Below are positions 1-64,000 of a DNA stretch of 64,000 nt, in pieces. The position numbers and the translations under genes were made by a program. Each line of letters opens with the position of its first letter. Within the stretch, counting starts at the first letter, position 1. Under the pieces are notes generated by a model. The model was not told the origin of the DNA. It saw only the letters and a program-made list of their open reading frames with translations, and did not search any database. The DNA comes from Ectocarpus siliculosus (Eukaryota; Sar; Phaeophyceae; Ectocarpales; Ectocarpaceae): contig FN648422.1 of the NCBI GenBank assembly GCA_000310025.1, forward strand, positions 173,416-237,415. The letters run 5' to 3'.

Positions 1-3000
1 ACCAACACCCACGATTGCATGATTCACGAGGTACTTCGGTAAGGCTGCTGGACTAAGGTCAGTCTCCGTCGGAAAAAAACATGTCAGCAACATATGCGAT
101 TGCAAGATAATCCCCACTACACCAGGAGCCCCGAAACCCCATGAAACACATACCATCCAACACCCAACACCCCAAAAGCAACTCTCGAAACTCACCAGGT
201 CCTCCTGGCCTGCCACCTGCAGCAGGACGTCGCGGTACTTCTCCCTCCTCTCGCTAACGTGTCCGCAATGGAGGCATTTCACCTTCAGTGCGGTAGAGGC
301 AGCAGCAGCAGTAGCACGGTCAGCGGTTAGAAACGTTGGGAAGCAGGCCATCGACACCGGATGCTGCGGTGAGAGCAAACAAATGTGGCGCCCTTGTTTC
401 GTCAACTTCACGAACAGACACCAAAACATCGTACAAAAAAAGAGGAATAAAAACATAAAAACACGCATAAAAAATAACGCGTGCGAGAGTATGCTCCGCG
501 TAGACGCAAAAAATGGACGTTTGTTGCCAGGGTGGGGTAAGAGTCGACATCCAGCCGGTACCCAACCCTAACCATAAATCTGACCTGATTGGCTAGATCC
601 CCCTCGTAGAGAGCCGAGACGAGGCCGGCGTTAACCTTGGAGAGCTTCATGTCCCGCTCCAGGCGGTCGATCAGGAGTCGGATCAGCTCGTGGGCATCGT
701 GCTGCATCCGGCCCTCGTCGTTCTTCCACTTGAAACCTCGCTCCGTTAGGTCCTGCCAACGCCAAAGGTGGCAGCCGATTACGTCAAGTCAAGCCACGCC
801 ACGTGGTGCAATGTACTCTGTCCCGCGAGCCTCGCCATGATACATGCTTAACAGCTATAACAAGCAGTAGTGGTTTCAATAGTATGCGAGTCTAGCCAAC
901 AAAAAAAATAGAGAGCTTAACGTTACACTTCGCTTCACCAGATGCCACATGATCTGTGGTCATGGAACATGAAAACTAAACGACAAAAATCTTGGTTTAA
1001 TGCAATACATTTCATGATCTTTTCATCAACGCCTAGACACACAGACACGCACCTCAGTCGACACCGTGCGTGCATCAAGCAGCTGCAGCCGGGCGAAGAG
1101 CCTCTGGAGCTCTAGCGGAATCATCTTGGCATTCCTGCTCTTGCTTCCCTTCTTCTTCTTGCCCGAAGCGCCGCCATCTTCCCCTCCCGCACCTTCGCCC
1201 TCCTTCTTACCGCCGCTGTTGTAGGCAATGAGGCGGAGTAGACCAAGCCCGGGGGGGGGGGGGGGGGGGGGGGGAATCATTTGAGGCTACCCCCCGGGGT
1301 TTGCCCTGGAAGAACCCAAAACGTTGCTATGGTTGGCAACTTTTTTTGAATTTCACGTTTTAACACCCCCCCAAGTTTCCAAAAAAGGGGGGGGGGGGGG
1401 GCCCAACCCGAATATTTTGGAAAAAAAAACCCAANNNNNNNNNNNNNNNNNNNNNNNNNNNNNNNNNNNNNNNNNNNNNNNNNNNNNNNNNNNNNNNNNN
1501 NNNNNNNNNNNNNNNNNNNNNNNNNNNNNNNNNNAGGGGCCGCATTTTTCCCTTCCGGCCCTTTGGCCCTCTTTTTTCCCGCGGTTTTGGTAGCCAAGGA
1601 GGGGGATTAGCCCAACCCGGGGGGGGGGGGGGGGGGGTCGTGATATCATTTGAGGCTACCCTCCGTGATTTGCCATGGATGACTCAAACATGTTGCTATG
1701 CTTGCCATCTTTATTTGACTTCGACGTTCAAACACGCGCCCATGTCTCTAGAGACGGGGTGGTGTGGGTGCCAAACGCGATGATGTGTGAAGACAAACGC
1801 TAAATATTCCCCCTTCTGGTGTTTGAGTGTTCGGGGCACGCCCTATTTTTGTCCTGGTGATATCTACCATTGAACGACTGGGCGCGTCTCCATCACAACA
1901 TGAACATCACAACACAACCGTCAGAGAGAGTTGGTAAGAGCCTCTCAAGCGTACCAAAATACTGTTAGCTTTCAGGGGCAAACACTCTTCTGACATAAAA
2001 TCTTTCTCCCGTCTCTATTTCGCGACACCTTCGCTCTGCGGCGCCGACCACAAGAAGTTTCTCTCGACGACTCAACAGGCAGAAAGTGCGCCAGGAGCTA
2101 GAACATCTCTACCCGAGACCGACCACGGAAAAAAAGAAGGGTGTTCTTCAACAACTAGCCCGCAAAACGGCGTTTCAAGTATCCTTTCGCACCCGTCCAC
2201 GTCGTCGTCGTCGTAGCCGGGGAGAGGGTCTTCGAAATCCTTGTCCTCGCTGTGCTCCATGGCCCAGTCCAAGGCCGCGTTAAAGCTCTTGTTCTTCGTC
2301 TTGAGGGCGGCGCGACGTGCTCCCTAATAGCATAGCGTGTGGGTACAGCGTTTTTTCACATAGGGCTTTACGTTAACAAAGCTTTGTTTTGAGAGAGAGA
2401 CACGCTCGCCGAGGTTTCAGCGCAGGATGGATGCATGTTTGTTTGGTGGTGGTTGTTACCGGAAGATGGGTGTCAGTGTGCCATCGTCCGTCGAAGGAAC
2501 AACGGGAAGGATAGGATCACTTTGAGCGAGACGCACCGTACTGATGAAATACAGCAGTTCTGTGTCAGGATGATACATTCGTTGACGTGGCAGCACCACA
2601 GCCTCGCCGCATCAAACACTTCTCTCCCAGAATCTCCCAGATCTCCCCAGTCTTGGTCAGCAAAGTTTGTGTCTGTTGGGGAGACTGTTAGCTTGGACGC
2701 TCAGGCCATACTGCTGTTTCACAGAGGGGTAGGCTTACCTAAGAATGACAACAGCAACAAAAAACACAACAGTCGCGTTTGGGAAGGCTTCCGTAACGCC
2801 CGTCCTTCCGCGTACGGCGCTTCCGCCCACCGGAGACGCGCCATTCCGGGTAAATCGTAAAGCATTAGGGTTGATACTAGGAATACAGGCGCAAGAGTCA
2901 AGAGTCAATAGTGCACCCTGGACGCAAGGCACATAAATGACACTGAAGTTGGGGCAGGGAGCGAGAACACACATTTTCTGAGAAGGACATGTCGAGAAGG

Positions 3001-5040
3001 CCTTTCACGATCTCTGGGTCAGGCTGCATCCTCCCTTCCTTCTCCTGCTTTTTAAGCCGGGCGCGTTCCTTCGCCAGCCTGCGAGACGAAAAAGGGGAGT
3101 ATACCGCAGCGAAAAGGGTGCACAACAGCGAAAATGAGGTACAGCAGCCATGTTAGCAACGGCGAAAGACCTATGGAAAGGCGAGGGGCGGGGTTGGGAC
3201 TGATATGTGCGAGTGTGTTTTGAGCTGTTAATCTATTCATAGCATCGATCGCCACAACCGGTTGACCAATGAAAATACGCCAGCCATATCACAGGATGAA
3301 AAAGGTTTCGCCGGTGTTTTCTCGTCTGTTGGATGCAAGATCAAAAATCTATACATACAGCATCACTGCAATACCCTGTACTGCTGCAAAACATCGCATG
3401 ATAGTACTGCATGATGGTGCTATATGTCATGAAATGATACCTGGCTTTCTCGTTCTCGCGATCCTGCTCCCGCTCTGCCTCGTACTTGTCGCCGCCGAGA
3501 TCCTTGGGGTCCACGGCGTACAGCCCATGCCGCAGCTCCGGGGTCATGTAGATAGCCTATGCGTGACAACAGCGGCAGGTATCATTGTTAGTCGTGTAGA
3601 TAGCCTATCTTCAGGGTTATGGTTAGAGCTAGGCTGCGATTCGTTAATTTCGCACAGATTCTCCACACGCCCCCATGCCAGCACTAGACTCTAGACACAA
3701 TATCAGTACCGATAAGGTAAAGCCTGTGACAACGCTCAAACTTGACACTCGGGCGGTGGGCGTGTTTCTCTTGAAAGTAGGCACTCCAAGTATAAAACCT
3801 AGTCCTTGCCGCCATGTCTTCCCGCGTAAGGGGAGCGATTGCGTTGCATCCTACTACGGTTTATTGCGGATTTATCAAGTTCAGGTATCACCGCCCAGGC
3901 GCATGCATCATAGGATATGTGTCAATCCCGGTGCGGGAGTCCCTGTTTTACCAACATGGGATCACTGCTGCCGCCGTAGCTGCCGTCTAGACCATGCATG
4001 GTGGTGGATACTCATGTCCGTCCATCTCTACTGCTAAAGGCCTGGGAAGGCGCACTGGCGCCCTGGTACATGCTAAACTCCTCCAGTAACATGAGTTTCG
4101 AGAGAGCAAGTGCGCATGCTTTTCACACTCCGTTTATCAAGCCGTCAGATCAGATGCCGCGGTCTCCACAAGGCAGAGAAAATGCTAGCGACGGACAAAC
4201 ATCAACGGCGGGGTGGAGAATATCTATATGCGTCGATGCGTTTTGCAAACCCCGTTCTGCTCGAGCTCACATAGTCCGCGTGAAAACCATACGCCGTTCA
4301 TCATGTATTTGATCAATATTTCTGTCTCGAAATCTACTTGCGCACTACTTCTGTATGCCACGAAACGGCACATCCGATAACAAAAAAAAAAAAAAAGAGT
4401 CGGCAAGCAACGAATCTACTACTGTAGATACCACCAGGTCGGGTTCACAACAGCAGGCAAAGACGGAACAAAGCGTAAGAGTCTACTGCACGCACCTGTA
4501 GGAGAGCGTTGAGGTAGCACGTGGCTCCCTGGTTGTCAAGCCCGACGAAGCCACTCTCCGCGCGGCCTAGCGCCTCCTCATCCCCCTGCCAAGCACGGTG
4601 GGAGGGGGACAAGACAGAGAACGTTCAGAAAGAGCGAGATTTCTCCATGATCACATGCACACATTCGGGGCCAGAGGGGAGACAGAGCGAGAACACGCCT
4701 TTCCGAGTACGCAGCACATACACCTAACAGACAATCACATAGAGCAAGCGGCAGAGGAGGATGAAATGGGTGTGGTGAGGACCCAAACGTCTGCTTGAAC
4801 CTCCGGTCGAGTATACGGTGTGTGTCTATTGCAGATGTCCCACCCACCAGCCCACATCGTGTATCTCTCTCTCTCTCTCTTTCTGCAGTAACAAAACATG
4901 CACATACTTGGATTTCCGGCACCCATGTGGGCCACGCGCAATCCAAGAGAGCAGGGAAAGGCTTTCACCTGCTGGACGGTAGGGCCGCTGCTGTCATCGA
5001 TTTCCTCGAACATGTTTTTGAAGGCTCCAAGATGTGCCAT
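1..5040 (-). CDS. USP40: USP40-like ubiquitin carboxyl-terminal hydrolase, 3' part outside window
   Basis: A deubiquitinating cysteine protease of the USP (peptidase C19) family. Exons on minus: 5040-4969, 4585-4496, 3556-3441, 3078-2973, 2323-2193, 1215-1053, 752-585 and 282-196; all phases close, giving 311 codons before the left edge. The start MAHLGAFKNMFEEIDDSS resembles the short N-terminus of USP40 before its catalytic domain. Exon 2 has the Cys box (GLDNQGATCYLNALLQ, nucleophile Cys in TCY). Exon 3 has TPELRHGLYAVDPKDLG and exon 6 has MIPLELQRLFARLQLLD, both close to USP40. Exon 7 has MQHDAHEL. Exon 8 has one CxxC of the zinc-binding fingers (CLHCGH). The His box should lie off the left edge. 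Exons 4-5 encode a UBA-like domain and an acidic/Lys-rich linker between the Cys box and the QHD motif. The exon 6 acceptor borders a damaged assembly region. USP47 is the next best family match. Confidence 0.88.
1225..1660. other. Assembly gap with corrupted overlapping contig ends
   Basis: A run of 100 N (1435-1534) is flanked by poor-quality, homopolymer-rich sequence. Bases 1275-1434 are a degraded copy of about 1646-1800: both share catttgaggctacc and then run in parallel. Bases 1535-1620 are a degraded copy of about 1168-1255. Each side also carries a long G run (1250-1274 and 1619-1637). The simplest reading is two reads that failed at one poly-G tract, so the two contigs really overlap. 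The region lies in an intron of the USP40-like gene. Confidence 0.85.
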
Positions 5041-6434
5041 CTTTGCTGGCAACGATGAAGTGCCTCTCCTTGTCTCGCCGCAAACCAACCACCTATCCTT
5101 CGGCCTGCCAAGCCGCGACACTTGAACTCTGTCTCCGAGCCAAGTGCCCGCACTGAACACTTGCCTACGCTCAGCTTTCGAATAAACAAAGTGCTCTGAA
5201 GGCACCGACGCACGAGACTGGCGGTCCGGACGCCGCACTGCTCTGCTCACCGTGGGCTTGGCAAACCAGGGGGGGGGTCGCAAAATCGGCGTATCTATGT
5301 GCAGCATACCACCCACAATTTTAAAAATCGGATTGTGCGGTCAGCGGTCAGCGCATCGCACAACAGCGGATCCACAGATCCACAGCTGCATCATCCACCA
5401 TGCTTTCACGGGTTCATGACAGACTCACATAGTAACCAGCAGGTATCCCACAAGCCTCACCGCAACTAATTCAACATATTCCTTCGAACGGGTTAGCATC
5501 TGGAACGTGGCTGATGGCAACTTTGTTTGTTCTGACAAAGGCACAAGCACACTAGTCTACAGTATTTTACGGTGACGGTTTCAGGTCGCCGACGAGAGAT
5601 GGGCACACACAATTCTACAACGCCCGACAGCAACGACTCTACGATACAATATCCGCTTGCCTCGAGCGCAGACCATTGTTCTTTGCGTGTAGTCGTTGGT
5701 GAAAGCACGTGTCAAAACTCTTGGGTCCGGGATCGAGTGGACAACGGAACTGTACACAAAGGAGTCGAAAGACTTGATCGGCTAACAACGCGCTGTGCAG
5801 GCCGAGTGCAGGGGACGGTGAGCATGATCCGCGAACCTTCCCACAATACATGAAACACCAACGACGCTGTATCAGCCTTGCCGTCCCGCAAGCTAAAAGG
5901 GAGACCCAGGCTTCTGGCATGATTCCCCAGAGAAATGTCTGTGTGTTGACAAGGGCGCGATAGCCTTTCTAACCTCAGCTGTCATCCGTCGCAATGCACT
6001 ATCCATGATTGATCCCGGATCGGCGGGGTACGCAGCCCGATTACTGCAGTCTGTCTTGTCGATATGAATACCCCGACCTCCAGCAAAGCTCCTTGCATCT
6101 GTCAAGCCCGTTTGAAAGCCGCATGTGGTGCTTTATTAGTCTCGTGTGTTGTCGAGCCCACAATACTGCTGGTCGACAGGTCGATCGCTGTGTTGCGTTG
6201 TTAGTTACCGAAGTCACACAAACAACTTCCTTAGTCTATACCAAAGGCTACAGCATCAGCTCTGTACAGCACACTTCCGACAGTACTCCGCAACTTCCTT
6301 CTCCTGGCAGCACGCCCTGGCAGAACTCTGAGCACCAACATTGTACTCATCATGTTAACAAACCTGAAGACCGCATCCCCTACAACCACCTAAACTCTGG
6401 CTACCCTTGATGTTCAGCAAAATCTCATCTTAGC
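5041..6434. promoter_or_regulatory. Divergent intergenic region between the USP40-like and MORN2-like genes
   Basis: A 1.4 kb gap between the first codons of two divergently transcribed genes. It should hold both 5' UTRs and promoters. I see no conserved coding frame, RNA gene or clear core-promoter motif, so the regulatory role rests on gene orientation only. Confidence 0.4.
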
Positions 6435-8471
6435 ATGAGCGACAACAGAGACACCGACGAAGAACAGGCGCCTCCAGAGCCAGAGACAGGAGAAGGGAAG
6501 TTCGTGTTTCCGAACGGCGCGGTGTATGGTAAGAAGTGGACACCGGCGCTCACTCATGCCATGGCTGACTCATGGTATCACATTTATTCCGCTATATCGC
6601 CGATGAAGTATGACGTCGACGGCTCCCTCGGAGTACATACACGTATCGGAACTAACGAACCCCATGCGCTAGAAGCTTCGCGTTCCATCAAGACGCAAAC
6701 AACCGCAGCTCCAGAACGCAAGCCTTTTTACAACGACGTCTACCAAACGCAGCCCTTGCATGCCTTACATCTATTGTTACTTAAGTTTGCCTTGGCCGAC
6801 ATGTACATGTTATTTGGAGCGAAAGTATCAACTACTACAGTAGTATGCTGTATGCATACCTCCATATATACGTCAGCGGTACTCGCCGTGCCACTTTCTT
6901 CGACTCGTCGCCATTGCCAGGTGCTTCCTCAGCATTGCTGATTTTGGTCTTTCTCTACGAAGTACCTCTACACCTTGCAGACCTAAACCAGCCAGTGAAA
7001 GCTTACATTCATGAGTGCAAGAACGCACGTACTCTATGTAGATTGCAATGGGCGTGACATTGAACTGCTCCATTTACTCGGGGCAACGGTGTTGAGGAAG
7101 CGTGACAAGCGGGGCATGCATGAGATCTGCTACCGTTTACTATGCAATTATTATCGTTTTCTTGCTTTCAGAGGGACAATATATCGTGATCGATGGCGTC
7201 AAGAAGCGTAACGGCTTTGGCACGCACACAAATGGAAAGGACAAATACATTGGAGAGTGGCAGCTCGACTCAATGCACGGTCAAGGTAAGAAAACGCAAT
7301 AGTATATTTCCAACAGATGTAGCAGCCGTCGGTTAGGTTATTGTGGGGTACAAGAACGCCCTTGTTGTCCAGAGAAAAAAGGACCAAGACATGTCACTTA
7401 GAGCTGCAGCCTAGATCTTGTGCGCTGGTCCAATCCAAGGGGGTCATGGTTCCCTTCCTTCTTGTACGGGCATCCGGCCGATGATCGAGGGAATCATAAT
7501 GACGCGCTAGTCTCGCATAGTTTTCTGCGTGCCGCCGACGCCGGGTTACGGTAGACACTACAGCGTATCGCCACGGGACTGGGTACTTCTCCACCAAACA
7601 AAATCCTCGAAAACCTGCACTATGCTACGCTACATGCTGTTTCAAACGGAAACGGCTTCCTATGTATATGTAGCCTTTCCCCAAGGCAATAGGAAAGTTC
7701 CGGCGCGACCTTCCACCCGTGTTACCCCAGCTGATGCGTACACTACTTCCGAGAAGGTGTAGACTACTTAGTCTGACGTCTAGAAGTATGGAATAACAAC
7801 GCACACCGCCTCCCCATCCACCCCCATCCATCACAGGAAACACGTTCAGGCTCTGTGTGGTTGAATCCATTCCACATTAACCAGGGGCGGCTCTGCAGTA
7901 TACAACACCGCAAAGAGCTGGACAGTTGATATAGTGGTAGCCATCCTGAACTCGTGCGATATGTTCGTATTCTTGATGAGGCATATTTGCAACCTAAACC
8001 TACCGACACTTTGCCCCACGGTGTCGTTCAGGTGAGATGATATTTTCCTCGGACGCCAGCTACCGGGGCTCTTTCGCAGGCAACAAGTTCCACGGTGAAG
8101 GGCGGTACGAGTGGAACGATGGCGCTACCTATGAGGGTGGCTGGAGAGAGAACAAGTAAGGCCGCGCTCCACCGCTACAGAAAACTTCATATTTGGCCGC
8201 ACGTTAGTCTGCGTCGATGATACCGTCGATTGGCGAAACTATTGAATGAAACTACAGTATTTGGCCACCCTACTAAAAAAGAACTGATATGTGTTAACAA
8301 CAGCACCGTCGATTGGCGAAAGCGTTGAATGGCACCCTCGTTCCTCGCCCAACCACGGTGAGCAGGATGCATGGGAAGGGGTGTTACTCGGACAGCGAAA
8401 AGAGCCGTTGGGAGGGAGACTTCTTCAACGGGATGTACGACAATGGTCGCGCAAAGGTGGCTCTTCGCTGA
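6435..8471 (+). CDS. MORN2: MORN repeat protein, MORN2-like
   Basis: Exons 6435-6528, 7172-7285, 8032-8155 and 8366-8471 join in phase to a 145-residue protein ending in TGA. Splice sites are GT/AG, with acceptors such as ctttcag and gttcag. The product is almost entirely MORN repeats: GEGKFVFPNGAVYE, YIGEWQLDSMHGQG, YRGSFAGNKFHGEGRYEWND, YEGGWRENKMHGKG and WEGDFFNG. MORN repeats are beta-hairpins that often act as scaffolds near membranes, and MORN2-type proteins are small. The size and the lack of any other domain fit MORN2, but small MORN proteins are hard to tell apart, so the symbol is tentative. The N-terminus (MSDNRDTDEEQAPPEPETG) is acidic and probably disordered. RAE1 lies downstream in convergent orientation. 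Confidence 0.82.
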
Positions 8472-9916
8472 GCGACAGCGGGCTCTTTGCACGTCGTATA
8501 CATGGCCCGTTTTCATGTTGTGGCTATAGTTACGGCGCAATTGGATGGCGGCTTTTGACGCCGTCTGCTATTGGTACTTTGTGCGTGATTGCAGAACGAT
8601 GAAGTAGCACCGGTGAGGTGAAGAACATTTTTCGTGGTGTATATTTTTGTACGTAAAAATTTTACAACACATGTGGCTTGGAAACCACGTCACATTGCCA
8701 CAACCAAGGCCGGCCCTTGTGGACCAACCACGTTTACCTAACGGCAAGGTCCTGTGCGAAGTGGTCCCTTTAGAATGATGGCACTTGCTCTGTTTCCCAA
8801 ATGAGCATCAGTTTTGCAGAGTCCACATTGAGAGAGAACGCTCTGTCGCTGTAGTGTTGTGGGCTCGTTCCCCGCCCGGCGAAGACGAACCAAACTTGTC
8901 GAGCGGCAGAGAGAGGAAAAGGGTCTCGACTGCGGCACCGTTTTGTGCGGAGTGGTACGTCCGATTGGGCTCAACACTCCCATCCTTCGTTCCCCATCAT
9001 GAGGGATCCTGACAACGCCGACGCACATGTGCGAAGGCAACAACAGCGTTCGATTCAAGTAAAAAAGCACTTGATGATATTAGAGCCCCTCCACGACAGC
9101 GATCTGTCGAGGCGAAACTGCCAGTCAAACGCGCAGCAACAAGCGGCGCCTTGCTTTAAGGTTGGTCTTTCTGATGGGGTCACAAGGGAAGCCCTTTCTC
9201 TTTCCCCCGCCAAAACACTCTGGATTCCGACCGCAGCGCAAATGTACTGTAGGCATGAAGCGGACGCCACCAACGGTGCCAAAGCGCGAGAACAACTTGG
9301 GAGTAAAGTAGCAGCGGTTGCCGCCCCAAGGTCATTTAGCCTCTCCATGTAAACAGAAACACGATGGACTTCCGGGTTGACACTAAGCCCCCGACTGCGG
9401 CAAAACGTAGCGTTGTCCCATGCACCGATCGCCCCTCCTGCAGTTTCGTCAGTGTCAAAGGAAGGCTTCTCTTCGTACACTTTTCGTGCGACCCGCAGCA
9501 GGCGCGATGGTTTCAGCAACGAGAAAAATTCTAGTGCCTCCACTGTCTTCCTCAACACTCCGCAGTACGTAGCATATGAGAAAAAGCAACGTGCCACACA
9601 ACGGCTGCCGCAGCACAATGGTGCATGCATGGGTTCATACTCTGGAAGGAATGCAGATCAAGCTCCCGACAATGCATCCACCGCCTCGTTGTCTCTCACA
9701 ACTTCCCTGCTACAAGCCCAAAAACTTGATTTGCTACAACGGATTTCTTCGAGGCAACTTTTCTTAAATCACTCGAGACACAAAAAAATAAAACGTTTTC
9801 AAGAAACAGATTACTAACGGACGCGAACGCTTCGGCCAAAGTCGGCTACATAAACTGCAAGAACAAGAACAAAAACAAGTTTACAGCACCAGCTACACAT
9901 CACAAATCAGGATTAA
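8472..9916. other. Convergent intergenic region, no gene seen
   Basis: Space between the stop codons of the MORN2-like gene (plus) and RAE1 (minus). It should hold both 3' UTRs. Open frames of 135-191 codons exist on both strands, but they overlap each other, lack recognisable motifs and read as low-complexity chance frames. Confidence 0.5.
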
Positions 9917-12900
9917 CTACTTCTTGTCCTTTGGTCTGGGCTTAATCTCGTCGTCCGCGACCGCGTGCACGAAGATGTTGTTCGTCGCCTGGGGGTTGGC
10001 GTGCTCCACACCCTGGGACCAGTCGTAGCTCATCGCGTACCTTTTCCGAGAAGTTCCGGACGACAGAGAACAAGAGGGTTGGTTAGATCGACCAAAAGGA
10101 GGGGGGCGGTTTGGCGAGGTTAGGTGCTTGGGGATACACACCGGAATGCATACCGCACCATCCGATAAACTTACACCAGCGACCCAGAACAAATACAGAA
10201 AACAAAACTTTTCGCTTGTGCTGTGGTCCAGCGCTGCCTGCATGCCACATCTACCAAAGTACATAGAGCAGCGGTTTCATCCACTAACAAAACCGCGGCG
10301 GCAGCAGCAGCAGCAGCGGGGATATTGACCCAGGCTACTTGGAGACTAGACTGACGGTTCGTCCACTTCTTGAACAAGGTATATCATGGAATTGACAGTG
10401 GCTACTGTCGGTGTGAAATCATGACATTGGCAGAGTCAACCCACGCCTCCCACAATAAGAAAACAAAAATCGTCTATTTTTTTAGTAAGTACAATCGTGG
10501 AATCGACAGTGGCTACTGACGTTGTGAAATCACGACGCCATTGGCGGAGTCAACCCACGCCTAAAAAGGACAAAGTAAAACGCCTTTTTCTTCCTTACCC
10601 AAATAGACCGCCGTCAGGACTGAACTTGCACACCGAGATGGTGTTCCCTTGCTTGAGGTCGTAAGCCTTGAGGCGCTGCCTCGAGTCCTTGTCCCAGAAG
10701 TGGAAGTTCCCATCGGAGCCGGCGGTGGCGAAGGTGCCGTACTTGTGGAAGGCGATTGAGTTCACCGAGTACACCGACGATTGCGCGCCCTGTCGCAGCA
10801 ACATCACGCGTCACACGATAGAAGAGGGGCACACAGGCGGCTGGTAAGCAAGGCTTCAAGGGTCACGCGCCTCACGGGGAGACTGTTCGGTAACAGAAGA
10901 GGCGGCTTGAAACAAAAACAGAGGGTTTGCACGCGGAGAGAGAACAAAGCGAATAATAGCGCGACAAGTGGAAGATGGTATTGTACGAAGAGGTGGTATT
11001 AGACCGGTTCACAACAGCTAAAGTCAAACGATTTTTGGGGGAAGCGGTGTGTACCATCCGACAATAACTCAGACACCAGCACACAAACCTAAACATGGCT
11101 GTCGTTGCTGGTTGCGCTCAAAGCGCTGCTGTGACACACGCAGGACATCTCAAGAGGCAAATGACAAACGCGCAAGACGCAGCGGCCGGGCGCTACTACG
11201 GTATAGTGAGAAAAACAATCGTCCCTGTCCACACTCTCAACACGTAAGAAGAGCGGGATACAACCAGCGGACACCCATTTTAACAACCAAACATTGTCCT
11301 GTCCTGCTCTCTGCGATTCCCCGTAGACGGATGCCCATAGAGGAACGCGCTAGATGATGCAGAGAGGTCGGACACGTGTGGCATACAGCAAGAACCCCGC
11401 CTCTCGCTTTCCTCGTCCTATCTCATCGTACCGCGACTCGGTGGCACTTGAAGGCGAAGCTGAGCTTGGTGTTCCCGTAGGTGGTGGCAGGCTTGTAGCC
11501 CGAAGCCGCTTGCTGCTTGGCAGCCTGCTCGCTGAAGTACTCGATGCCCACTCGCCCCTCGATGGAGCCTACGGCGAACCCCTGCTGGTCTGGGAAGATG
11601 GACACGCACCTGAATCGAGCCCGGAAAACAGCAAAAAAAACAAAAATGCAACATTATTAACGTTTAGTTTGGGGTCACCACCACCCAAGCCGATGAGGGT
11701 ATCAACGTCTTACGGTCAACACAACGCAACGATATCGCGCCTGCAACTCTGAAGCGATGATGGCTCTAATGGCCGTTCGAGTGGGGCGGTTGGTCTCCGG
11801 AACGAAATAATGTCATGCACTGTTGTCTGTTGGTGAGAGTTTGACAACAAGGGCGCGGGCGTGCATGGCTCGAAGCCACGACGGCACACTCGACGGTTAA
11901 AGAACGACCGCCATAGAACCACCGAGGCATCGAACCAACCTGGTTTGATATCTTAGAGGGGAGTCGGTCATCGTTTGCGGGGCCGGGCCGTTGGTGGTCC
12001 AGCTCCCCAGGTTGTACACGCAAATCTGACGTGGGTGGTGCCACGGGTGGTAGGTACCCCGAGGAAAAGGAGCAGAAACGAGGTAAGGTGCGGTGGAGAG
12101 AGAGAGAGCGTCATAGGCGACGTACCAGAGCGAACGAGATGAAATCGTGCCGCACATGCGGTACAATAAGATCCGCCGCGTCGAGCAGACTCCAGGCTAT
12201 GTTCTGAATTTCTAAAGGCGTTTCCCAAGGCGCAGAAAGCTTCACTGCTCAACATGTCAAAGATAAGGCGAGCGGCAAAAAAATAAAAAAAGAGACACAA
12301 AAAACAAACACAAAATGGGAGAAAATCGATACCAACCTAGGAGACACCAGAGACCAAGTTGAAATGGAATGACACACGCTTGTACCAGGTTCCGGTTGAT
12401 TTGTTTCGACGGACCCACCTTCCGGTCAGCAGTGGCGACCACCATCATGGCTCCCTTCGTGTCCATGGAGTAAGCCCTCTCGCAGAGAGTCACGACGGCG
12501 GCGGGGGTCGACGTTCGAGTGTCCCAAAACTTGACGGTACGATCCCTGGCATACAGTAGCATACATACATATGTACATCCAGGGGTTGACATGAGCTTTG
12601 TAAGAGAGAGACTGGTGTGCTTGGGTAAGAAAAGCAAGGGGTGCACCCGTCGAAAGTGCTGGCTGTTTGAAATGAGTTGCGAGAGACGCCGTGTTTGAAA
12701 GGACTTGTACGATAAAACGTGTCTGAAAAGGAGTTCCAAGATAAAGCGGCGGCGTTTCGGTTCGTTGAGGTGCAGGCGGTGGGGCACCACGTTAACGTTG
12801 CTGACTTCTTTAGCAACCAAAATAAAATCAGCTGGTCAGTCAGTGCTGATTGGCCTACATGGTTTGATCTTCGGTTGGCACATAACGAAATTCGTGGGGT

Positions 12901-15664
12901 TCGAATGTTCGGATGAAACTGGCGCTTTCCTTTCGAGGAGGGTCGCTCCCCTCGCCATCTTCGTTTTCTCATGTCGGAGAGATGAGTGCTGCATACCACA
13001 TGTTTGCGACAACGCCTCATCCTATTTTCGGACGTAAAACGAAACGGCCACAACACCATCTACATGTAAATATAATAAAATAAATATCAACAACACCTAT
13101 CCATGCATGTCAATACAACTTTCTCCGGAAGATGGCAGGAATGCCGGATATAAATATTAACATGTGAGCTTTAGAAGACGTGGGAGGCCAAACGACTGCA
13201 GTACAGTACGGTCACAGTCACCAACACTGCTGTCATAATACATCATGCTCAAAGATACTGACAACGAACCATGGCCGTGAATACATGACAACATGAAAAC
13301 ACCAAATACCACCGAGAGGACTTGCGACTGCCGCATGATATGAGCACGCACGACGAATTGAGATATGCTTTCAACAACAAACCACATCACGTAACTCTGC
13401 AGGCTGCTGGACGGTATACTACGCACCAAAATAAAGCACAAAAGAAACACGAAAGGGGTAAAACTTAGCAGATCGCCACCCTATCGCTGTACGAAAAGTA
13501 TCCACGGTCATATATGCAACGACACGGACACATGAAGCTGACGAGAAAACACCGACTGCCAAACGGGCCAATACGCACGACAAGGCAGGGAGACATCACA
13601 TACTGAAAACTGAAAACTGAAAAGAGAGTAGCGTAGACCGATTGATTGTTGCAAGACACGTTAGTGCCGGGTTCGAAAACGAACAGCTCCTCACCAAGAA
13701 GCACTCGCGACGAGGTTCATCTCAGGGATGAAGCGAACAGTCTTTACCGCCGCGTCGTGCACGCCGATCTGCTGCCCCGTCGTTCCCGGCTGACCCAATG
13801 ACCACATGTTAACCTGCGCAACAGAAAAACACATGCGACACCTTCAGATATTGCAGCGCGTGCTTTCTGTCCGATTCGTACTTAATAGAACAGCAGGCAC
13901 GACACAAAGGAGGCAGCGTATTTCAAGAATGCCGTTTGCTACCCACTTCAGCTTTCGGTCGAAAATGTGTTGGCAGTTTTTTTGGCGTGACCCGGGAGGT
14001 ACGTCAAGCCAGCCAGTTCACGCCGGGAGGGGGAAGCCAAAAAGACAAGACAATACTCTGCGGGAAGGCCACCACGTTCTCGCTACCATACAAATTCTGG
14101 TATTCCGCTTGCCAGAAAACTAGGACGGTAACAGACTCTAATCCCTTGTCTGTCCTCTGCCTCCTGTTCACACATGGGAGGAAATATCGACCATGTCGTT
14201 GTTGCGGTTGGCAGACCGCCGCCACAGACTAAATACTATCCGCAGAGCTCTTGCCTGCTTGCTGGCTCCCCCCGAAAAAACCTTGGTGCCGTCCGCGGAG
14301 AAGTCTGTGCACAGGACCGGCGCGTCGTGGTTGATCTGTGCTTTGGGCACCGCCGTAATCGGCTGTGTGCCGTAGCCGCGTTGCAGCTCCCACACTCGCA
14401 CCTGGCTCGCAGAGTCCGTCCCCGCGCAAAAGGAGGCGGCTTGTTGGTGATTGGTGTGCGCGTATTGAAAAAGCACACGATAGGCAAGGACAATGTTTTC
14501 CCCGAAACCAAACTTCAACAAACACGATACAATTCACAAGGTCATGTTTCCCCTGCATCCAAACGTTTTAAAAACACGAATAAAAAGAAATAAAAAAAAA
14601 AAAAAACACATCGAACAAGTACACATCCCATGAGGTCAGGGGCTTTTTTTACATCAAGCCGACACGCTTGGGTCCCCACTCAGACCCATCCCGCGCACAG
14701 CCAAAACCCACACGCCCTCCTTCACCCTTCACAACAAGTCCACCTTCTCTCTTTCTCTCCTTGTCAAGTATAGGTGCGAAACGTCGGCTAAATACAGCAG
14801 CGTAGCATCACAGCGTATCCACATCCACATCAGGACGCTACTGTTAACGACAGCCTGACGGTGAGGAAATCCCTGCGACCTTCTTTATCTGCCACTGCAT
14901 CCGCTGCGGCAACGCAGCACCGTCATCAAGCCTCTTAGGTTCGTGCGGCGATCTCACAGACGCTCTACCCTGTGTATGTAAAAATGTCGCAGCCAATATC
15001 GCGTACATTTAGACTATGGTATTCGTATGTCGCAGCACTTTTCTGCCTGCGGGGACATCTCTCCCCGATCGCCAACCCGAGGATGTACAATGACAAACTA
15101 CAGAAGCTGTTACCGCTGAGGGGTGTCGTGTAACAACCAGAGATGTGAAAAAGCGTCGTTGCGCAGAATTTACACACACGCTGCCAAGCTCGTGTCTTTT
15201 ATTGAAGAAGGAAGGTAGGCAACGACTGCTTGTCATGCTGCTGGCTGTTGTTTCGGGCGGTGCGCTCGAACGGTGAGAGAGAGCTTTTCTCAACAAGTAC
15301 TCATGTAATGTGTAAACTTTCATAGTGCAAACTTTCAAATTTAGCAGGGGCAACGGTGGTGCTGCTGTGGGAACACCTTGTCCAAACAAAATTAAAGATC
15401 TCCTTAGACAGGCAAGAGAGCGCACGAGATGCAGCAATCGACAAATATACACGCTGGGCAACTAAAGGGTGAGCTGCTGCTGTAACCAGAGTACATGTAT
15501 CGACGGCACTGCAACGACTCGACTCGGACACTCACTCCGTTGTCCCAAGAGCCAGCTGTGATCAAATTCCCTGTGGGACTGAATGTGATGTCGCTGACGC
15601 CGTCGCTCGGAGCGCTTGGTAGGGCATAGTCCGCCTTGCCCGCATTCATGGCACCAAAGGACAT
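9917..15664 (-). CDS. RAE1: RAE1/Gle2-like mRNA export factor, WD40 beta-propeller
   Basis: RAE1 is a WD40 nucleoporin partner; it binds the GLEBS motif of NUP98 and acts in mRNA export and mitotic spindle function. Exons on minus: 15664-15536, 14401-14255, 13813-13695, 12545-12419, 12025-11940, 11609-11432, 10789-10599 and 10040-9917. They join in phase to 366 residues, close to the usual length of about 368. Diagnostic stretches: [116 protein letters not shown] and [17 protein letters not shown], then a basic KPRPKDKK end. The intron after exon 2 has a GC donor (14253-14254). Exon 6 could end at 11432 (used here) or six bases earlier in the transcript. RAE1 shares a short divergent promoter with the DUF4336 gene. 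Confidence 0.95.
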
Positions 15665-15938
15665 GGCTTTACCCTGGAGTGGCAGCTGAAAAGACGAGAA
15701 GGCTGAGTGCGCCGGGTGCGGTGTGTCTGGCTCGCTTGTCCCCCTCCGATCTACGGAACCCCTTACCTACCTCTTATCATGTCGAAGCGCCCTCTGCGGA
15801 CCCCCAGTAGACGACGTAGCAGCAACGTGTGTCTTCACCAACGAAAGACAGCGAGACAGACAGAGACAGAGGGGAGGGGTGCTGGCAGTGCAGGTGTGTG
15901 TGTATGTTAGCCAATTGGAACTAAAGGTGGGTGCGGAT
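15665..15938. promoter_or_regulatory. Compact bidirectional promoter between RAE1 and the DUF4336 gene
   Basis: Only 274 bp separate the two divergent start codons, so both promoters and 5' UTRs must fit here or overlap. The plus-strand frame stays open back to about 15723, so a longer N-terminus for the DUF4336 protein cannot be excluded; that would shrink the region further. No TATA-like element is obvious. Confidence 0.6.
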
Positions 15939-18900
15939 ATGTCGCCCAGTGGTCTACTTTGGTTGCTGGTTTCAGGTCAGCTGTATCTGTGCGGGGCCTT
16001 CACAGCATCTCCGACATGCCGTCAGTCGATCCAGGCAGCACGTAGCGACAGGGCGCCGAAGACGCACAAGTCGGCGGGCCTATCCTCTCTTAGGGCTTCA
16101 TGGGCATCGGGATATGATGCTGCTGGAGGGCGGGGTGGACGGTTCGAGGAGGGTAATAGGAGGTTGAGCAGCCTCCGACTGCGACCAAGTCAGCAGAGGC
16201 TGACGATAATGGCTGCGTCGACAACAACAGCTGAAACGGGCGGTAGGCCTGCTGCTGCTACTGGGCCAAGGAGCGTCAACTGGCCGCTGTGGTATGTTCT
16301 TCCAATCGCACCGTACCAGAGGAGGAAGACGCTGATGAAGGAGATCGTCCCTGGGAAGGTGAGAGAAGCAAACACAGCAGCGGTAACGCGATGCAAACCG
16401 CTTGTCGACGTAGGCTGCTGCGGTTGGTGCATAGCATGTGACATGTGACACCCGGCAGGCTACCCAGCCACGAGCGCAGGCCCCACAGCAGATGCCACTG
16501 CCGTCACGAACAGACCTTCGTTGTGGCCTGCTTGATGCCGAGAAGGCCCGTCCCCTCTACGTACGGTTGCTAACGGGTCGCTGTTTTGCGACCGACATGT
16601 TCGGATCGTGGTTTCTCCGCCTTCTTGATCGAGTCAGACACATGTTGCTGTCACACAGTTTCTCTCGCATGACCAAATCCCGGTTGGTTGCGAAACAGAA
16701 CGTTTCGACCCTCGTTAGGGAGGAGCGGATAATCCCTCTATGCCCGCAGGCAATACAATCCCCGTGATGGGTTTTGTGCGATTGTGTATCGATATGCCTC
16801 CGGCTGATGTGCGTGTGTTTGTGTGGTGGTGGCGAGCAACTCTGTGTAGTCTACGTATGACTACGGCTGTAAATAGAATTGTTGGAACCGAACGACATAC
16901 CACTTTCGAGTACCTGCAGCGGGAGACCTCTCTCTCTCTCTCTGTCTCTCTCTCTCTACAACTCAACAAACTTCCATGCCCCTTAGTGCATACCACACCC
17001 GAATACTGTGCAGGATCATCCGGTGCCGTTCACTTGGGTACCGGGGTATGAGTACAATGTACGTCGACTATGTTCGCAGATGGTCGAACACGCAACGCGG
17101 TGTTCATTTACTCCCAGTTGTATAGAGTGCCGTTGACCAACATCGTGTGCATCGGAGTATCTAACTGCTACCACACCCCTCATTCTCGCAACCTGGCCGT
17201 CTTCTCCTGAAAAGGTCTGGACCTTCGACCAGCTGCAGGGCATTTTGTACGTGATCGTGCCCGTCCGCATGACGGTCATCAAGCTCGACAAGTCGGAAGG
17301 GGGAGGGCTGTTCGTGTACGCCCCCGTGGCTCCCACGGGCGAGTGCATGGCGATGATGCGCAAGCTGGAAGCCGAGCACGGGCCCGTGAGACACATCGTG
17401 CTGGGCACGCTTGGCTTGGAGCACAAGGTGTTTGCCGGGCCGTTCGCCCAGAGGTTTTCTGAGGCGCGGGTCTGGTACACCCCCGGCCAATACAGGTGCG
17501 TTTGGATCCGAGCACCACTACTATTGTTTGTGTTTTGGAGTCAGCTACTTCTGGCGTTCCGTACCGCACAGGTTCCATGCCGTACCGTACCACGGCAACC
17601 GGGCACCACTGCTGTTTGTGTTTTGGAGTTCTGCTCCATATCATACTGCTGGTCATTCCATAGTGTACCGGTTCCATGCCGTACCGTACCACGGCAACCG
17701 GGTACCACTGCTGTTTTGTGTTTAGGTTCTGCTACTACTTGTCGTTCCATACCGTACCAGTTCCATGACCTACCTCACCACGGCAAGCGTCCAAGTTTGG
17801 CGTACATGTGCGATTTCTCCGTGGATAACAACGTTCTTTGCGGGTTACCTTGAGAGAATACCAGGTCCTACAATATCTTGTCACTGGTTGCCACGGCTGG
17901 GGTTTCAACTACCTCGTGTACCGTAATGCTGCTAATAGGAGCCTGACTGACTCTCACGGATTTCATGCTCGATTCCTCGCCGCAATCCCTCCTCTAAAAC
18001 CAACCCGGAGACGCCGATGAGTTGCCGTGCGAAACAAATCGATATTTTGCTGAAAACAAGGACACCGGTTCACAACTCGCCCGTCATACCCCTCCCGTAT
18101 GGAGTGTCTGTCTCGAGCGGATAAGGACACTCACTCCGTTAAGAGCATGGACGCATTGCCCACAGCCGAAGGTCGAGCAGGCAACACTTAAAAAACCCTC
18201 GCCCCCTCTTGTAACCGCCTGCTGCACGCACCCAGCTTCCCGATCGGCTTACCCCTCTCTTGGTTGGGGTTCGGAGGCCGGCCGACGAAAGAGATCCCCG
18301 CATCGTCGGAGGATGCCCCTTGGGGGGCCGACCTAGACCACCACGTGCTTGGCCCCTTCTTTTCCAAGGACGGGTCAGGGGGGTACGGAGAGACAGCCTT
18401 CTTTCACAAGGTCAGTCGGGGATCCCTTATGGGGACTACTTTTAGGGATACATGGCGCACAGCAGTGCAATGGTTGGTGAACGGAGGAAGTTGTTGGTCG
18501 TAGTTCATGACGGTAACATTTTCGCTTGACTTTAGCCCCGGACTGTGCAGTGTCTTCGGACTGTTTTGTTGTCTGCCAACGACCCACCCCAGTAGTTGAT
18601 TATTTAATGGCGCGCTGTTTGAGGCGATCTTCCCCTCGAGACGCGGAAATTGGTGCCGGTACAGGACATCGATGACCCTGTTTTCTTAAATTTAGCTCTT
18701 CAATATCATGGAATAGACGAACACCATGTGGCGTGTACCACCAGCCTTTGTTTGGTGTCCACACCAAGGTGTACGTATGTCGCGCCTCCGATGTACACTC
18801 GATCACCTTGTATCGTCTGCTGTTTGTGCCTCAACGCTGCTCGGGGGTAATAACGCACGAAAACCGTGACGCTTCCTTGTACGGCAGGATACCAAGACTC

Positions 18901-21027
18901 TCCTCGTGACGGATATGGTGGTCAAGGTAGAGGACCAAGTGCCGGAAATCGTGTGCGAGGACCCACGTCCCCTCCTGTTCCACGCTAGAGATAACGCCTT
19001 AGAGAGGGTCGAGGACACCCCGGAAGTCCGCCTCAAGGGCTGGCGGAGGATAGTGCAGGTAGGGAGAGGCCCATGCGGCTTCATCCCCTTGCTGTCAAAT
19101 GCCTCCTCTCGCGGGTTTCCTATTTTCGAGGCTGACGGCGCGGATGCTTGCGATGAGTGTAGCCCCGCTGTGGTAGGGCGACTTCACGTGTCGAGTTGAT
19201 TTCGAGGTGACTTCCATACCTGGTGATGCCTCTCATTGCACTTGCGGTTTTAGTGAGTAACGATCACTCAAGTAAAGGGTGAGTCACACCATCAATGGTT
19301 AGCATGTGTTGGTGCTCGATATGACGTAGTCTATCGCTCGCGTTGGATATGCACCATAGGTTAGTTTTGAAGAAATCCGGCTGCGCTGCTTCTACACGCT
19401 ATATTCCCCCCCGGGGCGCTCTCCCACTGTTCGTGCCCTCTACCGCGGCAGTTCGCCTTGACGTTTCAGCCAAGCAGCCTGGAGGTGGTGGAACTGAAGA
19501 AGGCGTTGTTTGACGACGCGCCGCAATCCAAGATGAAAGAGGTGATGATATATTGTTTATTTCATGCCATATGAGATATCTGATACAGTAGGATGAAAGA
19601 CGTGACGATAGCCCTGTGCGGTATGTACCTGGTAAGATTAAAGAGTTGATGATGGGCCATTCTTTCATGCCGTACGAGGTACCTTTTTATAGTTAGATGA
19701 AAGAGGTGGCATCGGCCCTTTCTTTCATGCCCTATGAGATGCGTAAATCGTCATCCTTGGATCCGCGCCGTTCGGGCGGCAGGAGGGTCAACTTTTTGTC
19801 AACAGCATGGCTAAGAGTGCCTTTTGTCTTCGTTGGCACAGCCGTGGTTGCAACGTTCCACTAATTGTGTCATCAATGATTCTGGGGTACCAATGTGTTT
19901 CTTGGCGATGCCATGCCATGTGGCTGCGGCTCACATAGCAGGCGGCGTCGTGGTGTAACCAAACGATAATAGCGTCACGTCAGGCTTATCTAATCCGGCA
20001 CCTGGGCTGTCTGTCTTCTTCAAACCCGCCCCCTCCTACCCCGTTTGGTTGCCCCGTCTCCCTCTCGCAGCTTGGGTGGGGAGGCCTTTTCCCATTCGAG
20101 TGGAGTAGCTCCAGCGATGACTTGAAGTCATTCTCTGCCATGAAGGTAGGCACCATGAGTGGAACACGTCGGTGTAGATCACGACACTGACAACGGCGAA
20201 CCCTCACCAAAAGTCTGCGGCGAGCTGTAGGCAGCGAGCAAATTGCCACGTACGTACTAAACTTGACGTGAAGGTGCGGGTGACCGCACAGGTGTGACAT
20301 CGATTTTTTGGAGCTCGTTTTTGCTCCACGACCAAAGAGGCTGCCAATGCACCGAAAAGGGTGGTTCTGGACATATCTATCTCGTCGAGAGCTACTATGC
20401 AATGGCTGTCTTTCCTTGCCCGTGTGAGTCGGGGTTCGATAGCACCCTCCCTCTTGGTTTGCGGGTCCATCGATCTTTCTTCCAGGCGAAGCTTGTGTAC
20501 CCTGGTTGTACCACTGACGTCGCCTACACCTGTTACGGTATGCGACGATCTCGCTGTATCAACAACAACGCCTCATATCCATCTCGACAAACCTAACGCC
20601 CAACACAACAACGCGCTTGCTTGTCTCGTACACCGCTCTCCCGCCCGCACAGGGCGGCCTTCTGGTGGCGCCTATCTTGCAAGTGCTCCTGCTGAACCGG
20701 GATCCGGGGCCTGTCCTTGACTGGGCCGACAGAGTAGCCAAATGGCCTTTCCAAAGGGTCATCCCTTGTCATCTGGCCAATGACGTCTCGACAACCCCGA
20801 AGGAGTTCCGCAAGGCGTTCCGGTTTTTGGAGAAGGGGGGGAGCGGGGGCGGCGGCGGGTCGGCGGGGCTCCTGTCGCTGTTCGGCGGGGGCGCAGGCGG
20901 CGGGGGGAGCGGGGGGGCCCAGCCGTTGCCCGAAGACTTGCAGTTTTTGAGGGATGCTGAGAAGACGCTGGTAAAGCTGGGCACTCTGTTTCCGGCGGAA
21001 GAGCCGATCGACCGGTCCCGTCGATGA
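15939..21027 (+). CDS. DUF4336 protein with heterokont plastid presequence
   Basis: Exons 15939-16358, 17215-17495, 18236-18410, 18888-19058, 19452-19541, 20071-20145 and 20653-21027 join in phase to 528 residues. The body matches the DUF4336 family of cyanobacteria and plastids: VWTFDQLQGILYVIVPVRMT, LFVYAPVAPTGECMAMMRKL, GPVRHIVLGTLGLEHKVFAG, EDPRPLLFHARDNALE, GWGGLFPFEW, GGLLVAPILQVLLLNRDPGP and WPFQRVIPCHLAN. Biochemical function is unknown; the family is distantly related to the metallo-beta-lactamase fold. I chose the Met at 15939 because it gives a hydrophobic signal peptide (LLWLLVSGQLYLCGA) followed by FTASPTCRQS, the stramenopile ASAFAP-type cleavage site. A Ser/Arg-rich transit-like stretch then runs to about residue 100. 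A Met at 16209 (MAASTTTAE) is an alternative start without targeting. The last exon carries a Gly-rich insertion (about 20838-20920). Confidence 0.9.
17505..17775 (+). repeat. Imperfect tandem repeat in an intron of the DUF4336 gene
   Basis: About three to four copies of a unit near 60-75 bp, built from ccatgccgtaccgtaccac, ggcaaccgggyaccactgct and gtttgtgttttgg. Copies start near 17505, 17574, 17671 and 17755, with spacer differences. The array lies between exons 2 and 3. Confidence 0.75.
19531..19740 (+). repeat. Tandem repeat derived from the exon 5 / intron 5 junction of the DUF4336 gene
   Basis: The end of exon 5 with its donor (agatgaaagaggtgatgata, 19531) recurs in diverged form near 19591, 19635 and 19694, each followed by a ttcatgccntatgagat-like stretch. 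The spacing is roughly 45-60 bp. At least the last copy retains the aaagagGT junction. Confidence 0.75.
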
Positions 21028-22124
21028 TATCGGTTACCATCATTATCATTCGTTGTTGATGATGGCATCTCTCCGTTGTATAACGATGATATCGATTGCC
21101 ATCATTCTCTGTTGATGATGGCAGTCGGTTCTTCTGTTTGATTCCGGCCTGCTTCTCAGCTGCCTCTCGACTACCTAGTTAGGCTGATTGGTTGGTTGGG
21201 GAGGTTTTTTTTATGTGGCTTGTTCCCGCTGTTGCAGCATGGTTGCCACATGTCTCAGTCCACTGCTCGTGCTGATTGTCGGTCGATCTTCCGTGTGTGT
21301 TGTGTGTGTGTGTGTCATCACGCTTTTTATGTTGGTTTACCCGTCTCGTTGACGCTGCTGGCGCGATGTATAGTATTGTTGAAAGCAAGCCGACGAATAT
21401 CGTCGGCGTTGCTAGTCCCAAGCTTTATATTTTTATTTTAGTCGCGTGTTGCGCGTGTGCTGACACCACGAACGGGAAGGACCTTAATTAGCCGACACAC
21501 TACGCAATAATGGTCGTGATGGACGCGGGTACGCAATAAAAAAACAACACATACATCCGATCCTCGGGAATCACGAAATGCAACGTCTACATACACACGG
21601 TAGGCACTCTGTCTGTCCCTTTAACACGGTACGTACTGCTTTTGCCTACCACTCACTCTCGTCCTCTCGTCCGCATCAACAACAAACAATGCAACTTGCC
21701 GCACAACAAGAGCCATCCCTGCAGGAAAAGCTGTACAAACAAGCAAAAAGCAGCTCCTGCTGCGGTAAGCTGCTGCTGTATGTACCATTTTTCAGCACGC
21801 ACGAACAACAGATACAGCACAGGCGAAAGAGCTGAGTCTGCCTGTCTGTGTCTGCGTCGGCGTGAGTAGGGGTGGGTGTGAGGTATCGATAGAGTAACGA
21901 CAGGATGTTTTTTTATGTTTATTCTTCTTAATATGACACAACGAATCCATCTCCATCATAGAAAAGAGTCTGAGACAGATTAGCAATGAATTCATTGTGT
22001 ATGGCATCTCGACGAGTATCGTCGCGTTGCCTGTCTGAAGCTTTCGATTTTTGCAGCGGGTAACAATCAAGGTAGACACCAAGAAGATGCCCGATGAGCA
22101 CACAGGAACCGGGGGACCCCAAAA

Positions 22125-24870
22125 AACAAAAGCATGAAAAACAAAAGAAAGAAAGAAGCGAGAACAAACGAGTCAGACGCGACAGGCTTCAGGGAGGAGG
22201 CAAAAGAGCGCATAGAAGAAAAGCACCGTCGCCGCTCGCTCCGGACCGCTGGAAACTCTCACATAGCACTACATATGGAGCAAATATTAGGTAGGGCCCA
22301 AGTCCATTGCTTGGCATAACGCCCATCGCTTCACATGCAGCAGCCGGATGCACGGGTAGCCTCTTACTCAGCAAAAAGCGAAACGACTGCGGTTGGTTGA
22401 CGTTCGATGTTGTTGGGACCCTACCGGCGAAAGGCGAGAGAGAGAGAAAGAGAGGTAGACAAAAATACGAGAGCGGAGAGAAGACAAGGCATTGACTCTC
22501 TCGAGAAGAGAAGGCATTGACTCTCTCGAGAAGAGAAGGCATTGACTCTGTCGAGAAGACACTCACTCTCGTCCCTCTGGCCCGCCGCAGGCTGTCAGAC
22601 ATGATGTCACGTTGTGTATCGAACGGCGATATCCGATGTCGGCTCAGCAACAGCAAACAAGCACAACAACAAACAAATATAGTCAGTCGCCGTGTGCGAG
22701 CTGTGGACTACTATCTTGTTGTAGGAAGTGAGAACTAAAAAGAGCACGACTACATAGCACCACGGACGAACTATTATCGCAATACGCTTGCCGTCCGCCA
22801 TAGATGCGCACCGCTGCACGAACGAGCTGTTGGTTATCATACCTCACTACGTAGTATCTAAGATTGTGCTGCCATCTAGCTTACCTATCGCTCAAATTAC
22901 GACTACGCAGCAGACTCAAGGCAAGGAAGCAACACGCGTGCCGATGCATACCAACCATGCATGCAGCAAAACAAAACAAGGCGGACCGTCTGTTGTTGTT
23001 TGTCTCTTCAACTGACTGTGCTGCCGACAACGACACTGGAAAAAAGTAGGAGACGCGCATCGCCTACGCGAGCAACGCGTGCAGCCCAAAAAAACAGAGA
23101 CGATAACCTTACGACCTTTCTTTTCAGCACATTCATTCCGAGCATATACTGCAGCAACCGCAAGTATGTACAGCAGCAGCCGCATGTTGTGTACAACAAC
23201 GGTCACTCAGGAAGAAAATCACAACAACAAACAAACGCAAAAAAAAAAAGGTGGTGGCGCGCAGCACGCAGGACCCTCTTTCGCTTTGAACCGGCCATTC
23301 CCATGGCGAAACAGACAAGGTACAGCAGTGAAGGCCGACTCTTGCCGGCCCCAGGAGGCGGAAGCTGCTACAACTCGGGGACGGGTCATGATTTGCGATT
23401 GATTCCTCACCGAACGGATATCGAACGATGACACTACTGTTTCAACTAGCTTCAGAAAAGCTTCAAAATTAATTGTGAAACTTGCATAGAGATGGCAAGT
23501 AAACACCCCGTTCCAAAGAATATCTGTCGTTGATTTTTATTGACTTGCGGACCTTTCGGGGCCAGTTTGTTTTAGCGTACCTCTTTAGGGTAAGTTAGCC
23601 TGTGACCACGGGAATCGACCGCGTCAAGTGTTGGATCAGTACGCACATATGAAGGTACTGGGTAGAGAGAGATCTGAACGGTTTTTAATGCGAAGACAAC
23701 AACAACAACAACAACAACAACATTTAAAACTGAACTAATGGGTGGTGGGCGGATGACCGGCGGACCCCAAAAAGCAAGCGGAAAAATAAAATATAGACTA
23801 TGTTAAGAAAAAAAAGAAAAAGAAGAAGGGACGACAAAGACAAGTGAGCCAGACGCGACAGGCTTCAGGGAGGTGGCAAAAGAGAGCATACGAAAACCAC
23901 CGTCGCCGCTCTGAACCGCTGGAAGCTGTCACATAGCACAGCATGCAGCAAACATTATAGGGGCCATGCCCCCGTTGCTTCAAGTAAAGAGGCAGCGCCC
24001 ATCGCCTCACATACAGCAGCCGGGTACGTACTACACAAATAGCCTCTTACTCAGCAAGAAGAAAAACGATTGCGGTTGACGTTCGATGTTGTTGGGACCC
24101 CAACGGCGATAATAGGCGAGAAGGAGAGACAGGTGCTACTACTACGTAGATCAACAGAAGAAAGCGTAGAGAAGGCATTAATTAACTCTCGAGACCCTAA
24201 CCGAAGACACTCACTCTCGTCCCTGTGGCCCACCGCAGGCTGTAACGAACGACGACATCCGATGTGTGCTCAGCAACAACAAACGCAACAAACCAAATAT
24301 AGTCGCCGTTTCCGAACTAACTGTGGAGACTCTCTTTCATCACTTGTGGTATGAAGTATGAAGTGACAACGAAATATAAAATGATGACGAGAAGCACCAC
24401 GGACGAACTATTTTCTCAATACGCTTGCCGTCGCGATAGACGCGCACCGTTCCACGAACGACCAGTTGTCAAACCTCACTACGCAAATAAGATTGTTGTC
24501 CTGCCATCTACCCCTTATCGCTCAAATTACGACTACGCAGCACACTAAAGGTAAGTAAGGCAGCAACACGCTTGCGATGCTTTACCACCCATCCATGCAT
24601 GTAAGAGAAGAAAAAAAAAAGGGTATGGCGGACCGTCTGTTGTCTGTATCTTCAACCGTGCTGCCGTTGCTTTTCTTCATGGATATCGGCACAGAGAAAA
24701 AATGAGGAATGCGCATCTCCTACGCGAGCACGGCGTGCAGCCCAAGCGACAGAGACGATAACCTTATGACCTTTGCAGCATCTTCCGAGCATAACAGCAG
24801 CCACCGCATGTGTACAAACAACGGTCACTATAGACTAAGGAAGAAAATCACAAAATCACTGGTTATCGCC
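22125..24870 (+). repeat. Diverged direct duplication of about 1.1 kb
   Basis: Segment 22125-23300 matches 23765-24870 in the same order with many indels. Shared landmarks: cagacgcgacaggcttcagg (22177; 23855), caccgtcgccgctc, gcctcttactcagcaa (22359; 24041), ttgacgttcgatgttgttgg (22397; 24076), agcaccacggacgaactatt (22757; 24391) and cgctcaaattacgactacgc (22889; 24519). A younger related piece, ggtacgtactgcttttgcct, occurs at 21627 and 24961. Confidence 0.8.
23517..23722 (+). mobile_element. SINE-like element with (AAC)n tail, copy 1
   Basis: About 205 bp starting gaatatctgtcgttgatttt and ending gcgaagacaacaacaacaac. A second copy with the same left edge and the same (AAC)n end is at 42795-43010. 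Two copies with shared boundaries in unrelated flanks point to a non-autonomous element. The microsatellite tail fits a retroposon. No clear pol III boxes were confirmed. Confidence 0.6.
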
Positions 24871-25510
24871 CCACAGCGAGCGATAGCTGCTCAAACGACT
24901 GTGAGAGGTCTTGAAATCGTCTCAGCTACCCAGAACTGCTGGTAGTTGCCGGAGATTTGCAGGTACGTACTGCTTTTGCCTACCACTCTCGTCCTCTCGT
25001 CCGCACATCAACAACAACAATAAATGCTAATTTTCGCACCACAAAAGAGCCATCCATGCAGAAAGTTGCAACAACAGAACAAAAGCAGCTCCTGCTGTAT
25101 GTACACAGAATGTCCAGCTGTGTGCTGAGGTCGGTCAGCATCTCGAGAGAAAGCGTAGCCAGCAAGCAAGGCTTGGCGCGGGACACGAGAGAAGCAAGCA
25201 AGGCTTGGGGCGGGCGGCGAAAAAAAGAAGACGACTCTATATAAAAAGATCTGTAAAAAGAAGGGTTGGCGCGGGCGGCGAAAAAAATGAAGACGACTCT
25301 TATACAAAAAGATCTATAAAAAGAGGACCCTCAACGACAAGTCAACCAATCTGGTCGTTCCGATGTGACGATGTAACGCAGATCTTCTTGTCGACGGAGA
25401 AACTGGTTATCGCCCCACAGCAAGCGATAGATGCTCAAACGACTGTGAGAGGTCTTGAAATCGTCTCAGCTACCCAGAACTGCTGGTAGTTCTCGGAGGT
25501 TCGCAGTGTG
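24850..25510 (+). repeat. Direct repeat pair of about 100 bp
   Basis: The sequence from actggttatcgccccacagc through ctacccagaactgctggtag occurs at about 24857-24950 and again at 25400-25493, nearly identical. Between the copies, a shorter unit (agcaaggcttggggcgggcg with agaagacgactctatataaa) is itself repeated at 25195-25322. Confidence 0.8.
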
Positions 25511-26810
25511 GGCTGAGATCGGCCTTTTCGACCCGGTCGGGCAAGGGGTCCGCTATGCTACTGAAAACTCCACAGACGGAAAAAAAAGACTTTTGATCGA
25601 CTGAGACCCAAGCTAGAGCTTGGGAATTAGTAGCGGTGACGGCAACGCTAGGGAGTAGAAACACAAACTGTCGCGCATGAACTTGTTTCATTGCAGTTTT
25701 GTAGCGCGCCTGGCGGAATCACAAACGGCATACAATATATTCCCTGTTGACTCCTCAATGTTGTTCCCGATTGAGATCAGCCCATTCTGCGTGCCGTCGA
25801 GCACTACTTGGATGGCATGAGCGGGCTAAATCGCGCCCGTACACAGCAGATGCACCCTGATACTTGGGGGGTTACGAGCAGGGGCCACACAACGATGTTC
25901 ATTGCGGGCCTGACTTGTACTCTTTTCGCGAAACAGGGGATATGCAATCAATGCGTCCGTAGCTGGCTTGGTCTAAACAGTGTCGCTACACATGAAGGGA
26001 TGATCTGGCTCACCCTGGCCTGACAACTCAAAGGGTGACTACATGTATACGAAATAAATTTGAACCACAGGCGGGACGATTGTGTTGTTGTAATCTTGGC
26101 CCTAGAGCATGGCGCGTGGCTCTACTTGTCACATCGTTGAGATACAGCAACCGTTCGGGACACCGCCGATCAGGGGGGGGGGGACGCCAGCACATTGTAG
26201 TATGCATAGCAAATTTATGTTTTTGTTCCCTACCGAAGACTCTGGGGTCTACCGAGGCAAATGCCAGAAGCTCTAAAGCATGGTAGCCTTGCACCTGTTA
26301 CCAAGCAGACCTGTGCTTCCCACAACAAGCGATAACACTACCTTACGTCATTCTGCCGAATCCATGTAAAGAAATAACACGGTATCACCACTCGAAAAAA
26401 AAAAAAAACTTCCTACAATATCGACAAGATATGCATATTTGTCGCGCGACGAGCATGGTTGCGCCCCATTCTACTACAGCTACAGCACGAGGGAAAATTA
26501 CAAGAATCGACCGATCCATGCATATGTGCACACCGTATTCCGAAACCATCAACAATTAACTCCAACACATTCCAGGCATACGCAATACTCCGGCATCTCG
26601 CAAAACGGCGCGATATGATACTCTCCACCTTAAAAACGACGGGATTGTTAGTCTACTTTCCTCAAACACGAACACTCTACAGCTTTACACCTCGAATCTC
26701 CGGCAATCGAAACAAGCCCTGATGACCGCGTCACGCATGACCAACCAGCGGGACACAAGTATTAAAATCAACCTAAGGCGCATACACCCCGCCACGACTG
26801 CTTAGCGGTT

Positions 26811-29173
26811 TCAAGCTTCGGCAGCGACGGGACGGTCTACCTTGTACTCAGCGGCGAGGATGACGTGGTCCGAAGGTTCTTCGGAAACGGGGAACGGCCC
26901 GTTGACTTCGCTCCTGTGCTTCAAGGGCAACACCTGAAAGGGGCGACAGGATCAGGACGGAAAAAGACAGGAGGGTTTGCTGCCTTCGAGTTTGGGGTTC
27001 CGACGGCATGAACGAAGAGTTTCGGCCTGCGACAGGTGAGGACGAAAGGGGGGAGAGATTGTGGCCTGCCTCTGTCTTGACATTGACACATCCATGCCAT
27101 GCCCCGTGTCGAAACGCCGTCTTCATCTATTCGCGGCACGTATTCCCGACGTCTCGTTTCTCGGAACTCGCCAAAAAGCGAGAACGGAAGTTAAAAAGAT
27201 ACCGCACGCAGCCGCAAGTCCCACTTCATGTTGCCCCTGACACCAAAGCTCCTGATGGAGATGCTAACCCATGGCGGGGTGCGCCCGAAAACAACAGTAA
27301 AGGGGACGAACGTTTCCGATCTACCAGTATGGTCTACACAAAATCATCTTCGCGCGCGACCCTCGAACGTGACACACTGCTGTCGGGGGTAGGGTCTGCA
27401 TCAATCACCTTGACGGCGGTGATGCCAGGGGTGTGGAAAATGTAGTCCAAGGTGTCGATGAACGGGTCCCAGTCCTCCACCTGCGAGAACACAAAACGGC
27501 AGCATCGGCCATGGCATCAGCAGAAGGAGCGGCACACACAATTTAGGTGGATCACTCTTTCCCAAATGCTCGTGCCGACACCCCCTGACTTCAGCACGTC
27601 AGGAATCGATTATTGACCAAAAAGGAAAACCCTGCTAGTTTGCATCACGAGCCGTCCTACTGCTGGACCTGACACCATGTCCAATACAGATCAGACTCTC
27701 ACGTGAACTTTTCGGGCTCTTGCTTCGCGCGGAACCTCTATAACGAATGCAATTTAAAGCTCTTTCTTATACCAACGACGCCTCCGAACAGTGCGACGGG
27801 CTGAGAGAGGGAAAGTGCACGGAAACAGATAATCGAGAGAATCTTAACGGATGTCTAGCTAGCAAGTGCTTCATACGCATATACCTTAGCATTGTTGGTG
27901 AAATCCGGCTCCTTCCCATCCACTTGCTTGTAGGCGCTCTGGAGGCAAACCCCAGTCTTGGGCGTCCAGTCCTTCTCCCACTCAGGCCGAACCGGGAAGT
28001 CGCCGCTGCTTTCAGGCAAGTCGCCTGTTGTATTTTTGGCGATTATAGCATATGGTTGTCGGTTTGACGACCAACGGAAGGAGGAAACAAATCAACGCTG
28101 AAGGGGGGACAGGTGGGCACTACAGTTATATGAGTCAGTCGGAGACAAGACAATATCCGCAGGAATACCATTCGGCCCAACCATTTGACGCTTCAAACAT
28201 CGGACATACATACATCTCCAGACAAACAGCTGTGCTCCAGACCCCCCACGCCGTGCTCGAAAACAAAACAAAACAAATCATTCCTGACACGATTGCGCGG
28301 CGGGGGGAAAGGGTCTGCGGCCTCTCACCTTCAACCGCAAGTTTGTAGCAATCCGAGTCAGGGTTAAAGTTGAAGTCCCCCGCGAACACAAGCGGATCAG
28401 GTCCCGCCAGCTTGGCTAAGTGCCTTATGGCTAGCGATGTGTGCATGACCATCACAGGCCGGATGTTGAATAGGCACGGCATGTGGTACGTCCCTATGCA
28501 GAAGGTGCCCCCGTTGGGCAAGTCGGCCGCCCCCGTCTTGGGGCGGAGGCGGGCGAACAGCACCTGGTTGAAACGCCTCTCCGCGATCTGCAGTCAGTTT
28601 TCGTCGGTTGAATAGTCCGGCGAGGAGCACGCGGGGAAAATAATGGCGGTTCGCGTAGATGAGAAAACTAAATGTAATAATGTGATTTTGTGGTGTTGGC
28701 AAGTGGTTTGATGTCGCTGTGGTTGTTGTCCTCGTTGATGGCGACCTATTTCCATCTACACAAGTGTCGAAAGTTAACAACAAACATCGCCTTGTGCATT
28801 TCATGTCCAAGAAACACGATGCTATGATATGTGGTGAGTGTTTTCGTGGGCTCGGGAATCGTTGCTTTGTGCAAAGGTAGGTAGGTGTACGGACGCGCGA
28901 CCGGACATGGGCCGGCTACATATCGTAATATTTTAGCTGGAATTGCTGACGTGTATTTCTGCCTTATCAAGATGGTGTTGTATTGTTGTGTGTACATGTA
29001 CAGCTAGATACATGTACCCCAGAACACTCGGCGGCCTCGAGGAGCTGCAACCGCTAACGCTCGTGTGAAGTCGCATCACCAAGCTCAAGCCCAACCGAAG
29101 AGATGCCGCTGAGAGGTACATCAAGACATGCATAGAGCGAGCAAGATCAACACAAAGAGAAAGAGAAAGACAG

Positions 29174-29232
<59 letters not shown>

Positions 29233-31455
29233 TCCCAAATGCCTTCACGGACACCTTGTGTGACAGAACACAGAACATGTACCGCACCCTACCAAGGCAC
29301 CACCAACTGAACCCCATCCCAGCTAAACACTGTTGGCTCCCGCGCACCCAAACATAATACCTGCCACGGGTTCTCCGGTGCCCTCTCCCTCTCCGCCGCC
29401 GCCTTCCCGTTACTGCTGCTGTTGCCATTGCTGTTGCCACTGCTGCCGCTGCCGCTGTCAGCCTCTCTCGGCCGTTTCACACCCCGCTCGGCCGAGTTCA
29501 TGCTCATCAGAGCCCCCAGCCGGCCCCAAACCGATTTAAGCACCGGCGTGGCCATCGCGGGCGGCGGACCACCCACCGGGGTCGACGGGGGCTCCGCCGC
29601 TTGCTTGGCTTCCTTCTCTTCCCGCTCCTGCCTAGGTTCCCTGCCCCACCTCCTAGTGTCGGACAACCGCGTAGTGTCCACGGTGAGGCACTCGTACTTG
29701 TCCAGGGGCCACGCCAGGGCCACGCCTGGTGGCAGGAAGAGGGGCGACGGGAGGGGGGGGTGGGTACTCATGTATTGCATTCCTTAACGGTTGGGCCGTT
29801 GACCACGCGTCCTCGAGAAGGAGCGTTGTCGATCACCGACGGCCAAGTCGTTCCTTCCAATTTTGCCAAAGACGGCCCGAAAATGTTTCCCTTAGCCTAC
29901 ATGTATCCTATCGATATCATTCCCCACCTGTTTAGCCCAATTCCTACGGTGGCGAGGGGGGGGGGGGGGGGTCAGGGGTCATGATCTAATCTTTTATCAT
30001 TGTGCCATCATTCGTTGCTGTTTTCGAAACAATCGGTGATGAACCATCGACTAGGAAGTCGGGCGTGGGTGGTGGGTAAAAAAAGGCTGTGCTCTTGAAG
30101 GAGAGGAGAGAGACATGTATCTGGCCAGGAACGAGTTTTGTTCGTTTCGTGCACATGTGTGAATACTGAAACTGTGTCCGTCCGTCCTGTTCGATCCATC
30201 CACCTTACATGACCAGGTATAGGTACAATGTATACACTCGGACGCGGAGTACAGCAGAACCTAGGGACAGCAGTAGTGGTAGGTGCGTCGGTTGCCCTTG
30301 ACAACTTCTTGGAATTGCTTCGCTATCCACAAAGTAAAGGTGTTAGACTGTCGACCTCTAAGATGGGTGAAACATGCACACCACCTGCCGTTAACCGTTA
30401 TGGTCGGAGATCAGCTTGGATCTTGGATCTGCAGCGGCACGCCATCGTTGGCGCTCGTTTACGGCAAGTTTACACGAGGGAGCACAATAAAAAAACAATC
30501 AGCAGGAAGTTCTCGTAGCCACACTCTTTCCTTGTGGGATGCGGGAATACACAGCAGTCAGTGTGGCAACAACAGGTCTTCGCCGGTCGTAACTGCAGTG
30601 CATACTCGGATGCTCAACCAGCGCCTCACCCATGTAGTTGTTGAAGTGCTTGCCGTAATGTGCTGTCACGAACGCGTACCCCCGATCCATGAAGTACACG
30701 TGTAGGTCGCCTGCCCACCCGATGCCCACCTCTTGCAGGCAGATCACAGACCCTTTCGATATCTGCAACGCGCATACGACACACGATACACGCCAAAAGC
30801 AAGGAGGTGGGAAATGTTTGGGTCCCTTGGGTCAAATCATGGCAAAACCTCCTCCCTGCAGGGAAGCTGTGTAGTCTAGCCAGTAACCGAGCAACCGAGC
30901 TGTACAACGGCTGTAAGCGGTGGTGTGTAGTTGGAAAGGGGTCGGGACCCGGTTCCAAGCAACTGACTGCGACAAGATTACGGCGGCGTTGGGGTAGCGC
31001 CTAGCTATCTCGCTGTGTAGCAGCAACTGCACGAGAAGCAAGCAGCACAAGAAACATGCACACAGACAAGATGCATCGACTTCGATGTTCGATGTCGTGG
31101 CTGTGTGCTACATACATGTCTTCTTGTCAAGCCGTGTTGCCGTGTTCCGCCCGCACCCACCTACCTCCGCATCCAGCTTGTGCTTGACCCTCTTCAACCG
31201 GGTGGGAGCATCCAAGTTCCTAGGGCTGCACTGAGGGAACCGGGTCGGCTCCGCCAGGTGGCTGCAGAGGATATTGTACGTCGCCACGCGGAAGTCCATC
31301 TTGTTCGGCCTCTTGGACCAGGAGCACTTGAGCACGAGGTTGGCAGGAGGCGGTGTGGGCCGTACGAGGCGGCTGCTAGTGGGGACGAGGGTACTACTCC
31401 TCGCGAACAGAAGGGAAGAAGCAGCGCGGTGGCCAGTCCAGGCAAGCGATCTCAT
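26811..31455 (-). CDS. EEP-domain nuclease/deadenylase-like protein (CCR4/Angel/nocturnin type), intact copy A
   Basis: Exons on minus: 31455-31165, 30762-30630, 29725-29361, 28587-28329, 28024-27885, 27480-27409 and 26933-26811. They join in phase to 460 residues. Family motifs appear in order: FRVATYNILCSHL (N-terminal Asn motif), SVICLQEVG (catalytic Glu), VALAWPLDKYECL, VLFARLRPK, GTYHMPC, VFAGDFNFNPDSDCYKL (Asp/Asn metal site), YIFHTPGITAV and EEPSDHVILAAEY (C-terminal Asp-His). These are the hallmarks of Mg-dependent exonuclease/deadenylase-type EEP proteins; the exact substrate cannot be read from sequence. Exon 3 adds a basic low-complexity insert (KRPREADSGSG, then Ser/Asn/Gly and Glu/Arg runs). 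The start at 31455 is the first in-frame ATG; it gives a basic, Ser/Arg-rich N-terminus that might be a targeting peptide. Copy B is a pseudogene. Confidence 0.88.
29186..29231 (+). repeat. (GA)n microsatellite in intron 3 of EEP copy A
   Basis: An uninterrupted run of about 23 GA units, preceded by (CA)n. The homologous place in copy B (55002-55056) also carries a GA run, with a length difference and one interruption. Confidence 0.9.
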
Positions 31456-32283
31456 GCACAGCAGAAGAAGGAGGAGAGCGTGGCGGTGGCACCCGGGGTT
31501 CGCCACGTTTCCGGCGACAACTGGGCTCGCCGCACGAGAGCTCTCCAGTTCTGATACGCCAAGGCCAGAAAAGTTTGCTCGGCTGGGGCGAAGGTTTCAA
31601 TGGAAGTTCGGGAGGCATTTGTATGTATGATTTAAAGTATGAGGAGCCCTGCCCACCCACCCTGCCATCCGTCATCGGCAGACCGTTGCTGCCAATGGCG
31701 CGATTCCCGCAGCAGAGAGGACTCGTCTCAGCCCTTGCGGTGGGCCTTGCGATGACCACGAGGGTGGCTTCTTTCAGGTGAATTGTGAATACAGCAGTTG
31801 GTTCAGAACGTACGTGAGGCCCTCTCTGTCATCGCATCTCATTGACTGCTACTTTGTACACGCTGACAACATACAAACCAACACTGCCTGTTGCTGCTGC
31901 TGCTGCTAGTGCTTCACTTAGGCGTCGTTCGTGCGGCACGGCCTGACAATCATGGACGTTGCTTACTGTGGGAATAGTTTAAACTGTCAGTCACCCTTGT
32001 GGGTTGTCGGTGGAGTTGTGGGTGTCACCGGCATGCAACAGCAGCGTCATGTTGTACAAGGATCGGACGTCCTGAAGTAGAGGCGCCCTGGTCTGAGGGC
32101 GAGGGTGGGAGATATATGGAAGTAGAGATGGTTGTAGTAAGGTATTGAACAGTATCGGGGGATACCAAGAGGGTGACGCTGTGGTGGTTGATGGTGACGT
32201 ACAGGGACGTCATCACGCCCGAATTTAGTATGATTCCTGAAAAAAATATATATTATTAGTAGGCACAAACATGATTAAATGCA

Positions 32284-32960
32284 CTCTGTTGCATTAACCG
32301 CACCGAAGACGAACGCAGCAGACGCGAAAAAGTGGACGGAACTGGTACTGCAGCAGTTGACAGCAGGGAAAGCTTGACTTCGCAACACAAAGAAGATGCC
32401 TCTCCCTCCCCTCCCTCTCTCTCCCTTCCTTTTCTCCGTCTCAATGTACAATGAAACCGCACCAAACACGAAGGCAAGCAGACGCGAAAAAATAAACGGA
32501 AGTCCTACGACAGCAGTTGACACCAGGGAAAGCTTGACTGCGCACACGAAGAAGATGCCCTCTCCACACCTCTCTCTCTCCTTTCGCTCTCCCTTTCCGT
32601 GTGACTGTCCTCACCCTCTCCCATTCCCTGTATCCGTTTCATACCGTCTCTGCCCACCCCTCCCCCCTTTTTCTCTCGTTATCAATTTTTCCCACCCTAT
32701 ATCTGTCCTTCTCCGTCTCCCTCTTATTATTTCCTGTTCCCCCTCACTTTTTCTCTCCCTTTCTCTGCCTTTCTTTCTCTCTTTCTTTCTCTCCCTTTCT
32801 CTGCCTTTCTTTCTCTCTTTCTTTCTGTCTCTCCGTCTGCCTTTCACCCTGCGTCTCACGCTACCTTTCCCTCGGGCCGTTCATCCCGCCTGCCTCTCCT
32901 ATCCCCCTGGTTATGACGGGTGACTCCCCCATTTGCTTTGTCTCTCACTCTATCTGTCCC
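32284..32960. repeat. 165-bp tandem duplication and pyrimidine-rich tract
   Basis: Bases about 32290-32450 (accgaagacgaacgcagcag ... cagcagttgacagcagggaa ... gaagatgcct) are repeated as 32455-32575. A strongly CT-rich stretch of about 400 bp follows, with tandem ctttctctctttctttctct units at 32755-32830. Peptide frames across it are low complexity and not credible genes. This is the left edge of the 8.6 kb block found only in unit 1. Confidence 0.7.
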
Positions 32961-33060
32961 TCTCAAAAATGGTTACGATTCCCTTCCCAAGGGAGTTGAG
33001 GCTTGAGACATGATGATGCAAACTTGCCCCGCACAGCAAACTTGTTCCCTTCAGCAAAAG

Positions 33061-33603
33061 TCAGACGTGACCACCTGAGATTGGAGGAAAGGGTTGAGGA
33101 ATATTTGGTTGCATCAGTTTGAATGTGTCATAATGTCTTGAGGCACTGGTAAATCGCAAATGCACTTCGTCCGACGTGGAAGAAAGCGCAGGAGGCAAAG
33201 TACTCTGATCGAAGTGGACATTTATTTGTTTTTGAAATATTGCAGATGCAGCAGTTATTTCAGGCTGACCCATGTACGTGAATGGATTTGACGTTTTACT
33301 GATGTATTCGTCGAAAGAAGAATATGTTGTAGGTGGCATGCCGGAAGAATATAGCAGTTCAACACCTACGCCGTTTGATATGTGGAGGTTCTGGTTCATT
33401 CTGTTGTCAGAAATATAATTTACAATTTGATGACGAACTTGCAGATGCAATTCAGGGTCTCCGAGGAAGTGTCGCGCTAGCGCTCTGAACCCACAGGCAC
33501 CGTCACCTATCTCAGGTTGCAATACCCACGTAGGTTGCGGTGGATCACGGGTGTTGGTATTACCTGTGGCAGCTTCTATGAAAGGAGAATAAACGATGTT
33601 TTT
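33061..33603 (-). CDS. OTU cysteine-protease domain frame of the Helentron
   Basis: The frame contains EIGDGACGFRALARHFLGD, the OTU signature Asp-Gly-x-Cys-x-x-Arg with the catalytic Cys. It continues through YMGQPEITAASAIF and VHLRFTSASRHYDTF (candidate catalytic His near SRHYD). No ATG precedes the domain: the open frame runs upstream through NIVYSPFIEAATGNTNTRDP and overlaps the end of the Rep-helicase frame by about 25 bases, in the -1 frame, at an A6 run. Either the domain is made by -1 frameshifting or re-initiation, or a one-base indel (true or a base-calling error) split a single Rep-Hel-OTU protein. The usual role of such OTU domains in transposons is not established. Confidence 0.75.
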   Translation of the reverse strand, partial: KNIVYSPFIEAATGNTNTRDPPQPTWVLQPEIGDGACGFRALARHFLGDPELHLQVRHQIVNYISDNRMNQNLHISNGVGVELLYSSGMPPTTYSSFDEYISKTSNPFTYMGQPEITAASAIFQKQINVHFDQSTLPPALSSTSDEVHLRFTSASRHYDTFKLMQPNIPQPFPPISGGHV

Positions 33604-36600
33604 TCTGTGTAAGGAATGCCGCGAAGAATTTGAGAAGAGGGAAGTAAAATCATAACCGAACTTTTGTTTCTTGCTCGACTTAAGGCGACATACAGTTGAC
33701 CATGATCAAATGCTGAAGATCTTAAGTCTAAACCAACCTTAGATAGGCTCTGCCCCTGGGCTTTGTTAATACTCATTGAGTATGCAGCTCTCAAAGGGTA
33801 TTGAACTCGCGAAAAAGAAATACCTTTTTTCCCGACTTGTGCAGTAAAGTTTATTCTGGGAATGAAGACGATGGGATGAGGGGATTCCTCGGTGAGAAGC
33901 TCAGCTTGAATTACACGGCTGTTGGGGGAGATGGCATGAAGAATGCATTTTTGTCCATTTACCAAGCCCTCGGAGAAGTTAATATTTCTAACCAACATTG
34001 CCAACGTGTTAGACTTCAGTTTGAGATCGTGAGGAGGGACACCTGTCACGTTGAATTGGTTGAGGTGTTGAGGATCAGCGAACGCTGTGTTCGAGTTGGA
34101 TTCATCAGATATCAGTGAATCTGAGCTCAGAAATGATACGAATTGTCCACTCCTTCGGGAGGCTATGTCTTCGTTCGAACAATCGACGGCGTGATTTGTC
34201 GTGGCTAGAATTGCGCGATCGTTCCACTGCTTTGCGTCTTCGTTTATGTTGGGGTAAACGAAATTTATGAGGTCGTCAAAATCAGTGGTACATTGCAGCT
34301 GAAAGTGATCATCAGTATTTGGCATGCAGTGGTTGTTGAGAGGCATCATAGGCTGTTCGTTTACTTGGGAGAGAGGTATTTTGTTCTCTCCAACACGTTG
34401 AACAAAATCAGCATATTGAGGATCTTCTTTGTCCCGCTGTGAAATTGTTAGACGAAGGCGGTCAACGTGATTCCAGAGATGACTTGAAATGAAGGCCACA
34501 TCAACCGTATCTGTTGGACTGCTGCTCCCTTTTGTCACGGGTCCAATTTGACGCCAATCCCCTGAAAAAAGCATAGTTTTCCCACCGAAAAGGTTTTTAT
34601 TTCTGGTTATATCTTGAAGTGTTCTGTTTAAAGCCTCGACGCAATATCTGTGAGTCATGGGTAGCTCATCCCACACGATAAGATCAGAACATCGAATGAG
34701 GTGGGCTCGTTGGGTATTTGTGCTGATGTTGCAAACACACGAAGGAGTGAGGTTTTCGTCCATGGGAAGCTTAAACATGGAATGAGCCGTCCACGCGCCA
34801 GGTAGTTGCAAAGCGGCGATACCTGTTGAAGCGACGATAAGAACTATTTTGCCTTGGCCTCTTAGCCTTGCTGCTATACACTTGATGGTATACGATTTAC
34901 CTGTGCCTGCCCGACTGTCTATCATGTATGCTTTGCCATCTCTACTTGAGACTGATTTCAAAACCTTGGAGTACACGTCGTGCTGTTCAGAAGTTAGTTT
35001 GGGCTCGTGCATGTCTGCATACGCTGTGCAATCCGCGCGAGGGAATGAGTTCTTCATTCGTTGCAGTTCAGTCGTGTTGTGCATTGCAGGTGGGAGATTT
35101 ACTTGTTCGTTTGTTTTCCCATGAAGTTGCAATTTCAAATCTATTTCACGCAAACCCTCTTGAATGGCGTCTTCGTGCCTCATGTGCATCTTGAAGTCCT
35201 CGAGCAAACTGTCCTGAAAATCAGACCATAGCTTGGCTGCAGGGGCGCCATCCAAAATTAGAGTAACAAAGAGAGAACGCAGCTGAGATCCGACCTGAAA
35301 GCCTGATGCCTCTTGCATGCAGATAGAATACTCTTCGTCGCCTGTAATAAGACCTCTTGCTCTGGCAGCGTCATGGTATGTATCATGTAATATTTCACCG
35401 CTGTGTTCGCACGGAACTTTTCGCATGTCTTCGAAAGATCGGCCTGGAATCCGATGAAGCAAAAGTCTCAGGTAGAACAAATCACCTACCGCAGGATCCT
35501 GAAAAGATATCCGACAAACATGAACGGAATTCGCTCTCCTTTTTGATACAATATTGCTGTAGGAATCTAAGAACTTTCCGGGCGGTGGTGCTGAAGGTAA
35601 GGGGGCGTCCTTTTTTGGCTTTGTGACGGTGTACTGTTCGTAGTAGTCAAGAAGGGTAAGACTGTCAAAACACTCATCAGCAGGTCTTGCGAAGTAGTTC
35701 ATGAGAGGAGAATGAGTTGCTTCAGTGATTTGCAGACGCTGTTCTTGGGTAGCCGAAGCCGGGAAGGTGACGTATTGTTCGCCTTCGAGATGGGCATATA
35801 TCTTTGTCACCGCGGGATATCTGTCGTACATGTTAAAACCTAGAAGTCTCCACATTGCTTCGGACGCGCTTAGATATCGTGTTTTCCTATACACTTCTAT
35901 CTCGTCTGTGATCCCGTCTATTCTACAGCGTATAACGTCCTGGGATTTATGCGTATATTTGAATAAGTATTTTATGCAAGCTGTAGCAGTTACGATGTCG
36001 ATGTGTATGTGGCAATCAAACCGCATTAAGAGCCATGGATTGTAACTGGCTACCCACTCGTCACCTATTGGAACGTCCTTGTACACGCCGTTAACCTTAG
36101 CTCGCACAGTAGGTTTTTCGCTGTCGGGTCTGTTTACTCTTCTGTATTCTACTCTTCCTGTTTTGTCGTTAATTGAGGCAGATGCTCTGAAAGGTTGCGG
36201 AAAGTGTTTGTTGCATCGTTTGCGGTTGGTTTCTCTGTCTTCCTGCATACAGGGGGCGTCAACGTTGGTTGCACCACATGGTCTGTGTATCATATACTTT
36301 AACACCTTTTCTCTCAGTACACCATTAGCAATGGTTTCATCTGGAATTCCTGCCCAAACCCATTTGTCCATTTCATGGAGCTTGTCGGGACCGTCACCTT
36401 TGAAGGTGAAAAAACAATGAGCGTGCGGATAACCTCTCTTTTGCCATTCTATTACACATAAGTGACTGTCATAAGGACCGAAAACCTTCCCGCTTTTTAT
36501 TTCTTTCATAATTTCCTTCAGCTTGATTTTGAAAACTCTGGCACAAAGGTCTGGACGATCGTATGCGGTCTGGCCCGGCTTCAAATTAAGTCTAATTTCT

Positions 36601-38265
36601 GGCCAATCGGCATTCATTGTGATTGTGATGAACAGGTGAGGACGCCCTCGTCTATTTACAATCGCAAGCGCATCCTCTGTATCTGATTTTTTTTTGGCAA
36701 GAGAACCGTGAAACGTGGCAGGGAGAATTTTGCCGGGATTGTCAGCGTTTGAAGAACGACGAATATCACGATCTGTANNNNNNNNNNNNNNNNNNNNNNN
36801 NNNNNNNNNNNNNNNNNNNNNNNNNNNNNNNNNNNNNNNNNNNNNNNNNNNNNNNNNNNNNNNNNNNNNNNNNNNNNGAACGACGAATATCACGATTTGT
36901 AGCTAATCTTTGCTGCAAAGGGCTATGTTCGACGAAATATAGTTGGTTTTCCTCAAGTCTGCTCAGGGAATCGCAAGCCCATTCCTGAGCAATCAAACTG
37001 TTCGTCTTAAAAATTTCTTCTGATAGAATGCGCTGCCGGCAGTAGAACGGGAAGGGCACATGGTCAGTGTTGTTGAGGTTCATAGTTTTAGATTTGAAAG
37101 GTGGGTTCTCTTTGGAGTTGCCCTTGCTCCACCCTGCTTCCCCATGCAAGAACAAAAGCGGGAACTGAAGTGTCTCATAGGCAGGACTCCACAGGGGCAT
37201 AAAACGCGGTTTGTCATCTGGACTGTGTAAGGGATAGGTTACAACCGCACGCGGACCTTGACTCTCCTGGCCGGACGTATACAATAAAGCTGCAATTTCA
37301 GGAGCAGATGGAGTTTCACCCAAAACTGGACCGTCATTAAAGCGGCTCACGTTGTCAAATTCAATTCGAGGTGGTGGTAAGTCGGGGTCATGAAGGGTAG
37401 AATCGGACCTCACAAAGTCTATAGCCGACCTATACTCACGTGCCCATTTAATATTCGTATGAATATGAGTCCTCAAGGTATTTGCTACATCGTGTCTCAA
37501 ACTGAGAGAGGAGGCCTTTTGCGCAAATTCGCTGTCAAAAATGTAAAATCTACTTGAATTTGAAACGTTCAATTCGGGGTACGTGAGAGATAGATCAAAC
37601 AGACGGTGGTATGCTTTTCCGTGAATTGTAAGGATGCTTTTGCCTCTGGGTTGTGTCCACGTTCGTTTTTCAATACCTCCTGCACCTAACGCTGTAAAAC
37701 TAAACATGCCATTGTATCTTCTCTGATTATTTCTGAAATGAGAGGTAGAAAAAAGTTGCATAAGGTCACCAGGAATCGTACGCAGGCGAGGAATTGCATA
37801 TTTCCCCTTATTGCAACAATTTAAACTCTCTTCCTTCCAAAGCTGTGACGTACAATGGGGACAAATGGGATTATTTTCATGGGTTAACTCCGGATTTGCA
37901 AATTCAAAAGCATGTAAGGGATAAGAAATAGAAGGCGAATCAAAGTCCTGAACACCAAACCGAGGGCTACCTTCTATTTCACTGTCTTCTTCGTTGTCAC
38001 TAAGGTGAACGTTCTCTGGGGTTCGCGGTGTTCTGTTACGCATTTGGTTGAAATGTTGCTGAACAATGTTCAAATCGGATTGGCCACGAGCTTGAGATCT
38101 AGCTCGTCGGTCTCTCAAAATTTGGGCACGTCTGGCTCTTCTCTCTGAAGCGTGGAGTTGTGGTCGGGTAGTTAAATCAGTTTCACGCAAAGCACGACGC
38201 TCTCTTAGAATTTGCGCACGTTGAGCTCTTCTTTCTTTGGCTTGTGTTTGTCTTCGGGACGACAT
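33576..38265 (-). CDS. Helitron Rep/Pif1-like helicase, interrupted by an artefactual gap
   Basis: From MSSRRQTQAKERRAQRAQIL at 38265 to stop at 33576. N-terminal basic Arg-rich repeats; a CPHC..CC zinc motif (near residue 140); then the Helitron-like N-terminal domain. Rep domain: FITITMNADWPEI (motif 1), GYPHAHCFFTF (HUH metal-binding motif) and CIKYLFKYTHK (two-Tyr motif). Helicase: SRAGTGKSYTI (Walker A), DLIVWDELPM (Walker B), LFSGDWRQIGPV, and SINKAQGQSLSKVGLDL with YVALSRARN (SF1 motifs V-VI). The 100-N gap at 36778-36877 is flanked by a 24-bp repeat. Counting the overlap once keeps the frame and gives about 1521 residues with no internal stop, so the protein looks intact. No apurinic-endonuclease domain was seen. 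Confidence 0.95.
36754..36901. other. Assembly gap flanked by a 24-bp overlap
   Basis: Bases 36754-36777 and 36878-36901 are the same 24-bp sequence (gaacgacgaatatcacgatY then tgta) with one C/T mismatch, on either side of 100 N. The reading frame is continuous if one copy and the N run are dropped, so nothing is probably missing. Confidence 0.88.
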
Positions 38266-38348
38266 GAGGGAAATAATTCAGGTTGTTTAGGTGGCAATTG
38301 CCAATTAAGAAAATTCACGAGAAAGCCAACAAAGGGCTTCGCACCTCC

Positions 38349-39699
38349 CTAGAAGTCCTTGAAGCTGTCCTTCACGGTAGCTGAAGGCTTGGCGTACTCT
38401 TCTTCGTGGGTTGTGCCGAGCTCCTTGTAGGTCTTCTTGGTGTCCAGGATGCCAGAAACGGACTGTTCCCACAGGCGCTTGGAGCACCACAGGTGGAGGG
38501 GCGGGTCCTCCCACTCCTTCACGATCACGTCTCCGGCCTTGATTTTGCCGGTGCAGGCCTTATTGATGTCGTTGCCGGTACCACGAGTTGACATGAAGCA
38601 GGTCTTCTGAAAAATCGGCAAGCAGAAGAACCGGGAACAAAATGAAAGAACACACGAACGCATGTCATATCAATCAGACGGATTGGGGCAGGAAAAGCAC
38701 AGGAGAAGCGGGTTCATGAAGTGGCTCTCGATCCAAACATTTCACCAGTTAGACATTCACTAAATGGGAGGATACACTGAAAATATACAGATATAGCGGC
38801 CACGTCGTCAGCCCCACAGAGATATCCAAATGCGATAAAAATTTCTCCAAAAATAGACTCACACCCACAACCGGTTGGCCTTTCGCCACCTCCGTGCCGT
38901 TCTTGAACCGACTGTTGTCGGAGGTCTTCGCACCGCAGCACAGGTTAAAGCACGCGTGCACGTTGTTCCACACTGTGTCCAAAAAGAATCGGTAGACACG
39001 CAGAAATGATTCGCGGGCAATTGTCGGTGCGCGTTGTTTGTTCCACATTTTGTGCAAAAATAATGGACACGAAGAAATGATGCGTGGACACTTTTCAATA
39101 TTTTAGTTACTACTCAAAATGCATGCAAGGTCTTCACGTCTAATTCATGAAAGCACGAACGGACAATGGAGGTCTGCTGACACTCCACGTCTAATTCATG
39201 AAAGCACGAACGGATAATGGAGGTCTGCTGACAACCCATGCATGTATAGGCTATCTGTCGTGTTTCGCGAAGCAAAATCAAACCAACGCTATGTACGTGC
39301 AACGAACGCTACGCTCAATGAAAACTCACCGGTATAGCCGCGATCGTCCTTCTCCTCAGTAGGCTCGCCAAGCGTGGGCGTGCCTCCGACGGGAGTGTTG
39401 CACACCAAGCAGTACTTGGGGTTGTCCTTGCTGGGCTGCAGGATGGTGGTCGTCACCTGGCAGCTGTTGCCGTCACCATACACACGCTGGTCGCACGAGC
39501 CGAACTCACCCCGGCCGTTCTTTTTTTTAACGACCTTGATGTGTCCTTCGCAAGACGGAGACGGGCAAGGCCAGTCGGGGTTGCCTGGCTCAATGATCGC
39601 CCGAGGCTTCACCGAGCTTGCGTTCGTCCTTGACTGATCGGACTTGCGCTTGTTCGGTGAAGCCTTGGACAGTTCAGACAGAGAAAGACGTCCCTTCAT
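38349..39699 (-). CDS. Cys-rich putative zinc-binding protein 1
   Basis: Exons on minus: 39699-39330, 38972-38863 and 38606-38349. Phases close to 245 residues. I do not recognise a named family. Cys positions suggest several zinc ribbons: WPCPSPSCEGH, SCDQRVYGDGNSC, YCLVCNTPVGG, ACFNLCCGAK, KTCFMSTRG, ACTGKIKAGD and LWCSKRLW. The N-terminus is Lys/Arg/Ser-rich (SKASPNKRKSDQSRT), as in nuclear proteins. Donors are GTGAGT in both introns; acceptors are ACACAG and TTTTTCAG. The gene ends within 90 bp of the Helentron Rep start and lies in a block absent from the other unit, so it may be cargo of a mobile element. A second gene of similar size, three-exon layout and Cys content is at 58573-61036, also inside an insertion. 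Confidence 0.72.
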
Positions 39700-40674
39700 G
39701 ATCGAGCGTTTTTTTTGGTATGTGCGGGGGGCGGTGCGGTATGCTATTTTGCCGGGCTGTTTCACTGACGTGGAGCAATGACCCGATCGAATCTAACATT
39801 CACAGTTTCACTGACGTGGAGCAATGACCCAATCGAATCTTACATTCACAGTGACGAATCTAACATTCGCGAAGTACTGTAAGTTAACCTATCTTTCGCC
39901 GCTCCAGAGGATGGACACAGGATGCCGTCTCAAACAGTCAATCTTCCATACATATGACACTGATTGAAATATTGAAATTATGCCCCACGTGAGGGACTGC
40001 TGTGACATGCCACACTTGCGATGGTGAAAATGACACCCAATCGAATCTAACATTCACAGTTTCACTGACGTGGAGCAATGACCCAATCGAATCTTACATT
40101 CACAGTGACGAATCTAACATTCGCGAAGTAAGTTAACCTATCTTTCGCCGCTCCAGAGGATGGACACAGCATGCCGTCTCAAACAGTCAATCTTCCATAC
40201 ATATGACACTGATTGAAATATTGAAATTATGCCCCACGTGAGGGACTGTGACATGCCACACTTGCGATGGTGAAAATGACACCGTATCCAACACTCGTCG
40301 AACTTCGCTGCCTCAGAGGATCTTCATGTGTCACTTTCTGATGTCAAGCATCGCTAATGCCAATGTCCGGGACTGTGAGATGGTGCTGCACTCCGCCGGT
40401 TAAAACCAACACTACTTTAGGCAGATGACACTTGCTTGTAGACCGACGTTTCGCGTGCCTGAACACCGTGCCGTGATGGAAAAACTTTGGAGAGCACGCC
40501 CAGCGCTTTCAAGGCCTTTCAACTTGTAAGGGCGCGTAGAGGTGAAGGGTTCCTAATACGTACTGTCGTACTGTTTTTAGAGTAGGCAAAGTTTCGCCGC
40601 TTCGCTCTCGTGAGCCCGGTTCTGCTCTCTCGTGAGCCCTCAGCCTAAAACGTCATTCTAGGTACCCATAATTA
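39700..40674. repeat. 254-bp tandem duplication in otherwise featureless sequence
   Basis: Bases 39782-40035 are repeated as 40036-40289 with few differences; both contain cgaatctaacattcacagtt, cgccgctccagaggatggac and ttgaaattatgccccacgtg. Within each unit, ctgacgtggagcaatgaccc also occurs twice around 39763-39840. From 40290 to 40674 I see nothing recognisable. The block that is specific to unit 1 ends at 40674. Confidence 0.85.
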
Positions 40675-40858
40675 ACCACTGCTGTGTTCCGGACAGCGCA
40701 GTACATTGATATGCATACGCTGCGTTAATTCTGTACTGCAACCCCGTTCGCTGGCATCCCTGAGTAGGGTTGTCACCCGGTCAATCTGAGTGGAACCGGG
40801 TACCCGGTGAGGTCTGCGGGGGTGCACCCTTGACCGAGCACGGAGGGCAGTATGGGGG

Positions 40859-42381
40859 ATGCTGTATGCCGATGATGCTGGCGTCGTATCGAGGTCTGCA
40901 GAAGGACTGACGAGAATGATGACCATCACCGTTGAGGTGTTCGAGGAGTTCGGGCTAACGGTGTCGGAGAAGACGGAGACGCTCCTGATGCGCGCGAAGG
41001 ACAAGTCGACTACAACATCACAGCCCCCCCCGCCTTCACCACTGACCATCGAAGCCGCGGGACAGAAATACGCCCAGACGACCGAGTTCCGGTACCTCGG
41101 TGGCCTCGTCAACGAACATGGCGACCTCACCCGGGAGATCAGCTACAGGAGCAGAGGAGCGTGGGCGTGCCTCAGGCGATATGGCCAGGAGCTCTTCGAC
41201 AGACCGAAAGCGCCATTCCGACTCAAGATCCGCCTCCTCCTGGCGGAGGCGATGGAGGCACTGCTGTACGGCTGCATGACATGGTCACCACTCAGCGGCC
41301 ACTATCAGACGCTGCGGTCGACACACCACCGACTGCTCCTTCGAGTTATCGGGTACAAGCGCAAGAAAGACACCTACCGGCAGCTCTCGTACGCCCAGAC
41401 GCTGAAGAGGGTCGAATGCCAGAGCGTTGAAGCCACGATCCGACAACGACGCCTACTGTTCGCGGGAGCACTGGCAAGGCAGCCGGACGGGCGACTCCCG
41501 AAACGGCTGATGCTCGGCGAGCTGGCGGGGGGGGAGAAGCCACGTAGGGGGGGACAGGAACAGAACTGGCCGAAGTGTGTGCTCGACGACCTGAAGGCAT
41601 TCGGGGCCGACCACGGATCTACGAAAACCGATCCATGTTGTCTCGGAATTCCCGTACCGAAAGACACGGCACCGAAGTTAAGGTGGACGGAAGCCGCGAA
41701 GGTGGAGGGGGGAGTACCCTGGCATGCGGTGGTGCTGCAGGGAGCTGAGAGGTTCATGACCTCCTGGCACGAGAAGGAAGAAGAGGCCAGCCGACAACGA
41801 GCGCTCAAACGAAACCACAAGCCAACAACCAATGGGGCGGGGGGGGGGCAGGAGACGGACGAGACGGCGAGGGAAGAAAGCAAACGAGAAGAGACGGACC
41901 GAGTGGCACGATACGTGCCGGATTGAATTTCTTTTAGCCAATCCCCCCCCCCCCAACGCTGAACAACGCAGAACGGAGGAAGAGGTATACCAGCCGTAGG
42001 AGAGAGGAAGAGGAGGATAGACACACATGTCCATGTGGCAAATCGGAGGAGAGTAGACCCCACATAGTTGGGGAGTGTGAGTTGTACAGGAAGGAAAGAG
42101 AGGATCTCGAGGAGGAAATGAGACAGAGAGGGTGTGACATGGACAAGTTTGGTAAATTAGACAACAGCGAAAGAACGATCGCGATAATTGGGGATAGATG
42201 GTGGGCACAAGAGGCCCTAGAGGACGGGGATAAGATGTGCAAGAAATTTTTATGGAGTTTGTGGCAGAAACGTAAAGAGCTCCCAAATGTTGGGGGGGTC
42301 TCTAGTAGGGGTAGGAACGGTGCTCCGTCTCGAAAGGGACGCGTGGTCAATGGTCAAATGACTACGCCAAGCAACAAATGA
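40859..42381 (+). pseudogene. LINE (non-LTR retrotransposon) reverse-transcriptase fragment
   Basis: Open frame 40859-41926 starts MLYADDAGVVSRSAEGLTRM, the RT catalytic YADD motif, and continues with GLTVSEKTETLLM, FRYLGGLVNEHGD and LLYGCMTWSPLSGHY, typical of LINE RT C-terminal regions. Everything N-terminal of YADD is missing. After the stop and a poly-C run (41942-41956), another frame carries CPCGKSEESRPHIVGECELY (about 42030-42089), the C-terminal zinc knuckle of such elements, followed by a charged tail to 42381. The copy is 5'-truncated and frame-broken, so it is not active. It lies 73 bp inside the left TIR. Confidence 0.85.
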
Positions 42382-42794
42382 GTACGCCCCCCCCCCCCCA
42401 ACGCTGCACCATTGCACCAACCCCCAGTAGTGATTTCGTACCATTACAATGTATCGCTGGGTGGTGGCCATGTTTGCGTGTTTGCTTGTTCGTTAGTGGT
42501 CTCTCCACCGTGTGCCTTGTTCTGCCTCATACTTCTTGTTATTTTCGGCCTGGTCCCTCTTTGTCCTCGCCCTTTTTCATTTTATTTTCATTTTTTTTTC
42601 TCTTCTCCTTACGGTTTCCTTCTTTATTTTTTCTCTTTTTTTCTCTCTTTTTCTGTGCCAGATGGCCTGGTCTCTGCTTGCGTTGTGAAGTACCAAGATT
42701 GAACCAAGGGGGTGTACGTCTTTCTCCGGCCCATGATAGATAGTGACTGCTAGTCTCAGTTGATACCTCGCATAGCGCGCAGAGGGAGTGGAGG

Positions 42795-42978
42795 ATTCCA
42801 GAATATCTGTCGTTGATTTCTATTGACTTGCGGACCCCTCGGGGCCAGTTTATTTGAGTGTACCTTTTTAGGGTAAGTTAACGTGTGACCACCGGAATCG
42901 ACCGCGTCGAGTGTTGGATCAGTACGGACATACGAAGGTACTGGGTAGAGAGAGATCGGAACGGTTTTTAATGTGAAG

Positions 42979-43009
<31 letters not shown>

Positions 43010-43010
43010 C
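42795..43010 (+). mobile_element. SINE-like element with (AAC)n tail, copy 2
   Basis: Second copy of the element at 23517-23722, starting gaatatctgtcgttgatttc and ending gtgaagacaacaacaacaac. Both copies share the same left boundary. It lies downstream of the LINE remains inside the TIR element and may be mobilised by that LINE family, which is inference. Confidence 0.65.
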
Positions 43011-43604
43011 CCGGTCAATACCCGGATCACCCGGTCAAACTGGATACCCGGGTATTGGAGGCACTTTTGGCCTTGAGGACATGACAAAGGGTGCAATCTA
43101 TACGCTGGTTGACAAGGGCACATTGGCCTCGGGGGCGTGACCAGGGATGACCTGATTCGAGGACCATGCCGAACAAAATCCGCGCCTCCCTCTGTCTCAT
43201 GTCTCATGTCTACATAATAATGTCTTCTGTCTCATGTCCCTACACGATGAACAGCAGTCATCGCTTTGCTTGTTATTTTCTGTGCAGCTGCAAGCTGCAA
43301 GACGGGGCGAACGTTACCACCCCATGTAGAAGGAAGGGTGCTTCGCACGCCCCCCTTGGGGGGTGCGGGCAGCGCGCAAGACCCGCAGACAGAGTGAAAA
43401 GCAGGTTGAGGCGCAAGGCGTTTAATTGTGTCAGTATCGAACCTGAACGGCAAGTAAGTGTCGGAGGCGCTAGGTAGGGCAGCACGAGTGTTTTGAGGCC
43501 CATGGAATGACACCCATCCATCCATTTACTACGCATTTATTTGTGTTATTATTGGGAAAAAAAATAAGGGGCAGAAGGTTACGCCATGTGCCGCTTCTCT
43601 AGCG

Positions 43605-44205
43605 GCGCGCTCCGGAACCACCCCCCCGTTTCTTGTTCGATATTATGTACAGCAGGTAGTCATCCCCCCTCCTTCTCTGCCGTATGTTTACTTGGCTTTA
43701 CTTTGCTGCATGCATAATTATTATTTAACGCCATGTACAGCAGCAGGGTTATCCTCCCTTATCACGCTCCGGAACCAATTACCCCCCCCCTTTCTTGTTC
43801 GACATTATGTACAGCAGGTAGTCATCCCCACTCCTTCTCTGCCGTATGTTTACTTGGCTTTACTTTGCTGCATGCATAATTATTATTTAACGCCATGTAC
43901 AGCAGCAGGGTTATCCTCCCTTATCACGCTCCGGAACCCATTACCCCCCCCCTTTCTTGTTCGACATTATGTACAGCAGGTAGTCATCCCCACTCCTTCT
44001 CTGCCGTATGTTTACTTGGCGTTGCTGCACTAATATTATTTGACGCTATGTACAGCAGGGTTATCCTCCCTTATCACGCTCCGGAACCAATTATTTACCC
44101 TTTGTTCGACATTATTATGTACAGCAGGTAGTAGTCATCCCCCCACTCACTCCTTCTCTGCCGTATGTTTACTTGGTTTTGCTGCACTACTACTATTATT
44201 TAACG
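43605..44205 (+). repeat. Four-copy tandem array of about 160 bp
   Basis: Units begin near 43630, 43792, 43953 and 44104 with ttgttcgacattatgtacag, and contain ccttctctgccgtatgttta, the palindromic tgcatgcataattattattt and gttatcctcccttatcacgc. The copies diverge slightly and the last is shortened. The array lies inside the TIR element. Confidence 0.9.
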
Positions 44206-45118
44206 CTTCCGGGAAGGCGAGGTGCTGGGGTACGCTGTGCGGGTGTTTTAGCAACGGGTGTGGCTCCCTGTGCGTGTGCTGTCGGCTGTGTCTGCTGTGT
44301 GCGCAGCCTTGCGTGCACTTTGGGGGCGCCGTGTATCGAAAAGGCCAGATACCCGGGTGACCCGGGTACCCGGGTATTAGATTGCCGACAATACCCGGGT
44401 ATCAAAATCAGTACCCGGAACCGACCGGGTATTTTAATACCCGGGTACCTGGTCCGGGTACCCGGGTATTAGATTGACCGGGTGACAACCCTATCCCTGA
44501 ATAGCACCATCGGCGGAACTGCGGTACAGCACCACACACCAGCAGTCACGTGTTAGCGCTCTCTTAGACCCGCAGGTGCTTGTGTGTGTGCCTTTCGAGC
44601 TTCAACCGCAGATCAGACCCAGACGAGCACCCTGTAAACCAGTGAATGGTTATTCGATACTTCGGCGGCTCCCTGCTGCAGTCGTGTTGACAACCTGTGT
44701 CGTGTGGCAAGACCGTCAAGTCTGCAGCCGTCAGACAAGCGAAACATGCAAGCAGTATGCAGCCTCACAGCTTTGTCTAGACTACCCCCTTTATCCTGAA
44801 CCAATTGCATTCCCTTCTCGACGAAATCCGCACATGAGACGTGTAGACAGCTGTGGCATCAGTTAGTCCACCGCCGATCCTCAAGCACGTGTCCTATCTC
44901 GTCCCCCCCCCCCCCTATCTCTAAACCCCGCCGCCGCTCCCATTCACCCCCTCCCCCCCCGCCCTCCCTCGTACACCCAACACAGGGCATACTCTTCTGT
45001 CCGATCTCTCTCCTCCTACCGACGACCAGCGGCTCACCCCACCAACCGACGTCCACTCGATGGGGGAAGCAGAGCACCCGACCGGTGGGTAAACTCTGGA
45101 GCCGGGCAGCGGCCGCGC

Positions 45119-45315
45119 ATGAGCACCGCCGCCGCGCCGGCCGCCGCCGCGCCTGCTGTTGCGGTAGAGGTGGTGGAGAAGGAGGAGCTACCGACAAACG
45201 AGGGTTCGCCGGAGCTGTTGAAGATCCGGGATACATCGGCGCACGTGATGGCCATGGCGGTGCAGCGGCTGTTTCCGGGGACGCAGGTTACGATCGGACC
45301 CTGGATCGACAACGG
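45119..45315 (+). pseudogene. Threonyl-tRNA synthetase first-exon fragment (bacterial type)
   Basis: ATG at 45119; 197 bases coding 65 residues plus two bases, ending at a GTAAGAG donor (45316). The end, [20 protein letters not shown] then [13 protein letters not shown], is the start of the ThrRS second additional (editing-associated) domain, where GFYYDF normally follows. No TGS domain precedes it in this exon. Fifteen bases after the donor the sequence becomes the 3' end of EEP copy B, so the rest of the gene is absent here. This is an exon cut off by a duplication breakpoint. The complete gene probably starts just right of the window, since spacer D recurs at 63495-64000. Confidence 0.85.
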
Positions 45316-45643
45316 GTAAGAGTTACCGCTGTAGCGGTTTCAAACTTCGGCAGCGACGGGACGGTCTATCTTGTACTCAGCGGCGAGGATGACGTGGTCC
45401 GAAGGTTCTCCGGAAACGGGGAACGGCCCGTTGACTTCGCTCCTGTGCTTCAAGGGCAACACCTGAAAGGGGCGACAGGATCAGGACGGACAAAGACAGG
45501 AGGGTTTGCTGCCTTGGGAGTTTGGGGTTCCGACGGCATGAACGAAGAGTTTTGGCCTGCGACAGGTGAGGACGAAAGGGGGCAGAGATTGTGGCCTGCC
45601 TCTGTCTTGACATTGACACATCCATGCCATGCCCTGTGTCGAA

Positions 45644-46010
45644 AATGCCTCAAGCAGGACGTGCCGCTTACATACCGCTAATGTTATCCTAAAGCAAACG
45701 CACAAGATGTCACCGCTAAAAAATTTCATTCGGCTGAGAAGTCCATCTGCGTGACCCCCCCCCCTGGGCTGGTGCGATGCACAACGCACACCCGAGGGCG
45801 CAGACCCAGGAGTCCGGTGTAGAAGTGATGGGCGGAAGACAGCTTCATACCACACGGTACGAAATCTCCATGCTGTACCACACTCTTCATTTTGGTACCG
45901 CAATATCGGATCACTTGCGGGCGGCACGATTTGCCCTCGCTCGGAGCTACAAGTACACATACCTTGCTCCGCGGGGGCAATGCGGATTGACATTGATTAG
46001 GTAACCCCGT
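45644..46010 (+). repeat. Sequence of about 365 bp present only in EEP copy B
   Basis: Between ccctgtgtcgaaa and cgtcatctattcgcggcacg copy B has extra DNA where copy A goes straight through (27106-27120). It is an insertion in B or a deletion in A; I see no terminal repeats or target duplication. It lies in intron 6 of the EEP gene. Confidence 0.8.
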
Positions 46011-48139
46011 CGTCATCTATTCGCGGCACGTATTCCCGACGTCTCGTTTCTCGGAACTCGCCAAAAAGCGAGAACGGAAGTTAAAAAGATACCGCACGCA
46101 GCCGCAAGTCTCACTTCATGTTGCCCCTGACACCAAAGCTCCTGATGGAGATGCTAACCCAAGGCGGGGTGCGCCCGAAAACAACAGTAAAGGGGACGAA
46201 CGTTTCTGATCTACCAGTATGGTCTACACAAAATCATCTTCGCGCGCGACCCTCGAACGTGACACACTGCTGTCGGGGGTAGGGTCTGCATCAATCACCT
46301 TGACGGCGGTGATGCCAGGGGTGTGGAAAATGTAGTCCAAGGTGTCGATGAACGGGTCCCAGTCCTCCACCTGCGAGAAGACAAAACGGCAGCATCGGCC
46401 ATGGCATCAGCAGAAGGAGCGGCACACACTATTTAGGTGGATCACTCTTTCCCAAATGGTCGTGCCGACACCCCCTGACTTCAGCACGCCAGGAATCGAT
46501 TATTGACCAAAAAGGAAAACCCTGCTAGTTTGCATCACGAGCCGTCCTACTGCTGGACCTGACACCATGTCCAATACAGATCAGACTCTCACGTGAACTT
46601 TTCGGGCTCTTGCTTCGCGCGGAACCTTTGTAACGAATGCAATTTAAAGCTCTTTCTTATACCGACGACGCCTCCGAACAGTGCGACGGGCTGAGAGAGC
46701 GAAAGTGCACGGAAACAGATAATCGAGAGAATCTTAACGTATGTCTAGCTAGCAAGTGCTTCATACGAGTATACCTTAGCATTGTTGGTGAAATCCGGCT
46801 CCTTCCCATCCACTTGCTTGTAGGCGCTCTGGAGGCAAACCCCAGTCTTGGGCGTCCAGTCCTTCTCCCACTCAGGCCGAACCGGGAAGTCGCCGCTGCT
46901 TTCAGGCAAGTCGCCTGTTGTTTTTTTGGCGATTATAGTATATGGTTGTCGGTTTGACGACCAACGGACGGAGGAAACAAATCAACGCTCAAGGGGGGGC
47001 AGGTGGGCACTACAGTTATATGAGTCAGTCGGAGACAAGACAATATCCGCAGGAATACCATTCGACCCAACCATTTGACGCTTCAAACATCGGACATACA
47101 TACATCTCCAGACAAACAGCTGTGCTCCAGACCCCCCACGCCGTGCTCGAAAACAAAACAAAACAAATCATTCCTGACACGATTGCGCGGCGGGGGGAAA
47201 GGATCTGCGGCCTCTCACCTTCAACCGCGAGTTTGTAGCAATCCGAGTCAGGGTTAAAGTTGAAGTCCCCCGCGAACACAAGCGGATCAGGTCCCGCCAG
47301 CTTGGCTAAGTGCCTTATGGCTAGCGATGTGTGCATGACCATCACAGGCCGGATGTTGAATAGGCACGGCATGTGGTACGTCCCTACGCAGAAGGTGCCC
47401 CCGTTGGGCAAGTCAGCCGAGCCCGTCTTGGGGCGGAGGCGGGCGAACAGCACCTGGTTGAAATGCCTCTCCGCGATCTGCAGTCAGTTTTCGTCGGTTG
47501 AATAGTTCGGCGAGGAGCACGCGGGGAAAATAATGGCGGTTCGCGTAGATGAGAAAAATAAATGTGATAATGTGATTTTGTGGTGTTGGCAAGTGGTTTG
47601 ATGTCGCTGTGGTTGTTGTCCTCGTTGATGGCGATCTATTTCCATCTACACAAGTGTCAAAAGTTAACAACAAACATCGCCTTGTGCATATCGTCTCCTA
47701 AAAACCAAAAATTGCTTAATTACTTGAGATTGTATGGATTAATTAAATATGCCAGAGCAGTGGCAAGTGTGAGAGGATTCGTAGAAGAACTGTTCCTCCG
47801 TACACGATTTCGCTCATACAGAAGCCGGGCTGCACTGACTGACACCTGGTACCAAGGCTATTCGTTGTTTTTTTGCTGTTGAGAAAGGACTTTTTCACCC
47901 TGAGTTGTACCGAAGTGTGGGGCGCGTGTGTGCTAGGGGACAGACTTCTGTCCGTGAGCTTACCCGCCTTGAGTTCGATTCCCCCGACTTTTGCGATTTT
48001 TGCACATGGCCAACGAGCGTCGACCGCAAGGCGCTTGCGTCCGAAATATAATTGATCCTGCCTCCATATATGTACTCCCCAAACCCAAAAACAATTAATT
48101 AAATCAAACACCCCCATATATTAATTAATTAAATCAAAC

Positions 48140-48473
48140 TGTGGATGACAGGTGTAGAAGTGCTGTAACCATTGGTGTTGCACATACCAAAGTAGGACCA
48201 AGATACGATCCGAACGGAGGATCTTACTGATGGTTGATCAGCAAGAGACCCGACTGTGGATGCGTCCCTCTTGGCGCCACCTGTGGAGCTTGGGAATCCG
48301 AGACCCTCGGGCTTGGTCTCCCTTGCCCCTTCGGCGGCACACTCTCCCTTGTCTCTCTCTTCTGAGACCCTCTCCTCTCTAAATCTCGACGAAGAGAACT
48401 GCCAGCCCTTAGTAGTGGGAAAAGACTACTGCGACCTGGGCCTCCCCCCCAACGAGGGAAGCCTGTGTCCTTA
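48140..48473 (+). repeat. 5' LTR of the Gypsy element
   Basis: Starts tgtggatgacagg and ends cctgtgtcctta; 334 bp. It differs from the 3' LTR at two positions (ccattGgtg vs ccattTttg-type change near 48177, and gacTact vs gacCact near 48427). A short open frame inside both LTRs (MDASLLAPPVELG) is not a gene. Confidence 0.93.
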
Positions 48474-48474
48474 T

Positions 48475-48491
48475 TGGCGTCGACGAATTAA
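48475..48491 (+). other. Candidate primer-binding site
   Basis: TGGCGTCGACGAATT lies one base after the 5' LTR. Plus-strand TGG at this place matches the CCA end of a tRNA primer, as in most LTR retrotransposons. The tRNA identity is not determined. Confidence 0.6.
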
Positions 48492-48527
48492 AAGATACTC
48501 TGCTGGTACTGGAGGTAGAGGTAAGAG

Positions 48528-49607
48528 ATGCCGAAAAAATCAGCCGTGCAACGCGCTCGCGATAAGGCGGACGCGGCGGAGGAAAAGAGCCTCAAGGAGC
48601 AGCAACGCCGCCTTGAGCTGGAGGCTGAGCTAGATCAGCTCAAGCAACGCCTCGCCTCCAAACACCCGACAACCCCGCTAGCGCGTGGGACACCCTCGGA
48701 ACGCGTGCCGGCTTCACGCCCCTCGGGTGATAGCAGCCTTCTTGAGGAACAGTCGGATGACCCTGAGGGTGCCGACCGCGCGAGTGCCACCAGCGGCGGT
48801 GAAGATGGCGGTGATCCCGGTGAGCGCGACACGTTTGACGACGGCGAGAGGGGAGACGAGTATGAGGATGTTCCTCCTGCCGCCGGCCGGCAGCAGCAGG
48901 GGCGTTGGGCAGATGAGGAGGAACCCGAAGATGAGGAGCCCGAGGTTCTTACGTCTCCGGCTGGCGCACCCATTGTGGAGATGCTGAAACAGCACCACCG
49001 TGATGGAACCGAACCTCCCGAATGGCTTATGTCCATTGTACTGCCCGCCAACTCGCGAAAGGTGAATACTGCAGGTGGTAGCATGCCTGCTGTCCGACAC
49101 GAACCCAACGTTGGTAGCGAGGGTAGTGCCCGCCCGAACCTCCGGCGTGACAACAGCATACCATCTAATTTTGCTTCACAGCAGTCACCTATCCCGTCTC
49201 GGCAATTAGTAAACGATTTTTCTCCGCAATCCGTGGAGACCCCGCGAGAAATCGACAACACCAGCAGGACTAGCGACCCTCTAGTGATGTCGAATGCCTC
49301 ACCTACACACTCTAATGTGCGCGCTGATGAACACCCGTCAGCGCACACTACGGGTACGTCTGCTCGTTTCGTCTTAAAACCCGCAGACCTACCCAAAGAT
49401 CTTGTTTTCTCAGGGGCACCTGGGCAAGATATTGTAGAACTTTTGGCGCAATACCGTGCACGTGTGAAACTGAACTCAGTCGACAACTGCCCTGACCATG
49501 TAGTCGACCAACGTGCTGTGCGATACCTCCCGCTGTGTGTGACGTGCAGAGCGCGTACCACCAGATACCCGTTGCAGCAGCGGAGCAAGAGAAGACCGCC
49601 TTTGTAA
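48528..49607 (+). CDS. Gag-like N-terminal fragment of the Gypsy element
   Basis: ATG at 48528. N-terminal charged coiled coil (ARDKADAAEEKSLKEQQRRL), then a long acidic disordered part (GDEYEDVPPAAG, DEEEPEDEEPEV). It ends near PADLPKDLVFSGAPGQDIVE with QYRARVKLNSVDNCPDHVVD, the usual beginning of a retrotransposon capsid domain. The rest of capsid and the CCHC nucleocapsid are missing: after about 49530 the sequence becomes reverse transcriptase in another frame. Confidence 0.75.
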   Translation: MPKKSAVQRARDKADAAEEKSLKEQQRRLELEAELDQLKQRLASKHPTTPLARGTPSERVPASRPSGDSSLLEEQSDDPEGADRASATSGGEDGGDPGERDTFDDGERGDEYEDVPPAAGRQQQGRWADEEEPEDEEPEVLTSPAGAPIVEMLKQHHRDGTEPPEWLMSIVLPANSRKVNTAGGSMPAVRHEPNVGSEGSARPNLRRDNSIPSNFASQQSPIPSRQLVNDFSPQSVETPREIDNTSRTSDPLVMSNASPTHSNVRADEHPSAHTTGTSARFVLKPADLPKDLVFSGAPGQDIVELLAQYRARVKLNSVDNCPDHVVDQRAVRYLPLCVTCRARTTRYPLQQRSKRRPPL

Positions 49608-52435
49608 CTCAAAAAGGAAAATGGGTTTTTAAACGTCTCCCTTTTGGAATTGCGAACGCTCCGTTTTTATTTGCTCGCATGATGTCATTAGCATTTGCAC
49701 ATTTTGGACCCCGAAGTGGCCTCCTTGTTTACATGGACGACATCATTTGCTGTAGTTCGACTTGGGAAAGTCATCTAACATTGTTAGAAAATACATTTCA
49801 AGCCCTTCAAGCCGCAGGGCTCACATTGAAACCTTCCAAGGTACAATTCGGGCCAAGGGAAGTAAAATATTTAGGTCACATTTTGTCTGCGAAAGGAATT
49901 CGAATCGGAGACGACCGCATTATAGCTATTGTTGACCTGCCCGCTCCTAAAACGATCAAAGAACTCCGTTCAGTTTTAGGCATGATCAATTTTGTGAGGA
50001 AATTTCTCCCAGATTTGTCCACGGTGGTAGCGCCGTTGGTAGACCTCACTAAAAAAGAGCACGTAAAATCGATTGCAAAACGTTGGCGAAACGACCATGA
50101 TGAGGCGTTTGCGACAGTCAAACGACTGCTCACGGAAGCACCTATTTTACACTTTCCTGATTTTACAAAAGACTTCGTCGTGCACGTGGATGCCAGCGAA
50201 GCAGGTGCTGGAGCTTTCCTTGCGCAGCAAACAGGAGATGACCTCAACATTATTGCGTATTTCAGCCAACGATTCAACAATGCTCAGCGCCACTATTCCC
50301 CAACCATGAAAGAATGTTACGCCGTCGTACTAGCAATACAGCACTGGCGGCCCTATTTATGGGGCAGACATTTTGAAGTTGTGACGGACCATGCTGCGCT
50401 GAGATACTTGTACACCATGCAGGACACTTCAAATTTGCTGACTAGGTGGGCTATCGCTCTGCAGTCCTTTGACTTTACCGTGCGACACAAGCCGGGGAGG
50501 TTACACGTTGTTCCGGATACCTTATCTCGGTTGTTTGCTTTTGAGTACCAGCAACACTTAGAAGCCCCGAAACTAACACCGATTTGTAGGAATGTCCCCA
50601 AGGATCCTGCTTTGCATGTAGCTGTACCGAACAGACCTTATCAAGTGGCCGCAGACCGCCTGGAAAATTTGAAACCAGTGCAAAGTGATCGCGAATTGTT
50701 TACCATTAATTCGGTTTACATCAGCGCGACCAACGTTTTTGAAACGATGAACCGAGACATCTTGCGAAAGAAACAAGCAGCCGAGTATGGGAAATACATC
50801 GACTATCTTGTGGGGGAAAACGCACGAGTTCCGGACCACGAAACAGCAACAACCATGTCCTATTATTTTGTACGAGACGGATTGCTGTTCAAATCGTATT
50901 TACCAGGTTACCTCAGGAAACGGAGTACTTTCACTGATCAATTAGTATTGCCACAAGCTCTCACGGGCTTAGTTTTGCACGCTTACCATGATCACGTTTT
51001 GTCCGGAGGTCACCTAGCATCTAGACCGACTTATGACAAGATCCGCCAAAAATATTGGTGGCCGACCATGAGTCGTGACGTTCGCACTTGGTGTCAGGAG
51101 TGCCAAGCATGCCAACGTCGGAAAACCGCGCACAATCGCACCAAACTGCCAACTGGACACGTACCAGTACAACGACCGTTTGAGCGAGTTTCAGTGGACT
51201 TAATTGAATACAAGAGCGAATCGATGTCAGCCGCCGGCGTACGATGCAAATATGTCCTATCCATGATGGACCATCTAACCCGATTCACCGTGTTGACTCC
51301 GATTCCGAATAAATCAGCTGTCACAGTTGCTCAGGCTATCATTGACCGCATCATAGGCATTTTTGGACCGCCTGAGATGTTGCATTCTGATCAAGGGCCT
51401 GAATTTGAGAATAGTGTGATCCACCAGTTACAGAGTATTCTGAACTACAAGAAAACCCGCACAACACCATATCGTCTGCAAGGGAATTCTGTGTCGGAAC
51501 GACTACATTCAACGATGCACGCAATGCTTGCCATGCATAGTTCAATGAAGCGTGATAACTGGGCATCGCTACTACCTTTCATACAACTGGCGCATAACAC
51601 TTCTTTTAGTGCTACCATGCATGAAACTCCATTTTTCCTCATGTTTGGCAGACAACCACGACTACCTGTCGATATCATTCTCGGTATTCCTCATGTAGGA
51701 ACAACAGCCAATACCGAAGAACTAGCGAAGGACACGCGGGAAAATTTACAAATTGCTTTCGAATTAGCGCGCCGAAACTTAACGGAACGTACACAAAAGC
51801 AAGCGGCGAGTAATTCAAAACTGAGACCGATTCCCGTGTTTAAACCTGGCGATCAAGTACTGGTATACAGACCATATCAGGATTCCGATGGTCCCAACCC
51901 GAAATTGCTGTTACCTTGGCGGGGACCATACGTCGTCTGCTCGCAACTATCACCCGTAGTATACCGAGTGAGACGCCCCAAAGAAACTCGAGAAGTTTCG
52001 GTTCACCTAGCCCATATTAAACGATATTTTGCGAGGAAAACACCGCCTGCGCCCGACTTTGATAAACTCGCTGAGTTCTTTTTAGGGCGACAGATTCCGT
52101 TACCCGCTATCGACCACCCTGATGAGGCCCAACCAAGAATTGAGTCTTATGTTGTAGACAAAGTGGTAAGCCACAAAAGTGGTCGGGGTCCGAGGACTCC
52201 GTTTAATTACCGATACCGTTTGCGTCTTCGAGGGTATGGCCCGGAGTCAGACCTCGAATACCGCGCAGATGAGGTACCACAATGTCAAGAAATGATAGCT
52301 GCATACCGAATCCGTTGTGGTTTGGATATTATCGCGCCTCCTAAAACAACTTCGGTTCGCACCCTCAACAAGCAGGGGGACGAAGCATCACCCTGCCGAA
52401 CTAGGAAGCGAAGACGTACCGAAGCAAGGAAGTGA
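49535..52435 (+). CDS. Gypsy Pol, truncated RT, RNase H, integrase, chromodomain-like end
   Basis: 966 codons. RT starts abruptly at DVQSAYHQIPV and continues FKRLPFGIANAPF, LLVYMDDIICCSS (YMDD catalytic site) and KYLGHILSAKGI. RNase H: FVVHVDASEAGAGAFLAQQ, then RHKPGRLHVVPDTLSRL. Integrase: zinc-binding HHCC part (HDHVLSGGH ... CQECQACQRRK), then catalytic core SVDLIEYKS, HSDQGPEFENSVI and YRLQGNSVSERLHSTMHAML (D,D,E). The C-terminus (RIESYVVDKVVSHKSGRG, YRYRLRLRGYGPESDLEYRA) resembles a chromodomain, placing it among chromoviral Gypsy elements. Protease and the N-terminal RT fingers are absent and there is no proper start, so this copy cannot be autonomous. Confidence 0.93.
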   Translation: MCDVQSAYHQIPVAAAEQEKTAFVTQKGKWVFKRLPFGIANAPFLFARMMSLAFAHFGPRSGLLVYMDDIICCSSTWESHLTLLENTFQALQAAGLTLKPSKVQFGPREVKYLGHILSAKGIRIGDDRIIAIVDLPAPKTIKELRSVLGMINFVRKFLPDLSTVVAPLVDLTKKEHVKSIAKRWRNDHDEAFATVKRLLTEAPILHFPDFTKDFVVHVDASEAGAGAFLAQQTGDDLNIIAYFSQRFNNAQRHYSPTMKECYAVVLAIQHWRPYLWGRHFEVVTDHAALRYLYTMQDTSNLLTRWAIALQSFDFTVRHKPGRLHVVPDTLSRLFAFEYQQHLEAPKLTPICRNVPKDPALHVAVPNRPYQVAADRLENLKPVQSDRELFTINSVYISATNVFETMNRDILRKKQAAEYGKYIDYLVGENARVPDHETATTMSYYFVRDGLLFKSYLPGYLRKRSTFTDQLVLPQALTGLVLHAYHDHVLSGGHLASRPTYDKIRQKYWWPTMSRDVRTWCQECQACQRRKTAHNRTKLPTGHVPVQRPFERVSVDLIEYKSESMSAAGVRCKYVLSMMDHLTRFTVLTPIPNKSAVTVAQAIIDRIIGIFGPPEMLHSDQGPEFENSVIHQLQSILNYKKTRTTPYRLQGNSVSERLHSTMHAMLAMHSSMKRDNWASLLPFIQLAHNTSFSATMHETPFFLMFGRQPRLPVDIILGIPHVGTTANTEELAKDTRENLQIAFELARRNLTERTQKQAASNSKLRPIPVFKPGDQVLVYRPYQDSDGPNPKLLLPWRGPYVVCSQLSPVVYRVRRPKETREVSVHLAHIKRYFARKTPPAPDFDKLAEFFLGRQIPLPAIDHPDEAQPRIESYVVDKVVSHKSGRGPRTPFNYRYRLRLRGYGPESDLEYRADEVPQCQEMIAAYRIRCGLDIIAPPKTTSVRTLNKQGDEASPCRTRKRRRTEARK

Positions 52436-52550
52436 GCAACATTGCCAGATATAGAGCGCTCAAAATTTTTATCTGCTGTTGTTCTGCGGCTCAAATTTGT
52501 TTCATTTTTACGTTAAGTTTTATTTTTAACGACAGAGGGACGAGTCAAAA

Positions 52551-53051
52551 CTGTCTTTTTCCATGTCCTTGTGACATGGAGATAGTAATGACACGTTAAC
52601 ACTATCTTTTTCCATATCCTTGTGACACGGAGATAGTAATGAAACGTTAACACTATCTTTTTCCATATCCTTGTGACATGGAGATAGTAATGACACGTTA
52701 ACACTATCTTTTTCCATATCCTTGTGACACGGAGATAGTAATGAAACGTTAACACTATCTTTTTCCATATCCTTGTGACATGGAGATAGTAATGAAACGT
52801 TAACACTATCTTTTTCCATATCCTTGTGACATGGAGATAGTAATGACACGTTAACACTATCTTTTTCCATATCCTTGTGACATGGAGATAGTAATGAAAC
52901 GTTAACACTATTTTTTTCCATATCCTTGTGACATGGAGATAGTAATGAAACGTTAACACTATCTTTTTCCATATCCTTGTGACATGGAGATAGTAATGAC
53001 ACGTTAACACTATTTTTTTCCATACCCTCGGGACATGGAGATAGTGACGGT
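52551..53051 (+). repeat. 51-bp tandem array (about 10 copies) in the Gypsy 3' region
   Basis: Unit: ctatctttttccatatcctt gtgacatggagatagtaatg acacgttaaca. Each unit can fold, since ctatcttnttccat pairs with atggagatag. Copies alternate between acacgtt and aaacgtt. Because 51 is a multiple of three, minus-strand frames show 17-residue peptide repeats (MEKDSVNVSLLSPCHKD) that are not a gene. Confidence 0.95.
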
Positions 53052-53912
53052 GAAAGGGGTTTTTGTACATTTTTTGGTACACCCTATTTTATTTTATTTT
53101 CAGTGTTCTTGGGAAAACACTGGCGAGGAGAGAGTCTTATGACTTTTTGTTGCTGTCAGCTTTGTTCCAGAAACCAACGGAAACCACGCGACGTGTGGAT
53201 ACGTTTTACGGTTTCAACAAGCGAACGACAGATCGATTTCACCGGCCCCCGTTTACGTTGTGTCCACTCCTTGGTTCTCGGCTATATCTTGAGTGAGTTT
53301 TCGACGAAGATCCATTCAAGTAAAAAGACGGAATCAAGATATTAACACGGTTGGCCACGCGACCAATTTTCCGTGATTGTTTGTCATTTTGCGACATTTT
53401 GTTATTTTTGCACCATCATCCAGCAAGCGCCTGATCCACGCGTGCGATGACGAACAGTGCATGAGTAAAATGAGTTACCAGTTTCCGTGACATCGGTAAA
53501 CTGTTTTGTAGCCAATTTTTTTTTTTTTTTTTTCCCAGGCATGGTATATTAAGCTATCAGTTTCAAACTGTTTTGTAGCTGAAACCATGTTTGCTATTCA
53601 ACTGCGTGAACACAATCTGGGTATGGCCACCCTAGAATATATCTGAACGGAAGAAATTATTTTCTGTCAGAATCATGCAGGAGATAAAGCATCTTTTATT
53701 TTTAGTTTGATTTCTGTACTTTTGCTATGGACCACATCTTCAACTGAGCTTGACGAACTCGTGTTTTCTCAACACGGAAAATCTGACTCAGACACGGTTG
53801 AAGATGTTGCAACACAGAATGACAAAACTTCCAACACCTGTTTCCATGTATATCGTCCAAGGCCTCTAGGAACGCCAAAATACATCCTTAGCAAAGATGA
53901 ATTTGTGGCGCA

Positions 53913-53927
53913 TAAAGGGGGGGGTGA
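53913..53927 (+). other. Polypurine tract of the Gypsy element
   Basis: aaagggggggggtga directly precedes the 3' LTR start at 53928, the expected plus-strand primer position. Confidence 0.8.
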
Positions 53928-54261
53928 TGTGGATGACAGGTGTAGAAGTGCTGTAACCATTGTTGTTGCACATACCAAAGTAGGACCAAGATACGATCCG
54001 AACGGAGGATCTTACTGATGGTTGATCAGCAAGAGACCCGACTGTGGATGCGTCCCTCTTGGCGCCACCTGTGGAGCTTGGGAATCCGAGACCCTCGGGC
54101 TTGGTCTCCCTTGCCCCTTCGGCGGCACACTCTCCCTTGTCTCTCTCTTCTGAGACCCTCTCCTCTCTAAATCTCGACGAAGAGAACTGCCAGCCCTTAG
54201 TAGTGGGAAAAGACCACTGCGACCTGGGCCTCCCCCCCAACGAGGGAAGCCTGTGTCCTTA
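53928..54261 (+). repeat. 3' LTR of the Gypsy element
   Basis: 334 bp, tgtggatgacagg to cctgtgtcctta; 332 of 334 bases as in the 5' LTR. Confidence 0.93.
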
Positions 54262-55002
54262 AAACACCCCCATATATATATCATTTCAGTTTGTAGTTGC
54301 TCTCTTCCGATTAGCCCCACACTGGGCGCGCTAGGTCCAAATACAGGCACCCCTTGCTGGGGAATTATATGGGGTGTTTGATTTAATTGATTGTTTTTGG
54401 GTTTGGGGAGTACATATCCAGTACCTAACACATATCATCTGCACCTTCCCAACATAACATATATATATATATAGGGGTGTTTGATTTAATTAATTGTTTT
54501 TGGGTTTGGGGAGTACATATGGATATATATATAGGGGTGTTTGATTTAATTAATTGTTTTTGGGTTCACCACCGCCGTCCCGACGAGCACCACCACAACT
54601 GCTGCCGCCCTCGACCCAGCAGCACGACCTCCACGAGTCCTCAAGCGCGGGCGGTTTCATGTCCAAGAAACACGATGCTATGATATGTGGTGAGTGTTTT
54701 CGTGGGCTCGGGAATCGTTGCTTTGTGCACAGGTAGGTGTACGGACGCGCGACCGGACATGGGCCGGCTACATATCGTACTAGCTGGAATTGCTGACGTG
54801 TATTTCTGCCTCATCGCGATGGTGTTGTATTGTTGTGTACATGTACAGCACTAGATACATGTACCCCAGAACACTCGGCGGTCTCGAGGAGCTGCAACCG
54901 CTAACGCTCGTGTGAAGTCGCATCACCAAGCTCAAGCCCAACCGAAGAGATGCCGCTGAGAGGTACATCTAGATATGCATAGAGCGAGCACGAGCATCAC
55001 AC

Positions 55003-55055
<53 letters not shown>

Positions 55056-55864
55056 GATCCCAAATGCCTTCACGGACACCTTGTGTGACAGAACACAGAA
55101 CATGTACCGCACCCTACCAAGGCACCACCAACTGAAACCCATCCCAGCTAAACACTGTTGGCTCCCGCGCACCCAAACGTAATACCTCCCACGGGTTCTC
55201 CGGTGCCCTCTCCCTCTCCGCCGCCGCCTTCCCGTTACTGCTGCTGTTGCCATTGCTGTTGCCACTGCTGCCGCTGCCGCTGCCGCTGTCAGCCTCTCCC
55301 GGCCGTTTCACACCCCGCTCGGCCGAGTTCATGTTCACCACAGCCCCCAACCGGCCCCAAACCGATAGGAAGTCGGGCGTGGGTGGTGGGTAAAAAAAGG
55401 CTCTGCTCTTAAAGGAGAGGAGAGAGACATGTATCTGGCCAGGAACGAGTTTTGTTCGTTTCGTGCACATGTGTGAATACTGAAACTGTGTCCGTCCGTC
55501 CTGTTCGATCCATCCACCTTACATGACCAGGTATAGGTACAATGTATACACTCGGACGCGGAGTACAGCAGAACCTAGGGACAGCAGTAGTGGTAGGTGC
55601 GTCGGTTGCCCTTGACAACTTCTTGGAATTGCTTACGCTAACCACACAGTAAAGGTGTTAGACTGTCGACCTCTAAGATGGTTGAAACATGCACACCACC
55701 TGCCGTTAACCGCTATGGTCGGAGATTAGCTTGGATCTTGGATCTGCAGCGGCACGCCATCGTTGGCGCTCGTTTCCGGCAAGTTTACACGAGGGAGCAC
55801 AATTCCCCAATTGCAAATTGGGGTTCCAGCCAGCGCAATCCCGAAAAAAGCAATAAAGAAATCC

Positions 55865-56100
55865 CGTCCGAAATTTCGATACTTTTATCGAGTTAAAAAA
55901 ACTGACAAAAATCCATACTTTAATCAAGTAAAAAAACTGATCAAAATCGACTATGCAATCAAGTCGAAAAACTGATCGAGATTCGTGCTGTATTCAAGTG
56001 AAACGTGTGATGGAGACCGCCACATTTAACAAGTGAAAGCATGTGATCACATCCGATAGTTAAATCAAGTCAGAAATGTCACACTTTTAAATTACTTGGT
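55865..56100 (+). repeat. Subterminal array of about six 36-45 bp degenerate repeats
   Basis: Successive units end in (at)caagt followed by aaaaaactgatcaaaat-like or gaaacgtgtgat-like sequence: near 55893, 55927, 55961, 55997, 56031 and 56067. They lie 60-300 bp inside the 5' end of the insertion, a place where replication or transposase proteins often bind repeated sites; that role is inference. Confidence 0.65.
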
Positions 56101-56138
56101 AGAGTCATATGGAATTGGAATCGTTCATTTATGTCAAG

Positions 56139-56810
56139 CGTTCTAAACTCACTGTTTTGGTCTGCGCCAACATGCACAAAAGCGTCATTTCTCGCGTTTT
56201 CCCTCTTTTCGGACAAAACAACAGCAGCACCGGTCCCAGACACAACATTCCACACTACTGCTGCGTGTGTCCACTGTTATGTGCTCCCACAAGATGTCGT
56301 GCGTCCTACAATGACTGCTGTCTCCCACCGTGTAGCGTGCAATCTCGCTGCAACACAGCATACTGCTGTATGTAGGCGTGGGTCTGGATGAAAGATTGTC
56401 GCGATGATGGCAGCGACCCCAGCGCCTCCGCCACCAGACAACAAACAACATTGCACACTAATCTACAGCTGTGTGCTCCCACACTGCTGTGTCCTCACAC
56501 ACTGACTGCTGTGTGCTGCCACACACTGGGGTGTCGACACGCTGGTGGCAGCAAGAAGCGAAACAACACCAACAACGGCCTTCATGTGTGTCACGCGTTC
56601 TAAACTCACCGTTTTGGTCTGCGCCAACATGCACAAAAAAAGCGTCATTTCTCGCGTTTTCCCTCTTTTCGGACAAAACAACAGCACCACCGGTCCCATA
56701 CACAGCATTCCACACTACTGCTGTGTGTGTCCACTGTTATGTGCTTTGCTGTGCTTTGGGGTGTCGACACGCTGGTGTCAGCAAGGAGCGAAACAACACC
56801 AACCAAGATA
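56139..56810 (+). repeat. Direct repeats inside the 5.9 kb insertion
   Basis: The stretch cgttctaaactcactgtttt ... tgtccactgttatgtgct (56139-56280) recurs at 56598-56745. The stretch ggggtgtcgacacgctggtg ... gcgaaacaacaccaac recurs at 56527 and 56758. Short runs of actgctgtgtgctnccacac fill 56460-56530. Confidence 0.85.
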
Positions 56811-56939
56811 TGAGGGGGCACGCGAACAAAGAAAGCGTTACGCAAATTACGTCCGATCGTGTCTGTATGTCACCGCCCAGCACTTCCATATCACGACATA
56901 TTATAGTGTGCCGCGTCGACCGTGTCTCTTTCCCTTGCA

Positions 56940-58156
56940 ATGCCCCCTAAGAAGAAAGTCAGGACAATTTGTGGCAAGAACAAGGAAAGAACCCGCAACT
57001 TCTTCAGCGCCGAAAGTAGTAAGGACGAGAAAACCGGTAAGGTTCCTCACCACCACCGTCTCCCAACGGATCTTATTCTTTTGGAGCACAGGCAACCTTT
57101 GCTGGATCACCATGCTAAAGTTGTCCGGGACATTGAATTTCAAAGACGACAAGCCTTCAAGGCCAAGCGCGATAGGAAGAGGGCGGATGACCGTCCTCTA
57201 CGAGAAAGAGCGAGGGCTAAAGCGAAGGCTTCAAAAGCAGCAGCATCGCTAGAAAAGAGACAAGAGGCCACGGAAGCATGGATATGGAAACAATAAGCCG
57301 ATCGAGAAATCACGGCGGAGATTGCGGCAGAAGCTCGCGCAGCACACGATGCCAGCGGCGAGCCCGCAGCCGCAGCACGAAAAACACCTTCCGCGATGGC
57401 TCAAAAGGCCGCCCACAGAGCGGCGACTGGTGCAGCGGAATACGCAAGGACGGAAGCAAAAGCGCAGAGACAAGCAGCACTACGGGAAAAAACAAAACAA
57501 CGAAGACAACAACGACGACGGCAGCAGCAACAGCAGCAGCATCATCAGCGGCTAGAAAAGCTCGTTCGAGACGAAACCAACAGCAGAATCGACAAGCCGC
57601 CGAGGCAAAAGCGCAATCAGCAGCGGCTACAGCTCGTTGGAGACAGAACCAGCAGCTTAATCGAGAAGCGGCGGAAGCAAAGGAGAAAGACAAACAGGAG
57701 AATAGACGAGCAAAAGCGAGATCAGCGGCGGCAACAGCTCTTTCGAGACACATCAAGAAGCAGAACCGACAAGTCGCGGAGGCAAAAGCGAAGTCGGCAG
57801 CGGCCTCCGGTCGTTCCAAAAAAGCCCAGCAAGAGATCAGACAAGCAAGGGCGAAAGAAGCGGAGGCAAAAGCGACGTCGGCAGCTACCTCTGCTCGTTC
57901 CACAAAAGCCCAGCAGGATATCAGACAAGCAAGAGAAAAATCAGCGGCTACTACAGCTCGTTCGCAACACAACCATCAGCAGAATCAACAAGCCACGGAA
58001 GCAAAAGCGACGTCGGCAGCGGCTAGGGCTCGATCCAGGGAGAAAGCCAGGCAGGAACAGCCCATTTCCAACACGTTCGTCTATCAAGTACTCCGGAGCA
58101 GCTGGAACGTTCATTCAATGCGTTTAGCATCGATGATCTGTAGTACTTCTACTTGA
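56940..58156 (+). pseudogene. Ala/Lys/Gln-rich coiled-coil repeat protein frame, interrupted
   Basis: The frame from ATG 56940 starts MPPKKKVRTICGKNKERT (nuclear-localisation-like PPKKKVR) and runs 118 codons to a TAA at 57294. The same frame then continues as REITAEIAAEARAAHDAS and AEYARTEAKAQRQAALREK. At about 57530, in a CAG-rich run, the repeat pattern moves to another frame: RNQQQNRQAAEAKAQSAAAT and four to five further units of about 27 residues with the consensus (Q)N/IRQAxEAKAxSAAxxARS. Strongly charged, heptad-like and almost certainly helical. I do not recognise a family. The stop and frame change mean a decayed gene or unrecognised introns. Confidence 0.55.
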
Positions 58157-58572
58157 CGCATCAATGTCTGCGTGCTCCCTTCGTCCCAGGCACTCGTACG
58201 CGCCCATGGTCACCAACCCACCTGTAATAGCTTTCGACCACCCTGAAGGAATCTTGGACGGGCAAGATCACCCCCCGTTGACGGAAAACGTTCTCGGCAC
58301 TTTGATGCTGTTCAAGTCTATTGGTGACTTCCATAAGCATATGGCCGACAACATACACAGTTTTTTTTTTTTCTCCCATACCGCAATCATCACCTTCAAT
58401 ACCATCACCAAACAACCCGGCCACGTCACCGATTGACCACGTAAAACAGCTGTCCGTAACTATCTCTTTTTCAGATTCCATGTTCAACCTCCCGTATCCC
58501 CCCGCTCTCATTTCTTCTCCCCTGCCTACGCCCGAATCTCTGCTTCCCTCTCTCACCGGCTCCTTCTCAACC

Positions 58573-61036
58573 ATGGCTCCTACGCTCAACCAGCAACAGA
58601 ATAAATTCTTCGAGACTCTTTCCGAATGCGACCGAGCCGCCCTCAACGGCATGAATCCTGCTTCGAAAAAACAAATGATCGAAAGGATGATCGCCTCTCA
58701 CAAGAGGGTCGCGGACAAAGTGTCGGCCTCATCATCATCCGACGTTTACGTCCGAACACCGTCCTTCGCCATCAGAGGCGACACCGACTCCTGCATCCTC
58801 TGCAGCGGGGCAAGCGCGGACTTCCATCAATCACACTTTAGTTTCATGTGAGTGAGTGAGTTACTTCTTTCACCGACAGTAATAAGCTGAATGTCGTTGA
58901 TGTGCTCGCATTTTTTGTGTGGTTGAAAAATCGCATCACACGCGCTGCGTTGAACGCGAGTTGCATGCATGCATGCTGCATGGATGGTCACACCAAATCA
59001 ACGTATGCTTCAACTAACTGTGCCTGCCACACATTACGAAAGATAGACAGACACATCCAACCACCATCATCACAGTCCTATAAGAGGGTTCAACTAAATC
59101 GATACGCTCGCGCCTTCGAATGGCGAAAATATTCCGTGGTACGCATGCAGCTGTTCACGTTCACGTCGCATGTATGCGCACGTCGGCTACATCCAGCTCG
59201 CGCACATTGATTGGAAGTAAGTTGTCTACTCCTCCTGTCTCCTCGTTCGTGTACTCCCACTGCTTGACGCTGACTGACTGACTGACTGATGACCTCGATT
59301 TACTCTCACTCCCGCCTTGCCAGCACGTTCTAACTACACTGCCTACCTAATCATCATCGTTCGCGAAGCAATCCACGTGTCGTATTTCCTTCTTCTGTTC
59401 TTTCAACACCTTCTACGTCAGCCGTCAGCCGATCGCTTCCATATCCCACTCTTGGCATACAACTCTTTCGGCTCCATCGAATCCGTTATCGTTGAAACCA
59501 AACATCCACATATATAGCGAGTATTTCAGATGGATCCAACCTAAGGGGGGAGGAGTCTGAAATTGGTGTTTATTGGAGTTGATGAGAAGTGAGCATTTAT
59601 TATTATGTGCCAAAGAGGATGTCTGCGTGCGTATAGAAGAGGAGGCATGCGCACCGAGAGAAGGCAGCTGCTCGCAGGACATTCCGTTTGCGCCCGATGA
59701 CGTTGAAGCATCATCAGTGCTGGAGCACAGGGACTGCTAAACGTACGAGTGGACAACACTGCCAGCTACTCCTTTTTAAGACTTTTTGTTCCGGGGAGTT
59801 AGGGTTTTTTTTTTTCCCTTCCACCCCCCCCTGAAATTTTTTTTTCAAATAAAAGGGGGGGGGGGGGGGGGGGCGATAACTAAGGTATGTGTACCGGGAG
59901 GATACATATATAGGGGACATGTCGATATATGATTGCTATTATTCCACGGGGAACTGGGTTATGAGGGTCCGATTGGGGAGGTGGATGTCAATGGTATGGA
60001 GTACCATTGGGGGTCTCGGTGTACTGAGACGGCATTTTGTTAGGGCCTGCCAGTTGACATGGAAAGGGAACTTGGACTCTGGAGGAGAGAGGGAAGCGAC
60101 CGGTGTCGTCCCCTCGTTATTGGCCAGAGAGTTACCTTCCAGACTTCGTGGAAAATAATAATAAAAATGACACTTCGGAAAAATACAATAAATGTGTATT
60201 CGCCGCATCCTGTTTCGCCGTCTCCTAAACGTATTGCTGTAATTTTTGCTGCAGAAAAAGTTTTTCGCCCCAAATAATTTTGTAGGATTCATCCATACAT
60301 CAACATACATCAAGCAGAGCGCCCGTTGGGATCCACCATCTCTAACATTCATCATAACCTGTCCCTGCTCCTTCAGGTGCCCCAAACCATGCTACCTCTT
60401 TGTGGCTCAAACGGCCAAGGAAGGGCAACGTCCCGAGAAGGCTCCCCTCACGTGCGAATCATGCCAACTGCCCATGGCCACGCACACCGCCTACTGGCCG
60501 CGAAACGACGAAGGCGGCAACCGCCGCTATAATCACGTCAACGCTACGGAATGCATCCCAAACGATGCCGATAAGGGCAAGTGCGGCATGTGCAACGCAG
60601 ACGACGTAGACCGTGTCACCATCAACGCAGTCGGCCGCGAGGCTGAAGACCAAAAGGTGTGTCATAAGTCGCATGTTTCATTCGTCTTCCAAACTACTCA
60701 GTATGCCCTCCTACTAATAATATACTACCAATAAATGTGTACTTGTACTACTGTACCAACCTATTCTCTGCACCGACTACCATTCAACCCTCGTCTCCTC
60801 CGGCATAATAGGTGGACCAAACATCATTATCACCTCGCGTTGTTCGACCACCCACAATTAATTGTGCCATCATTCATTCTTTACCGATTACAACATGACA
60901 ACAGGTGATCTGCCACCCGTGCTTCCTGCTCCACCGCACGGACAACCTGCAGTCGTGCCAGCCCGCCGCCATACAGAAACGGGAGAGCAAGAAGCTCCAC
61001 ACGTCGCCGGCAAAGCGCGCTAGGTCGTCTTGCTGA
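58573..61036 (+). CDS. Cys-rich putative zinc-binding protein 2
   Basis: Exons 58573-58847, 60377-60656 and 60905-61036 join in phase to 228 residues, ending at TGA 61034-61036. The start MAPTLNQQQNKFFETLSECD has a strong ACCATGG context. Cys pairs: CILCSGA, CPKPCYLF, TCESCQLPM, a lone C in TECIPN, KCGMCNADD and VICHPCFLLHRTDNLQSC; then a basic tail KRESKKLHTSPAKRAR. The spacing suggests two or three zinc ribbons, but no named family. Donor GTGAGTGAG, acceptors cttcag and caacag. Intact splice sites and frame argue for recent function. The gene lies wholly inside the 5.9 kb insertion, so it is mobile-element cargo. Compare the 245-residue Cys-rich gene at 38349-39699. Confidence 0.7.
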
Positions 61037-61716
61037 CGACTCATCTGTTGCTATTTTTGCATTTCGACTAGTAGGATATTTTTTGCTCTTTTTTTGTTTT
61101 TTAGCACCACCTATGCCACGCCATACGGCCTTTCTTATTATCGGTTCGGATATTGCTAGTTTTTTTTTACACTCCGCGCCACGCGTGCGTCCGTGCGTGC
61201 GCGCTTTTTCCCCGGTTTGTTTACCAGGCCGTCTTATATAGCTGCCTCCCCTTCTTTACGGTGTGGCCATTCCGTTGTAGTATGTACGTTTCCCTTATTA
61301 GCTGTTGTTATCGTCTTCCTTTACGATTGATTCTGATTTTAGGGGTTCTTTTCATGCAACTCGGTTTTTCCATTTGCCTATTTTTCTTTTTGTCGCATTT
61401 TTGCGGTTGGTTTGGAGATATTATCTTCTTTTTTTTCGCACCACGCTTGCGTGCGTGCGTTCCTTTTTCCAGGTTTTATTCGCGGGCTTCCCGCAATCAA
61501 TATGTCCTTACTTTACTTCTTCTCCTTCGACGTGGTGGATGAATGAATGAATGGTTTATTTTTCATTATACCACACTCTACTACAATGTACTGCTGTTGT
61601 TACTCCTGTATGCAGTGCCGGCGTTGTGGTTCGAATAGACTACGAGAACTTCATTCAGCAAAAAAATGGGTGAAAAAATCAATTGGGAAAGCAGCCGTGG
61701 GCACACGGCAATCTAT
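61037..61716. other. 3' part of the 5.9 kb insertion, no gene seen
   Basis: T-rich sequence with small duplications (gcgtgcgtccgtgcgtgcgcg at 61185 and gcttgcgtgcgtgcgttcct at 61446). It probably includes the 3' UTR of the Cys-rich gene and ends with the hairpin at 61694-61709. Confidence 0.5.
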
Positions 61717-63180
61717 AAAAAAACAATCAGCAGGAAGTTCTCGTAGCCACACTCTTTCCTTGTGGGATGCGGGAACACACAGCAGTCAGTGTGGCAACAA
61801 CAGGTCTTCGCCGGTCGTGACTGCAGTGCATACTCGGATGCCCAACCAGCGCCTCACCCGTGTAGTTGTTGAAGTGCATGCCGTAATGCGCCGTCACGAA
61901 CGCGTACCCCCGGGCCATGAAGTACACGTGTAGGTCGCCTGCCCACTGGATGCCCACCTCTTGCAGGCATATCACAGACCCTTTCGATATCTGCAACGCG
62001 CACACGACACACGATACACGCCAAAAGCAAGGAGGTGGGAAATGTTTGGGTCCCTTGGGTCAAATCATGGCAAAATCTCCTCCCTGCAGGGAAGCTGTGT
62101 CGAGCTGTACATCGGCTGTAAGCGGTGGTGTGCAGTTGGAAAGGGGTCGGGACCCGGTTCCAAGCAACTGACTGCGACAAGATTACGGCGGCGTTGGGGT
62201 AGCGCCTGGCTATCTCGCTGTGTAGCAGCAACTGCACGAGAAGCAAGCAGCACAAGAAACATGCACACAGACAAGATGCATCGACTTCGATGTTCGATGT
62301 CGTGGCTCTGTGCTACATATACATGAACAGCAGCTAGCTGCTGTCAAGCCGTGTTGCCGTGTTCCGCCCGCACCCGCCTACCTCCGCATCCAGCTTGTGC
62401 TTGACCCTCTTCAACCGGGTGGGAGCATCCAAGTTCCTAGGGCTGCACTGAGGGAACCAGGTCGGCTCCGCCAGGTGGCTGCAGAGGATATTGTACGTCG
62501 CCACGCGGAAGTCCATCTTGTTCGGCCTCTTGGACCAGGAGCACTTGAGCACGAGGTTGGCAGGAGGCGGTGTGGGCCGCACGACAGTTACATTTTACGA
62601 TCCGTGCGAAGGGATCCTCCCGCACCCCGCACGAGGCGGCTGCAGTGGGGACGAAGGTACAGTACTACTCCTCGCGAACAGAAGGGAAGAAGCAGCGCGG
62701 TGGCCAGTCCAGGCAAGCGATCTCATGCACAGCAGAAGAAGGAGGAGAGCGTGGCGGTGGCACCCGGGGTTCGCCACGTTTCCGGCGACAACTGGGCTCG
62801 CCGCACGAGAGCTCTCCAGTTCTGATACGCCAAGGCCAGAAAAGTTTGCTCGGCTGGGCGAAGGTTTCAATGGAAGTTTGGGAGGCATTTTTATGTATGA
62901 TTTAAAGTATGAGGAGCCCTGCCCACCCACACCCCCTGGTTGCTCCCCGCTGGGCAGGACATCCCTCATCGGCAGACCGTTGCTGCCAATGGCGCGATTC
63001 CCGCAGCAGAGAGGACTCGTCTCGGCCCTTGCGGTGGGCCTTGCGATGACCACGAGGGTGGCTTCTTTCAGGTGAATTGTGAATACAGCAGTTGGTTCAG
63101 AACGTACGTGAGGCCCTCTCTGTCATCGCATCTCATTGACTGTTACTTTGTACACGCTGACAACATACAAACCAACACTG

Positions 63181-63181
<1 letters not shown>

Positions 63182-63219
<38 letters not shown>
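63182..63219 (+). repeat. (CTG)n microsatellite
   Basis: About 12 CTG/CTA units in unit 2. The homologous place in unit 1 (31889-31908) has about six, so the tract differs in length between the duplicated copies. Confidence 0.9.
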
Positions 63220-63494
63220 AATGCTTCACTTAGGCGTCGTTCGTGCGGCACGGCCTGACAATCATGGGGCGTTGCTTACTGTGGGAATAGTTTAAACTGT
63301 CAGTCACCCTTGTGGGTTGTCGGTGGAGTTGTGGTGTCACCGGCATGCAACGGCAGCGTCATGTTGTTCAACACAGCGGTGTCATATCTAGACCGCTGTC
63401 TGAGCACGGACACTATAGTGGAGGTGTACACACACGACAACAGCGTTCTCGTCGGCCGCTCGTTTGTGATGTGCATTACGCCTCCATCATGTGT

Positions 63495-64000
63495 ACCACT
63501 GCTGTGTTCCGGACAGCGCAGTACATTGACATGCATAGCTGCGTTAATTCTGTACTGCAACCCCGTTCGCTGGCATGCCTGAGTAGCACCATCGGCGGAA
63601 CTGCGGTACAGCACCACACACCAGCAGTCACGTGTTAGCGCTCTCTTAGACCCGCAGGTGCTTGTGTGTGTGCCTTTCGAGCTTCAACCGCAGATCAGAC
63701 CCAGACGAGCACCCTGTAAACCAGTGAATGGTTATTCGATACTTCGGCGGCTCCCTGCTGCAGTCGTGTTGACAACCTGTGTCGTGTGGCAAGACCGTCA
63801 AGTCTGCAGCCGTCGGACAAGCGAAACATGCAAGCAGTATGCAGCCTCACGGCTTTGTCTATAACTACCCCCTTTATCCTGAACCAATTACATTCCCTTC
63901 TCGACGAAATCCGCACATGAGACGTGTAGACAGCTGTGGCATCAGTTAGTCCACCGCCGATCCTCAAGCACGTGTCCTCTCTCGTCCCGCCCCCCCCCCA
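63495..64000 (+). repeat. Spacer D, unit-2 copy (uninterrupted)
   Basis: Matches 40675-40765 joined to 44493-44905 and reaches the same poly-C tract at the window edge. It is the empty-site reference for the 3.7 kb TIR element. No gene is recognisable within it. Confidence 0.93.

Follow-up and report, generated by a model that had tools for sequence, protein, structure and literature searches.

A 5.9-kb element in the Ectocarpus siliculosus genome is very probably a non-autonomous Helitron2-type derivative carrying a three-exon Cys-rich gene

Introduction

We analyzed a 64,000-nt stretch of the Ectocarpus siliculosus genome (the window; assembly GCA_000310025.1, contig FN648422.1, positions 173,416–237,415, forward strand) in which one copy of a local duplication contains a 5.9-kb segment that is missing from the other copy (copy A). 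The segment carries a spliced, Cys-rich gene and raises the questions of what kind of element it is, what moves it, and whether the gene is captured cargo or part of the transposon. The original prediction was of a Helentron derivative with a captured gene, mobilized by a Rep-encoding element at 33–38 kb of the same window. The Ectocarpus genome is described as that of a brown alga with 13 families of Helitrons; the genes of some of its giant DNA transposon families all lack homology to transposases (PMC12477816).

Results

The insertion has an exact empty site

Copy A matches the left flank of the segment at 30052–30488 (55366–55803 in the filled copy, 97.9% identity) and the right flank at 30487–32059 (61715–63371, 89.8% identity over the whole stretch). 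Since the two flank matches overlap by 2 bp and the junction contains no extra or missing bases, copy A reads as an empty site, without the scar of a deletion. The 5.9-kb insertion is confirmed, as are the exact bounds that had been proposed for it, to within 1 bp: because a T is shared, the borders are either 55803–61715 or 55804–61716. The absence of a target duplication at copy A likewise stands. We no longer place the insertion strictly between A and T, because the single paralogous empty site usable for the element cannot assign the shared T to either side. Coordinates of all features are given in Table 1.

Table 1. Features of the element and of its empty site (window coordinates).
Feature	Position	Strand	Evidence
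Whole element, very probably non-autonomous Helitron2-type	55803..61716	+	Copy A empty at 30487/30488; borders common to sister copies
5' asymmetric terminal inverted repeat TTCCCCAATTG	55803..55813	+	Sequence
5' terminal hairpin, 8-bp stem, 3-nt loop	55805..55823	+	Folding compared with shuffles
35-bp tandem repeats, 2.7 copies, immediately inside 5' end	55879..55975	+	Sequence
Subterminal direct repeats of ~165 bp (56124–56285, 56581–56745)	56124..56745	+	Reduplicated in several sister copies
Broken coiled-coil frame, RepHel N-terminus remnant	56940..58127	+	Same region followed by DUF6570 in sister copy L016
Stretch homologous to RepHel N-terminus	58197..58364	+	Matches to C207 and family B copy C475
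Cys-rich gene, exon 1	58573..58847	+	Genome matches, open frame
Cys-rich gene, exon 2	60377..60656	+	Genome matches, open frame
Cys-rich gene, exon 3, including stop codon	60905..61036	+	Genome matches, open frame
3' asymmetric inverted repeat (family form CAATTGGGGAA, here with one mismatch), 26 bp from 3' end	61680..61690	+	Sequence
3' hairpin GCCGTG-GGCA-CACGGC	61694..61709	+	Folding; 3' end pattern at 43 genomic sites
Empty site outside the element, in duplication copy A	30487..30488	.	Flank matches

The ends have Helitron2-type features

The terminal structures noticed in the original prediction are present. The perfect 5' palindrome forms a hairpin matched in stability by 3/200 shuffles (z −2.7), and the perfect 3' hairpin (6-bp stem, 4-nt loop), 7 nt from the end, by 0/200 (z −3.8). 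The inverted motifs TTCCCCAATTG / CAATTGGG(G)AA occur at the element ends with one mismatch in the 3' arm of the window copy; 30 of the 43 3' ends in the genome are perfect at the ten arm bases that our 3' end pattern covers (hand count).

Helitron2 transposons are described as having asymmetric terminal inverted repeats (ATIRs) of 8–15 bp (PMC3627910). In the family studied here the repeats are 11 bp long (TTCCCCAATTG / CAATTGGGGAA; 10/11 in the window copy). The 5' repeat falls within the published distance of 0–2 bp from the end and is part of the 5' hairpin. The 3' repeat is directly upstream of the hairpin, at 26 bp from the end, compared with a published position of ~20–30 bp. A 5' T and the lack of a target duplication, published for some Helitron2 families but not all, are also found. 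The features of a canonical Helitron (Helitron1), a 5' TC, a 3' CTRR and no 5' hairpin, are absent: the element ends in AATCTAT and has a 5' hairpin.

The ends recur on copies with other interiors

The 3' end pattern occurs at 43 genome sites, compared with none for reversed-pattern controls. Two of the 40 scored 5' matches are the window itself and the empty-site flank; among the remaining 38, 32 start at query positions 101–105 (the border is at 104), one starts at 95, and five start inside the element. Twelve copies, the window included and three loci discussed below (C8, C464 and C25) left out, have both ends and range from 959 to 5914 bp. Ten of these begin with TT and all 12 end in T. 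Adjacent direct repeats at the 12 copies are 0–3 bp and not constant in length, so that there is no fixed target duplication. The expectation that the ends would recur on sister copies with different interiors is thus borne out, and the derivatives retain different parts of a parent: the N-terminus of RepHel, the Cys-rich gene, or little besides the ends. A second, diverged family (family B) includes a copy with related ends (C23).

C8, C464 and C25, with 5' and 3' ends paired at 13–18 kb, were rejected as autonomous partners, having no RepHel match by tblastn. The family copy C25 is split by other sequence that has a DDE transposase frame, and weak helix-turn-helix matches lie inside another locus (L021); both findings are taken as probable nested insertions. 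C464 contains a second 5' end, and its inner 6.7 kb may therefore be a further both-ended copy. The C8 pairing, which has only 147 bp and 43 bp in common with the element, may consist of two unrelated ends.

The coiled-coil frame resembles the N-terminus of RepHel

The coiled-coil frame had been considered unlike Helitron proteins. It is broken by an in-frame stop (57294–57296) and a frame change (judged by eye against L016). Sister copy L016, which has the family ends, continues the same frame, with the coil followed by ~430 codons of RepHel N-terminus, including DUF6570 above its cut-off; this RepHel part matches family B (64% over 231 aa) and C63 (45% over 291 aa). The adjacent homologous stretch of the window (Table 1) matches the RepHel of C207, a fuller RepHel copy (36% over 56 aa, E 4e-12), and C475 (55% over 33 aa, 71% over 21 aa). 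Sister copy L011 has the same DUF6570-side fragment as L016, adjoining Cys exons 2–3; the L011 frame had no Pfam match when scanned for DUF6570. All six coil matches in the genome are within elements with such ends. C23 has a Helitron_like_N fragment, the C207 frames contain DUF6570, Helitron_like_N and PIF1, and the C63 frames contain DUF6570 and Helitron_like_N. No AP endonuclease domain was found in the scanned RepHel frames of C207, which stops at the contig end, and C63, which runs into N. As judged by these alignments, the coiled-coil frame is what remains of the N-terminus of a Helitron RepHel and not foreign cargo.

All genome matches of the Cys-rich gene lie in such elements

The three-exon gene looks intact, as predicted: the frame is open, encodes 228 aa, and is interrupted by GT-AG introns. 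None of its 12 genome matches lies outside elements with such ends (for C17 the assignment uses the 3' end alone, for C19 and the L011 5' end diverged ends). The open homolog in C23 has 42% identity and identical intron positions and phases, and the comparison of the two genes gives a dN/dS of ~0.29. In the window's own family (family A), all three exons are kept in one of the 12 copies, the window. Exon 2 differs between the window and L011 by seven replacement and three silent changes (hand count), indicating no constraint at this depth. Because the gene is found only in such elements in this genome, and because a diverged family has an open homolog, the idea of a foreign captured gene loses its footing; an inherited accessory gene, belonging to the transposons, fits the sequence comparisons better than a fresh capture.

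The protein had no match in Pfam or in viral contigs, only a sub-threshold one in NCBIfam, and a best E of 0.22 in a profile search of PDB sequences. No usable model came from structure prediction of exon 2 alone, based on three sequences (mean pLDDT 39). A Cys-rich frame upstream of RepHel in C63 is not claimed as a homolog, because the likeness is weak (hhalign P 0.018) and C207 is without that stretch; the Cys-rich gene beside the 33–38 kb element is unrelated by the same comparison. We consider the product most likely to serve the transposon as an accessory protein that binds zinc and is nuclear, the last two properties being guessed from paired cysteines and a basic tail.

RepHel may be supplied in trans

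Neither end was found within 32,000–42,000 of the window, which holds the 33–38 kb Rep element (up to six edits for the 3' pattern, four for the 5' pattern), or at four related Rep loci, and the Rep of the 33–38 kb element belongs to another lineage. This element is therefore a poor candidate for the mobilizer.

Rep, helicase and DUF6570 loci were compared with 43 3' ends and 39 5' ends (35 of 61, 47 of 70, 7 of 8 and 13 of 13 entries of the locus lists, the remainder belonging to loci already represented). No full-length RepHel element carrying these ends turned up among them; the locus searches give lower bounds, and gaps interrupt the assembly, one of them beside C63. Besides the window, the loci less than 25 kb from an end are the L011 and L016 DUF6570 fragments, C17 and C79. 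C17 has one Rep fragment, outside a 5' end. C79 has broken Rep fragments of the 33–38 kb lineage; they lie on the strand opposite to a perfect 3' end, at a distance of 7.6–14.6 kb. A search of C79:123000–142300 found no 5' end of either family, so this 3' end stands alone. The ends of the C207/C63 RepHel lineage were not found, and its link to the element ends therefore rests on protein homology. We read the RepHel for the window element as supplied in trans.

Discussion

The element is very probably a non-autonomous internal-deletion derivative of a Helitron2-type rolling-circle transposon that had a RepHel-bearing parent. The terminal features, and the recurrence of the ends on copies with other interiors, uphold the predicted non-autonomous Helitron/Helentron architecture. 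Pieced together from different deletion derivatives, with the helicase part from C207/C63 only, the parent would have run from a 5' hairpin/ATIR through the RepHel gene and the three-exon Cys-rich gene to a 3' ATIR, a 3' hairpin and AATCTAT, its RepHel comprising a coiled-coil N-terminus, a Cys motif, DUF6570, Helitron_like_N and a PIF1-type helicase. The window copy would have lost DUF6570 and downstream RepHel, keeping the broken RepHel N-terminus, the entire Cys-rich gene and both ends. RepHel made elsewhere would nick at the 5' end, copying would proceed by strand displacement and halt at the 3' hairpin, and insertion would occur beside a T without target duplication.

Among published systems, Helitron2 includes the non-autonomous CRe-1/2/3 of Chlamydomonas reinhardtii, which have similar ATIRs, both hairpins, the same 3' repeat position and a 5' T, and likewise carry a spliced accessory gene, Fanzor1 there and the Cys-rich gene here; CRe-1,2,3 copies are often flanked by ~7–19 bp duplications, whereas the copies here are not (PMC3627910). 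Helentrons and the non-autonomous HINE/DINE-1 derived from them are described with short inverted repeats in subterminal position, a palindrome at each end, a T-rich/TT target, deletion derivatives and internal tandem repeats, all shared with this family (PMC4067079). Helentrons have an endonuclease domain, which was not seen in the related, incomplete RepHel frames scanned here; in mite families the 3' repeat is ~38–60 bp from the end, compared with 26 bp (PMC4067079). FoHeli of Fusarium oxysporum has Helitron2-like ends, the same doubt between a TC and a TTC start, and hairpins at both ends in two of five subgroups (FoHeli1 and FoHeli2), as here; RepHel copies with matching ends are known for FoHeli but none were found here (PMC5148889).

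The originally predicted gene-capturing Helentron, in which the Cys-rich gene is a recent host capture and the 33–38 kb Rep element the mover, is improbable. Capture of genes by Helentrons has been published (PMC4067079); the gene, unlike the broken coil frame, is open and spliced, and the C79 Rep fragments are of the proposed mover's lineage and near a perfect family 3' end. Those fragments, however, are on the opposite strand with no 5' end in the interval searched, the family ends are missing from the 33–38 kb element and its relatives, and the gene, unmatched outside such elements, has the same introns in its diverged homolog. Two other readings are less probable still. Elements of the IS200/605 type also have terminal hairpins and make no target duplication (PMC3627910), but such a type, or a Crypton-like one, is hard to credit given the RepHel N-terminal remnants in family members, the Helitron2-type asymmetric repeats and the lack of any tyrosine or serine recombinase in the scanned frames. 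Precise loss of the element from copy A is equally hard to credit: there is a single paralogous empty site, but its junction is clean and sister copies elsewhere have the same borders.

A role for the Cys-rich gene within RepHel-less elements deserves more weight, although we consider it unlikely. The protein might represent a new Helitron accessory class, selected on such elements for obtaining RepHel in trans, for example by binding the subterminal tandem repeats, and might recruit or regulate RepHel for both families; its place in these elements would then be that of Fanzor in CRe-1. Open frames and splice sites persist in both the window and C23, with the dN/dS given above, though both are without most of RepHel. 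Yet the other family A derivatives spread without the complete gene, the comparison with L011 indicates no constraint, and the dN/dS may stem from selection in autonomous parents since lost.

The exact empty site and the recurring ends show a Helitron2-type family in this genome, with derivatives that keep different parts of a parent. They also point to a conserved accessory gene that none of the protein libraries used recognizes. If the Cys-rich protein acts in transposition, these elements would provide a natural system for asking what rolling-circle transposition needs besides RepHel.

Borders of the element and its empty site

In the searched genome, a 189-Mb eukaryotic assembly (G000), the window lies on contig C64. 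Copy A (30052–30488) and copy B (55366–55803) of the local duplication match at 97.9% across the left flank of the element; the right flank (A 30487–32059, B 61715–63371) matches at 89.8%. The insertion at 55803–61716 in copy B is missing from copy A, where the junction is uninterrupted and a single T is common to both sides. The border is therefore uncertain by 1 bp, and insertion occurred without target duplication. The original prediction of an empty site lacking a duplication is thus borne out by a continuous junction with aligned flanks.

Features of the window discussed in the text
Feature	Position in window	Remarks
Rep/PIF1-helicase element	33061–38265	OTU-type frame (Pfam); run of N near 36778–36877
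35-bp tandem repeats	55879–55975	directly inside 5' end of element
Coiled-coil frame	56940–58127	frame broken
Cys-rich gene exons	58573–58847, 60377–60656, 60905–61036	228 aa; GT-AG borders

Helitron2-type ends and their recurrence

The Helitron2 description (PMC3627910) gives asymmetric inverted repeats of 8–15 bp, the 5' repeat 0–2 bp from the end within a hairpin and the 3' repeat about 20–30 bp from the end, directly before a hairpin, together with a 5' T; one family is described as inserting after TTTT with no duplication. The element's ends are Helitron2 ends. Here TTCCCCAATTG is the 5' repeat and CAATTGGGGAA the 3' repeat, the latter 26 bp from the 3' end and with a single mismatch in the window copy; the 5' and 3' hairpins fold better than 197/200 and 200/200 shuffles, respectively. 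Canonical Helitron ends (TC...CTRR) are absent from the element. The element may or may not be a Helentron in the narrow sense, which requires an endonuclease domain. A transposition protein may bind at the 35-bp repeats.

The ends recur in the genome, as expected of a mobile element in the original prediction. A 201-bp query across the 5' border gave 55 candidates, 40 of which were scored. Setting aside the window and the empty-site flank leaves 38, of which 32 begin at query positions 101–105 (border at 104), one at 95 and five inside the element. The 3' border query gave 42 matches, again including the window and the empty-site flank, and the remaining 40 end at positions 115–120 (30 matches; border at 117), at 122–128 (eight) or earlier (two). 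A 36-bp 3' end pattern found 43 sites at ≤3 mismatches and its reversed control none; a 37-bp 5' pattern, applied without indels and hence missing the window's own copy, found nine, again against none.

Eleven sister copies with both ends (L011–L021) were picked from paired matches and fetched, giving with the window 12 copies (family A) of 959 to 5914 bp; the 5' end of L011 is decayed and its border was set by extension. Longer pairings on C8, C464 and C25 were inspected and left out. The last base is T in 12/12 copies and the start is TT in 10/12, and adjacent direct repeats measure 0–3 bp, their length not being constant. At two further loci (L022 and L023) the 3' end alone was seen.

Three contigs, C23, C475 and C10 (family B), came up in searches with the coiled-coil frame (coil) and Cys-rich gene; their ends are related to those of family A yet distinct. 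The 5' end is like TTCCCCAATTGTCAAATTGGGG; the 3' end has CAATTGGGGAAGCAG and a different hairpin, followed by AATCTAT or AATCTGT (six sites; none for the reversed pattern). Families A and B differ at one hairpin stem pair (C-G to T-A). This compensatory change favours a working hairpin, albeit as a single event; the stem is broken in some copies, e.g. C23 and C17:4388586. Contig C19 carries a third, more diverged end version (3 edits 5', 7 edits 3') with a coil fragment. Short repeats are also seen by eye inside the family B 5' end. At C51:20193–22893 two family B 3' ends lie in the same orientation with about 2.66 kb between them, perhaps as tandem copies.

The coil as a RepHel remnant

Judged by protein similarity, the coil is a remnant of the Helitron replication protein and helicase (RepHel). 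It had been thought unlike known Helitron proteins; in the sister copy L016, which has window-type ends, it instead continues into DUF6570. There, two open stretches of RepHel N-terminus, together about 430 codons long, separate the coil from the 3' end; their identity is 64% with C10 over 231 aa and 45% with C63 over 291 aa, and DUF6570 scores 42.4 bits (cut-off 24.3). Window 58197–58364 matches the N-terminal sequence of the C207 RepHel (36% identity, E 4e-12) and C475 (55% over 33 aa, 71% over 21 aa). At E 1e-4, coil protein matches occur in 6/12 family A copies (the window, L011, L012, L013, L015 and L016) and none in L014 and L017–L021; the DUF6570-side fragment occurs in 2/12 (L011 and L016). 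In L011 this fragment (72% to C10) lies immediately upstream of Cys exons 2 and 3.

The nearest RepHel lineage by protein is that of C23/C10, present as fragments, and of C207/C63, 97.3% identical to each other over 6 kb. Pfam identifies DUF6570 and Helitron_like_N in the C63 frames, both plus PIF1 in C207, DUF6570 in C10 and Helitron_like_N in C23. Nine frames were scanned in all, and the two without a Pfam match came from L011 and C10. A further Cys-rich frame with a basic tail lies upstream of the C63 RepHel (C63 about 199944–201280; L043/L045) and is only weakly similar to the Cys-rich protein of the window.

Candidate mobilisers

The original prediction named the 33–38 kb Rep element as the mobiliser. 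Comparison of the ends speaks against this, neither pattern being found around it (window 32,000–42,000) or at four further loci with a related Rep. On C26 and C24 the Rep stretch is 98.9% identical and both end together at a hairpin, by eye a different one. When Rep, Helitron_like_N, helicase and DUF6570 loci were compared with the 43 3' ends and 39 5' ends, the window's own Rep lay 19–25 kb from the element ends. Otherwise, a locus and an end came within 25 kb of each other only in L011 and L016 (DUF6570 fragments), on C17 and on C79. The C17 case is a weak Helitron_like_N match lying outside a 5' end, at a distance of 9.7 kb. On C79 the Rep lineage of the 33–38 kb element is represented by broken fragments on the strand opposite to a perfect family A 3' end, 7.6–14.6 kb away from it. 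C79:123000–142300 (L046/L047) contains no 5' end of family A or B, so C79 shows no element. Because RepHel in opposite orientation is described for some Helitron2 elements in PMC3627910, C79 leaves a small opening for this lineage as mobiliser. The ends of the C207/C63 lineage were searched for and not found. Either the intact partner has been lost, or it lies in a gap or was overlooked.

Beside the 33–38 kb Rep element, window 38348–39765 holds a spliced-looking Cys-rich gene (exons by eye), unrelated by hhalign to that of the element; it may or may not be part of the Rep element.

Interiors of sister copies and the Cys-rich gene

L021 (C340:50300–56320; 5.7 kb) has the ends and a 233-bp stretch in common with the window. 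Its interior otherwise differs and includes frames on the opposite strand with matches to helix-turn-helix domains (PF13384 just above cut-off, Tc5-type just below). The C25 copy (L029/L030, C25:2283900–2297330) is interrupted by other sequence including a DDE_Tnp_4 transposase. Nested insertion may explain both interiors as well as or better than captured cargo.

The two introns of the Cys-rich gene are of phase 2 and phase 0, and the C23 homolog (225 aa, without internal stop) has both at the same position and phase. The two proteins are 42% identical over 213 aa (E 2e-60), and the homolog retains 12 cysteines, mostly in close pairs, which suggest that the protein may bind zinc. Differences at the three codon positions number 91, 80 and 136 over 223 codons, highest at third positions, and pN is 0.39 and pS 0.69, giving a dN/dS of about 0.29 with silent sites near saturation. 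Against this conservation stand exon 2, with seven replacement and three silent changes between the window and L011 (counted from the alignment), and the presence of all three exons in just 1/12 family A copies. All 12 genome matches to the gene, from a lower-bound search, lie inside elements: three in the window, two each in L011 and C23, and one each in L012, L013, L014, L022 (assigned by its 3' end alone) and C475. Intron 1 (window 58848–60376) is 1529 bp long, compared with 417 bp in C23, and may hold a nested repeat, since 88 bp of its sequence are found again at C17 (L023).

The protein has no Pfam match, one sub-threshold chance match in NCBIfam, a best E of 0.22 against PDB sequences and no relative in viral contigs. 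Searches of the literature accessible without subscription on Helitrons in brown algae or Ectocarpus, DUF6570 and accessory, cysteine-rich or zinc-finger proteins brought up no account of such a Cys-rich gene. That the element is of a known kind is well supported; its one uncommon part is the conserved Cys-rich gene.
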